A stretch of 47,204 nt of DNA. It comes from Cyanobacteria bacterium RI_101 (GTDB taxonomy: Bacteria; Cyanobacteriota; Cyanobacteriia; Cyanobacteriales; Microcystaceae). Positions 1 through 47,204 of this stretch are shown in pieces. The stretch covers positions 1-47,204 of the forward strand of contig WGLZ01000005.1 in NCBI GenBank assembly GCA_016471375.1, in the 5' to 3' direction. Under the pieces are notes generated by a model that was not told the origin of the DNA, searched no databases, and was given only the letters and a program-made list of their open reading frames with translations. A program made the position numbers and the translations under genes. The stretch's first letter is position 1, and each line of letters starts with the position of its first letter.

Positions 1-1
1 A

Positions 2-130
2 CTAGTCAAACAGTCTGAAGTATTACACGCAACAAATTTACTCAACCACCGCCCCCGTAAATCTCTTGACTACTGTACCCCCTATGAGGTATTCTTCTCT
101 CAGTCAGGCCCTGGTGCACTTCGGACTTGA
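2..130 (+). mobile_element. IS30-type transposase, C-terminal fragment
   Basis: The open frame enters from the left edge and ends at a TGA at 128-130. It encodes the end of an integrase-core transposase, with the stretch LNHRPRKSLDYCTPYEVF near residues 14-31. This is the typical ending of IS30-family DDE transposases (family knowledge). Only about 42 residues are in the window, so the catalytic residues and left inverted repeat cannot be seen. The element probably ends within a few tens of bases after the stop and appears to have disrupted the small gene that follows. Confidence 0.75.
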
Positions 131-325
131 ATGGGCCCTTTATATCCTCAACGAATTCAAGTAAAACCTCACAAATATCTACAAAATGGTCGATATTTAG
201 TCTTTTTGCCTAAAGATCGAGAAGATAAAAATTACGGTATTGTTTTTGAAACTGACGGTAAAAAAGTCACCCGATGGCGAGTCGGTAAATTTCCCGAAGT
301 AGAATGGGTTGAAGGTTGCGCTTAA
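131..325 (+). pseudogene. C-terminal fragment of a small hypothetical cyanobacterial protein
   Basis: A 64-residue frame starts directly after the IS30 transposase stop. Its second half (VTRWRVGKFPEVEWVEGCA) resembles the conserved end of small secreted cyanobacterial proteins of unknown function. There is no signal peptide, and the first residues look like IS-end sequence read through, so I infer the 5' part was removed when the IS30 element inserted. It could still be expressed as a short peptide. A hairpin lies 33 bases downstream. Confidence 0.4.
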
Positions 326-357
326 CTAACAAATCCAAGATGTTTCCATTAGATTCA

Positions 358-385
358 GCCCCCGTACCCAGGGGGTTTATTATTT
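358..385 (+). terminator. Rho-independent terminator-like hairpin
   Basis: CCCCC (359-363) and GGGGG (371-375) form a short stem around a 7-nt loop, followed by a T-rich stretch (TTTATTATTTT). Its position 33 bases after the 131-325 fragment fits termination of the gene that fragment came from. The rest of 386-571 holds a GGGCGCCC palindrome (about 471) and no gene I can support. Confidence 0.5.
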
Positions 386-571
386 TCGCAGAAAGAGCGT
401 TATCCCCTGGTAAAATTCCCGGCGCTGGAGGATTCTCTGGTAAACTAATTTAACTGCCTTGCTATCGTCTGGGCGCCCAAGATAGAATAATAAACCTGTC
501 TGGATAACGGCGCCGTTTAATCGGCGCTTGTTCTCAGTCCCCGAAAGCCATCATTTTCCATCTATTTAACC

Positions 572-787
572 ATGACTACCGACAGCCTAACAGAAGCGAG
601 AATCTTCGTGCAAATTCGCCAACTTCCCCCCGAGGCAATCCAAAAACTTGAAGAATTTATTGAACAACTTTCCCAGTCGAAAAATAACTCGGATCGCCAC
701 CTGACTCTTGCGGCTTCTAAACTTTCAGAATCCGTCTTAGCCAAAATTTGGGATAATGCGGAAGATGCGGAATACGACAACTTATAA
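572..787 (+). CDS. Antitoxin of a MazF/PemK-type toxin-antitoxin pair (DUF2281-like)
   Basis: A 71-residue, hydrophilic, mostly helical protein. Its opening, with the pattern QLPPEAIQKLEEFIEQL, is typical of small DUF2281-like antitoxins encoded ahead of MazF/PemK or PIN toxins (family knowledge). The reading frame overlaps the start of the toxin frame by 23 bases (765-787), the usual translational coupling in type II modules. The downstream toxin is clearly broken, so this antitoxin is now an orphan, although its own frame is intact. No DNA-binding motif is obvious in the short sequence. Confidence 0.6.
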   Translation: MTTDSLTEARIFVQIRQLPPEAIQKLEEFIEQLSQSKNNSDRHLTLAASKLSESVLAKIWDNAEDAEYDNL

Positions 788-1135
788 ATTTGGAGACATT
801 CTCCTAGTTCCTTATCCCCTTTACAGACTAAACCTCCCAGAAAAAACGGCCTACTGTTATTATTAGTTCTAATCAGTATAATCAACAACGTCTAGATCTT
901 ATTTTAGCCGCTATCACTAGTCAAATCTCAACAGTTTTACAATTTGGCGAAACAGAAATTATTTATTGATCAAAGGCTGGATTATTAAAACTATCCATTA
1001 TCAAACCAATTGTAACTACTATCGAAAAGAAATTAGTCCTTAAAAAATTGGGTAAGCTTGATGATTTAGATGCTTGATGATTTAGATATTAAATCTCTCA
1101 AGATTTTCTTACAAAATATCCTAGAGATTATCTAA
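765..1135 (+). pseudogene. Broken MazF/PemK-family mRNA interferase
   Basis: The frame starts at ATG 765 with MRNTTTYKFGDILLVPYP, the typical MazF/PemK opening that contains the GD(I/V)-x-PY loop. An extra C in the run at 816-819 shifts the frame. The continuation in the next frame reads PFTD-stop-TSQKKRPTVIISSNQYN and IKPIVTTIEKKLVLKKLGKLDDLD, with in-frame stops at the codons after PFTD and after ETEIIY. A perfect 16-bp tandem duplication (1056-1071 and 1072-1087) then throws the frame again. Removing one copy restores DDLDIKSLKIFLQNILEII and a stop at 1133-1135. Four separate lesions mean this is not a functional endoribonuclease. Confidence 0.8.
1056..1087 (+). repeat. 16-bp perfect tandem duplication inside the toxin pseudogene
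   Basis: GCTTGATGATTTAGAT occurs twice back to back at 1056-1071 and 1072-1087. Sixteen bases is not a multiple of three, so the duplication frameshifts the last 20 codons of the MazF-like toxin and creates a TGA at 1075-1077. Its perfect identity suggests a recent event. Confidence 0.9.
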
Positions 1136-1351
1136 GTATTTTCAGGACGTGAACAAAATAACAATGGCGATCCATCTCCGTGCGGGGTGGTGATTATCAA
1201 TGCCCAGAGCCATCGGACTCAGGAACAGAACCGGGAGGCGGAGCTGGAACGACTCCAGTCCTTTGCCAAGAAGAGGGAACAAAAATTGCTAGTTCCCCCC
1301 CTTGTCAAGGGAGAGTTAGAGGGGGCTTTGACACTTGTGTATACACAGTAG
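1136..1351 (+). pseudogene. Remnant of an ArfB-like (RF-1 domain) C-terminus
   Basis: In frame 2, directly after the toxin remnant's stop, the translation includes [25 protein letters not shown]. This matches the end of the RF-1 domain of ArfB/YaeJ peptidyl-tRNA hydrolases, where GV(I/L)I.AQ.(F/Y)RSQ.(R/Q)NRE.ALERL is conserved (family knowledge). The catalytic GGQ loop and the N-terminal half are absent, and the tail runs into a repeat ([19 protein letters not shown]). I infer a gene remnant. The similarity is short, so certainty is moderate. Confidence 0.45.
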
Positions 1352-1353
1352 CC
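1291..1353. repeat. Dispersed repeat, copy A, with TGTGTATACACA palindrome
   Basis: The end of this stretch (TTGTGTATACACAGTAGCC, 1335-1353) is nearly the reverse complement of GGCTACCGTGTACACACAAG at 22506-22525. Both are preceded on the same relative strand by a CCCCCC/GGGGGG-rich arm. The core is a 12-bp palindrome. This looks like a dispersed cyanobacterial repeat rather than a gene part. The rest of 1354-1458 is non-coding leader of pgi with no clear motif. Confidence 0.55.
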
Positions 1354-1458
1354 AGAACGTCGGGGGGGCGGCCCCAACATCCCCGAAGCGCCGAGGGAAA
1401 CATCCCCCATTCCCCATTCCTTCCTATAATTGCCTTGGCAAGATTCCTGTGGGCATTT

Positions 1459-3048
1459 ATGACAAACCAAGAACTCTGGCAACGCTACCTCCGTTGGCTC
1501 TACCACCATCCGGGCTTAGACCTCTACCTCGATATCAGTCGCGTCCGTTTTGAGGAAAGCTGGGTGGAAAGCCTCCAGCCCCAATTTGCCAAAGCTTTTC
1601 AGGAGATGCAGGCCCTGGAAAAAGGCGCCGTGGCCAACCCGGACGAGGGGCGCATGGTGGGGCACTACTGGTTGCGGAACCCCGACCTAGCGCCGAACCC
1701 GGAGCTAAAAGCGGAAATTACGGAACCCCTGGCCCAAATCCGCCAGTTCGCCGCCGCCATCCATCAGGGCCAGATTACCCCGCCCCAGGCGCCGAAATTC
1801 ACCGATATTATTTCCATTGGCATCGGCGGCTCGGCGCTGGGCCCCCAGTTTGTGGCCCAGGCGCTAGCGCCGGATTTTCCCGCCCTAGAGATTCATTTCA
1901 TCGACAACACCGACCCCGCGGGTATTGACCGAGTTCTCACCCGCCTCGGCGCTCGCTTGAAAAGCGCCCTAGTGATCATCACCAGCAAATCCGGCGGCAC
2001 CCCGGAACCCCGCAATGGTCTGGCGGAAGTCCGGGCCCGTTTCGCGGCCCAAAATTTAGACCTGGCGCCCCAGACGGTGGCGGTGACCATGCCGGGGAGC
2101 AAACTGTATCAACAAGCCCAAAGCGAGAATTGGCTGGCCATCTTTCCCATGCAGGATTGGGTGGGGGGCCGCACCTCCGAACTCTCCGCCGTGGGACTCC
2201 TGCCGGCGGCGCTCCAAGGCATTGAGATTGACGGTTTGCTGGAGGGCGCCAAAATCATGGACGACGCCACCCGCGTCCCGGATCTTCGCGCTAACCCCGC
2301 CGCACTCTTAGCTCTAGCTTGGTATTCCGCCGGTAAGGGTCGGGGAGAAAAGGATATGGTCATTTTGCCCTATAAAGACAGCCTGCTCCTCTTTAGTCGC
2401 TACCTGCAACAGTTGATTATGGAATCCCTGGGCAAAGAGCGGGATCTCGACGGTCAGGTGGTTCATCAAGGCATCGCCGTCTATGGCAACAAAGGCTCCA
2501 CCGACCAACACGCCTACGTCCAACAACTGCGGGAAGGGGTGCCTAATTTCTTCGCCACCTTTATCGAGGTTTTAGAGGATCGGGACGGCGCCTCCGAGGA
2601 AGTGGAACCCCACATCACCAGCGGCGACTACCTCTCCGGTTTTCTCCAGGGCACCCGGCAGGCGCTGTACGAAAATCACCGGGAATCCATCACTTTGACC
2701 ATTCCCCAGGTCAACCCCAAAACCGTGGGGGCGCTCATCGCCCTCTACGAGCGGGCCGTGGGTTTCTACGCCTCTTTGGTTAACGTCAACGCCTACCACC
2801 AACCGGGGGTCGAGGCCGGGAAAAAAGCCGCCGCGGGAATTTTAGAACTTCAACAAAAAGCGCTGGCGACCCTCCAAAACAGCGCCGAGCCTCTGCCGTT
2901 ACCGGAACTGGCCCGTCAGTGCGGAGCGGAGGAAGAGATTGAAACCCTCTACAAAATCCTGCGGCACCTAGCGGCCAACCAGCGGGGCATCGTTCTCGAA
3001 GGCGCTCCCTCGGCGCCTGAGCGGTTGCTCATCCATTACGGCGCTTAG
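1459..3048 (+). CDS. pgi: Glucose-6-phosphate isomerase
   Basis: Interconverts glucose-6-phosphate and fructose-6-phosphate in the cytosol, serving glycolysis, gluconeogenesis and the oxidative pentose phosphate cycle. The 529-residue product has the sugar-phosphate isomerase motifs: [10 protein letters not shown] near residue 120, TSKSGGTPE near 180, and the PGI signature [15 protein letters not shown] near 310, followed by [18 protein letters not shown] longer open frame begins at 1180, but its first 93 codons lie in repeat and pseudogene sequence. ATG 1459 gives [11 protein letters not shown] and a length near the usual cyanobacterial 528, so I take it as the start. The gene appears monocistronic. 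Confidence 0.95.
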
Positions 3049-3146
3049 GTAAATTTTTCTAACAACGGGGGAAACGGTAACTTAGGCTACTAAGGCCGGG
3101 GGCCGTCCCTCCTATGGTGGGGCTAGCGTTTGGGCCGATTCCGACC

Positions 3147-4214
3147 ATGCAACAACTCCGCTCCCCCGCTTTTTTCCAACGCCCCTCTCCGCAACCTTGG
3201 ACGTTCGATTGGGATTCTTTTTGGCCCAAACCGGAGCCGTTGCCCACGGTTTGCTCCACTCTGGCGCCCGCCGCCGTGGCGGATTTTGTCGCCCAGAGCT
3301 ACGCCGTTGAGGCTCCCCAGGCCTGCCACTTTTGGCATCGGGGGCTGAGCGACGTTTATCTCCTGGAAACCCGAGGGGAACCCTATATTTTTCGGGTTTC
3401 CCATCGCCACTGGCGCTCTTTGGGGGAAATTAAGTTTGAACTGGATTGGCTGACTTTTCTCGCCCAACGGGGCCTGCCGGTTTCCGCTCCCCTGCCGAGC
3501 CGCTCTCGACAAGCTTACTCGACCCTTAACGCGCCGGAAGGTTCCCGCTACGGCGCTCTCTTTCCCTCGGCGCCGGGTTCCGTGGCGGTGGGCGACCTGA
3601 ATATTACCCAGGCCTGGATTTTGGGGGAAACCGTGGCCCGGCTCCATCGGGAGAGTCAAAGCTTTGCTAGCGAGGGCCGCCGGTCGGCGCTGACCACCTT
3701 TCATCTGGTGGACGAACCTCTGCGAACCTTAGCTCCTTTTCTCCACAGCCAGCCCGAGGACTGGCGCTATCTGACGGCGACCAGTCTGCAAATTAAGGCC
3801 AAACTCCGGCATCTGCCGACAGAACCGCCCTACTGGAGCGTCTGCTGGGGCGATCCCCACAGCGGCAACGTCCATTTCACCGCCGATAATCAACCGACGC
3901 TCTTTGACTTTGACCAATGCGGCGCCGGTTGGCGGGCCTTCGACGCGGCCAAGTTTCTGCAAGTGGCCCTGCAAACCGGTCTCTGTCGCTCCGTGCGGGA
4001 CGCCTTTCTGAAAGGGTATCAATCGGTTTCTCCCCTAGAGGCGGTAGAGCTAGACGCCTTGCAGGCGCTGACCCAGGCGGCCTACCTCTGGTCATGGTCA
4101 ATTCAGGTCAATACGTTGAAATGGAACGACTATAGCCGCCTCGGGGGCAATTATTTCAGCCAGCGCCTCTGTCGGCTCAAACAATTGGGATCTCGGGATT
4201 GTCAATTGTTTTAA
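3147..4214 (+). CDS. Aminoglycoside-phosphotransferase-fold small-molecule kinase
   Basis: Member of the APH/choline-kinase/homoserine-kinase-II superfamily. The start region contains HRGLSDVYLLET (nucleotide-binding loop) and a candidate ATP-contacting Lys/Glu region near IKFELDWL. The catalytic loop CWGDPHSGNVHF and the metal-binding DFDQCG are intact near residues 235-265. The substrate cannot be read from sequence; SrkA-type protein kinases and homoserine or choline kinases share these motifs. An upstream in-frame ATG at 3114 would add 11 residues. MQQLRSP at 3147 is chosen because the extension is low-complexity and has no better ribosome-binding site. Confidence 0.75.
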   Translation: MQQLRSPAFFQRPSPQPWTFDWDSFWPKPEPLPTVCSTLAPAAVADFVAQSYAVEAPQACHFWHRGLSDVYLLETRGEPYIFRVSHRHWRSLGEIKFELDWLTFLAQRGLPVSAPLPSRSRQAYSTLNAPEGSRYGALFPSAPGSVAVGDLNITQAWILGETVARLHRESQSFASEGRRSALTTFHLVDEPLRTLAPFLHSQPEDWRYLTATSLQIKAKLRHLPTEPPYWSVCWGDPHSGNVHFTADNQPTLFDFDQCGAGWRAFDAAKFLQVALQTGLCRSVRDAFLKGYQSVSPLEAVELDALQALTQAAYLWSWSIQVNTLKWNDYSRLGGNYFSQRLCRLKQLGSRDCQLF

Positions 4215-4397
4215 ATCCAGTCGCCGGCTAATCTAGGGGGGATTTCCCTCCCTTCTCCTCGACGGAAAAGGAAAGAGATTCGCTAGAATAGGGACTTACT
4301 TAATCCGTCCCCCTGGGGTTAAAATGCCCAGAACGCGCCCTTTGGGGCTGGTTTCTGTCCCAGAGTTCCCCTAGACTCCACGTCTGTTTCCAACATA

Positions 4398-5339
4398 ATG
4401 AGCATCGACAACATCCGTCTGAGAAACGAATTCATTAACACCCAGGTGATCGCCCGCGACACGGGAAAAAAATTGGGAGTGGTTAAAGACGTGTTGGTCG
4501 ATATCGATCAACGGGAAATCGTCGCCCTGGGACTGCGGGACAATATCCTCTCCCTCTCGGGCATGCCCCAGTATTTTTTCCTGAATCGTCTCTGTCAAAC
4601 CGGGGACGTGGCCCTGGTGGAGAACGAGGATATTTTTGAAACGGTGGATATTGACTACTACACCCCCCTGATTAACAGCGAAGTGGTGACGGAAACCGGG
4701 GAACCCCTGGGGCGGGTGCGGGATTTTCAATTTAACCTCGACGACGGCAAGGTCTCCTCCATTATCATCGCCTCCCTGGGCTATCCCCAGATCCCGGATC
4801 AGTTAATTAGCACCTACGAGCTATCCATTGAAGAAGTGGTCAGTAGCGGCCCCAATCGCTTGATTGTCTTTGAAGGCGCCGAAGAACGGTTAAGCCAGTT
4901 AACGGTGGGGGTGTTGGAGCGCCTAGGGATTGGTCGCCCGTCCTGGGAGCAAGCTCAGGAGGAAATGTATTATCCGACCGCCGCCCGCCCCGAAAACCAG
5001 CTCGGCTCCGGCGTTCCCCTCCGCCCCCCGGTGCAGGTTCGCCAACCGGAAGCGGTTCTGGAGGAGCGCTGGCACGAAGACGACTGGGAAGAGTCCCGCC
5101 CCGCCCCCGTCCTCCGGCGTCCGACGGAAGTGGCGGCCTATGTGGAGACGGACTACGAAGACGACGAGGAAGAGATGGACAACTGGGGAGAAGAGAGCAA
5201 GCCCCTCCCCCGGCGCTCCGCTAACTACGAAGAAGGCGACCTCTGGGAGGACGAGGCGGACGAGCAGGCCTACCAGCCCCCCCGGGTCAATATCCCCGAA
5301 CTGCGTCGCGAAAAACAACCGGAATACTACGAAGACTAG
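4398..5339 (+). CDS. Two-PRC-barrel domain protein with acidic tail
   Basis: Residues 1-80 and about 90-165 each form a PRC-barrel. Both halves carry the G-x-(L/V)-G-x-V-x-D turn ([16 protein letters not shown] and [16 protein letters not shown]), as in photosynthetic reaction centre H subunits and RimM. The C-terminal 140 residues are disordered, proline-rich and strongly acidic, with DEEEM and EDEADEQ runs. PRC-barrel proteins of cyanobacteria are mostly uncharacterised scaffolds; the function here is unknown. fumC starts 7 bases after the stop, so the two are probably co-transcribed. Confidence 0.85.
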
Positions 5340-5346
5340 AAGACCC

Positions 5347-6732
5347 ATGGAGACCCGCGCCGAAACCGACAGCCTGGGAACTATCGCCGTTCCCGCCCAA
5401 GCCTACTGGGGCGCCCAGACCCAACGCTCTTTGCGTTACTTTGCCATTGGCGACGATTTGATGCCCCAGGAGGTGATTCGGGCCTTTGGCGTTCTCAAGC
5501 AGGCGGCGGCTTTGGCGAATGAAAGACTCGGTAAACTCGACCCGGAAAAAAGTCGCTTAATCCAACAGGCCGCCCAGGAAATCGCTCGGGGAGACTGGGC
5601 GGAGCAGTTTCCCCTCAGGGTCTGGCAAACCGGGAGCGGCACCCAAACCAATATGAACGTCAACGAGGTCGTCGCCAATCGGGCCATCACTCTGGCGGGG
5701 GGCGTTCTCGGCAGTAAAGACCCGATCCATCCCAACGACCACGTTAATCTCTCCCAGTCCTCCAACGATACCTTTCCCACCGCCATGCACATGGCGGCGG
5801 CGGAGCGCCTGACCCAGGGACTTCTGCCCGCTTTGGCTAACCTAGAAACGGCGCTGGCTCAGAAGGAAGCGGAATTTGGGGAGATTATTAAAATTGGCCG
5901 CACCCACCTGATGGACGCTGTGCCCCTGACCCTCGGGCAAGAATTTTCCGGCTATGTCGCCCAGTTAAACCGTCACATCGGACAAATCGAACAGACCCTC
6001 CCCGGTCTGCTGGAACTGGCCCTGGGAGGCACCGCCGTGGGCACCGGCTTAAACAGCCATCCCGACTTTGCGGAACAGGTCGCCCAAGAAATCGCCCGCC
6101 TAACCGGCTTGCCCTTTGTCTCGGCGCCGAATAAATTCGCGGCGCTGGCCAGCCATGAAGCCTTAGTTTTCGCCAGCGGGGCGCTGAAAAGCCTGGCGAC
6201 CTCTTTAATGAAAATCGCCAACGATTTGCGCTGGTTGGGTTCCGGCCCCCGTTGCGGTCTGGGGGAACTAAATTTACCGGCCAACGAGCCGGGGTCGTCC
6301 ATTATGCCGGGGAAGGTGAATCCCACCCAATGCGAAGCCATGACCATGGTTTGCGTCCAGGTTATCGCCAACGATACGGCCATCGCCCTGGCGGGAAGTC
6401 AGGGCAATTTTGAATTAAACGTCTTTAAGCCCGTTATTATCTATAACTTTCTCCACTCCGTCCGGCTCCTAACGGACGCCTGCGACAGTTTTCGCCAGCA
6501 TTTACTGGAGGGCTTGACCCCCAACCGGGAGCAGATCCACCGTCATCTGGAAAATTCCTTGATGCTCGTCACGGCTCTCAATCCCCATATTGGTTACGAC
6601 CAGGCGGCGCTGGTGGCTAAAACCGCCTACCAAGAAGGCAAAACCCTCAAAGAGGCGGCGGTTTCCCTGGGTTTAATGACCTCTGCCGAATTTGACGAAC
6701 GAGTGCGCCCAGAGCGCATGATTGCGCCCTAA
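5347..6732 (+). CDS. fumC: Class II fumarate hydratase
   Basis: Reversibly hydrates fumarate to malate in the cytosolic TCA/C4 branch. The 461-residue product matches the usual 460-470 of class II enzymes. Visible motifs are [17 protein letters not shown] near residue 97, the [21 protein letters not shown] block near 128-148, and the superfamily signature [10 protein letters not shown] near residue 317. The open frame extends upstream to 4930 inside the PRC-barrel gene, but homology starts with [25 protein letters not shown], so ATG 5347 is the start. It lies 7 bases after the PRC-barrel gene. Confidence 0.95.
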
Positions 6733-6795
6733 ATTCCTTCAGCGTTTAAGCGCCGTCCCGACGGGGTAGAATCCGGGGTTTAGAACACTGTATTT

Positions 6796-8211
6796 ATGGC
6801 CAAAACCCGAAGCCAATACGTTTGCCAGAGTTGCGGCGCCGAGTTTCCCCAGTGGTACGGGAAGTGCGCGGCCTGCGGGGTCTATGGCAGTTTGGAGGAA
6901 CAAATTGCGGCGCCGGTGGCGAGTTCTAGCGCCCGACCCGGTCGGGGAGTTAAAAGCCGCTCCACTGGGGCGCCCCAAGCCGCGACGGCGCTCAACTTCT
7001 CCCAAATTAGCGGAGCCGAGCAGGGGCGTTTCCCTTCCGGTTACCAAGAGCTAGACCGGGTCTTGGGAGGGGGCATTGTGCCGGGGGCCTTGATCCTCAT
7101 CGGCGGCGATCCTGGCATTGGCAAATCGACATTGTTGCTACAGGTGGCGGGGCAGTTGGCCCAGCGCCTACCTCGAATTTTGTACGTCTCCGCCGAAGAA
7201 TCGGGGCAACAGATTAAGCTCCGGGCCGGGCGTTTGGGGATTCCCCAGGGGGAGAGCGATCCCTGTCTCTTTATCCAACCAGAAACGAACCTAGAAGATA
7301 TTTTGCGGGAACTGGAGGCGCTCCAACCCCAGGTGGCGGTGATTGACAGTATCCAAAATATTTACTACCCGGCGCTGTCCTCGGCGGCGGGTTCCGTAGC
7401 CCAGGTGCGGGAGTGTACCAGTTTGCTCATGCAACTGGCCAAGCGCCAACAGACCAGCCTCTTCATCGTCGGCCATGTCACCAAGGAAGGCTCCCTGGCG
7501 GGGCCCAAGGTGCTGGAGCATTTAGTCGATACGGTGCTCTATTTCCAAGGAGACCGCTACGCCGCCCACCGGCTTCTGCGGTCCGTTAAAAATCGCTTCG
7601 GCGCCACCCAGGAAATCGGCATTTTCGAGATGGTAGAAGCGGGACTCCGGGAAGTGACCAACCCCTCCCAACTGTTTCTCGGCAATCGGGAAGATCCGGC
7701 GCCCGGCGCCGCCTTTACTGTGGCCTGCGAGGGGGCCCGGCCCCTAGTGGTGGAACTCCAAGCTCTGGTTAGCCCCACTAACTACCCCTCCCCCCGGCGC
7801 TCGACCGCGGGGGTGGATTACAATCGGCTCCTGCAAATTCTGGCGGTGTTGGAAAAACGGGTGGGGATTCCGTTGTCTAAACTGGACGCCTACGTCTCGG
7901 CGGCGGGGGGGCTGGAGGTGGAAGAGCCGGCGGTGGATTTGGGGGTGGCTATCGCCGTAGTAGCCAGCTTTCGGGACCGGGTGGTGGACCCCGGCACGGT
8001 TCTGCTGGGGGAAATTGGTCTGGGGGGACAGATCCGCCCCGTCTCCCAATTAGAACTGCGCCTCAAGGAAGCGGCCAAGTTGGGCTTTCGCCAAGCCCTG
8101 ATTCCCAAGGGCCAGGCCGTCAGCGCCGCTCCCGGTTTAAAACTGATTCCGGTGGGCAAGGTCTATGAAGCCATCGGCGCCGCGTTACCGGCGGGGGAGG
8201 AGGGGCGTTAA
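6796..8211 (+). CDS. radA: DNA repair protein RadA (Sms)
   Basis: RecA-like helicase that promotes branch migration in recombination. Domains in order: a four-Cys zinc finger (CQSCGAEFPQWYGKCAACG, residues 10-28), RecA-like ATPase with Walker A GGDPGIGKST near 103, the RadA-specific KNRFG motif near 257, and a Lon-protease-like C-terminal domain whose catalytic residues are not expected to be active in RadA (family knowledge). All key motifs are present. The length of 471 is within the family range. dnaE follows after 49 bases. Confidence 0.95.
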   Translation: MAKTRSQYVCQSCGAEFPQWYGKCAACGVYGSLEEQIAAPVASSSARPGRGVKSRSTGAPQAATALNFSQISGAEQGRFPSGYQELDRVLGGGIVPGALILIGGDPGIGKSTLLLQVAGQLAQRLPRILYVSAEESGQQIKLRAGRLGIPQGESDPCLFIQPETNLEDILRELEALQPQVAVIDSIQNIYYPALSSAAGSVAQVRECTSLLMQLAKRQQTSLFIVGHVTKEGSLAGPKVLEHLVDTVLYFQGDRYAAHRLLRSVKNRFGATQEIGIFEMVEAGLREVTNPSQLFLGNREDPAPGAAFTVACEGARPLVVELQALVSPTNYPSPRRSTAGVDYNRLLQILAVLEKRVGIPLSKLDAYVSAAGGLEVEEPAVDLGVAIAVVASFRDRVVDPGTVLLGEIGLGGQIRPVSQLELRLKEAAKLGFRQALIPKGQAVSAAPGLKLIPVGKVYEAIGAALPAGEEGR

Positions 8212-8260
8212 AGACCGAGGAAAGGCTTTATGATAAAAGGCTGATTATGCCTAAAACGCC

Positions 8261-10900
8261 ATGAGTTTTGTTGGTCTCCATATCCACAGCGACTACAGCC
8301 TTCTAGACGGCGCTTCCCAACTGCCGGATTTGGTGGAGCGGGCAGTGGAATTGGGAATGCCCGCCATCGCCCTGACGGATCACGGGGTCATGTACGGCGC
8401 CATCGAATTGATTAAAGTCTGCCGCGCCAAGGGAATTAAGCCCATCATCGGCAACGAAATGTACGTGATCAACGGCGATATTGAAATCAATAAACGCCAT
8501 CGGCGCTTTCATCAGGTAGTTCTGGCGAAAAATACCCAGGGCTATAAAAATTTAGTTAAACTCACCACCATTTCTAACTTAAAGGGCATTCAAGGCTCCG
8601 GCATTTTCGCCCGTCCTTGTATTAACAAAGAGTTATTATCCCAATATAAAGAAGGCTTAATCGTCACCAGCGCCTGTTTGGGAGGAGAAGCGCCCCAGGC
8701 GATTTTGGCGGGAGATTTGGAGCGGGCTAAACAGGTGGCCCAGTGGTATAAAAACGAATTTGGAGACGATTATTATCTGGAAATTCAAGACCACGGCTCC
8801 GTGGAAGACCGTTTGGTGAATGTTAATTTGGTGCGTATCGCCCAGGAGTTGGGGATTAAAGTCATCGCCACCAACGATTCCCATTTTATCTCCTGTCACG
8901 ACGTCGAAGCCCACGACGCGCTTTTATGTATTCAAACCGGGAAATTAATCACCGAGGACAAGCGCCTCCGCTACAGCGGCACGGAGTATTTAAAATCCGT
9001 CGAGGAAATGCGCTTATTATTCCGGGATCATTTGCCGGAAGACGTCATTGAAACGGCGCTGGCTAATACCCTGGAAGTGGCGGAAAAGGTGGAAGCCTAT
9101 CATATTTTGGGGGAACCCCGCATTCCTAATTATCCCGTGCCGCCCAATTACAGCGCCGATAGTTATGTGGAGGAAATCGCCTGGGGCGGTCTCCTAGAGC
9201 GCCTGAAATGTCGAGCGAGGGCGGAAGTTCCCGAAGTTTACAAGCAGCGCCTAGAGTACGAGCTGAAAATGCTCCAGAAAATGGGCTTTTGCACCTATTT
9301 TTTAGTGGTTTGGGACTATATCAAATACGCCAGGGATCACGATATTCCGGTGGGGCCGGGGCGGGGATCGGCGGCGGGGTCTTTGGTGGCCTACGCCATG
9401 CGCATCACGAATATTGACCCTGTCCACCATGGCCTCCTCTTCGAGCGCTTTCTCAACCCGGAACGGAAATCCATGCCCGACGTGGATACGGATTTTTGTA
9501 TCGAGCGCCGGGACGAGATGATCCAGTATGTGACGGAGAAATACGGCGAAGCCAATGTGGCCCAAATTATTACCTTTAACCGCATGACCTCCAAGGCGGT
9601 TTTAAAAGATGTTGCCCGGGTGTTGGATATCGCCTATTCGGAATCGGACAAAATGGCCAAACTGATTCCCGTTTCCCGAGGCAAGCCGACTAAGTTAAAG
9701 GTGATGATCTCCGACCAAACCCCGGAGCCTCTCTTTAAAGCCCGTTACGACAGCGATCCCGAAGTCCGGCGCTGGGTGGATATGGCCATTCGTATCGAGG
9801 GGACTAACAAAACCTTCGGGGTTCACGCCGCCGGGGTGGTGATTTCCTCGGAACCCTTAGATGAAATTGTCCCTTTGCAAAAGAATAACGACGGCGCCGT
9901 GATTACCCAGTATTTTATGGAGGATTTGGAGTCCCTGGGTCTGTTGAAAATGGACTTTTTGGGGCTGAAAAACCTCACCACTTTGGAAAGAGCGAGAGAA
10001 CTGATTAAACAAAACCGGGGCGTGGAGTTAGATCTAGACCAATTGCCTCTAGATGAGCGCAAAGCCCTGCAAATTATCGCCAAGGGCGCGACTAAAAAAC
10101 TGCCGGAGGATATTAAGAAAACCCATAAGCTTTTAGAAAACGGGGATTTGGAAGGCATTTTCCAACTGGAATCCCAAGGGATGAAACAAATCGTTAAAGA
10201 CCTAAAACCCTCCGGTATTGAAGATATTTCTTCCATTTTGGCGCTCTACCGACCGGGGCCTCTAGACGCCGGGTTGATTCCCATTTTTATTAACCGCAAA
10301 CACGGCCGGGAAGCCATCACCTACGAGCATCCCTTGCTGGAGAAAATTCTCAACGAAACCTATGGGGTTTTGGTCTATCAAGAGCAAATTATGAAAATGG
10401 CCCAGGATCTAGCGGGCTATTCCCTAGGGGAGGCGGATCTCCTGCGGCGGGCCATGGGTAAAAAGAAAGCCTCGGAGATGCAGAAACACCAACAAATTTT
10501 TATCGACGGCTCCACCAAAAACGGCGTCCCCACCCGCGTCGCCGCCCATTTATTCGAGCAAATGGTCAAGTTCGCCGAATATTGTTTAACCGGCGACACC
10601 TTAGTTTTAACCCGAGAATACGGCGCTCTGCCCTTGGCCAAAATCGTGGCCGAGGAAATTAACTGCTCTGTTTACAGCGTTAACGCCCAGGGAGAACTTT
10701 ATCCCCAACCCATCGCCCAATGGCACGACCGGGGACTTCAGGAAGTCTTTGAATATGAACTGGATAGTGGGGAAATTATCCAAGCTACGGCGGAGCATCA
10801 GTTTTTAACCGCCGACGGCGAAATGCTCCCGATCCAAGAAATTTTTGAGCGGGGCCTAGCGTTGCAAACCTTTCCCAATCAGACCCAAACCCATGATTAA
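8261..10900 (+). CDS. dnaE: DNA polymerase III alpha subunit, N-terminal half with split intein N-fragment
   Basis: Encodes the first part of the replicative polymerase. The PHP domain starts at [16 protein letters not shown], and the catalytic palm includes [15 protein letters not shown] and PDVDTDF. After residue 774 (AEY) the protein continues as a 105-residue N-intein that starts with CLTGDT and contains the block B motif TAEHQFLT. The DnaE-C half, preceded by IntC, must be encoded elsewhere; it is not in this window. Trans-splicing then rebuilds the polymerase, as established for Synechocystis and Nostoc. The stop overlaps the queC start by 8 bases. Confidence 0.95.
10583..10897 (+). other. 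DnaE split intein N-fragment (IntN)
   Basis: The 105 codons from Cys775 of DnaE-N to the stop form the N-fragment of the cyanobacterial DnaE split intein. Cys1 and the -3 to -1 extein residues AEY are canonical. Block A is CLTGDTLVL and block B TAEHQFLT with its conserved His. The natively charged tail, expected to bind IntC, ends FPNQTQTHD. Length is close to the Npu and Ssp fragments. Confidence 0.93.
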
Positions 10901-11603
10901 GCCCGAGCAACCCAAAGCCGTCGTCCTCCTCTCCGGGGGGCTGGATTCCGCCACCGCGGCCGCCATGGCCCAGCGCCGGGGTTACGAAGTGTTAGCCCTC
11001 TCCTTCAATTACGGCCAGCGCCACCAGCGAGAGTTAGAAGCCGCCGGGGAAATCGTTGAAAGTCTCCAAATTCGGCGCCATTTCACCATCGATCTAGACC
11101 TAGCCCAGTGGGGCGGCTCCTCTTTAACGGACGTTACTCAAGAAATCCCCCAATCCGGTTTAGACCCCAGTCAAATTCCCTCCACCTACGTGCCGGGGCG
11201 GAACACCATCTTTATCGCCTTGGGGTTGAGCCTAGCGGAGGCCCAGGGCGCCACTGCGGTATTTCTGGGGATTAACGCCCTAGACTATTCAGGCTATCCC
11301 GACTGTCGCCCGGATTACCTCGCGGCCTACCAACAGTTGGCCCGACTCTCCTCCAAAGTCGGGGTGGAAGGCAGACCCATTGAATTGATTGCGCCCTTGA
11401 TTGAATTAAGCAAAGTGGAAATTGTTCAACAGGCGCTAGCGCTAGGGGTGCCCATTGAAAAAACTTGGTCTTGTTATTTAGGCGACGCCGAACCCTGCGG
11501 CCGTTGCGATTCCTGCCGTCTCCGGGATCAGGCGCTCGTCGCGGCGGGGTGTTCCCATTTAGCCAGCGCCTACGCCCAAGCCTCCTTTGCCCAAGACGAG
11601 TAA
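10893..11603 (+). CDS. queC: 7-cyano-7-deazaguanine synthase
   Basis: Converts 7-carboxy-7-deazaguanine to preQ0 using ATP and ammonia, a step in queuosine and deazapurine biosynthesis. The ATP-pyrophosphatase motif [13 protein letters not shown] lies at residues 14-26 and the C-terminal zinc site CGRCDSC near 204-210, after SCYLGDAEP. The 236-residue length is normal. ATG 10893 lies inside the last codons of dnaE, giving an 8-base overlap that suggests translational coupling to the polymerase half-gene. Confidence 0.93.
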
Positions 11604-11624
11604 AGATTTGTGACGGTTAATCGG

Positions 11625-11645
11625 CGGCGCCGACCGTCGGCGCTA
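11625..11645 (+). terminator. GC-rich hairpin after queC
   Basis: GCGCCGA (11627-11633) pairs perfectly with TCGGCGC (11637-11643) around a 3-nt loop. There is no T-tract, so termination is uncertain. It may equally be one of the GGCGCC-type repeats of this genome. Confidence 0.3.
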
Positions 11646-11709
11646 AGGTGAAAGGCGGCGCGACCCTTGACCATTAAACTCTTTTCGCGTTGACACGGAA
11701 ATAGACATT

Positions 11710-12471
11710 ATGAGTTTTCAGTACATCAACAAATTAATTACGCCCGAAAAAGTCGATCAATTTTTACAACTGGTCGATTTGGCCGCCGGCGCCGGTAAGG
11801 TAACGAGCAATGTCTTTGACATTAGCGACAAACTGAATAATAGTCAGCCGATGAACTTGTGCGTCCAGGCGGTTCAGCGAGATCCGGTTTCGGCGCGGCT
11901 GGTGGAAGAAAGGTTCGTGGGGGAACCCTACGACTTAGCGGCCCTGCTAAAGTTGCCCAAGGAATCCCTCGGCGGAACCTACGCCAGAGTTTTGAACGCC
12001 CTGGGCTACGATCCCCAATTTTACCGGACTCCCGCGACGTTTAATTCCGACGCGGAGTATATTTCCTATCGCGTTTATAAAACCCATGATATCCACCATA
12101 TCTTGACAGGGTTTTCCTTAGATAACCTGGGGGAATTGGGCGTCATTTCCGTGACCGCCGCCCAGATCCGCTTCCCGGCTTTTTGCTTTTTGGATTTGTT
12201 AACCCTGATGGGGAAATTCTTTATGTCGGATCGGCTCCATAACGACGATTTAAGCGTGGAAGAAGAAGCGAAAACCCTGCGCTATTCTTTAGAATTAATC
12301 GCTCAAGGACTCCAGATGGGGCAAGCGGCTAAACCCTTATTCCCAATTAAATGGGAGGAAGGCATGGAGCGCTCCCTGAAGGAATGGCGGGAGGAGTTAA
12401 AGATTGAGCCGGCGCTGGAAGGCCCCTACAGTTGGTATAAAAACCCTAGACTCCTGGCGGCGCTGGCGTAA
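11710..12471 (+). CDS. Coq4-family protein
   Basis: The 253-residue protein carries the Coq4 hallmark HDIHHILTGF...E (His-Asp-x-x-His with a downstream Glu, near residues 129-145), a proposed metal/lipid site. In mitochondria Coq4 acts in ubiquinone synthesis. Cyanobacteria make plastoquinone instead, and the role of their Coq4-like proteins is not established, so any quinone role is inference. There is no signal peptide. The TTGACC and TTGACA-like boxes about 40 bases upstream could belong to its own promoter. It converges with the lptF-like gene. Confidence 0.8.
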   Translation: MSFQYINKLITPEKVDQFLQLVDLAAGAGKVTSNVFDISDKLNNSQPMNLCVQAVQRDPVSARLVEERFVGEPYDLAALLKLPKESLGGTYARVLNALGYDPQFYRTPATFNSDAEYISYRVYKTHDIHHILTGFSLDNLGELGVISVTAAQIRFPAFCFLDLLTLMGKFFMSDRLHNDDLSVEEEAKTLRYSLELIAQGLQMGQAAKPLFPIKWEEGMERSLKEWREELKIEPALEGPYSWYKNPRLLAALA

Positions 12472-12522
12472 GTCTCTGCAAGTCTATCCGTTCTCCCCCC
12501 AGGGAACGCGCTCCCAGCCAAA

Positions 12523-13698
12523 CTAGCGCAGGCGGGCGGACTGAATCAGCAAAAGACTCCCCGCCGTTAACCCCAGTAAATTCGGCGCCCAAGCCGCTAA
12601 AAAGGGACTTAAGATCCCCCAAATCCCAAGGGATTCGCTTAAAAAAGAGAGGAGATAGTAAGAAAAAATTAAGCCCACACAGATCCCAAAACTGGTGGCT
12701 TTGTTGGTGTTTTGGGGTCTAACGCCAATGGCGGCGCCGACTAGACCAAAGACTAAACAAACAAAGGGCAGGGAAATTTTGGACTGGATACGCACCTCTA
12801 ATTTCCGCACTTTTTTGGGATCGGCGCTGAGGCGGATCACCTCTAGATAGCGTTGGGCTTGACCAATGTTCATTTCCCCGTCTCCCCGGTCCCGGGTGGC
12901 GAAATCCAACGGCGCTCTCGGTAGGGCTAATTGTTGATGTTTGAAGCGGACAATATTGCGGTAGGAGCCGTCCGGCGCGATGACGTAAACGGTGCCGTTA
13001 TAGAAATCCCAAGTATTTTCTTTGATATTCCAAGTCGCGGATTGGGCGGTCAGGACTTGATTCACCCCGGCCTGGGAGCGGTCCAAAATCGTCAAGCGCC
13101 GCATTTCCTGACCGTTAAATTCTTCGGCGTAAAAGAGCCGGGTTAGGATAGTTTGCTCCTGACCGTCCGGTTGACGGATTTTTCCATACTCCGGGTAAAT
13201 AATATTGGATTGTTGAGCGGGGGGACGATCCTGATTCACCGCCCGCTCTAAGGTCGCTAGGGCTTCGTAGCTGGCCGCCGGCGCCACCTGATCGTTAAAG
13301 AGAAAGGCGACGCCGGTAATCAAGAGGCTAAACAACAGCGCCGGCAGGACAAGCCGATAGACGCTAACCCCCAAACTACGAAGGGCGATAATTTCGCTAT
13401 CGCTGGAGAGACGGCTGTAGGCCATTAAGCTGGCCAAGAGGCTGGACATGGGGAAGGCCAGAACCACGAAGGCCGGTAGGCGCAAAACAAGGATTTTTAC
13501 CGCAATCCCCAGGGGCAACCCCGATTCTGTGACCCGCCGCACGAGATCAAAGAGGGTGCCGATGGACAGCGCCAGGGAGCTAAACAGACCCATGCCGAAG
13601 AGGAAGGGCAGAAGCAACTCCCAAAAAATATAGCGATCCATCACCGAGGGACCGGGCAAATTAAAAAACAAACGGCGGCGGGGAAGACTAAGGGCCAT
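12523..13698 (-). CDS. LptF/LptG-family permease (YjgP/YjgQ)
   Basis: Inner-membrane component of the lipopolysaccharide export ABC transporter. The first helices include MDRYIFWELLLPFLFGMGLF, a periplasmic beta-jellyroll-like middle region spans about residues 130-290, and three helices close the protein (FVCLVFGLVGAAIG and following). The 391-residue length fits the family. In cyanobacteria a single such permease often stands in for the LptF/LptG pair (family knowledge). MALSLPRRR may be extra; MDRYIF at residue 20 is the other plausible start. It is the third gene of the lptA-lptB-permease set. Confidence 0.88.
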   Translation of the reverse strand: MALSLPRRRLFFNLPGPSVMDRYIFWELLLPFLFGMGLFSSLALSIGTLFDLVRRVTESGLPLGIAVKILVLRLPAFVVLAFPMSSLLASLMAYSRLSSDSEIIALRSLGVSVYRLVLPALLFSLLITGVAFLFNDQVAPAASYEALATLERAVNQDRPPAQQSNIIYPEYGKIRQPDGQEQTILTRLFYAEEFNGQEMRRLTILDRSQAGVNQVLTAQSATWNIKENTWDFYNGTVYVIAPDGSYRNIVRFKHQQLALPRAPLDFATRDRGDGEMNIGQAQRYLEVIRLSADPKKVRKLEVRIQSKISLPFVCLVFGLVGAAIGVRPQNTNKATSFGICVGLIFSYYLLSFLSESLGIWGILSPFLAAWAPNLLGLTAGSLLLIQSARLR

Positions 13699-13729
13699 TA
13701 CAATCGGGGGTTCGGAGACGGAAAAGATT

Positions 13730-13785
13730 GGGTTTTATCCCCCCTAGTCCCCCTTAGAAAAGGGAATTTAGGGGGTTTAACCGAG
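13730..13785. repeat. CCCCCTA...TAGGGGG inverted repeat
   Basis: CCCCCCTAGTCCCCCTT and AAGGGAATTTAGGGGG form an imperfect inverted repeat between the permease and lptB. Similar CCCCCTAAATCCCCC blocks occur at 22448-22600. These are common dispersed repeats in cyanobacteria. Here it could also act as an intra-operon hairpin. Confidence 0.55.
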
Positions 13786-13812
13786 AGAGCCGGAGGGTGG
13801 ATCAACATTTTG

Positions 13813-14541
13813 TTAAAACTGAAAGTTTTCCCCTAGATAATATTGACGAACTAGAGGATTGTCCGAAAGTTCCGCGGCGCTGCCAGAAGCCAAAACTTGA
13901 CCTTCCCGCATAATATAGCCCCGGTCGGTAATAGCCAAAGTTTCCCGCACGTTGTGATCCGTGATTAAAATCCCCATTTCCCGCTCCCGCAGTTGAGCGA
14001 TTAACCCCTGAATTTCCGCCACGGCGATGGGATCGACCCCCGCGAAGGGTTCGTCCAACAGCAAAAACTTGGGGCCGGTCATTCCCACCGCCAGGGCCCG
14101 GGCCAACTCCGTCCGGCGCCGTTCTCCCCCGGAAACCTGAGAACCTTTTGTCCGGGCCACTTTTTCGAGGCGAAACTCCCCTAACAGTTGCCGTAGTCGA
14201 TGTTGGCGCTGGGGAGAAGAGACGCCGGTTTGCTCTAGCGCCAGCAGAATATTTTCCTCGACGCTGAGATGGCGAAAAATACTGGCCTGTTGGGTCAGGT
14301 AGCCAATGCCTAAATGGGCCCGCTCGTTTAAGGGCAAGTGGGTGACGTCCCGCTCATTGAGCCAGACCCGGCCGGGGTTGGGTTTGATTAATCCGGTAGC
14401 GATATAAAAAGTGGTGGTTTTACCGGCGCCGTTGGGGCCCAGGAGACCGACGATTTCCCCGGGATTAACCTGAACGTTGACCCGGTTCACCACGGAGCGC
14501 CGGCCGTATTGTTTGTGGATATTCTCTAAAACCAAGGACAC
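13813..14541 (-). CDS. lptB: LPS export ABC transporter ATP-binding protein
   Basis: Cytosolic ATPase that powers lipopolysaccharide extraction from the inner membrane. Walker A GPNGAGKTTT is near residue 35, the Q-loop region is YLTQQASIFRHLSVEEN, the ABC signature SGGERRRTELARAL is near 138, and Walker B is FLLLDEPFAGVDP followed by the H-loop TDHNVRET. The LSVEEN element and the length of 242 are characteristic of LptB rather than other branched-chain type ATPases. It starts 9 bases after the lptA stop. Confidence 0.92.
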   Translation of the reverse strand: MSLVLENIHKQYGRRSVVNRVNVQVNPGEIVGLLGPNGAGKTTTFYIATGLIKPNPGRVWLNERDVTHLPLNERAHLGIGYLTQQASIFRHLSVEENILLALEQTGVSSPQRQHRLRQLLGEFRLEKVARTKGSQVSGGERRRTELARALAVGMTGPKFLLLDEPFAGVDPIAVAEIQGLIAQLREREMGILITDHNVRETLAITDRGYIMREGQVLASGSAAELSDNPLVRQYYLGENFQF

Positions 14542-14550
14542 GGCGATGGG

Positions 14551-15060
14551 TTAGGGGGCGCTGTTGAGGGGGGGCAGAGGCGGCAAAGCGTCCTCCGGCA
14601 GGGGGCGGGGCCCGACGGGAGCGCCGCCGGACCGCGATTCCTCGCTTTCCTGAACGAGGTAAATGGACTCCACTTGCTGGCTGACTTGGGGGTTGGCCAC
14701 AAAACGTCCTTCGTCAATGAGGTAAGTCATGGTTTCCGCCCGCATACTGTTGCCGTCCTGAAGCACGTAAACATTGCCGCTGAGGACTAACCGGCGCTCT
14801 CGACTAAAATATTGGGCCTGAACCGCGGTGGCCTGCATCTTGCGAGCCGGATAATAAACTTGCACGTTGCCCCTCGCCGTGACCACTCCGGTTTGGGAGT
14901 TGGCTTCCTGAATATCCGAGCGCACCGTCATGGGACTGGACGGCGCTGTTTGCGCCTGAACCGACCGCCAGGGGCGGGCGCTCCAGGTCAGACCTGCCCA
15001 TGCCAATAGCAGAAGGGGTAAAAAACGCCGGATTTGCGAACGGGAAAGACGAAAAGACAT
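14551..15060 (-). CDS. lptA: LptA/OstA-like periplasmic LPS transport protein
   Basis: A signal sequence (FLPLLLLAWAGLTWSARPWRSVQAQ) is followed by an OstA-type beta-jellyroll, with the repeats VTARGNVQVYYPARKMQATAVQAQYF and RLVLSGNVYVLQDGNSMRAETMTYLID. It would bridge LPS between the inner-membrane transporter and the outer membrane. At 169 residues it is short for cyanobacterial OstA-like proteins and ends in a proline-rich tail. It is first in an operon with lptB and the permease, which supports the assignment. Confidence 0.85.
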   Translation of the reverse strand: MSFRLSRSQIRRFLPLLLLAWAGLTWSARPWRSVQAQTAPSSPMTVRSDIQEANSQTGVVTARGNVQVYYPARKMQATAVQAQYFSRERRLVLSGNVYVLQDGNSMRAETMTYLIDEGRFVANPQVSQQVESIYLVQESEESRSGGAPVGPRPLPEDALPPLPPLNSAP

Positions 15061-15263
15061 AACGAGAGCCGGAAAGCGACTGCTTTTTGAGTATATCGGA
15101 TCAACGGCGGGCTTCGAGGCTCTAGACGGAGACCGGCGCTAAAAGTTACCGCCCCGTCCACATGGAAACAGTTCGCGTCCTCAAAATCTGATAACTGGTC
15201 TCTGATATCTGATATCTGAATCGAGCCTGCTAGAATAAGGTCTTGCTTTTTTCCCCGCGCCCC

Positions 15264-16706
15264 ATGACTCATCCCCTCCTCAACAACCGCTACCAAATCC
15301 TAGAAACTCTAGGCCGGGGCGGCTTTGGGGAAACGTTTTTGGCGGTGGACACCCACATGCCCTCCGCCCGGCGCTGTGTGATCAAACTCCTTAAACCCGT
15401 CATCGAAGGCCCCGAAATTCCCCAGTGGCTACAGGATCGTTTTCAACGGGAAGCCGCCACCCTGGAGGAGTTGGGGGAAAATCATTCCCAAATTCCCCGC
15501 CTCTACGCTTACTTCAGCGAAGGGGGCAATTTTTACCTCGTGCAGGAATGGATCGAGGGCGCGACCCTAACCCAACTTCAGGAGAAACAAGGCAATTTCT
15601 CTTCCGAACAGGTCGAGCGCCTACTGTTAGACCTCCTGCCGGTTTTAAAATTTATCCACCAGCGCCGCATCATTCACCGAGACATCAAACCCGACAACAT
15701 TATTCTGCGCGCCGCCGACAACAAGCCCATTTTGATTGACTTTGGGGTGATTAAAGAAGCCATGGGCACCCTAGTCAATCCCGACGGCAAAAGCGCCTAT
15801 TCCGTGGCGCTGGGCACCCCGGGCTATATGGCCTCGGAGCAGGCCGCCGGACGTCCCGTTTTTTCTAGCGACCTCTACAGTTTGGGGTTAACCGCCATTT
15901 TCTTGCTGACAGGCAAAACGCCCCAATATCTGGAAACCGACGCCCGAACCGGGGAAATTATTTGGCGGGCCTTTGCGCCCCAGGCCGCTCCCGCCCTCTC
16001 GGCGGTGATTGATAAATGTATTCGCTTCCATCCCCGAGATCGTTATCCCTCCGCCAAGGAGGCGCTCATCGCCCTAACCCGTCCGAACACTCCGGTCACG
16101 CCCCCCACCCAGGTGGTTCGCCCCGTTCCCCTGCCGGAGCGCTCCACCGTTTACCCCGGCAGTAAGTCTCAACTGACGGAAGCGGAACCGGAATCGGAAA
16201 CCTCCCCTTGGATCGCGTGGTTCGCCTTGCCCCTCCTTTTCGGCGCCGTCATTCTCGGCGGCGTTAGCGCCGGTTTTTTCTTCGCCTCCAAGCGCCGAGC
16301 GCCGGCCCCGACTCCAACGCCCCCGGTTTTAGAGACCCCCAGCCCTGACTTAACCCCCATTCCGGCGCTGTCCCCCTCCCCGATATTCACCCCGAGACCC
16401 CGACCTACCCCCACTCCCGACGCCGCGCCCGTCCCGACGCCCCAACCGGAACCCGTCCCGGAAGTTTCCCCCGAACCGTCCCCCCTTTCCTCCCCGGAGC
16501 CGACCCTAGAACCCGAACCCCTCGCCTCCCCCTCTCCCCTTTCCTCTCCGCCTCCCCCGTCCCCCCTTTCTTCCCCGCCTCCCCCGTCCCCCCTTTTCTC
16601 CCCGCCTCCCCCGTCCCCCCTCGCTTCCCCCGCTCTGCCGGACGATCCCCCCAGCCCCGCCGTCAGCCCTCCCGCGCCGCCGCTCCTTAAGAAAAGCGCC
16701 GAATAA
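15264..16706 (+). CDS. Hanks-type Ser/Thr protein kinase, membrane anchored
   Basis: The N-terminal kinase domain carries the glycine loop GRGGFGET (residues 17-24), Lys41, the catalytic HRDIKPDN (138-145) and DFG (159-161), then the activation segment GTPGYMASEQA. A single transmembrane helix lies near 313-340. The remaining 140 residues form an extracytoplasmic Pro/Ser/Thr/Glu tail with three SPPPPSPL repeats. Start M is residue 8 of the open frame, in MTHPLLNNRYQI. It is divergent from lptA. Substrates are unknown. The design, a cytosolic kinase with an external low-complexity sensor or wall-binding tail, is common in cyanobacteria. Confidence 0.92.
   Translation: MTHPLLNNRYQILETLGRGGFGETFLAVDTHMPSARRCVIKLLKPVIEGPEIPQWLQDRFQREAATLEELGENHSQIPRLYAYFSEGGNFYLVQEWIEGATLTQLQEKQGNFSSEQVERLLLDLLPVLKFIHQRRIIHRDIKPDNIILRAADNKPILIDFGVIKEAMGTLVNPDGKSAYSVALGTPGYMASEQAAGRPVFSSDLYSLGLTAIFLLTGKTPQYLETDARTGEIIWRAFAPQAAPALSAVIDKCIRFHPRDRYPSAKEALIALTRPNTPVTPPTQVVRPVPLPERSTVYPGSKSQLTEAEPESETSPWIAWFALPLLFGAVILGGVSAGFFFASKRRAPAPTPTPPVLETPSPDLTPIPALSPSPIFTPRPRPTPTPDAAPVPTPQPEPVPEVSPEPSPLSSPEPTLEPEPLASPSPLSSPPPPSPLSSPPPPSPLFSPPPPSPLASPALPDDPPSPAVSPPAPPLLKKSAE
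16545..16625 (+). repeat. 27-bp tandem repeat, three units, inside the kinase tail
   Basis: Three near-identical units built on CCGCCTCCCCCGTCCCCCC encode SPPPPSPL plus one variable residue each. Being a multiple of three, the array can expand or contract without frameshift. Confidence 0.85.
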
Positions 16707-16789
16707 GAACAAAATATGGGTTATCGCTTCCGGCGCTTAACTTCATTCCCTTGTTTCGGTTCGCGTCAAGTAGGATACACTCATAGACC

Positions 16790-16806
16790 AACCCTAGGAG
16801 TAGGGT
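16790..16806 (+). promoter_or_regulatory. Perfect small hairpin in the glycosyltransferase leader
   Basis: ACCCTA and TAGGGT pair around GGAG, 37 bases before the ATG. A TAGGATACACT box about 20 bases upstream could be a -10 element. Function is unknown. Confidence 0.3.
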
Positions 16807-16842
16807 CGCTGTCCTGGCGTTGACGGAGAAGGATAGGACTTG

Positions 16843-18033
16843 ATGAAAATACTAGTCTTGGCTTGGGAGTTTCCGCCCCGCTTGGTGGGGGGGATTGCCC
16901 GCCATGTGGCGGAACTCTACCCCGAATTGGTGAAACGAGGCCACCAAGTTTCTTTAATTACGGTGGAATTTAACCGAGCGCCGGATTTTGAAGTGGTGGA
17001 AGGCATTCAGGTTTATCGAGTCAAGGTGGCGGAGGGGAACGACTTCTTGCACTGGGTGGCCAATATGAACCAAAGTATGGAGCAGACTAGCCGGAGTTTG
17101 ATCGCCCAAAACGGCGCTTTTGATTTAATTCACGCCCACGACTGGCTGGTGGGAGACGCGGCCATCGCCCTCAAACATCAGTTTAAAATTCCCCTGACGG
17201 TCACCATTCACGCGACGGAATACGGGCGCCATAACGGTTTGTTTAACGACACCCAACGCTATGTGGCCGGCAAAGAAGGGGTCTTAATCTACAACGCCTG
17301 GCGGGTTATTGTCTGTAGCAACTACATGCGTCACGAACTAGAGCGGGCCTTTGGCGCCCCCTGGGACAAAATGGACGTGATTTATAACGGTATCCGCCCA
17401 GACAAAAAAAAACGAGATCCCGGGGTGGATTACCCGGCCTTCCGGCGCCGGTACGCCCTGGAGGAGGAGAAGATTGTTTATTACGTCGGCCGGATGACCT
17501 ACGAAAAAGGGGTTTCCGTTCTGCTGACGGCGGCGCCCCAAGTGCTCCATAAACTTCAGGGGCAGGCTAAATTTGTGATTATCGGCGGCGGCAATACGGA
17601 CCGGCTGAAACAGTTGGCTTGGAATTTGGGCATTTGGGAGCATTGCTTGTTCACGGGTTTTATGTCCGACGAAGATCTGGATAAATTTCAAACCATCGCC
17701 GATTGCGCCGTTTTTCCAAGTTTATATGAACCCTTCGGCATCGTGGCCCTAGAGAGTTTTGCCGCGCGGGTGCCGGTGGTGGTATCCAATACTGGAGGAC
17801 TAGCGGAAGTGGTGCGTCACGGTCACACCGGCATTGTTACTTATACCAACAACCCGGACTCCCTCGCCTGGGGTATTGTGGAGGCGCTGAAAAATCCCGA
17901 ATACGCCCAGACCTTAGTGGACAACGCCTATCGGGAATTAGAACTGCGCTTTAGCTGGGCCAAGTTGGCGGAAGAAACCGAAGCGGTCTATCGGCGGGTG
18001 CTAGCGGAACGGAGCCAAGTGGTTTGGGAATAG
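16843..18033 (+). CDS. GT4-family glycosyltransferase
   Basis: A GT-B fold enzyme opening with MKILVLAWEFPPRLVGGIARHVAEL, the nucleotide-sugar transferase start with the GG loop. The C-terminal half shows VGRMTYEKGV, the acidic ExE-type motif FPSLYEPFGIVALE and the final TGGLAEVV segment. This layout is close to bacterial glycogen-synthase-like and sucrose-synthase-like GT4 proteins. The acceptor cannot be told. There is no membrane segment. ATG 16843 is preceded by GGAGAAGGATAGGA, a good ribosome-binding region; a TTG three bases earlier is less likely. Confidence 0.88.
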   Translation: MKILVLAWEFPPRLVGGIARHVAELYPELVKRGHQVSLITVEFNRAPDFEVVEGIQVYRVKVAEGNDFLHWVANMNQSMEQTSRSLIAQNGAFDLIHAHDWLVGDAAIALKHQFKIPLTVTIHATEYGRHNGLFNDTQRYVAGKEGVLIYNAWRVIVCSNYMRHELERAFGAPWDKMDVIYNGIRPDKKKRDPGVDYPAFRRRYALEEEKIVYYVGRMTYEKGVSVLLTAAPQVLHKLQGQAKFVIIGGGNTDRLKQLAWNLGIWEHCLFTGFMSDEDLDKFQTIADCAVFPSLYEPFGIVALESFAARVPVVVSNTGGLAEVVRHGHTGIVTYTNNPDSLAWGIVEALKNPEYAQTLVDNAYRELELRFSWAKLAEETEAVYRRVLAERSQVVWE

Positions 18034-18049
18034 AAAGGAAGAGAAAACT

Positions 18050-18622
18050 GTGAGACGCGCTCTTCTCTGGGCGGCGCTGGTCTGGTGGGGATGGGCGCTT
18101 CCCCTCGGCGCCGAGCCGAAGACGACGATCCAATTTAAATACTATTGGATTTATCCCCGTAGTCCTCAAGAGCTGGCCCGGGAACTGGACGCCCGCTCTC
18201 CCATTATTTTTGAGGGCAAAAAATACCGCGGCTACACCCAATGGAGAGTCAGTTGGCGGTTTTATTGGCAAGAAGCGCCGCAAAGTTGCCGGATTATCCA
18301 AGTTAAGACTTACCTAGAGGTAATCTATACCCTGCCCCAAATTCCCCCGACCCATGGGACGACGCCGGAAACTCGCCAGAAATTTAACCGCTATTTTCAG
18401 GCGCTGTTTAAACACGAAGAAAACCATAAAAATTCAGGACTCTACGGCGCTCGGGACATTGAGCGGACGCTCTTAACCTTAGCGCCGGTGAAAACCTGTT
18501 CCGAGCTAGAACGTTTGGCGAACCAAACCGCCCAAGCCATTATCGAAAAATATCGCCGACGGGACAAGGAGTACGACCAACGCACTGATCACGGGCGCCG
18601 AGAAGGGGTGACCCTGGATTAA
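18050..18622 (+). CDS. DUF922-family putative secreted zinc protease
   Basis: A GTG-started, 190-residue protein with a signal peptide (MRRALLWAALVWWGWALPLGA). The body fits the DUF922 family, with FKYYWIYPRSPQEL and WRFYWQ early and an intact HEENH (HExxH) motif near residue 124, in a segment following FNRYFQALFK. DUF922 proteins are predicted zinc metallopeptidases of the periplasm; substrates are unknown. It lies 16 bases after the glycosyltransferase. Its stop codon overlaps the convergent M48 gene's stop in a shared TTAA. Confidence 0.75.
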   Translation: MRRALLWAALVWWGWALPLGAEPKTTIQFKYYWIYPRSPQELARELDARSPIIFEGKKYRGYTQWRVSWRFYWQEAPQSCRIIQVKTYLEVIYTLPQIPPTHGTTPETRQKFNRYFQALFKHEENHKNSGLYGARDIERTLLTLAPVKTCSELERLANQTAQAIIEKYRRRDKEYDQRTDHGRREGVTLD

Positions 18623-20625
18623 CCCCCCGATAAGAAGAGAGTTACTCCTCCCAGAACGGCGCCGAAGCCCAACAAAAATTGGCGGAGATAGGGATGCAAA
18701 AAGACGGGAACCACTGGGGCTGTGGGGAGAGAGAGAAATTTTAGGGTCAAGGTCGGCGTAATTCCCCGATTGACATAGCCCGTCACTCCGCAGGCGTCGT
18801 TTAAAAAAACCTCTATCTGTTGATCTAGCGGGTTAAAGGGCGGGAGCCAGCGCCGCCAGTAGGGATACACCACCGGAATGACGCCGCTCCGGTCGTGGAA
18901 ATAGAGTTTTGGGCGTCCCCAGCCCTGGGCGTCCAGTAGGCGCAGTTTGCCGGTCCATTGCACCTGGGCGCCCCAGAGGGGGCTGGTTTGCTCGCTGGTT
19001 AAGAGACTTAAAACCTCTGGCGCCGTCAATTGTCGCGGCAGTTGTTGAAGGATAAAAGTTTGAATCAGGAAACCCCATCCGAAGCCAAGCGCCAATCCAG
19101 AGCCTAAGCGCCAGGGGCAGTCGGGCCAAAATTTGGGGGTTAAGGCGGCGCTGAGCGCGAGGAACCAGGGAAAAAGCGCTAAACACCAATCCTGAATAAA
19201 AGCGGGATAGGCATTGAGTTTCTGAGTTTTAGTCTCCCGGCGAATTTCTTCGAGGGCGTATTGGCAACTGAGATCCAACTGCTCGGCGTAGCGCCCCAAA
19301 ACCTGGACTCGCTCTCCCAATAGGGGATGGGAACTGCGCCACTCGACCCAGCGGGCCCAAGGGTTAAACCAATCCCAGACGAGTAGTCGGCTAATGATCT
19401 GGCTAGAAAAATGAGATCCTCGTTCGCAGGATTGAGCGCTTTTCGGGTCGTAGACGCCAAAGTTCCTGAGACCTTCTAAAAAGAGGGCGGGGGTCTCCGC
19501 TTGGCGCTCCTGTTTGACCAGAGCTTTAGAACATTTCACCAGAGCGCGAATCAGACCGTTGGGATTTCCCGTCCATTGGCTGGCAAAATGGTCGGCGTAG
19601 TAGGTTCGGGAGCGAGCGAGGTAACGGTTTAAAAATTGGTTGTAGCGAAAGAGAAAAAGACAGAGATGGGCCGGCGCCCCAGTTAAAAGCCGCCCCCAGG
19701 GGGGGAATTCCCGGCGCCGAGTTTGCAGAAGCAGGTAGAGCCAATAGAAAAATTGCCCGCTACCGCTGACCCAGGCCATCAAGGCGCCGTCTCCCCGGGA
19801 AATGTGTCCTAGTTGTTGGGCCAGGAGCGCGGCGATTTCCTCCGGGTCTAGGTAACGAAAGACGCCTTTACTTAAACCCAGAAAGGCTTGCTCTCCCCGG
19901 CCGCCGTAGGCAAAGACCTGGGGGCGACGGTCGTTAATTAACCCCAAGCGGGGGAGGGGGATTTTCGCTTGACGGCAAAAGCGCAGGAGCAATTCTCCCC
20001 CCTCCGGGCTGTATTTCTGGATATCGCCGAGGTTAATGGGTTGAGTTTGATAAAAACGGCGTTGGAGTTGGTCTTGGACGGGAATAGCCAGGGCGCCGAA
20101 GAGAAACATAACGAGGAGACTGACGACCCCTCCCCAGGCGAAGCCTAGAGGCCAGGGAAAAAACAGCGCGCAGAGGAGTCCCAAAGGAACGGCGCCGCCC
20201 AGCCAAGGCAGGAGAAAGCCAAGAGCCAACACCAGACGATAACTATCGGCTTGACGGGGCCGAAAAAGCTTGACCGGCGCTTTACCGCTTCGACTGGCCT
20301 TGGGCAGGGTGGAGGGGGGAAGCTCCTCTTCGTCTTCCTCGGACGCCTCCGGCGTTAAAACAGACAATAATCCCTTGGCCCAGCGGTTTACTTCGGGATG
20401 GGGATGGTTGACCAAGTCTTGACAGTGGGAGACGGCTTCCTCGGTCTCGCCCTGGGCGCGGTAGGCCCGAATCAGCCCCATTTTGGCCTGTAAAAATTGG
20501 GGATTCTCCTGGTGGGGAAAGCGAGCGCAAAATTCCTTAAGTTTGGCGATAGCCGCTCCGTACTGTTGCTTCTGTAAATCCTGGAGTCCTTGCTCTAGTC
20601 GCTGGAGGGCGTCGGCGGGAATCAT
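18619..20625 (-). CDS. Degenerate M48 (HtpX-like) membrane protein with TPR-like N-terminus
   Basis: Residues 1-90 look like a short TPR region (AAIAKLKEFCARFPHQEN). Helices near 130-180 precede an M48 peptidase-like domain. At the usual HExxH position the sequence is QQLGH (residues 270-274, in AALLAQQLGHISRGD), so the first zinc-binding His and the catalytic Glu are missing, while the last His and a later Asp (YYADHF) remain. More transmembrane segments follow near 470-515. I infer a non-proteolytic or strongly altered member. The frame is intact over 668 residues, arguing for selection on a different function. Confidence 0.8.
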   Translation of the reverse strand: MIPADALQRLEQGLQDLQKQQYGAAIAKLKEFCARFPHQENPQFLQAKMGLIRAYRAQGETEEAVSHCQDLVNHPHPEVNRWAKGLLSVLTPEASEEDEEELPPSTLPKASRSGKAPVKLFRPRQADSYRLVLALGFLLPWLGGAVPLGLLCALFFPWPLGFAWGGVVSLLVMFLFGALAIPVQDQLQRRFYQTQPINLGDIQKYSPEGGELLLRFCRQAKIPLPRLGLINDRRPQVFAYGGRGEQAFLGLSKGVFRYLDPEEIAALLAQQLGHISRGDGALMAWVSGSGQFFYWLYLLLQTRRREFPPWGRLLTGAPAHLCLFLFRYNQFLNRYLARSRTYYADHFASQWTGNPNGLIRALVKCSKALVKQERQAETPALFLEGLRNFGVYDPKSAQSCERGSHFSSQIISRLLVWDWFNPWARWVEWRSSHPLLGERVQVLGRYAEQLDLSCQYALEEIRRETKTQKLNAYPAFIQDWCLALFPWFLALSAALTPKFWPDCPWRLGSGLALGFGWGFLIQTFILQQLPRQLTAPEVLSLLTSEQTSPLWGAQVQWTGKLRLLDAQGWGRPKLYFHDRSGVIPVVYPYWRRWLPPFNPLDQQIEVFLNDACGVTGYVNRGITPTLTLKFLSLPTAPVVPVFLHPYLRQFLLGFGAVLGGVTLFLSGG

Positions 20626-20689
20626 GGCGGGGGAGAAAAAAGGAGCATAGACAATAGATATCTAGATTTGGACAAAAAGGCAAACCCCC

Positions 20690-22216
20690 CTAAGCGCCGA
20701 CGGCTTCCTTGGCCGCGTACATTACCTCTAGGGAAATTTCCGTCAAGCCCCGCTCCCGGGCGAATTTTTCGGTGTTGCGCTTGACCTTGCCCCGGACAAA
20801 ACCGGGGACTTGGTTCAACTCCCGCTGGGCGTCGGCCCGCCAGTTGAGATCCGAGTCGGCGGAAACCCCTTTGGTGATCACTTCCTTGGTGTCGTGGCCG
20901 CCAAAAATTTCCAGTAAATGATCTTCCATACCGAGGGTGAAGGAGTTGTAAACCAAATCGGCGATTTGATTAGCGCCTTCGTAACCCAAAAAGGGTTTAT
21001 AGCCCAGGGGAAAGTTTTGGATATGGATCGGCGCCGCGATCACCCCGCAGGGGATATCCAGGCGCTTGCCCACATGGCGCTCCATTTGGGTGCCGAAAAT
21101 GGCCGCCGGCTCTAGGCGGGCGATGGCGTCGGCGATAGCGCCGTTGTCTTCGCTAATTAACACCTCGTCGCAGTGGCCCTCCACTTCCTGACGGAACCAA
21201 TCGGCGTCGTACTTGCAGTAGGTTCCGGCTAAAACGACTCGAATACCCATTTCCCGACTGAGGATTTTGGTCATGGCCGCGGCGTGGGTGCTGTCTCCAA
21301 AGACCACGGCCTTTTTGCCGGTTAAATTCTGGCAGTCGATGGAGCGGGAAAACCAAGCGGCTTGGGAAAGATGCAGGGTCTGCTCCTGGATATAGGCTTC
21401 GTAATCCGCCCCGGCGCCCTGGGCGTTGAGAACCCGTTGGATTTCCCGGATACAGCGGGCCGTTTCCATGACGCCCATGGGGGTAATAGCCACCGTCGGT
21501 TGCCCAAACTCCCGCTCTAGATAACCGGCGGCGCCGAGGCCGGTCTCCCGGTAGGGACAGAGGTTAAACCAAGCCTGGGGAAGGGTTTTTAACTGGCTCA
21601 CCCGAGCGCCTTCCGGGGCGACGACATTCACCTGAACGCCTAAATCCGCCAACAAGCGCCGCAATTCCGTACAGTCGTGGCGGTGGTGAAAACCGAGGGT
21701 GGTCATGCCTAAAATATTCGCCGAGGGCTGGGGCGTTTTGGCTTGGGCTAAATCCCCTTCTTTGCGGGCTTTTTCGCAGTAGAACTGGACAATTTGCTCA
21801 AAGGTGCGGTCGGCGGCTTGGAGTTCGTTGAAGCGGTAATGGTTCACGTCCGCCAGTAGGACGTCGCCCTGGGACTCCAACTGGGCCCGGTCGACAAAGT
21901 TTTTCAGGTCTTCCTGGAGAATGCTGGAGGTGCAGGTGGGGGTGAGGACGATGAGATCCGGGCGCTCTTCCTGATCCTTGCGGACAATATTCTCCACCAC
22001 TTTTTCCTGGGAACCCCGAGCGAGGACGGTGCGGTTCACTACGCTGGCGGTGACGGGGGTGTAATCCCGCTCCCGCTCTAACATGGAGCGCATGACGTTG
22101 AAATAATCGTCCCCCAGGGGCGCGTGCATAATGGCGTGGACGTTTTTAAAGGAACTGGCGATGCGGAGGGTGCCGATATGGGCGGGGCCAGCGTACATCC
22201 AATAGGCGAGTTTCAT
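20690..22216 (-). CDS. chlB: Light-independent protochlorophyllide reductase subunit B
   Basis: ChlB partners ChlN to form the nitrogenase-like catalytic component that, with ChlL, reduces protochlorophyllide in the dark. The start [18 protein letters not shown] is the family start and gives 508 residues, the usual length. [13 protein letters not shown] (cluster-binding region) and [13 protein letters not shown] are visible, and the C-terminal PCP-like domain ends [21 protein letters not shown]. An upstream open extension to 22297 is not conserved. It appears to be a single gene; chlL and chlN are not in the window. Confidence 0.96.
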
Positions 22217-22379
22217 GGGTCGGGGTCTTCCGGGAAACCGGTCGGCAAAGTTGTTCTTCATTGTCCCAAACTTCTCCCGCTCCCTCACCCCGCGCAATTT
22301 TTCGCAACAATCGGCCCTCTGAACGTTAACCCGGCTCGGCGCTTGCCTTTGACCCCCCTTTTAGCAACCTGAAGGTTGT

Positions 22380-22620
22380 TTAATCGACACAATTCTTAAC
22401 GCTCCGTTGAGAGGCGGTTTGGCAGTCGTCCCTAACTCCCTCGGTAGATCCCCCTAAATCCCCCTTTCCAAGGGGGACTTTGAAGGTCAGTTCCCCCCTT
22501 CCCAAGGCTACCGTGTACACACAAGTCTTTGGTTTTGTCATTAACCTTATCTCGCCCCCTAAATCCCCCAATTCTGGGGGACTGGGGGGGCAAAACGAGG
22601 GTTAGGGGGGATCAAACAAC
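22380..22620. repeat. CCCCCTAAATCCCCC-type repeats and copy B of the TGTGTACACA repeat
   Basis: This gene-free stretch upstream of chlB and downstream of the coiled-coil gene contains CCCCCTAAATCCCCC twice (about 22450 and 22556). It also has a perfect hairpin CCCCCA-ATTC-TGGGGG at 22565-22580 and GGCTACCGTGTACACACAAG at 22506-22525, the partner of the repeat at 1335-1353. The hairpin may terminate the ParA operon. 22217-22379 holds the chlB leader with no recognised motif. Confidence 0.6.
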
Positions 22621-22623
22621 CGC

Positions 22624-23148
22624 TTAATCAAACCAGCCGATTTCTTCGTTGGATAAATGGAGGGAAGGCTGGCTCGGCGCCACATAGCGCCGGGGGGGGA
22701 CGTAAACTAGGGGGGAGCTTTGGCTCTGGAGTTGGCTAATTTCTTCTTGGGCTTGGGTTAATTGTTCCGCCAGGGGACGAAGCTCCGCCAGTTCCGCTTG
22801 CAGGGTCTGATTGGCCGCCAGGGCCGCGGATAAAGTCTGGTCTCGCTCCGTTAACGATTGGCTCAGGGTTTGGGTTTGGGTGAACTGGGCCGCTAAATCT
22901 TGTTTAGCTTGGTTTAAAGCCTGTTCTAAGGCCGCGGAACGCTCCCGCTCCTGTTCTAGTCGGCGCTGGAGGGCTTGATTTTCCGCGGTTAAGGCCTGAA
23001 TTTCGGGCGCCGGCTCGCTAGAAGTTAAGGGCTGTTCTTGAATCGGCGCCTCCTCTAGGGGCGGTTGCTCCGTCGGCGCCGGGGAGGTCGAAATTTCCCC
23101 CTGATTCACCTCTTCCCGCAACAAATCCGCTAGGCGCTTGCGACTCAT
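22624..23148 (-). CDS. Coiled-coil partner of ParA-type ATPase (candidate McdB)
   Basis: A 174-residue protein: a charged N-terminus MSRKRLADLLREEV, a disordered Pro/Glu stretch (20-50), a long Gln/Ala/Leu/Glu coiled coil (about 50-145) and a short tail ending NEEIGWFD. The gene begins directly after the ParA stop codon (TAAATG), so the two are tightly coupled. Order, size, Q-rich coil and a Trp near the very C-terminus match the described features of cyanobacterial McdB, which positions carboxysomes with McdA (family knowledge). A different ParA cargo adaptor remains possible. Confidence 0.6.
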   Translation of the reverse strand: MSRKRLADLLREEVNQGEISTSPAPTEQPPLEEAPIQEQPLTSSEPAPEIQALTAENQALQRRLEQERERSAALEQALNQAKQDLAAQFTQTQTLSQSLTERDQTLSAALAANQTLQAELAELRPLAEQLTQAQEEISQLQSQSSPLVYVPPRRYVAPSQPSLHLSNEEIGWFD

Positions 23149-23784
23149 TTAAACCAACTCCCGTAATAGCTCGTCCGCCACCCGGCGGTAGTCCGACTCC
23201 GCTTCTTTAGCTTGCTTACCCTTCCAGCGGGTAATGGCCACCCCGTCTAGCGCCGAGCGCTCGTGGGCTTTATAGTTGCGCACAAAGGCGTGGCAGGCGG
23301 GAATCCCTAACTCCATCAGGGTGTTTTGGGCCTCTAGGGTTTCCTTCAAACTGCGGGAATCTACTTTAGTTAATAAAACCCGATGGTTAACCCCTAGAGG
23401 CGTCACCGCGGAACGCACTGTTTCAATCAGCGCCGTCAAATCCATCGGCGCCGGGGGGGTGGGCAAAACCAGATAGTCCGCTAGGCGCAACACCGCTTGC
23501 AACGCTTGGGAACGCAAGGCCGGGGGCGTGTCGATGACGATAAGTTCATAGTTCTGGGGCAGGTTATTTAACCCGGCTGGCTCGGTGACGGAGCGAACCT
23601 CAAAATTTAATTGAGCTTCCCCGCGACTTAGCCACCAGGCGGCGGAACCCTGGGGGTCGGCGTCCACCAATAAAACCGCCCGCTTTTCCGCCAAAATAGC
23701 CGCCAAATTAACGGCGGTGGTGGTTTTTCCCACGCCGCCTTTGCCGTTGACCACGGCCAAAATTTTAGGGGGAGCCGTCTGCAT
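23149..23784 (-). CDS. ParA-family ATPase (candidate McdA, type 2)
   Basis: A 211-residue deviant Walker ATPase with KGGVGKTT near residues 15-22, VDADPQGS as the A' motif and [13 protein letters not shown] as Walker B. It lacks the N-terminal helix-turn-helix of plasmid ParA, so it would bind DNA non-specifically. Pairing with a small coiled-coil protein rather than parB or minE/minC suggests a cargo-positioning system. In cyanobacteria the best candidate is McdA of the type that keeps the signature lysine. Placement next to thrB carries no functional hint. Confidence 0.75.
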
Positions 23785-23788
23785 GGGT

Positions 23789-24709
23789 TCAGCTTATCAT
23801 GGTCGTTACCCGAGCGCCGTCTTCGTCGAGGCTAAGGGCTAAACCCTTGGCTTGAACCCCATGCTCCCGCCAGACGTTTTCTAAAGAGCGAACCACTACC
23901 GGCGCTTTTTCCGGGGAAGTTAGGGCCAAGAGGGTCGGGCCGGCGCCGCTGATGACCAAATTATAGGCTCCCGCGGTTCTGGCCATGGCCTTGAGGTCGG
24001 CGTAACCAGGAATTAAGGTCTCGCGGTAGGGCTGGTGAATTTTATCCTCCATAGCCGGCGCCAACCAATCCCCCCGTCCCTGGGCTAAAGCTTGGGTCAA
24101 TAACCCCAAACGGGCGGCGTTAAAAATAGCGTCGCTCCGGCTATAACTGGCGGGTAAGACGGCCCGGGCCGCGGCGGTGGAAAGTTCAAAGTCCGGGATC
24201 ATGACCACGGGGATTAAATCGGGATGCCATTCCAGGGGAATCGTTAACCCGTCCTCCCCCTGAACCGAGAGTTGGGCGCCGCCCAACAGCGCCGGGGCCA
24301 CATTGTCCGGGTGTCCTTCCAACTCGATGGCGAGTTTTAAAATTTCCGCCACTGTTAAGGGATTTCCCGCCAGGGTATTGGCTCCCACTAATCCCCCCAC
24401 AATGGCCGTGGCGGAACTCCCCAGACCCCGAGCCAAGGGAACCTCCACCTGAGCTTCCACTTTCACCGCGGGCGGCGCTTTTCCTAGGGTTTCGTAGAGA
24501 CGACAAAAGGCCCGGTAGAGCAAGTTATCCGGGTCGTCGCTCAGCGCCGGCAGATCTCCGTTGAGGAGGGTTAGCGTAAAGGCTGGAGCGTCGGCGGGTT
24601 GGGGCAAAAAGGTAAACCGGTTGTATAAACTCAGGGCGGCGCCGAGGCAATCAAAGCCGGGGCCGAGGTTGGCGGTGGTGGCGGGGACGGTGACGGCGCA
24701 GGGAATCAT
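23789..24709 (-). CDS. thrB: Homoserine kinase
   Basis: Phosphorylates L-homoserine with ATP in threonine biosynthesis. It is a GHMP kinase of 306 residues: the start [18 protein letters not shown], the ATP-loop [21 protein letters not shown] near residue 92, and the C-terminal motif [12 protein letters not shown]. All three GHMP motifs are intact. The stop lies 4 bases before the ParA gene's start, so the three genes on this strand are probably co-transcribed. Confidence 0.95.
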
Positions 24710-24757
24710 GGCGAGGAAGAAAACAGAAGACTAAGCGTTATTTCAAAAGAGAGAGGG

Positions 24758-25615
24758 TTAATCCAAGGGAAAGACCAACTGCTCCGCTTCAATCAAGTTG
24801 GGAAATTCTTTAAAAATCAAAGAACAGGATTTAACGTATTTTTTGACCCAATCCTGGGCCAGCTCGATTTGACCCGGCGTCATCCGCTCTTTCACCGAGC
24901 CGAGGTAGCGGATTTGGGCGTTGGCCCGGTCAATTTCAAACTGGGCGAACCACTCGGCGCCGGGGCGGGTTGTCTGCCAATAGCGGCTGGCCATGGTGTT
25001 CCCCAAGTAATGGTTCCCCAATTGCCCCAGATGGGTCAGGGTCATCAATAATTCCTCCACCGTTAGGGTCAAGGGTAAAAGTTTGGGCACGGCCCTAGCC
25101 GCGGGTTGTCCCGTTCCTAGGGTAGACGCCGCCACTTTTTTGAGACCGGCTTTTTCCGGGTTAAAGGCGCCGTCAAAGCGGGTGGCGGCGTTGTATTTAG
25201 CGCCGGTTAAGACCGCTCCCGTCAGGTTTGCGCCGTTGAAAAACGCTCCCTTGAGGCTCGCGTCTGTTAGGTTGGCCCGAGTTAGAAAAGCGCCGGTGCA
25301 GAGAGCGTTGTCTAAATTAGCCTGAGGGAGGTTGGTCTTAAGCAGATACGTTTTTAAAAAAGAAGCGCCCTGGGCCTTAATCCCGGTTAAATCGGCGCCG
25401 GAGAGGTCGGCTCCGTTGAGAAGCGCGCCGGTTAAATTGGCCCCCTGCAAGTCGGCGTCCCGGAGGTTCGCCTCCGTCAGATCCGCTCCGCTGAAATCGG
25501 CGCCGGCTAGACTCAATCCATGGAGATCCGCTCTCCGCAAACTTTGATTCTGAAAATCCCGTCGCCCGGCTTGGTATTGGCTGACGAGGTCTGAAGGATC
25601 GACGGGGGAGACCAT
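24758..25615 (-). CDS. Pentapeptide-repeat protein with C-terminal domain
   Basis: Residues 23-150 consist of A(D/N)LxX repeats (LRRADLHGLSLAGADFSGADLTEANL and onward), predicting a right-handed quadrilateral beta-helix. A separate C-terminal domain (about 180-285) contains LTVEELLMTLTHLGQLGNHYLGNTMASRYW, unassigned but seen fused to pentapeptide repeats in cyanobacteria. There is no signal peptide or membrane segment. Function is unknown. Confidence 0.85.
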   Translation of the reverse strand: MVSPVDPSDLVSQYQAGRRDFQNQSLRRADLHGLSLAGADFSGADLTEANLRDADLQGANLTGALLNGADLSGADLTGIKAQGASFLKTYLLKTNLPQANLDNALCTGAFLTRANLTDASLKGAFFNGANLTGAVLTGAKYNAATRFDGAFNPEKAGLKKVAASTLGTGQPAARAVPKLLPLTLTVEELLMTLTHLGQLGNHYLGNTMASRYWQTTRPGAEWFAQFEIDRANAQIRYLGSVKERMTPGQIELAQDWVKKYVKSCSLIFKEFPNLIEAEQLVFPLD

Positions 25616-25635
25616 AGAAACTACTTTTTTCTGAG

Positions 25636-25681
25636 CGGGTGATATTTTAGGGGCTGTAAAAATAGGTTATCCTATCACCCG
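25636..25681. promoter_or_regulatory. 9-bp perfect inverted repeat upstream of the pentapeptide gene
   Basis: CGGGTGATA (25636-25644) and TATCACCCG (25673-25681) are perfect inverted arms 28 nt apart, just before the pentapeptide gene start. The structure could be a leader hairpin or an operator. No known riboswitch is recognised. Confidence 0.35.
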
Positions 25682-25802
25682 ACTATTCAGACCCAGACTG
25701 GGCACTTTCCCTTGCTCCGGCGCTGGGTTGATTTGCCCTGTTTTTAGAGGGACTATTGAGCTGTATTTTTTTGTCGGACGGTGGCTCTGGGGAGCAAGAA
25801 AT

Positions 25803-26137
25803 TCAGGTTGTTGTCCGACTTCCAGAGAGACAAGAGGGAAAAGATTTAAATTTTTCCATTCTTCCTATTTGTGATTCCTGAAAGTGAGGTCTTTTTTGAT
25901 TGGCAATGTATGCTTTTTTGTTTTTATAAGCGGATATATTGTGGTTATTACTAAAAATGTCAGTTGTATTTCTAAATTACGAGTTTTACCTTTTATTTCC
26001 TTTAACTCTATAAAAATAATACAGTCTTCGTAAGTTAACATTTCATCATACCGCTTGCCATCTGATTCTCTAATTTCAACGCATTTATCAATAAAGATAA
26101 GCATTTTGGGAAAATTTATCGAGTCGCCGTCATCCAT
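25803..26137 (-). pseudogene. Frameshifted PD-(D/E)xK nuclease-like gene
   Basis: The first frame gives KMLIFIDKCVEIRESDG, then RYDEMLTYEDCIIFIELKE, which contains the spaced Asp and E-x-K of a PD-(D/E)xK core. Near position 25945 the homology-bearing frame changes. The shifted frame reads DIFSNNHNISAYKNKKAYIANQ and KRPHFQESQIGRMEKF, which looks like the normal continuation of such small nuclease-like proteins, and stops at 25803-25805. I infer a decayed gene of unknown role. The sequence is much more AT-rich than the backbone to its left and marks the island edge. Confidence 0.55.
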
Positions 26138-26155
26138 TACCCGGATTACGGAAAG

Positions 26156-26358
26156 ATTAAGCGCCCTAAAGTCCAGCCGAGAAGACCGAGGAGCAAAAAT
26201 CCCCCCAGCGCCGAACGGTTGAGGATTAACCCTTCCTCCACCAGCGCCGGGAAAGGAGAGACACCGTTAACCGACAGGGAAGCCAAGTTAACCCATTTTC
26301 CAAACGGGCGCTGAACCAGCCCCAATCGGTGTAGGGTTCCCGGCGGTGGCCCCCCTAA
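26156..26358 (-). pseudogene. Partial, internally deleted copy of the cbiB 3' end
   Basis: 26156-26250 matches 40600-40700 and 26262-26356 matches 40899-40991, both parts of the intact cbiB at 40587-41564, with about 200 bp missing between them and scattered substitutions. It has the same orientation as cbiB, so it forms a direct repeat with it across the island. It has no start and no open frame. I infer it is a duplication remnant left when the island was acquired. 26359-26387 is a short spacer. Confidence 0.88.
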
Positions 26359-26387
26359 GTGGCGCGCTTCATTCTTGAATCGGCGAT

Positions 26388-28175
26388 TTAAAAATGAAAA
26401 CTTGCTGAAACAAGAGGGCCATTAAATAATTCTGAAAAGCCAAAAGCATTAATTCCTGCGCCCGTTTTATAATTAATCTCATAGAAACGATAGCCCAATT
26501 GCAAGGAAATATTTTCTCTGACCCACCAATCCACGCCAAAGATTAAATTCCAACTATAATCAGTATCCCCTGATAAGCCAAAACCTGATATATCGCCGCG
26601 TAACCAGAGAGTAATGGGATCGGATAATTGTAATCCCAGTTTTGCTCCAACTAGGGGTTGCAACCAAAGTTTGCCAGCTTGAAGGGTATTTTGGCTTGCG
26701 CCTTGAATATTGACTAAACTGGTGGAGATGGTATAGTTAATTGTATTTTGAATTTGAATATTAATATCATTAAGTCGTACTCCTAAGATGGGCTGAAACC
26801 AAACGCGAGGAAATTCTTGTTCAGAAGGTTCTTTGGGTAAGCTAGAGGGGGGAGTATCACCGAAGTTATAGCTAATAGCAAAGTCATAAATTCCTTGATT
26901 GAACTGGAGACTGCTATCAATATCATTGTTGCTTTCTTGCGGCCCTCGATTCTCTTGGAAATTTTGAACTTTGTCGATCTTCTGTAATTCCTGATCAATT
27001 AAAGCCTGATCCTGTTCAATAGTGGCTTGCAATCTTTGTAGGGTTTCACTATCTTGAATTTGTTGTAATTCTTTAACTTTTTGGCTCGCCTCTTCTAAAA
27101 CAGCTTTGGTTTGTTGTAGATTTTGTTCGATTTGATCTAGGGTGGGAATGGTTCCTAGATTTTGGATCTGTTGTTGTAGGTCTTGTAATTGATCTGGGTT
27201 TTGGGCAACGGCGCTATTGAGTGCGATCGCAGATTTAAGTCCTTGATTGGCTTCGAGGGGGATACCTAGAGATTGAACCTCTTGAATTTCTGTGAATAAA
27301 GTCTCCAGTTTTTGCCCTTCTTGAGCTAAGGTCTCTTGAAAAGATTTAAAATCTGTTGCCAAGGTTTCTAACTGTTGAGCATCTTGAGCTAGAGTTGTTT
27401 GGAGGGCATTTACCTCTTGTTCAAGATTTTGGAGAATTGTACTTTCCTTAAGTTCTTCTTGTTGTTTCAATACCTGTACTTGCTGGTCTAGATGGTCAGC
27501 AACTTGCTGGACATTGGTGTTAATACCCTTACTTAAAACATAGTCCACCGCATTGATCGGGCTAGGTGTGCGAGTATTTGTTCGCTGAACACTATCAATG
27601 GCATTCAAATTGGCATAATAGCCATCGATAATAAATCCCCAATTCCCTTTCCAGGCTTCCACTCGACCACTGGCGGTTACGCTGAGATATTGTAATAATC
27701 GCCCCAGGCTCAGGCTGTAATTAACAGTCTCTCCTTTAACCGTTGCGCTTCCGTAGGTACTAATGGGAATGGTGGCATAGGGTTGGAAGACAAATTTCCA
27801 GCGAGTGCTATCTTCGACGGTTTGAATTTGTAAGGGTTCACGAACTTCAGGAGGGGAAACAAATTCAGGCGCCGGTAAAAATTTCTGAGAAACTAGCGTA
27901 TTTGATGTTGGCGATAAAATTTCTAGATCGGAGGCGCAGGCGCTCGTCGGCTCAGGGAATGGTTCTTCTTCTTTTAAGTTAGATTTAGTTGGCGCAATTG
28001 TATTTAGTTTTGGGACAAATTGATTGCATAAATTAGCGGATTTTTCCGGTGTGATTAAGGGAGGGATTTGAACAGGCTTAGCAAGCGTCGTTTGGGGAAA
28101 TAAGCCATAAAAACCGACTAAAATTCCTTGGATAATTAGGATTGAGTCAATGGAATTTATTCGATTTTTAGACAT
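26388..28175 (-). CDS. Outer-membrane beta-barrel protein with coiled-coil insertion
   Basis: A signal-like N-terminus (residues 10-32) is followed by a low-complexity spacer and the barrel opening WKFVFQPYATIPISTYGSATVKG (126-148), with EAWKGNWGFIIDGYYANL near 173-190. Residues about 222-405 form a long Gln/Leu/Glu coiled coil. Barrel strands resume (460-595) and the protein ends in VSASFHF, the terminal aromatic typical of outer-membrane barrels. The barrel half resembles a widespread porin-like family. A coil of this size inserted between strands is unusual and could reach the periplasm or the cell exterior. It is AT-rich and carries a HIP1 site. Confidence 0.72.
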   Translation of the reverse strand: MSKNRINSIDSILIIQGILVGFYGLFPQTTLAKPVQIPPLITPEKSANLCNQFVPKLNTIAPTKSNLKEEEPFPEPTSACASDLEILSPTSNTLVSQKFLPAPEFVSPPEVREPLQIQTVEDSTRWKFVFQPYATIPISTYGSATVKGETVNYSLSLGRLLQYLSVTASGRVEAWKGNWGFIIDGYYANLNAIDSVQRTNTRTPSPINAVDYVLSKGINTNVQQVADHLDQQVQVLKQQEELKESTILQNLEQEVNALQTTLAQDAQQLETLATDFKSFQETLAQEGQKLETLFTEIQEVQSLGIPLEANQGLKSAIALNSAVAQNPDQLQDLQQQIQNLGTIPTLDQIEQNLQQTKAVLEEASQKVKELQQIQDSETLQRLQATIEQDQALIDQELQKIDKVQNFQENRGPQESNNDIDSSLQFNQGIYDFAISYNFGDTPPSSLPKEPSEQEFPRVWFQPILGVRLNDINIQIQNTINYTISTSLVNIQGASQNTLQAGKLWLQPLVGAKLGLQLSDPITLWLRGDISGFGLSGDTDYSWNLIFGVDWWVRENISLQLGYRFYEINYKTGAGINAFGFSELFNGPLVSASFHF

Positions 28176-28271
28176 CCTACATTGCTCCTATTTTTGATTT
28201 CAGTAAGTATTTTAGTGTTTTAAAAGTTACTTTTTAGAACTTATTAAACAAAATTTAGACTTAAGCCTACA

Positions 28272-28769
28272 CTATCTTGCCGGCCCGCCATAACCCCCCG
28301 TCACTCCAACTCCGCGAGTTCCGGCGCCCACACCATGAAAACCGGGTTCAACGCCTCCCCCAGCGCCGATCCAATCAATAAATAAAGCCGTTGCGCCACC
28401 TGATACGGAAAGGGTGGCATTAGGGGGATCATTTTTGAAGTTGTCTGGCCCTGCTTTGGCTGTCCATTCATCGAAATAGGCGGGCATGGTCAGATTTCCT
28501 GCTACCCGTTGGGGGCGATCGGAAAAGTATAAAGTTTGTGGATTAACATTAATTAAACGAAGCGTTTTTTCCTTCGGGTTAGCTTTAAAATCTTCTGATG
28601 TTTGTACAAACATTAGCTGTATCTGTTGCGCAGAAGAAGTTTCCTGTTTTGAAGGCGTATTTTGGGCGGAGGTCGTAATGGGAAATCCCCAGCTAGTCAT
28701 TGTTAATAAAGAAGTAGTTAGGAGAAGAGCCGGAGTGATAACATTGTGAATGTTTTTAATAGAGTTCAT
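28272..28769 (-). CDS. Small secreted protein, SDRP/DPPNA family of unknown function
   Basis: From MNSIKNIHN the product has a signal peptide ending near TTSAQ. The mature part contains LMFVQTSEDFKANPKEKTLRL, then LYFSDRPQRVAG and W-x8-NFKNDPPNATLSV, a pattern I recognise from uncharacterised exported proteins often encoded near DUF1254 and sulfatase genes. The tail is Gly-rich (GGGVEPGFHGVGAGTRGVG). Function is unknown. ATG 28787 would add six residues. Confidence 0.65.
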   Translation of the reverse strand: MNSIKNIHNVITPALLLTTSLLTMTSWGFPITTSAQNTPSKQETSSAQQIQLMFVQTSEDFKANPKEKTLRLINVNPQTLYFSDRPQRVAGNLTMPAYFDEWTAKAGPDNFKNDPPNATLSVSGGATALFIDWIGAGGGVEPGFHGVGAGTRGVGVTGGYGGPAR

Positions 28770-28847
28770 GGTTAGATTGATCCTCAAAAATTGATGGTTG
28801 ATATTGACAAATCGATCGCTAACGGAATTGCCGATTTGGATTTAGCC

Positions 28848-29336
28848 TTAATGGCAACTACCAGTAAATGCTTCAGCGCCGTGTTTGATTTTAAATACTT
28901 GAAAGTTGTTGTTTAGGGTAAAACTGACGGGAGTGCCAGGCGCTGTTTTTCCGCTGAAAGTATTATTACCCTGATAGATCGTTGAAGCTCGACCGACCGG
29001 TTGCATTTCAGGTGGGCTACCCGTCACGCTATCGACAATAGTGAGGGTATTAGCCTGACTATCTACGACGACTAATTCCTCTGCCTCGACTGTTACCATT
29101 GATTCATTAATTGTCACAGAAACTGGCTGTTTTTTCTGGATTGAATTGTAATCAATAACCGAAGTATAGAGGTAAATTCTGTTTCCTTGGGTCGTTTTCC
29201 CTCTGGCAACACAGACAATTCCATTTCCCAGACTCGGCGTTTGGGCTAAGGTCGGTGGGATGGTTAGGCTAGACAAACCTAAAAGTGTGGAAAGAGCGAA
29301 GAAGACCGCTGAGGTGGATTTTTTGGATACAACCAT
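28848..29336 (-). CDS. Small secreted hypothetical protein
   Basis: Starts MVVSKKSTSAVFFALSTLLGL, with signal cleavage likely after PTLAQ. The mature 125 residues are beta-rich with no recognised domain and two Cys (one near the start, one in the final TGSCH). A CTTGCCATTTGGCGCCAA site sits 74 bases upstream, so it may be the first gene of a unit with the two genes that follow. ATG 29354 would add six residues. Confidence 0.6.
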   Translation of the reverse strand: MVVSKKSTSAVFFALSTLLGLSSLTIPPTLAQTPSLGNGIVCVARGKTTQGNRIYLYTSVIDYNSIQKKQPVSVTINESMVTVEAEELVVVDSQANTLTIVDSVTGSPPEMQPVGRASTIYQGNNTFSGKTAPGTPVSFTLNNNFQVFKIKHGAEAFTGSCH

Positions 29337-29409
29337 TGGGCTTTGAACAGGCAACTGTTGATAAATAACTTTCTCGCCTTAGACTATAGTTTATTTGGAA
29401 CGTCTTTTT

Positions 29410-29427
29410 CTTGCCATTTGGCGCCAA
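29410..29427. promoter_or_regulatory. Candidate AraC-regulator operator, site 1
   Basis: CTTGCCATTTGGCGCCAA lies 74 bases upstream of the small secreted gene that begins at 29336. It matches 16 of 18 positions of the site at 39627-39644 near the AraC-type gene. Two such long matches at the upstream ends of the two minus-strand blocks of the island suggest a shared regulator. Confidence 0.5.
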
Positions 29428-29483
29428 TTTAAAAAATTAAATGGCTTAGCTACCGATTCAGGAAACCTCGTAAGTCATAGAGA

Positions 29484-29706
29484 ACGATCGTCCCTCAATG
29501 TAAAAAATGATCGTCGTTTTCCCCGTTACTCCTCAATGATCGCCGCTTTCCCCTTTCTTCCCAAAAGCGATTGCCAATTTCCCGAAAAATTCACTCTTCC
29601 AAAATGATCGCCGTTTTTCCCTCAGCATACCAAAAGTGATCGCCACTTCCAATCCCATCTCCCACAAGCGATCGCCTTCTTAATCCCCACAAAAAACGAT
29701 CGCCAA
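29484..29706. repeat. Array of about eight HIP1-like (GATCG(C/T)C) units
   Basis: Units built on (A)nN(C/T)GATCG(C/T)CNNTTTCCC recur roughly every 24-37 bases, at about 29485, 29509, 29537, 29567, 29604, 29637, 29670 and 29697. One is GATTGCC and one is a full GCGATCGC. Isolated units recur at 30016, 30109 and 30138. No coding frame fits the array. It lies in the gap between two minus-strand blocks. Confidence 0.7.
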
Positions 29707-29767
29707 TTAAGGAAAACTTTGTAACTCTCACAAGTGATAGCACTACAAGATCTGCGATCACACTGTA

Positions 29768-29956
29768 TTAATTACAATTTTCTTTGCACCAATCATCCAT
29801 ATTTTTGTTAATTATATCTCCTTGATAGCAGGAGTATTGATAATTGTGCGTTAACAGATTTTTATTCGTATCGTTTAGGTTTTCATAAATAGAATTAGCA
29901 ACCATTGATGTAGAGAAATTTTTGTCATTTTCATACTTAATAATGGCAAGAAATGT
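29768..29956 (-). pseudogene. Possible remnant of an unknown gene's C-terminus
   Basis: Between a TGA (29957-29959) and a TAA (29768-29770) the minus strand is open for 62 codons and has coding-like composition: FLAIIKYENDKNFSTSMVANS early and QYSCYQGDIINKN later, ending DDWCKENCN. There is no early start codon. I do not recognise the family. The rest of 29707-30156 holds only repeats. Confidence 0.3.
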
Positions 29957-30012
29957 TCAAGATATGACTTGCATAACCATGGCAATCCAAAATGATTCGT
30001 AGTGAACAACAG

Positions 30013-30056
30013 TTTGATCGCCGCTCTCGTAGGTTAAGGAACGCAACCCAACCATG
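30013..30056. repeat. Dispersed GTAGGTT...AACCCAACC repeat, copy 1
   Basis: TTGATCGCCGCTCTCGTAGGTT followed by AAGGAACGCAACCCAACC shares its left arm with TGATGGCCGCTCTTGTAGGTT at 34119-34139. It resembles common cyanobacterial palindromic repeats. It lies about 140 bases after the sulfatase stop. Confidence 0.5.
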
Positions 30057-30156
30057 TAAGATGATAACCTCATTGTCGAGTTACTGCAATCATTCTCTCT
30101 GATGAAGTGCGATCGCCCTCTCCCTATTCGAGAAAAAGCGATCGCTAAAACTATCC

Positions 30157-32721
30157 CTACTCAGAAGCGGTATTGTTCCGTTGGGCAGTTTCAAGTTTCT
30201 TGATGTCTGCCGGTGACAGTTGCGGGCGATCAAGCTTCACCGTTAGCTTGTTGAGCTTGCCAGTGAAAGCGAATGGCGGCTGATAATCCGCGTCATTCAC
30301 CCCAGTCAGGGTATCGGAGCCAACGTCGAAGCTCTCATCCCATTGTAGGATCATCGGCAGGGTTTTGGGCATCGTCTTAGTGGCAACGACTTGGCCGTCA
30401 ACTTTGAGCGCGCCAGTTCCCGGGCGACCGACGCCGGAGAAGTCATTGAAGGCTAGCGTGCCAGCGCCGAGACCGTCGTACTTGAAGTCGAACTCCACCG
30501 TATGCTTACCGGGGGTAAGCGCTTCCGGCCCCTCCCACTTGAGTCGTTCGAGGTCAACCAGATTCCAGAGCCAGACCGGTTTACCCTTGAGCAGGTAGAA
30601 GCCATAGCCCCCAAAGCGCCCCCCGGAGGTCAGCAGAATGCCCTCAGCGCCGGCTTGGGGCACCTCAATGTCCGCCGTGACAGTATAGGAGGTGTTGAGC
30701 AAGAGCGGCGAATCCCCCTGGGGTAGGCCGACCATCGGACGGGTGTAAACGAACTCGCTACGGCCCGCCGTGATATTGGGTCGAGGGGCGACGATGCGGG
30801 CCGCAACCGAGGCGTCTAACGGTAAGACCTGGTACTTTTTAGCCTCCGCCAGAAACTCCTGCCTCATTTCCTTGACCTTCTGCGGGTTTTGCGCCGCGAT
30901 GTCCTGGGCTTGGCTGAAGTCCTCGTTAAGGTTGTAAAGCTGGAATACTTGGTTGTTCAGCGGATCTGGGTTGGCGGCTCCAAAGGCTTCCCAAGGCGCC
31001 CGATTCACCTGGGTGCTGAGAACCCAGCCGTCCTTATACAATGCCCACTGGCCCATCATTTCAAAGTACTGGGTAGTGTGGCGCGAGGGAGTCTTAGCAT
31101 TCTTGGAGTCGAAGGTGTAGAGGAAACTGGCGCCTTCGATCGGCGCTTGCTTAATGCCATCCACCACTTCGGGGGGGCGAATGCCTGCGGCTTCCAGGAT
31201 CGTTGGCACGACGTCGATCACATGGACAAACTGCTCCCGTAAAGCTCCTTTATCCTTGATGCGCGCCGGCCACGACACCACCATGTTTTGGTTGATGCCG
31301 CCCAGCCGCGACGCATTTTGTTTGAACCAGTCAAAGGGGGTGTCAAAGGCCCATGACCAGCCAGCCGACATGTGGTTGTAGGTCTGCTCAGTGCCCCAAA
31401 CATCGTAAAACTTAAGCTGTTCAGCGGCGGGTAGCTTATTCAATCCATTAAAAAAGGCGACCTCGTTTGGCGTACCCAGGGGGCCACCCTCGGCGCTGGC
31501 GCCGTTGTCGCCGTTGATGTAGATGATCAGGGTGTTGTCAAGCTTGCCGAGATCCTGGAATTGCTGAACCACGCGCCCGACTTCGTAGTCGTTATAGGCG
31601 CTGTAGGCGGCGAAGACTTCGACCTGACGAATGAAGAGCTTTTTCTCGTCCGCCGTAAGTTGATCCCAAGGTTTCAGGACATCACTGGGCCAGGGCGTTA
31701 ACTTGGCATCCTTGGGAATTACGCCCAGTTGCTTCTGGTTCTCGAAAATGCGATCGCGCAGTTTTTCATAGCCATCGTCAAACAAGTGCATCGAGTGAAT
31801 TTTGTCCACCCATTCCTGGGTCGGATGGTGGGGGGCGTGGGTGGCGCCAGGCGCGTACTTGATAAAGATCGGCTTGCTGGGATTGATCTGATTCATCCGC
31901 ATCATGTAATCGATCGCGTCGTCAGCCATGCCAGTAATCAGATTCCATTTTCCTTCCCGACCTTTGAAGGGATAAATCTGCGTCGTGTTGCGGAATAAAT
32001 TGGGTTGCCATTGATTAGCGTCGCCGCCGACAAAGCCATAGAAGTACTCGAAGCCCATGCCGGTTGGCCACTGGTCGAAGGGGCCGCTCTGACTAGCCTG
32101 GAACGCCGGCACGTTGTGATCCTTGCCAAACCAAGCGGTGGAATAGCCGTTGTCTTTAAGCATTCGACCGATCGTCGCCTTGTCTCGTTCGATGATGCTG
32201 TTGTAGCCGGGGAAGCCAGTGGACTGCTCGGAAATCACGCCAAATCCAGCGGAGTGATGATTGCGTCCGGTAATCAGCGCCGCTCGCGTTGGGGAACATA
32301 GAGCCGTCGAGAACATCCGGTTATAGCGCAAGCCCTCTTTGGCAATGCGATCCATAGTTGGAGTCGGAATCACACCACCGAAGGTACTCGGCACGCCAAA
32401 TCCAGCGTCGTCAGTGATGATCAGCAACACGTTGGGAGCCTCCTTTGGCGGCGCGACGCGGGGGGCCCACCAGGGTTTGGACTGTAAGGCGCCGTCCTTG
32501 ATTACACCGCCAAATGGGGGGGCGGGGGCCGGAAGTTGCTCCCCGCTGATGGACATCGTGGCGCTGGGGGAACCCGGTACGCCGTTGATTTTTTGGGCTA
32601 GGGCGGGAAACCACCAAAATCCAGAGGTAATGACCATTATCAGGGCGAGAAGTCCTGGGAGGATTGGCTGGAAACGCCCTGGCAGAAGGCGATCGAGAAA
32701 AGACTTTAGGGATCTGAACAT
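30157..32721 (-). CDS. Exported arylsulfatase (FGly-dependent)
   Basis: An S1-type sulfatase of about 854 residues. An N-terminal hydrophobic segment (LPGLLALIMVITSGFWWFPALAQ) predicts export. The metal site begins LLIITDDAGFG. The active-site CSPTR (Cys142 from this start) is the FGly consensus CxPxR, followed by LITGRNHHSAG. A C-terminal beta-sandwich domain (about 700-850) follows, with GGRFGGYGFYLLKGKPVW and KYDGLGAGTL. It hydrolyses organic sulfate esters after Cys is converted to formylglycine; an FGE is encoded in the same cluster. MFRSLKS is chosen over the ORF start 32787, which overlaps the preceding gene. The specific substrate is unknown. Confidence 0.92.
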   Translation of the reverse strand: MFRSLKSFLDRLLPGRFQPILPGLLALIMVITSGFWWFPALAQKINGVPGSPSATMSISGEQLPAPAPPFGGVIKDGALQSKPWWAPRVAPPKEAPNVLLIITDDAGFGVPSTFGGVIPTPTMDRIAKEGLRYNRMFSTALCSPTRAALITGRNHHSAGFGVISEQSTGFPGYNSIIERDKATIGRMLKDNGYSTAWFGKDHNVPAFQASQSGPFDQWPTGMGFEYFYGFVGGDANQWQPNLFRNTTQIYPFKGREGKWNLITGMADDAIDYMMRMNQINPSKPIFIKYAPGATHAPHHPTQEWVDKIHSMHLFDDGYEKLRDRIFENQKQLGVIPKDAKLTPWPSDVLKPWDQLTADEKKLFIRQVEVFAAYSAYNDYEVGRVVQQFQDLGKLDNTLIIYINGDNGASAEGGPLGTPNEVAFFNGLNKLPAAEQLKFYDVWGTEQTYNHMSAGWSWAFDTPFDWFKQNASRLGGINQNMVVSWPARIKDKGALREQFVHVIDVVPTILEAAGIRPPEVVDGIKQAPIEGASFLYTFDSKNAKTPSRHTTQYFEMMGQWALYKDGWVLSTQVNRAPWEAFGAANPDPLNNQVFQLYNLNEDFSQAQDIAAQNPQKVKEMRQEFLAEAKKYQVLPLDASVAARIVAPRPNITAGRSEFVYTRPMVGLPQGDSPLLLNTSYTVTADIEVPQAGAEGILLTSGGRFGGYGFYLLKGKPVWLWNLVDLERLKWEGPEALTPGKHTVEFDFKYDGLGAGTLAFNDFSGVGRPGTGALKVDGQVVATKTMPKTLPMILQWDESFDVGSDTLTGVNDADYQPPFAFTGKLNKLTVKLDRPQLSPADIKKLETAQRNNTASE

Positions 32722-32783
32722 GGTTGTGACATGGGTTAAGGAATGGCAATAAAGTAGGTTTTCTACTTCGCGAGTTGAATCAT

Positions 32784-34073
32784 TCAAGTTCTCAAAAGAT
32801 TAGGCGATTGCACTAATTCTCGATCCTCGATCATAGGCGGATGATGAATCATGATCAGTATAGAGACTACTACCACTGAGACAAACAGGATGGGAAAAAG
32901 AACACGAGTAGCTCGGTTGAACTTAATGGCTAGGGTCTCTGATTTTTCCGTGTAAAGCCAGATGTAAAGACAGGAACTCATTAAACTGACGACCAGCATC
33001 GTGATGGTGATTATAATGAGCAAATCCGTCATCGTCAAGTAATGCAAAATAGGTATCTGCTTCGCAAGGGAAAACTTCAGAGCGATGGTGGTGAGGATCA
33101 GTGTTAGAGTGCCGCCCAGCAGAGGCGAAGAATAGGCGGCGACCTTCCCTGGATCGATCCAGAGCAATGCGCAGGAAGCTAGGAAGATCACCAATAAGGG
33201 AATGAAAATAGTTAAGGAACCAGACCGAATAGACTCGTGATCCAGTCTCACCTGGAAAAGAATTTGGGAATAATTGACGCTACGATCATCGGAACGTTTG
33301 GCTGGCTTTTCCCGCGCTTTCATGCTCACAAAAGTCCAATGGCCCTGAATGAAATTATTGGGTTTAGAGGGATCTTGAAATTCAAAACGTTTAAGGCGGT
33401 AAACCATCTCGCGACGATCCTGCAAAAAGCCGGTCATAACTAGATTTAGGTCAACACTTCCGTAGGGATATAGGTGCAAATCGCCGTAAAAACGGGAAAC
33501 GCTATCGAACTTTTCGTAGAAACGGATACGCCCGTCCGGCCAAATGTTGACGGAGAAAACTCCGGTTTTACGTTCGCCCACTTCGTTGCTAATCTCGAAA
33601 ACGGGTTCCCAGATTTTTTTTAGCAATTCTTTCGCCGCATCGGCATCAAGATCCTGCGGTCGGTTCGGATGTTTGGGGTCTGGAGCGAAAGCAAGCCGGA
33701 AGTCTTTCCATTCCAAAATCATCTGGCCTGTGATTTTGTAATTTCCGGCGCTCAGATCGATGTCCGAAATATCGTCAATGACAAAGGAGACATCCACTTT
33801 TGTCGGATGATTCGGATCAGGAGAGGTATTGAGATTGACCTTGGTGTTGGAAGGCTGAGACTCAAAAGCCGAAAGAGGCTGCACCGCACAGAACATGAAA
33901 ATCGCAATGAGTATCAGCCTAAGCATCTGCGAGAGACTTGTAGTCCGAAACTGCCGAGCAATGTCCCTAAGAGGATGGTTGAAAAATTTAACTCGACGGC
34001 TAAAAGTCTTGCTTTTTCGTGGAGCAATAATGGCTAAAAGCCCTATTTTCTCCTTACGCCTAACCCTTTCCAT
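32784..34073 (-). CDS. Pentameric ligand-gated ion channel (prokaryotic Cys-loop receptor homologue)
   Basis: Residues about 70-280 form the extracellular ligand-binding domain (VDVSFVIDDISDIDLSAGNY, ILEWKDFRLAF). The loop equivalent to the Cys-loop, FYGDLHLYPYGSVDLNL, lacks both Cys, as in GLIC and ELIC. Four transmembrane helices follow: TM1 near 286-308, TM2 312-334, TM3 346-374, TM4 388-410, with the TM2-TM3 loop IPILHYLTMTD. A signal-like helix lies at residues 50-70. ATG 34073 is preceded by AGGAG at good spacing, giving a long basic leader; ATG 33926 (MLRLILIAIF) is the alternative. Ligand and ion selectivity cannot be read. Confidence 0.85.
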   Translation of the reverse strand: MERVRRKEKIGLLAIIAPRKSKTFSRRVKFFNHPLRDIARQFRTTSLSQMLRLILIAIFMFCAVQPLSAFESQPSNTKVNLNTSPDPNHPTKVDVSFVIDDISDIDLSAGNYKITGQMILEWKDFRLAFAPDPKHPNRPQDLDADAAKELLKKIWEPVFEISNEVGERKTGVFSVNIWPDGRIRFYEKFDSVSRFYGDLHLYPYGSVDLNLVMTGFLQDRREMVYRLKRFEFQDPSKPNNFIQGHWTFVSMKAREKPAKRSDDRSVNYSQILFQVRLDHESIRSGSLTIFIPLLVIFLASCALLWIDPGKVAAYSSPLLGGTLTLILTTIALKFSLAKQIPILHYLTMTDLLIIITITMLVVSLMSSCLYIWLYTEKSETLAIKFNRATRVLFPILFVSVVVVSILIMIHHPPMIEDRELVQSPNLLRT

Positions 34074-34115
34074 ATACACTCCTAAATATTTAATCTAAGC
34101 TATAATAACTCGCTA

Positions 34116-34175
34116 GTATGATGGCCGCTCTTGTAGGTTGGGTTTTGTCACTTCAATCCAGCCTACAAAATCGGC
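34116..34175. repeat. Dispersed GTAGGTTGG...CCAGCCTAC repeat, copy 2
   Basis: GTAGGTTGG and CCAGCCTAC form imperfect inverted arms between the DUF1254 gene and the ion channel gene. The left flank TGATGGCCGCTCTT matches the copy at 30013. It might attenuate transcription between the two genes. Confidence 0.5.
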
Positions 34176-34193
34176 TTTGATAACGAGTTAAGA

Positions 34194-35801
34194 CTATTTC
34201 AATAACTCGATTTCCCCTGGTCGCCAAGTCTTGTCAAACCAAGGCTCAAGCGGGCCGTAAAGCCGAAGAATGGTGTTCCAACCTGTTTCAGGAATGGTTT
34301 GCACCCAATTATTCTCCTTGCCAGTAGGCGGTTCCGGGCCGAAATAGATATCCACAGAGCCATCGGCATTAACCAACAGCCCTTTAGTCTGACTACCGAC
34401 GCTGGGAAACTGTTGATCCGTCTGAATTTGCGATCGCGTTTGGTTACTGTAAAGAATCACCGACCAGAAATCTTTAACGGGAATATTGGGCGGTAAATGG
34501 AGGCGATAACTCTTGCCGCCATCGAGGGGATTCCCCTGAGCGTCACGAGCTGTCCAAGCATATTGAGAACCCAGTCCAACCATTTTTTCTTCCATCGCAG
34601 GAGTCACACCCGTTGCCATGAAATAGTAATAGATATAAGCATCCATGTTCAGCACATCAGGCTGGGTCTGGAACTTATAGCCACCAATGAAAGGTAACTG
34701 CCAAGCGCTATTCGGATAATAATAAGCCTCCTTCTGTCGATTATCAAAGACGATCGCCCGCGCCGTCGCATCTCCCACTGCCGCCGATTCCGTCAGGATT
34801 TTTTTCATGCGTTCATCGGGTTGGAAAGGTTTGCCTTTTTGAATACCAATTGAGGCGTAGTAACCCAGTCGAATTTGATCGAGAGATTCACTCGGTTCTT
34901 CCTGTACCGCTTGATTGAGCAGTTCCCAGAACCGATAATCGGCGGGCGCAACTGTATTAAACGGCTTACCCGACATATCCACAAAATTTAAAGCGGGGGG
35001 ATTGTTGACGCTGTTGAGAGGATAAATTTTAGTATTCTTTGTCACCAACTCAACCCCAGGTTTAGGGTCGCCCTTGACCAAAAAACTACGCCAGGGAATC
35101 CAAATATTAAAGGTCGGCGATTTCACCGCGTTGTAACCCGATGGAATTTCTCCTTTGTAGCCTGGGGGTAAAAACAGGTACTTTCCGCCTTCGCCTTTAT
35201 CAGGGCCAGTAATGCCCACATCGATCACCCAGCGAAACCACATATCATTAACGGTTCCTAACACTTTCGGCGGGACTTCTAAAACCAACGGCCCCTGCGA
35301 GAGATCAAGCCATGTCCAACTGTAAACGGTGTTGTCATTGGCAGTCAGGAAAATTGAGCGCGAATCCAAAAGTTGCTCAAAAATCGGCACAACGGTATTT
35401 ACAGGCCCCAAAGTCCGAATCGCGTTACGGTTAGCCGCTTGACTAACCGCGGGTATTGCCAATAAGTAAGCTTGAACAGCTCGTTGGAAGTCGAGGTTAT
35501 CATAGAGCTTTTCAGTCGTCGCCTTGTCGGGAAAGCCGTCAAAGAAATTGAGCGTTCCTAAACGAGTCTCTACTTTATCGGGGGAAGCAATTCCTGGGGG
35601 GAGGGGGGTTGAGAATTTTAGTTTAGGATTAGCGGGAGAACCCGTTAGAGATTGGCCGTTGCTGGGGGAAGACATCATAATTACACTGGTAGAGACAACA
35701 ATAAGGGCTAAGGCCGTCATTGATAACCTTTGCGCTTTCCTCGCTGACGAAAATCCTTTGGATAAAGGGCGATTAAGTAGAGATTTTAGATTTTTGAACA
35801 T
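34194..35801 (-). CDS. Exported DUF1254/DUF1214 domain protein
   Basis: A 535-residue protein with a basic leader MFKNLKSLLNRPLSKG and a hydrophobic signal segment near residues 29-45. The DUF1254 domain (about 60-220) includes FQRAVQAYLLAIPAV and NDNTVYSWTWLDLSQGPLVLEVP. The DUF1214 domain (about 400-525) includes SYRLHLPPNIPVKDFWSVILYS and the ending WNTILRLYGPLEPWFDKTW. Both domains are common in bacteria and of unknown biochemical function. Its leader resembles that of the sulfatase (MFRSLKSFLDRLLPG), hinting at a shared targeting route. Confidence 0.88.
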   Translation of the reverse strand: MFKNLKSLLNRPLSKGFSSARKAQRLSMTALALIVVSTSVIMMSSPSNGQSLTGSPANPKLKFSTPLPPGIASPDKVETRLGTLNFFDGFPDKATTEKLYDNLDFQRAVQAYLLAIPAVSQAANRNAIRTLGPVNTVVPIFEQLLDSRSIFLTANDNTVYSWTWLDLSQGPLVLEVPPKVLGTVNDMWFRWVIDVGITGPDKGEGGKYLFLPPGYKGEIPSGYNAVKSPTFNIWIPWRSFLVKGDPKPGVELVTKNTKIYPLNSVNNPPALNFVDMSGKPFNTVAPADYRFWELLNQAVQEEPSESLDQIRLGYYASIGIQKGKPFQPDERMKKILTESAAVGDATARAIVFDNRQKEAYYYPNSAWQLPFIGGYKFQTQPDVLNMDAYIYYYFMATGVTPAMEEKMVGLGSQYAWTARDAQGNPLDGGKSYRLHLPPNIPVKDFWSVILYSNQTRSQIQTDQQFPSVGSQTKGLLVNADGSVDIYFGPEPPTGKENNWVQTIPETGWNTILRLYGPLEPWFDKTWRPGEIELLK

Positions 35802-35859
35802 GCTTTTTACATCAGAAGCTTTCAGAAAAAACGGAATTCAAATTGGCAAAAGAAATTAA

Positions 35860-36210
35860 TTAATTCTGTGGGGGAACTAGTCCACACTCGAACAACTTAG
35901 TAAGGACAGGAGTAGAAATTTGATCAAAAAACTGTTGGGTTAACTGAGGATCTTGCCGCAATTTTTGGATAAACCGAGCCGTAAGCTGGTCTTTAAGCGT
36001 ATTGGGATCTTTTTTGCCTTGAGCCATGGAAGTCGCTAAATCTTGACAAGATGAAGTACTAAATTTTTGAATAGTTTTTTGGGCGATTGCGTTAACCACT
36101 TCACCCTCTAAGGGATCTTGCCCCTGAGCCAGGGAAGGACTAACACTTCCCATCGAAAAAAGGGCGATCGTCAACAGTAACTGAAACGGGACAAAAGATA
36201 ACGTTTTCAT
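35860..36210 (-). CDS. Small secreted helical protein
   Basis: The 116-residue product has a signal peptide (MKTLSFVPFQLLLTIALFSMGSVSPSLAQ). The mature part is helical, with two Cys that could form one disulfide (SSCQDL and FECGLV). It resembles small periplasmic proteins of unknown function. It lies 58 bases upstream of the DUF1254 gene on the same strand. Confidence 0.65.
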   Translation of the reverse strand: MKTLSFVPFQLLLTIALFSMGSVSPSLAQGQDPLEGEVVNAIAQKTIQKFSTSSCQDLATSMAQGKKDPNTLKDQLTARFIQKLRQDPQLTQQFFDQISTPVLTKLFECGLVPPQN

Positions 36211-36284
36211 TCTGAGATTGCCTCAATAGAGTTAACAAAAATGAAGGAAAATTGAGCTGAAAAATAGACAAAAATTCAAGATGC

Positions 36285-37031
36285 TTAAGGCGCGGGAACC
36301 ACACGGTAATAAACACCATTAGCGCCGTAGGAGGGACTAAACCAAACCCCGTTGTAGAGGTAATAGGTTGTACTACCAATGGTCTGGATAGCGGCGCCTG
36401 GGGGTAGGGTAGGATAAATTGCTCCCATCGCATAGGCTGTACTTGAGGCTCCCGCAGCGTAACCTTCCGCATAGGTGTTGGCGTTAGCGGCGCTAGCGGC
36501 TGTCGCTCCGATTACCGCGCCTGTGGCCGCGGCGCCGGCGGCATACCAACCGCCACAATTGACACAACCGGTTGAGTAGGTATTGACGACCGTTGGGGGA
36601 TGATAAGCGCCGTAATAAGCTCCGCCGTAATAATGGTCAACTCCCCCATAGGCCGTCGCTCCGTAAGCGCCTGTGGCGCTCCAGGAGCCATCGCCCCCCG
36701 ACGCGGTTCCCCCATCGGCGCCGTCAGCGTGCCAAGAGCCATCTCCTCCCGAGGCCGTTCCGCCGCGATAACCGGTACCGCTCCAGGAACCGTCGCCCCC
36801 GGAGACCGTACTACCTCGAAAGCCCGTGCCGCTCCAAGAGCCATCGCCTCCCGACGCGGAACCGCCGCGATAGCCGCTAGCGCTCCAAGAGCCATCGCCC
36901 CCGGAGGCCGTTCCTCTGGCTCCGCTGGCGCTCCAGGAACTGCTACTACCGTGAAAATAGGCTTGGGCCGGACTTAAGTGAAGTGTGGCTAAGAAAAGAC
37001 TTGCCAGACTAATCGCAATCGTTTTTTTCAT
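36285..37031 (-). CDS. Exported Gly/Ser-repeat protein
   Basis: Start MKKTIAISLASLFLATLHLSPAQA is a clear signal peptide. Five tandem 17-residue units of the type ASGGDGSWSxxGxRGGS follow, then a Tyr/Ala-rich stretch with CVNCGGWYAAGAA, and a conserved-looking end, YYLYNGVWFSPSYGANGVYYRVV. The C-terminal part resembles short exported proteins encoded near DUF1254 genes in other bacteria. The repeats suggest a structural or adhesive role, which is inference. Confidence 0.7.
   Translation of the reverse strand: MKKTIAISLASLFLATLHLSPAQAYFHGSSSSWSASGARGTASGGDGSWSASGYRGGSASGGDGSWSGTGFRGSTVSGGDGSWSGTGYRGGTASGGDGSWHADGADGGTASGGDGSWSATGAYGATAYGGVDHYYGGAYYGAYHPPTVVNTYSTGCVNCGGWYAAGAAATGAVIGATAASAANANTYAEGYAAGASSTAYAMGAIYPTLPPGAAIQTIGSTTYYLYNGVWFSPSYGANGVYYRVVPAP
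36654..36908 (-). repeat. 51-bp tandem repeat, five units, in coding sequence
   Basis: The five units encode the GGDGSW repeats. Unit length is exactly 17 codons, and the units differ at both DNA and residue level, with most divergence in the fourth (HADGADGGT). Confidence 0.85.
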
Positions 37032-37060
37032 CAGATTCACCTTTGTATGAGAAGAATAAA

Positions 37061-37927
37061 CTAGGGTTTAGGCGCCGGTTTTTGCTCAAGGGGTTCGGGT
37101 TCGGGGCGCTTAAAGGGGATGGGTTTGGCTCCATTGGCGCGGGTCGAACTAAAGCTATCAGCCGGAATGGGCCCGTCTAACTGCCAATTAGAAAACGCCA
37201 CTTGATGCCTTAGTCGCAAAGGATCATCCCGATAAACCGCCCGAATCATACGGGGTAATTTGTCCTTTTCTCCAATCCAAATTTGGGCAAAAACCTTATC
37301 AGTGGCGATCGCAATCATATCGGTAGTTGTGCCGTCAATGACTTGGGATTGCCCGATATAAAAGGCAGTTTTTAAATCTCCCGCAATATCTCCGTAGGGA
37401 TTGGCCACTAAAAAATCCATAAAGGGAAAATAAATGGCCGCTGTATCGTAGGCAAATTTTAACGCTTGATCAATGGTGCCAGGAGCCTCGGCAATCGCCA
37501 CTAAATTTTCCGCAGGCGCAAAAGCTACCAAGGTCTTGCCGTTGTAATAAAACTCCGAAGCGGGGCCATCTCCAGGGGAGAGAACTTGTAACTTATTTGG
37601 TCTTTGCAAAATCACATTGGAAAGGGTGTGATAGGCCAAAGCTGGCCCCAGACGACTCGGATTTTCGTAGGTTGTAACCGCCGTAAATTGTAAAGTGCGA
37701 GCTTTTGCCAAGCGATCGCTCATCGCTTTAAGCATTTCAATGGCTTTTGGCTCCAGATTTTTTTGGGGGTTAGCCGCAATCAAGGAGGGAGTAAGCAGAG
37801 TGGTTTGGGAGAAATTATCCGCCTTCACCTTCGGGATCAAAAAACTGCTACTAATCAGAGGAAGCGCGACTAAGAATAGGGGAGTAATCAATAGTCTCAA
37901 AGAAAATTTAGGAAAAATTTTAGGCAT
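37061..37927 (-). CDS. Exported DUF2092 protein
   Basis: A signal peptide (LLITPLFLVALPLISSSFLIPKVKA) precedes a LolA/LolB-like fold of the DUF2092 family: EPKAIEMLKAMSDRLAKARTLQFTA, RPNKLQVLSPGDGPASEFYYNGKTL and PADSFSST near the end. The family is predicted periplasmic, possibly binding lipids or hydrophobic ligands (inference from fold). The ending is Pro/Glu-rich. It begins 13 bases after the FGE stop, so the two are co-transcribed. Confidence 0.82.
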   Translation of the reverse strand: MPKIFPKFSLRLLITPLFLVALPLISSSFLIPKVKADNFSQTTLLTPSLIAANPQKNLEPKAIEMLKAMSDRLAKARTLQFTAVTTYENPSRLGPALAYHTLSNVILQRPNKLQVLSPGDGPASEFYYNGKTLVAFAPAENLVAIAEAPGTIDQALKFAYDTAAIYFPFMDFLVANPYGDIAGDLKTAFYIGQSQVIDGTTTDMIAIATDKVFAQIWIGEKDKLPRMIRAVYRDDPLRLRHQVAFSNWQLDGPIPADSFSSTRANGAKPIPFKRPEPEPLEQKPAPKP

Positions 37928-37940
37928 AAATATTCATAAA

Positions 37941-38915
37941 TTATTGCAGGCTAGAAGCTAGACGAAAACCAATATGGGAAGTTCCCGTATCGGGGGATTG
38001 GGCTTCCCTAGCAGAGGGACGATACCGACTGCAATAATTGGGGGCGCATAAAAATGAGCCTCCTTTAATCACGTGTTTGGCAACGCCTGAATTGCGAGGA
38101 TCAAAACTTGCTTTTTCGTTGTTCACAACCGGGTCAACTTGATAGGCTTGGCTATCATGGCCCCATTGATACCAGTCCTGTGTCCATTCCCAGACATTCC
38201 CCGTCATATCGTAGAGTCCATAACTGTTGGGGGGAAAAGAACCCACGGTCGCCGTTCCCCAATAACCGTCTTCTTCAGTATTTTTGACGGGAAATTCTCC
38301 CTGCCAAGTATTGGCTTTTTTGGGGTTATAAGTGTTTCCCCAAGCAAAAATCTGATCTTTTAAACCGCCTCGCCCCGCAAATTCCCATTGAGCCTCTGTG
38401 GGTAAGGATTTTCCTGCCCAGCTTGCATAGGCTTGAGCGTCTTCAAAGGCAATATGAACGACGGGATGATTTTCTCTGCCTTGAATCGTACTGTTTGGCC
38501 CTTCAGGATGTCGCCAATTCGCTCCCTGTTGCCAATGCCACCAACTTAATTCTTCAATTGGTTTTCCTGGGGGTAACGCTTGAAAAATGACAGAACCCGG
38601 CGCTCGCTCTTCGTCCGTTAGTTCAGGAAATTGTTCTTTCGATAAGGGTCGTTCGGCAACAGTACGATAACCTGTCTCTTTCACAAACTGGGCAAATTGA
38701 GCGTTGGTTATTTCATAAGCATCTAGACAAAACGGGCTAACCGTAACCGCTTCGGCTGATCGTTCCTCTGGCCATTGATTATCGGCGCCCATGCGAAAAG
38801 TTCCTCCGGGAATTTTCACCATCCCGTCAGGACAGGCCCATGCCGTCGGACTCAGAATCAGCCAAGCGCCGATTGTCAAATAAAAGATCCATAATTGCTT
38901 AGAAAATGCAACCAT
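37941..38915 (-). CDS. Formylglycine-generating enzyme with signal peptide
   Basis: A SUMF1/FGE-family protein of 324 residues. The hydrophobic start (WIFYLTIGAWLILSPTAWA) predicts export. The core shows MVKIPGGTFRMGADNQWPEE, CLDAYEITNAQFAQF, LPTEAQWEFAGRGG, YDMTGNVWEWTQDWY and GGSFLCAPNYCSRYRPSAR. Cys290 and Cys295 occupy the positions of the catalytic pair of true FGE, which separates it from EgtB-like and PvdO-like relatives. It would activate the CSPTR sulfatase of this cluster. An exported FGE is uncommon in bacteria, where the best-known forms act before export. Confidence 0.88.
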   Translation of the reverse strand: MVAFSKQLWIFYLTIGAWLILSPTAWACPDGMVKIPGGTFRMGADNQWPEERSAEAVTVSPFCLDAYEITNAQFAQFVKETGYRTVAERPLSKEQFPELTDEERAPGSVIFQALPPGKPIEELSWWHWQQGANWRHPEGPNSTIQGRENHPVVHIAFEDAQAYASWAGKSLPTEAQWEFAGRGGLKDQIFAWGNTYNPKKANTWQGEFPVKNTEEDGYWGTATVGSFPPNSYGLYDMTGNVWEWTQDWYQWGHDSQAYQVDPVVNNEKASFDPRNSGVAKHVIKGGSFLCAPNYCSRYRPSAREAQSPDTGTSHIGFRLASSLQ

Positions 38916-38924
38916 AAAATTTCT

Positions 38925-39422
38925 TTATTCCTTTGATTGCGGTGGTTTAAAGAAAAACTTGCTAAGATTACCTTTGCCTAAATAGCAGTCAAGTTCCTGG
39001 AAAATGTTATGAATTAGGAAAACGGTTGAGACACAGAGGAGGATCGCTAAAAAACGATCAAAACTGCGGGTTTCTAGAAATAACATTAGGGCAGAACCTA
39101 ATGCTTTAGTTTTGTGGTAAGCATGAAAAAGATTTTCAATCAAACTTAACACAAAAACAGCAAAGGTATAAACCGCGGTTTTGTAAAGAACTTGAAGATA
39201 ACGAGGAGAGCCGTCAAAACGATTCATCCAGGGAGTCATATCCATAATGGCGACGGATTTAGCTGAAACTAAGGCATAAATCACAACCTTGGCAAAAATA
39301 CTGACATCAACCGAAAACTCCTTGAGAAAAAGCTTCATTATAAGGAGAATATACCCATAGCCAATAAAGAAAAAAAGACTAAGAGAGCCAATTTTCTTGA
39401 GTTCACGTTTTAGTGATTCCAT
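38925..39422 (-). CDS. Four-helix inner-membrane protein of unknown function
   Basis: From MESLKRELKKIGSLSLFFFIGYGYI there are four predicted helices, with AKVVIYALVSAKSVAIMD and YLQVLYKTAVYTFAVFVL in the middle. The pattern resembles small membrane proteins found beside DUF1254 genes in other bacteria. The ORF extends upstream to 39461, but the first 13 residues look non-conserved. It is the first gene of the minus-strand block and starts 205 bases from the candidate operator. Confidence 0.65.
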   Translation of the reverse strand: MESLKRELKKIGSLSLFFFIGYGYILLIMKLFLKEFSVDVSIFAKVVIYALVSAKSVAIMDMTPWMNRFDGSPRYLQVLYKTAVYTFAVFVLSLIENLFHAYHKTKALGSALMLFLETRSFDRFLAILLCVSTVFLIHNIFQELDCYLGKGNLSKFFFKPPQSKE

Positions 39423-39626
39423 AATCCTTAACTTACGCTGTAACCGCGTCCCTGCATGCAAGCTGTCCAGGCGCGATAATAGATTTGTAGTCGTTGTTGT
39501 TCAGTTGCATTGGCTTAGAATACTTTGGAAAGGGTAAACTCTCAAGAGAGAATTGGCGTTCCAATAAATATAACTGGCTTATTAAATATTCTCTCTGGCA
39601 AGAATACACAACTGGAATAACTTTTG

Positions 39627-39644
39627 CTTGCCATTTCGTGCCAA
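39627..39644. promoter_or_regulatory. Candidate AraC-regulator operator, site 2
   Basis: CTTGCCATTTCGTGCCAA sits in the divergent gap between the four-helix membrane protein gene (minus) and the AraC-type regulator (plus). An inverted half TGGCAAG is at 39599-39605. It matches the site at 29410-29427 except at two positions. I infer an operator. The rest of 39423-39782 shows no gene. Confidence 0.5.
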
Positions 39645-39782
39645 GTCATAGCCAACCTCAGTGATTCGGCGCACACTTCGGTTAATTTTCCCCTTCTAAT
39701 GGGAGTTGGAGGGGAAGCTATCTGAATTGCGCTCAGGAATCATCTCAGCCTGCTATGCTATGGGGAAGGAGTGAATCTTTAG

Positions 39783-40580
39783 ATCAAAACTTATAGTGCG
39801 TACTATTCCACTTATACGATTCTAAAGGATTTACAGGCATTCGGTCGCCTCGTCTGTGAAGCGACTACCCTCTATGAGACGATCGCTGTTGCCATTAGAG
39901 TTATGCGGATATTTAACGCCCAGGAGTGTTTTTGGTTAGGGCAAAGGGGCGATCAAGTTTGGTTTGGACAGCAATTTACCCAACTTGATGGAGACTCCCA
40001 CCATGCTTCCCACTTTTCACTGACGCTCATGCTAAAGTTAATTCGTCAGGCGGCTGGTAAAAATTGGCGCCCTCAAGAGATATATCTGCAAACCCCTTAT
40101 TTGGGAAATATTCGTGACCAGTCCCTGTCCCAAGCTCGGATTAATACAACTCAAGGCTTTTCCGCCATTGTTTTCCCCCGTAGGTTGTTGAGTTTACCTC
40201 TGTGCCCTGTTACGGAGACTGACTACAATTTCGATTACAACCTCCTCCTTGCCTCTGCCCCTCCCCTCAGTTTTGCCGATTCCCTACAACAGGTGATTGC
40301 CCCCTTTCTCAAAGAACGCTATCCCTCTGTCCAACTAGCCGCCAATTTGTCCCAAATGAGCGTGCGCACCCTACAGCGCCGCCTGACGGAAGACCAACTT
40401 ACCTATTCCCAGTTGGTCGCCCGTTTGCGCTACCAAAAAGCCGTCCAACTCCTTGGCGATAGCCGAATGAAAATTATTGATATTGCCATCGAGCTAGGCT
40501 ATCAAGACGCCGCTCACTTCACCCGCGCCTTCAAACAATGGTCAGGAATGGCCCCTCAGCATTTTCGCCGCCAAAGCTAA
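39783..40580 (+). pseudogene. 5'-truncated AraC-family transcriptional regulator
   Basis: The frame is open from 39783, just after a TAG, and homology starts before the first ATG: ILKDLQAFGRLVCEATTLYETIA precedes MRIFNAQECFWLGQ (ATG 39903). The N-terminal third of the arabinose-binding-like domain is missing. The C-terminal DNA-binding domain is complete, with two helix-turn-helices (LAANLSQMSVRTLQRRL and IIDIAIELGYQDAAHFTRAF). Translation from ATG 39903 would give 225 residues with a damaged sensor domain. Whether it still regulates the divergent cluster is open. It ends 6 bases before cbiB. Confidence 0.7.
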
Positions 40581-40586
40581 ACCCCT

Positions 40587-41564
40587 TCAGAATCTTGTGA
40601 TTAAACTCCCTAAAGCCCAGCCGAGAAGACCGAGGAGCACAAATCCCCCCAGCGCCGAACGGCTAAGGATTAACCCTTCCTCCACCAGCGCCGGGGTCAG
40701 AGAGCGCCGGGGTTCCCCCAAAAAGGGCTTGCGTTTTACTTCTCCCTGATAACGATTTTCTCCCCCGAGTTGGACGCCTAACACCGCGGCGAAGACTCCC
40801 TCGCTCCAACCGGAATTGGGACTGGGATCCTGGGGCGCGTCCCGTTGACAAAGGGCTAAAACCTGGCGGGGGCGCCGGGAAATAAGGGCGAGGATTAACA
40901 CCGTTAACCGACAGGGAAGCCACGTTAACCCATCCTCTAAACGGGCGCTGAACCAGCCCCAATCGGCGTAGGGTTCCCGCCGGTAGCCCACCATGGAGTC
41001 TAGGGTGCTGGCGGCTTTGTAGGCGAAGGCTAGGGGCAAGGGGCCGACGCCGGGAAGGAAACTACCGAGGAGGGCGTAGAAAAACGGCGCTGTGACGCCG
41101 TCCACGGTATTTTCCGCCAAACTCTCCAGCGCCGCCCGGAGAATGTCGGTTTCGTTTAAAGATTCGGTGTCTCGGCCGACAAAATAGGCTAGGCGCCGGC
41201 GCGCTAAGGGTAAATCCCCTTGGTTTACAGCGTCTAAAACTGCTTGAACCGCGGCGGCTAAACTTTGCCCCGCTAGGCAACTGGCCAGCCCGATGATTTC
41301 TAGGGTTAAACCGAAATAAGGGTTAATATTTCGGGCGAGGGTCACGGTTAATCCCGCTCCCAGGGCGCTGGCGCCGATGACGGTCAGGGCCAGGAGCGCG
41401 CCGCCCAGTTTCCGGGGCCAGCCGGGTTGGAAGCCCTTTAACCCTGCTTGAGTCAGGACGTCGATCAACCAACCCATGACCTGCACCGGATGGAGCCAGG
41501 CGGGGGGATCGCCGAGCCAGCGGTCGAGGAGAACGGCGCCGAGCCAGACCAGAGGGGTTTCCAT
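40587..41564 (-). CDS. cbiB: Adenosylcobinamide-phosphate synthase
   Basis: Integral membrane enzyme (CobD/CbiB family) that attaches aminopropanol to adenosylcobyric acid in cobalamin synthesis. Motifs are LLDRWLGDPPAWLHPVQVMG near the start, GRDTESLNETDILRAALESLAENTVDGVTAP, and ASTLDSMVGY. Start MET (41564) is preferred over 41606 because the psaFJ terminator (41569-41594) lies between them. The product is 325 residues. Part of its 3' half is duplicated at 26156-26358. Confidence 0.93.
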   Translation of the reverse strand: METPLVWLGAVLLDRWLGDPPAWLHPVQVMGWLIDVLTQAGLKGFQPGWPRKLGGALLALTVIGASALGAGLTVTLARNINPYFGLTLEIIGLASCLAGQSLAAAVQAVLDAVNQGDLPLARRRLAYFVGRDTESLNETDILRAALESLAENTVDGVTAPFFYALLGSFLPGVGPLPLAFAYKAASTLDSMVGYRREPYADWGWFSARLEDGLTWLPCRLTVLILALISRRPRQVLALCQRDAPQDPSPNSGWSEGVFAAVLGVQLGGENRYQGEVKRKPFLGEPRRSLTPALVEEGLILSRSALGGFVLLGLLGWALGSLITRF

Positions 41565-41568
41565 GGCC

Positions 41569-41594
41569 AAAAAAAGACCCCAGACAGACTGGGG
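41569..41594 (-). terminator. Rho-independent terminator of psaF-psaJ
   Basis: On the minus strand CCCCAG-TCTGT-CTGGGG (41594-41578) forms a perfect 6-bp stem, followed by TCTTTTTTT. It lies 55 bases after the psaJ stop and just before the chosen cbiB start. Confidence 0.85.
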
Positions 41595-41648
41595 CGCACT
41601 AAACACTCACTTTACAGTTACTCAAGGCTCTATACTGACAGATTCCGC

Positions 41649-41771
41649 CTAGGGATGGAAGAGGAGGTCAGGGTAAAAGCGATTGAACTCGATCAAGATC
41701 CCGGCGGTAAAGGTGAGCAGAGCCATGATTAAAACCGGGGCGGTGGATAAAAACTTAGTCAAACCTTCCAT
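41649..41771 (-). CDS. psaJ: Photosystem I reaction centre subunit IX
   Basis: A 40-residue single-helix thylakoid protein that stabilises PsaF in photosystem I. The translation begins [20 protein letters not shown] and continues [20 protein letters not shown], matching the PsaJ family along its length. It lies 50 bases after the psaF stop, the usual psaFJ order. It is too short for most ORF cut-offs. Confidence 0.93.
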
Positions 41772-41821
41772 AACATTAAAGTCTCCAGATAGTCAGGACA
41801 AAAAACGAAACGAGAGCGGGG

Positions 41822-42319
41822 TTAGCGGGGAGAGGTGGGGACTTCGGAATCCTTCATCACCAGTTTGCCGGAGGTAAATTCGCCCACCGCCGCCAGGGGC
41901 CAGAGGAAACCGCCCAGCATTTTGCTGATGGCCAGGGGCACATTAATAATGATTTCCTGCATTTCCGCGTCTTTGGTTTTGCGGACGGCAATCAGGTAGG
42001 CTCGACCCACCCAGCCAATCCAGCCGGCGATATAGAGGAAGAGAATGCTGGGAATGAGGAAGTCGCCCGCGTGGCTAAAGCGACCGTCCACGATCAGGTG
42101 GGGGTAGCCTTCCGGGCCGCAGAGCGCCGCGGAGTACCGCTCGGCCCGGATTTGCCCGGAGTTGGGGTCGTTGGTGGTGTTGAGGAAATTTTTGGCTTTG
42201 GCTTGGAAAGCGGGAGATTCGCTACAGGGGGTAAGATTGGCGAAGTCCTCGGCGGAAGCCTGGGCGGCGAAGGGGAACCAGAGAGTCAGGGCCAGCAGGA
42301 ATGCTAACAGGGATTTCAT
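41822..42319 (-). CDS. psaF: Photosystem I reaction centre subunit III (plastocyanin-docking)
   Basis: PsaF supports electron donation from plastocyanin or cytochrome c6. From [23 protein letters not shown] (lumenal signal peptide) the mature protein starts with the family block [22 protein letters not shown], followed by [40 protein letters not shown]. The 165-residue length is typical. ATG 42319 has AAGGA 9 bases upstream. The gene forms an operon with psaJ. Confidence 0.96.
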
Positions 42320-42506
42320 AAGAATTGTTTCCTTGGGTGACAAAAGACTAAGTTTTGGGCGCAAACCAGGGAGTGAAGTTGCGAGAGCGCAACCCGGCGA
42401 CCCCTGACGCGGTAACGATTAAGTCCTGTTAAAAGATGTCTTTCGTAAAACCTTATAGCATGAAAGCCAACCCTTTGAGCCTGGGGGGCGTTTTGTTAAA
42501 CAATTG

Positions 42507-43838
42507 TTACAAAGACTCCAGATCCGCGACTTCCTTGGGCACCCCCGCCGTCAGGACTTCGTTTCCCGTTTCCGTCACCAGCACGTCATCCTCGATGCGG
42601 ACGCCGACGCCCCGCCATTGGGTGGGAACTTCCGGTTGCCCCTCCGCGGGTTTAATGTCCGGGGAGATGTAAATGCCGGGTTCCACCGTCAGCACGTTGC
42701 CGGGTTGTAGGGTTTGCCAAGTTTCTTCATCCACTTTATAAGCGCCGGCGTCGTGGACGTCTAGGCCCAGCCAATGGCCGGTGCGGTGCATGTAGAAGGG
42801 CTTGTATTTCTCCTCTTTAATGATTTCCTCCGGGTCCCCCGCCAGCAGTCCCAGGTCTAGCAGACCCTCCACAATCACCCGGACGGCCCGGTCGTGGAAT
42901 TGGTTGTAGGGATTGCCGGGTTTCACCTCGGCGATGGCCTGTTTTTGAGCTTCCAGCGCCAGTTCGTAGATAATTTTTTGCTCCGGGGTAAAGCGCCCCC
43001 CCACGGGAAAGGCGCGGGTAATGTCGCCGTTGTAGTAGTCGTAGGCGCAACCGGCGTCGATCAGGAGCAAGTCCCCGGCTTGTAGTTGGGTATTATTGTT
43101 GACGTAATGGAGAACGCAGGCGTTGCTCCCCGCGGCCACAATGGAGGGGTAGGCGGGCCCCATGCCCCCCTGAAGCCGAAAAGTATGTTCGATTTCCGCC
43201 TGGATTTGATATTCGTAGAGACCCGGCCGGGCGAAACTCCGGGCCCGGTTGTGGGCTTCGGAGCTGATCCGGCAAGCCTCCCGCACTAGGGACAATTCGG
43301 CGGCGCTTTTCACCTGGCGCAGGGGATGGAGCAGATGGTGGGGGTTTTCCAGCGCCCTGGGGCCGGTTCCCTGTCGGGGATAGGCGGCCATTAGTTTTTG
43401 CCAGTGGCGGATCACGGTGTCGTTAAAGTGGTGATCTCGTCCAAGGTGATAGTAAATACGGTCGGCTTTGGCGAGATACTGGGGCAGTTTTTCCTCCAGT
43501 TCCGTAATGGAGTAGGCGATATCGGCGCCGAAATGCTCCGTCACGCCCTCCACCCCGTAGCGAAAACCGGTCCAGGTTTCCTTTTCCAGATCCTTGGGTT
43601 GGACGAAGAGGATAAAGCGGTGCTCCTCATGCCACGGCGCTAAGACCGCCACGGCCTCCGGCTCGTTAAAGCCGGTGAGGTAATAAAAATCGCTATCCTG
43701 ACGGAAAACGTATTCCACGTCGTTGTGCATCACCGCCGTAGGGGCGCTTTGAAAGATGGCGGAGCCTTGACCCAAACGGGCCATTAAGGTTTCTCGGCGC
43801 TGGCGGTACTCGGCGGGGGCAATGGGGGCTGGGGACAT
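42507..43838 (-). CDS. pepP: Xaa-Pro aminopeptidase (aminopeptidase P)
   Basis: M24 family metallopeptidase removing an N-terminal residue ahead of proline. The N-terminal aminopeptidase-P domain (SAIFQSAPTAVMHNDVEYVFRQDSDFYYLTGF) leads to the catalytic domain with all five metal ligands: LLLIDAGCAYDYYNGDITRAF (two Asp), HRTGHWLGLDVHDAG (His), LTVEPGIYI (Glu) and VRIEDDVLV (Glu). The 443-residue length is normal. It is divergent from cysS. Confidence 0.94.
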   Translation of the reverse strand: MSPAPIAPAEYRQRRETLMARLGQGSAIFQSAPTAVMHNDVEYVFRQDSDFYYLTGFNEPEAVAVLAPWHEEHRFILFVQPKDLEKETWTGFRYGVEGVTEHFGADIAYSITELEEKLPQYLAKADRIYYHLGRDHHFNDTVIRHWQKLMAAYPRQGTGPRALENPHHLLHPLRQVKSAAELSLVREACRISSEAHNRARSFARPGLYEYQIQAEIEHTFRLQGGMGPAYPSIVAAGSNACVLHYVNNNTQLQAGDLLLIDAGCAYDYYNGDITRAFPVGGRFTPEQKIIYELALEAQKQAIAEVKPGNPYNQFHDRAVRVIVEGLLDLGLLAGDPEEIIKEEKYKPFYMHRTGHWLGLDVHDAGAYKVDEETWQTLQPGNVLTVEPGIYISPDIKPAEGQPEVPTQWRGVGVRIEDDVLVTETGNEVLTAGVPKEVADLESL

Positions 43839-43965
43839 GAAGGCGGACTGGGATTAAGAGAGTGGCAAGGGGCTTAGACGCGCCGTTCTGGGAAAACGGC
43901 TTTCCCCATACCGTAATATTGTGGATCAAGACCTGTTAAGCCGGACTTCTCCGGCGCCGAACGCC

Positions 43966-45414
43966 ATGACCCTTGTTGTTTACAATACCCTGACCCGTCG
44001 ATCGGAAGTCTTTCAACCCCTGCAACCGGGGCGCGTGAAGATGTATTGTTGCGGCATTACGGCCTACGACTATTGCCATCTGGGCCACGCCCGGACTTGT
44101 ATCACCTGGGATCTGGCGCGGCGCTATCTCCGTTGGTTGGGCTACCAGGTGACCTACGTCCAGAATTTCACCGATATTGACGACAAGATTCTCAACCGGG
44201 CCCGGACGGAAGGAACCTCCATGGAAGCGGTGGCGGAGCGGTTTATCGCCGCCTATTTTGAGGACATGGCGGCGCTGAAGGTGGAAAAAGCGGATTTTTA
44301 TCCCCGGGCCACCCATAGCCTGGACGGTATCCGGCGCCTGATCGCCCAGTTGGAAGCCGGGGGCTACGCCTACGCTTCTGAAGGCGACGTTTACTACGAC
44401 GTTCATCAATTTCCCGAGTACGGCAAACTCTCCGGGCGCCGCTTAGAAGACCTCCAAGCCGGCGCTAGCGGTCGGGTGGAGCAGAGCGACCCGGAGCAGG
44501 CGAAAAAACAAGACCCTTTTGATTTTGCCCTCTGGAAAAGCGCCAAAGTCGGAGAGCCGTCCTGGGAGTCGCCCTGGGGCCCGGGGCGCCCCGGTTGGCA
44601 TATCGAATGTTCCGCCATGGTCAAGGAGTATTTAGGCGAAACTATAGATCTACACGTCGGCGGTAGCGACCTGATTTTTCCCCACCATGAAAACGAAATC
44701 GCCCAGTCCGAGGCCGCCACGGGGCGTCCCCTGGCCCGCTACTGGCTCCACAACGGCATGGTCAAGGTGGGGGGGGAAAAAATGTCGAAGTCTTTGGGCA
44801 ATTTCACCACCATCCGGGACTTACTGCCCGCGGTCGATGCCATGGCCGTCCGCCTCCTGGTTCTGCAAGGGCATTACCGCAAACCCCTGGACTTTGCCCC
44901 GGAGGCGCTCCAATCTGCGACCAACGGCTGGCAGACCCTAGCGGAAGGCTTAAGTTTTGGCTTACTCCACGGGCGACAGTGGGGCTGGGATTTGGAACTG
45001 AAGGAACCCCTCGGGCCGGAAGCTAACGCCCAGACTCGGGCCTTCCGGGAGGCCGTGGACGACGACTTTAATTTTGCCGGCGGTTTAGCGGTTTTATTCG
45101 AGTTGGCCAAGGAACTGCGGCGCCAGGGCAATTTACTGGTTCATCAAGGCAAGATTGACGCCGACCCGGCTCAATTAGAACAGGACTGGCGAACCTTAAC
45201 GAGCTTAGCCCAAATCCTCGGCCTAGAAGCGCCGGCGCCGGTGGAGGAGTCCCCAGAACTGGGGGATGAAGCCATTGCGGCGCTGGTTCAGCAGAGGGTC
45301 GAAGCCCGTCAACAGAAAAACTTCGCGGAAAGCGACCGGATTCGGGACTTGCTTAAAGAGCAGGGTATTATCCTCATCGACCAGCCGGATGGTCAAACCC
45401 GTTGGCGGCGCTAA
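43966..45414 (+). CDS. cysS: Cysteinyl-tRNA synthetase
   Basis: Class I enzyme charging tRNA-Cys. The start MTLVVYNTLTRRSEVF is followed by the zinc-site region YCCGITAYDYCHLGHART, with the HIGH-type motif, and FTDIDDKI. IECSAM and VGGSDLIFPHHENEIAQSEA follow, then KMSKSLGNF near residue 270, and a C-terminal DALR domain. The 482-residue length fits. An upstream GTG (43921) would add 15 non-conserved residues. Confidence 0.95.
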   Translation: MTLVVYNTLTRRSEVFQPLQPGRVKMYCCGITAYDYCHLGHARTCITWDLARRYLRWLGYQVTYVQNFTDIDDKILNRARTEGTSMEAVAERFIAAYFEDMAALKVEKADFYPRATHSLDGIRRLIAQLEAGGYAYASEGDVYYDVHQFPEYGKLSGRRLEDLQAGASGRVEQSDPEQAKKQDPFDFALWKSAKVGEPSWESPWGPGRPGWHIECSAMVKEYLGETIDLHVGGSDLIFPHHENEIAQSEAATGRPLARYWLHNGMVKVGGEKMSKSLGNFTTIRDLLPAVDAMAVRLLVLQGHYRKPLDFAPEALQSATNGWQTLAEGLSFGLLHGRQWGWDLELKEPLGPEANAQTRAFREAVDDDFNFAGGLAVLFELAKELRRQGNLLVHQGKIDADPAQLEQDWRTLTSLAQILGLEAPAPVEESPELGDEAIAALVQQRVEARQQKNFAESDRIRDLLKEQGIILIDQPDGQTRWRR

Positions 45415-45442
45415 GAATTGGTCGCTAATTCAAAAATGGAGG

Positions 45443-45458
45443 GCGCCCTAGAGGGCGC
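45443..45458 (+). terminator. Hairpin after cysS
   Basis: GCGCCC and GGGCGC form a 6-bp stem with a 4-nt loop 29 bases after the cysS stop. There is no clear T-tract, so it is only a probable terminator. Confidence 0.4.
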
Positions 45459-45500
45459 TAGCTGAAAAGTTACAACTCTGACCCTATTAGCGAGATTGAG

Positions 45501-45585
45501 GTCTAACGGTGAAGTTGTGCGGCGGCAGATAGCCTCGAACACCCACTGATATCTCCGCACCATCTGCGCCAACGCAGTGTTAGGT
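45501..45585 (-). other. Integron attC-like recombination site
   Basis: On the minus strand the 85-bp stretch opens with ACCTAAC (R'' type, RYYYAAC) and closes with GTTAGAC (R' type, GTTRRRY). The inner arms GTTGGCGCAGAT and ATCTGCCGCCGCACAAC pair with bulged bases, as attC hairpins do, around a variable terminal loop. It directly follows the stop of the PIN-toxin gene, the position expected for a gene cassette. No integrase gene is in the window. Some other inverted repeat remains possible. Confidence 0.55.
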
Positions 45586-45590
45586 GGCGA

Positions 45591-46046
45591 TCAACTTGGA
45601 GTAATATTTTGCCACAACTCGGCTGCCATAAACCTCGACAAATGCCCCATATTGGTTGTCGCAATGACAACATCTGGAACTCCAAGAGTCATTGCTTGAG
45701 CCACTAAAATCATATCCCCGTCAATCGTTTTGTCACCTGCTGTTGGTTGTCCTTGCTGACGGGCTTGTGCCCAAAGCTGCGCCGCTTGACGCATCGCAGC
45801 CGTTTTAATTGGTAAATACTCAAGAAACTTGGCTAAATCATCTAGACGAGCAATACCCTTTGTCTTGTTTGCTCGTAATAACTCACGTCGAACCTCGTAA
45901 TCTGCAATTTCTGGAATAATGACACGACTCCCTGCTGTAACGTGAGTCTGGAGCCATTGGGCACAAGCGACACTCTCAGCAGATAATCTCGGATTCGTGA
46001 CTAGACCAAGCGGACCAGTATCTAAAATGATGACTCGGCTCACCAA
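45591..46046 (-). CDS. PIN-domain toxin (VapC-like)
   Basis: A 151-residue PIN-domain ribonuclease. Asp9 in VIILDTGPLG, Glu51 in PEIADYEVRREL, an acidic cluster in GDKTIDGDMILVAQAM (about 105-111) and the end IATTNMGHLSRF cover the expected catalytic residues. It overlaps the upstream antitoxin by 7 bases. The gene ends 5 bases before an attC-like site, which suggests it arrived as a cassette. Target RNA is unknown. Confidence 0.85.
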   Translation of the reverse strand: MVSRVIILDTGPLGLVTNPRLSAESVACAQWLQTHVTAGSRVIIPEIADYEVRRELLRANKTKGIARLDDLAKFLEYLPIKTAAMRQAAQLWAQARQQGQPTAGDKTIDGDMILVAQAMTLGVPDVVIATTNMGHLSRFMAAELWQNITPS

Positions 46047-46324
46047 GTTACACCCTTCATCTCAAGTGGAAACAACTTGCGCTCGGATAATCGATCATCA
46101 TCTAAGGCATGAATCAAATACTGACCTGTTTCTTGCTGTTCCTCCACATCCCCGTCATCAATCCAAGACTGGAGTAAGTTAACCGCTTCAGTTTGCTTTT
46201 GCTTCAATAAAATAGAGCTTACTAAAAGTTGCAATGCCAATGCCTCTACCGAAAGCCCGCTTTGATTGGCTTGCTGTAAAAGATATTGCTCTAACTCTGG
46301 TGCCAGGTCAAGGGTTAGCGTCAT
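46040..46324 (-). CDS. Antitoxin partner of the PIN toxin
   Basis: A 94-residue protein with a short helix-rich start (MTLTLDLAPELEQYLLQQANQSGLSVEALALQLL cut at residues 1-34) of the ribbon-helix-helix-like antitoxin type, and an acidic middle that would bind the toxin (DDGDVEEQQETG). It is translated ahead of the toxin with a 7-base overlap. It would neutralise the PIN toxin and autoregulate the pair (family knowledge). Confidence 0.75.
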   Translation of the reverse strand: MTLTLDLAPELEQYLLQQANQSGLSVEALALQLLVSSILLKQKQTEAVNLLQSWIDDGDVEEQQETGQYLIHALDDDRLSERKLFPLEMKGVTW

Positions 46325-46435
46325 AGGTCTTTTGCGTATACATCTAAATATTTTAACCCAGCGAAGTTAGAAATTCGGCTGATGCTCCTAACTGGCAAGG
46401 TCTAGACGGTAGCTGTCCTTACCGATAACTGATCC

Positions 46436-46705
46436 CTACGTCCCAAGTATCGCTTTCATATCATTGTTAATTGCTTGCTCATCGTAAATAGTTGGCACTC
46501 CTTGTTCTCTCATACAAGAGTAATAAGCTCTACCAGCTTGGAGCATAGCTTCCCTAGCCTGAGCACTATTGGGGTTTTGTCGAAGCTGTTTTTTAGTTGC
46601 TTTATATTGCTCTGACATATACTGCTCGTACTCAGGCCATCTTTTACTGGAATAAACTAGCAGTCCGATAGGAGGTGCTGCAATACCCCCAAGCCCTGCT
46701 ATATA
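46436..46705 (-). pseudogene. Small membrane-anchored hypothetical protein cut by an IS630-type element
   Basis: From ATG 46618 the frame gives 60 residues (MSEQYKATKKQLRQNPNSAQ and onward), but the same frame is open further upstream with coding-like sequence: AGLGGIAAPPIGLLVYSSKR then WPEYEQY, a probable transmembrane helix. Near 46705 it meets the left end of the IS630-type element at a TATA. I infer the original start and first residues were separated by the insertion. The shorter form may still be made. Function is unknown. Confidence 0.5.
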
Positions 46706-46780
46706 GCATTTACAGATGAGTCGTGCATTCAGAGCATGGTGTATAATGGGAAGTGAGAGAAGTTGCAGGAGTGTATTATC
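46706..46780 (+). mobile_element. Probable left end of an IS630-type element
   Basis: The stretch between the interrupted gene and the transposase ATG begins at a TA dinucleotide, the IS630 target preference (family knowledge). It contains a TATAAT-like box (GTATAATGG) near 46741. The inverted repeat cannot be verified because the right end is outside the window. Confidence 0.4.
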
Positions 46781-47204
46781 ATGATTAGCGAAAAAAGTTT
46801 AAATGAGATTATCCAAGAGCTAGACAAGTGGATGGTGGCTAGTACGGATTCAAGGGAATTAAGAAGGGCTCTTGCTGTTAAGCTTACTTTTTTAGGATGG
46901 GCTTACAGGGCAATTGCTAGCTTACTCAACGTTTCTATATCTTTTGTGAGTAAGTGGAAAAACCTGTTTGAGCAAGGAGGGGTGGAAGCGCTCAAGCTAG
47001 GATATCAGGGATCAAAAAGTTATTTAAGCGATGAACAAAAGCAACAAACGTTTCAGTGGTTAAACGAGCAGGAATATTGGAGCGTGTCGGAGCTAGAGTG
47101 TTACCTAGCAGAGAAATTTGGTGTGGAATTCAAATCATTAACAAGCTATTACGAAATCCTTAAAGAGGCGGATATCAGTTGGCAAAAAGCACAAGTTAAA
47201 AATC
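46781..47204 (+). mobile_element. IS630-family transposase, N-terminal part (runs off the window)
   Basis: The frame from ATG 46781 stays open to the edge, with 141 codons visible. Helix-turn-helix regions include ALAVKLTFLGWAYRAIASLL and NVSISFVSKWKNLFEQGGVEALK, followed by SYLSDEQKQQTFQWL and the winged region LTSYYEILKEADISWQKAQ. This is the layout of the N-terminal domain of IS630-type Tc1/mariner-like transposases in cyanobacteria. The catalytic DDE domain lies beyond the window. Confidence 0.85.

Follow-up and report, generated by a model that had tools for sequence, protein, structure and literature searches.

Two kinds of described system serve as points of comparison for the locus analysed here. 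Cys-type sulfatases are typically cytosolic, according to a statement in one review (PMC3920027), and the known chemoreceptor operons with a pentameric ligand-gated channel (pLGIC), as outlined by Tasneem et al. (PMC549065), encode a solute-binding protein alongside the channel. Our locus departs from both descriptions: its sulfatase carries a signal peptide, and its channel gene adjoins that sulfatase and not a solute-binding protein. A Pfam scan of the island genes recognized no PBP or Cache domain adjacent or fused to the channel. The locus lies within a window of 47,204 bp, i.e., positions 1–47,204 of contig WGLZ01000005.1 of Cyanobacteria bacterium RI_101. Based on gene content, sequence motifs, the recurrence of a core gene set, the absence of the channel from the stretches examined, base composition, and a scar in the cbiB gene, we read it as a horizontally moved desulfation island that encloses a channel gene of separate origin, with a probability of about 0.62.

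All eight genes proposed earlier were recovered, with the same domain assignments, on the − strand between positions 39461 and 30157. In the direction of transcription, they encode a four-helix membrane protein of 178 aa (38925–39461; four hydrophobic stretches by a hydropathy rule, no Pfam family); a formylglycine-generating enzyme (FGE) with a signal-like N-terminus (37941–38915; PF03781, 1.1e-81); a DUF2092 protein (37061–37927; 2.6e-59); two probably exported proteins that have homologues and belong to no Pfam family, namely, a Gly/Ser-rich repeat protein (36285–37040) and a small protein of 116 aa (35860–36210); a probably exported DUF1254/DUF1214 protein (34194–35801; 3.8e-29 and 2.8e-33, respectively); the pLGIC with a signal peptide (32784–33926; Neur_chan_LBD PF02931, 3.1e-12); and a formylglycine sulfatase, predicted to be exported and extended at its C-terminus (30157–32721; PF00884, 8.6e-51). 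The reading frame of the channel is open to a GTG at 34079; its start is probably the Met at 33926, since the DNA homology to the closest channel gene found (L113, see below) begins within the signal peptide. Similarly, the sulfatase frame is open to 32787, and the ATG at 32721 is the probable start. Intergenic gaps along the run are 9, 13, 20, 74, and 58 nt, followed by 267 nt before the channel gene and 62 nt after it; hence the channel lies behind the widest gap of the run. Of the terminator-like sites (8 vs. 17.4 expected), two were listed on the − strand of 26000–40000, and both fall within genes. The promoter scan was uninformative (23 hits vs. 18.2 expected, sd 3.7), and Rfam and tRNA scans of the whole window gave no matches.

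By its domain and motif, the sulfatase belongs to the type I formylglycine sulfatases. Its PF00884 domain scores 173.5 bits (curated cut-off 25), and the modification motif C/S-x-P-x-R is present as CSPTR at residue 164 (32284–32298). With its relatives in PDB, 7all and 1hdh, it shares PF00884, C-x-P-x-R, the DD and DNG motifs, and a co-encoded FGE. It differs from 1hdh, the Pseudomonas arylsulfatase, by the signal peptide and by about 230 residues beyond the part aligned to that structure. The FGE resembles 6s07 and SUMF1, its relatives of known structure, in the PF03781 domain (274.7 bits) and in the Cys pair (CAPNYC, 38031–38048), which aligns with that of 6s07; models of the sibling enzymes EgtB, SenA, PvdO, and GldK all scored under their cut-offs. 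By its domain and Cys pair, it is a true member of the FGE family, with the corresponding predicted activity.

The window FGE differs from 6s07 and SUMF1 by its signal-like N-terminus, and this feature was followed in 38 stretches containing both an FGE and a sulfatase, the window and plasmid records among them. Export was called from the hydropathy of the segment ahead of the catalytic domain, i.e., by a hydropathy rule rather than a signal-peptide predictor. The scores are bimodal both for FGEs (≤1.05, then ≥1.93) and for sulfatases (≤1.13, then ≥1.85). A cut between the groups yields 26 pairs with both proteins exported-looking, 5 with both cytoplasmic, 6 with the sulfatase alone and 1 with the FGE alone exported. 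Export status is concordant in 31/38 pairs (Fisher P 0.005, with descent left uncorrected; identical N-termini occur in at least one case, the records L168 and L170). All six sulfatase-only cases belong to one sulfatase family (f16), and the start of the sulfatase is doubtful in the single FGE-only case (L069). The comparison was repeated at four thresholds; at 2.0, the respective counts are 24, 6, 7, and 1, the window FGE (1.95) being then counted as cytoplasmic. A signal-bearing FGE, present in 27 of the 38 nearest pairs, is accompanied by an exported sulfatase in 26 of these 27, suggesting that formylglycine (FGly) would be formed outside the cytoplasm. Exported FGEs acting on exported Cys-type sulfatases would run contrary to the statement in the review (PMC3920027) and would be of interest to specialists. 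A literature search, judged from titles and the beginnings of abstracts, yielded, among the papers listed, none that we recognized as describing an exported FGE.

The eight genes form part of a larger unit. An AT-richer segment of about 14 kb (26356–40587) looks like an island inserted between a decayed and an intact copy of cbiB. Measured in bins of 2 kb, its GC content is 41–55% between 26 and 40 kb, vs. 52–60% elsewhere in the window, except the first (47%) and the last (42%) bins. The intact cbiB (40587–41606, − strand; PF03186) forms the right border. At the left border, tblastn with CbiB and two direct repeats reveal a remnant (26155–26355, − strand) that retains codons 204–240 and 302–336 and lacks codons 241–301. 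The first repeat is formed by 26155–26260 and 40599–40704 (91% identity), the second by 26249–26355 and 40886–40992 (88%). Thus, both the deviating composition and the flanking repeats by which a genomic island is recognized are present. Since the cbiB copies joined by the repeats mark its ends, the island takes in the genes at 26388–29354 and a regulator gene at the opposite end; the unit therefore probably reaches 26388, with three further genes beyond an 802-nt gap, and includes the divergent AraC-type gene at 39903–40580 (+ strand). The latter, identified by Pfam and by tblastn with intact homologues, is 5′-truncated: compared with a homologue of 333 aa, some 78 residues are missing from the N-terminus, and the homology starts near 39822.

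Horizontal movement of the island is supported by the similarity of its sulfatase to those of other genomes. It is 91.6% identical to the protein of a genome of the same genus (G065), 93.6% to that of G426, and 81% to a sulfatase encoded on a Microvirga plasmid, whereas CbiB, the sole baseline gene measured, shows 54–63% identity among genomes of the genus. The DNA identity to G065 varies by gene, being 86–89% in the sulfatase and DUF1254 genes, about 68–79% in the other shared genes, and 83% over a single short part of s171 (see below), and because of this variation we consider the island to be a mosaic, which may have been transferred in one piece. Two observations weigh against the island. 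Neither an integrase nor a transposase was recognized in it (Pfam scan of the genes, smaller reading frames by eye), and the cbiB regions of four genomes of the same genus are not syntenic with the window and yielded no empty site.

The three genes beyond the 802-nt gap, all on the − strand and without a Pfam family, encode a 595-aa protein (26388–28175), probably exported and located in the outer membrane, and two small, probably exported proteins, s171 (28272–28787) and s168 (28848–29354). Among the other accessory proteins, the DUF1254/DUF1214 protein aligns from residue 74 to its end with VPA0735 (PDB 2p3y, 3vb9; E 8e-79), a relative deposited as an uncharacterized protein. The DUF2092 protein has a weak LolA-like match (NCBIfam, E=0.008, 15.6 bits with a cut-off of 255), and its profile found nothing better than E 0.72 in PDB. 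Sulfur-sparing composition was considered as well and rejected: the Cys+Met content of the island proteins (0.3–3.9%) does not set them apart from three chromosomal neighbours (1.5–2.8%), and hence gives no indication that they are adapted to sulfur starvation.

The core of the module recurs outside this genome. We examined 108 stretches, 88 of which contain a long sulfatase scoring at least 200 bits. The most common partners in these 88 stretches are FGE (43), a homologue of bile-acid symporters (27), DUF1254 (23), a separate, shorter sulfatase (20), the 595-aa protein (19), AraC (11), and s171 (8). DUF2092 (7), the four-helix protein (5), the Gly/Ser protein (4), and the 116-aa protein (2) are rarer, while s168 and any pLGIC, the latter sought with five query sequences, were found in none. 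These counts ignore descent, many of the stretches end at contig ends, and the sample is biased, as the first 20 stretches had been picked by DUF1254 or pLGIC hits (8 of the 20 contain the sulfatase, all 8 with DUF1254). Of the 60 stretches picked by the sulfatase alone, 33 contain FGE, 21 the symporter, 12 the 595-aa protein, 11 DUF1254, 4 each AraC and s171, and 1 each DUF2092 and the four-helix protein. Hence, the firm partner of the sulfatase is FGE; DUF1254 accompanies it frequently, and DUF2092 and the other genes occasionally. A counterpart of the module lies in G065 (locus L067). It comprises FGE, the sulfatase, two copies of DUF1254, DUF2092, the Gly/Ser, 116-aa, and four-helix proteins, and an AraC gene of full length, and has no channel gene. 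A further copy of the module, on a plasmid of Synechocystis sp. B12, has interrupted reading frames for FGE, DUF2092, and the sulfatase. The sulfatase–FGE core, often with DUF1254, thus recurs as a desulfation cassette that is apparently mobile. The conserved neighbourhood expected in the earlier note thus exists for the sulfatase, FGE, and DUF1254 and does not extend to the pLGIC (0/88).

By sequence, the channel itself is a regular member of its superfamily. It has a ligand-binding domain and a four-helix channel domain with the M2 pattern, and five hydrophobic stretches correspond, by the hydropathy rule, to the signal peptide and four helices. In PDB, its best relatives among the 60 matches listed belong to GLIC and to a GLIC–GABA-receptor chimera (E 4e-18 to 2e-16); the NCBIfam model LGIC_1 yields 95.7 bits, below its cut-off of 500. 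With GLIC and other prokaryotic pLGICs it shares the two domains and, with the M2 register set by hand, the residues Leu 9′ and Pro 23′. Unlike GLIC, it has a four-residue insertion before M2, which starts with SSPLLGG (33111–33131, − strand), and no acidic residue at −2′/−1′; the Pro-loop reads YPYG, vs. YPFD in the GLIC-like protein L010. Both the insertion and the missing acidic residue recur in L113 and L114, the two relatives of this channel described below. Several other cyanobacterial pLGICs likewise have no acidic residue at these positions, and thus this absence alone does not distinguish the group. In the same manual register, position 0′ is Arg in L113 and L114 and Leu in the window channel, which has Gly at 2′ and Thr at 6′. 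With the latter two residues and the missing acidic one, the pore may resemble those of glycine receptors.

Relatives of this channel are rare. In its own genome the query matches only itself. At E 1e-3, a pLGIC match was obtained in 37 of 388 genomes of the class, one of them the window genome, and the best of the others is 36% identical. Neither the family search, with matches in 14 of 50 genomes, nor the order search, with matches at 1e-12 in 20 of 320 genomes, revealed a channel orthologue; both counts contain the window genome, and outside it the best match in the order is 29% identical. A scan of 84,980 species, one genome each, by two short peptide patterns, a procedure that can miss relatives, produced two proteins, L113 and L114 (35%). 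The closest channel found is L113, with 75.5% identity over 367 codons, which comes from a metagenome-assembled genome; within its phylum, 13 of 387 genomes (G427 included) have a match, the next being 24% identical. The L113 gene is set among housekeeping genes; its surroundings encode SRP54, a response regulator, and DUF885, with Lnt genes further off. Its contig begins 755 bases upstream of the channel, so that a gene on that side might have escaped notice. The best sulfatase match in that genome is 34% identical, and the genome gave no DUF1254 match, which is weak evidence. The GC content at the L113 channel is mostly 45–54%, as opposed to 57–63% in the adjoining genes, and hence this channel may be a newcomer there too. 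No match to plasmids was observed for L113, nor to plasmids, phages, or viral contigs for the window channel. Comparison of the two genes gives dN/dS of 0.108 (with dS of 1.42, near saturation), and thus both evolved under constraint. Apparently, transfer between distant bacteria involved the lone gene of a rare pLGIC subfamily that lacks acidic pore residues, and the window channel, a separate and rare gene, was probably acquired in this way. This reading relies on the 0/88 count, the channel-free module of G065, and the orthologue residing beside SRP54; the L113 contig edge and the two-pattern scan, which could hide neighbours and relatives, weigh against it.

One possible, though rather improbable, alternative is that the channel is a passenger that arrived with the insertion, plays no role, and faces the decay already seen at the borders of the island in AraC and cbiB. 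The truncation of the former, the presence of the latter at the border, the sporadic distribution of the channel, and the replacement by Leu of the basic M2 residue seen in both relatives are consistent with decay. They are opposed by the full-length reading frame with a signal peptide and four membrane helices, and by the constraint between the orthologues, although the latter is undated relative to the transfer.

The integrated sensing and desulfation unit proposed in the earlier note, in which the channel would detect the ester or its product and signal to the cell from one operon with the enzyme, fares worse, and we consider it unlikely. Its enzyme–activator half survives, as a desulfation module whose core recurs across cyanobacteria; the membership of the channel does not. 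Several local features agree with the proposal: the channel, enzyme, and activator genes are on one strand, only 62 nt separate the channel from the sulfatase, both listed terminator-like sites are intragenic, and the channel gene is intact and constrained. In addition, the sulfatase was found in 72 of the 388 class genomes (at most two candidates scored per genome), a pLGIC in 37, and both in 14, vs. 6.9 expected (Fisher P 0.003; genome size and descent uncontrolled). This excess weighs against our own reading of the channel as a separate gene, but it is uncontrolled and concerns other, distant pLGICs, and our ranking of the explanations stays the same. Among the places listed, the two genes lie within 20 kb of each other only in the window genome, the next closest pair being 27 kb apart (G320). 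The neighbours displayed for 26 pLGIC-centred stretches (three genes on each side for 20 of them) include no sulfatase, DUF1254, FGE, or DUF2092. The adjacent pair was seen in no second genome among the places examined, the channel is preceded by the widest gap of the run, and the G065 module, the orthologue searches in the family and the order, and the L113 genome all speak against coupling. The recurrence of the core, the 0/88 count, and the separate location of L113 thus support the enzyme–activator pairing and not a channel–sulfatase coupling. In the literature, titles and the beginnings of abstracts revealed nothing on DUF1254 with a sulfatase or on a pLGIC with cyanobacteria and a sulfatase, and papers on any two of DUF1254, pLGIC, and sulfatase were unrelated by title.

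Least probable of all, and very unlikely in our view, is that the captured channel is of the anion type and opened by the substrate or product of the sulfatase, so as to pass freed sulfate or another anion across the inner membrane, which, if true, would newly pair a homologue of neurotransmitter receptors with a sulfatase activated in the periplasm: the missing acidic residue, Gly 2′, Thr 6′, and Arg 0′ of both relatives point that way, but Arg 0′ is Leu here, the acidic residue is missing from several other cyanobacterial channels as well, and no neighbourhood is conserved.

We thus return to a desulfation island enclosing a channel of separate origin, for which export, the site of FGly formation, the substrate, transcription, and channel function are predicted from sequence. 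The sulfatase would be exported, and the co-encoded, probably exported FGE would oxidize its Cys164 to formylglycine outside the cytoplasm, in line with the agreement in export status; the activated enzyme would then take sulfate off an external sulfate ester. The DUF1254/DUF1214 and DUF2092 proteins, the small proteins, and the 595-aa protein may handle or admit the substrate or the product. The pLGIC gene would have come alone from another lineage and now stands between the DUF1254 and sulfatase genes. It may share a transcript with the module and need not share its function; most likely, the channel works independently in the inner membrane and is chemically gated.

The analysis sets a desulfation core that recurs among cyanobacteria apart from a neighbouring gene that was found with it nowhere else in the stretches examined. 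For the channel family, the apparent single-gene transfer of a rare pLGIC subfamily would provide a natural test of a bacterial pLGIC in a new context.

Both a pentameric ligand-gated channel (pLGIC) and a long sulfatase of the type found in the island were present in 14 of the 388 cyanobacterial genomes, against 6.9 expected (P 0.003, uncontrolled). Among the places listed, the window's own pair is the only case in which a pLGIC gene adjoins that of a long sulfatase.

The closest orthologue found for the window channel (75% identity; L113, positions 755–1885, in a metagenome-assembled genome) lies 755 bases from the contig end, in a region with a GC content of 45–54%, compared with 57–63% in the adjoining genes of the contig. 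The relative in Cyanobacteria bacterium FACHB-63 (L114) is located 91 bases after a gene for a globin/nitric-oxide-synthase/reductase fusion, on the same strand; the genes after it encode one GAF and one solute-binding protein. The gene row at L114, positions 5221–12964, reads NOS-pLGIC-GAF-SBP.

A plasmid of Synechocystis sp. B12 carries a copy of the sulfatase module (L137, positions 7435–14598) in which the reading frames of the FGE, DUF2092, and sulfatase genes are interrupted, and which adjoins an IS200/IS605 gene. A second set (L108, positions 4344–12130) comprises genes for DUF2092, four-helix, full-length AraC, small, Gly/Ser, DUF1254/1214, and 595-aa-like proteins, with no sulfatase gene within the stretch; elsewhere in the same genome, a shorter sulfatase is encoded near a radical-SAM/SPASM gene (L107, positions 6187–11101), which may be that of an anaerobic sulfatase-maturing enzyme. 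In Ruegeria sp. THAF33 (L139, positions 7797–12811), the gene for a 68% identical arylsulfatase has a divergent AraC gene ahead of it and, on its other side, one small gene and then a mechanosensitive-channel gene. This is another case of a channel near this type of sulfatase.

A decayed piece of cbiB on the island's left border (26155–26355) matches the stretch 40599–40992 in the intact cbiB on the right border. Outside the island, an ORF on the forward strand with HTH_33 and HTH_23 helix-turn-helix domains runs off the window end (46763–47204); it resembles the start of a transposase.

The predicted localizations of FGE and sulfatase, called by a hydropathy rule for the N-terminal part, were compared in 38 pairs, i.e., 37 loci and the window. 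Where the FGE has a signal-like N-terminus, the partner sulfatase is predicted to be exported in 26 of 27 pairs; cytoplasmic-looking sulfatases are paired with a likewise cytoplasmic-looking FGE in five of six. The combination of an exported sulfatase with a cytoplasmic-looking FGE is confined to one family (6 of the 38 pairs).
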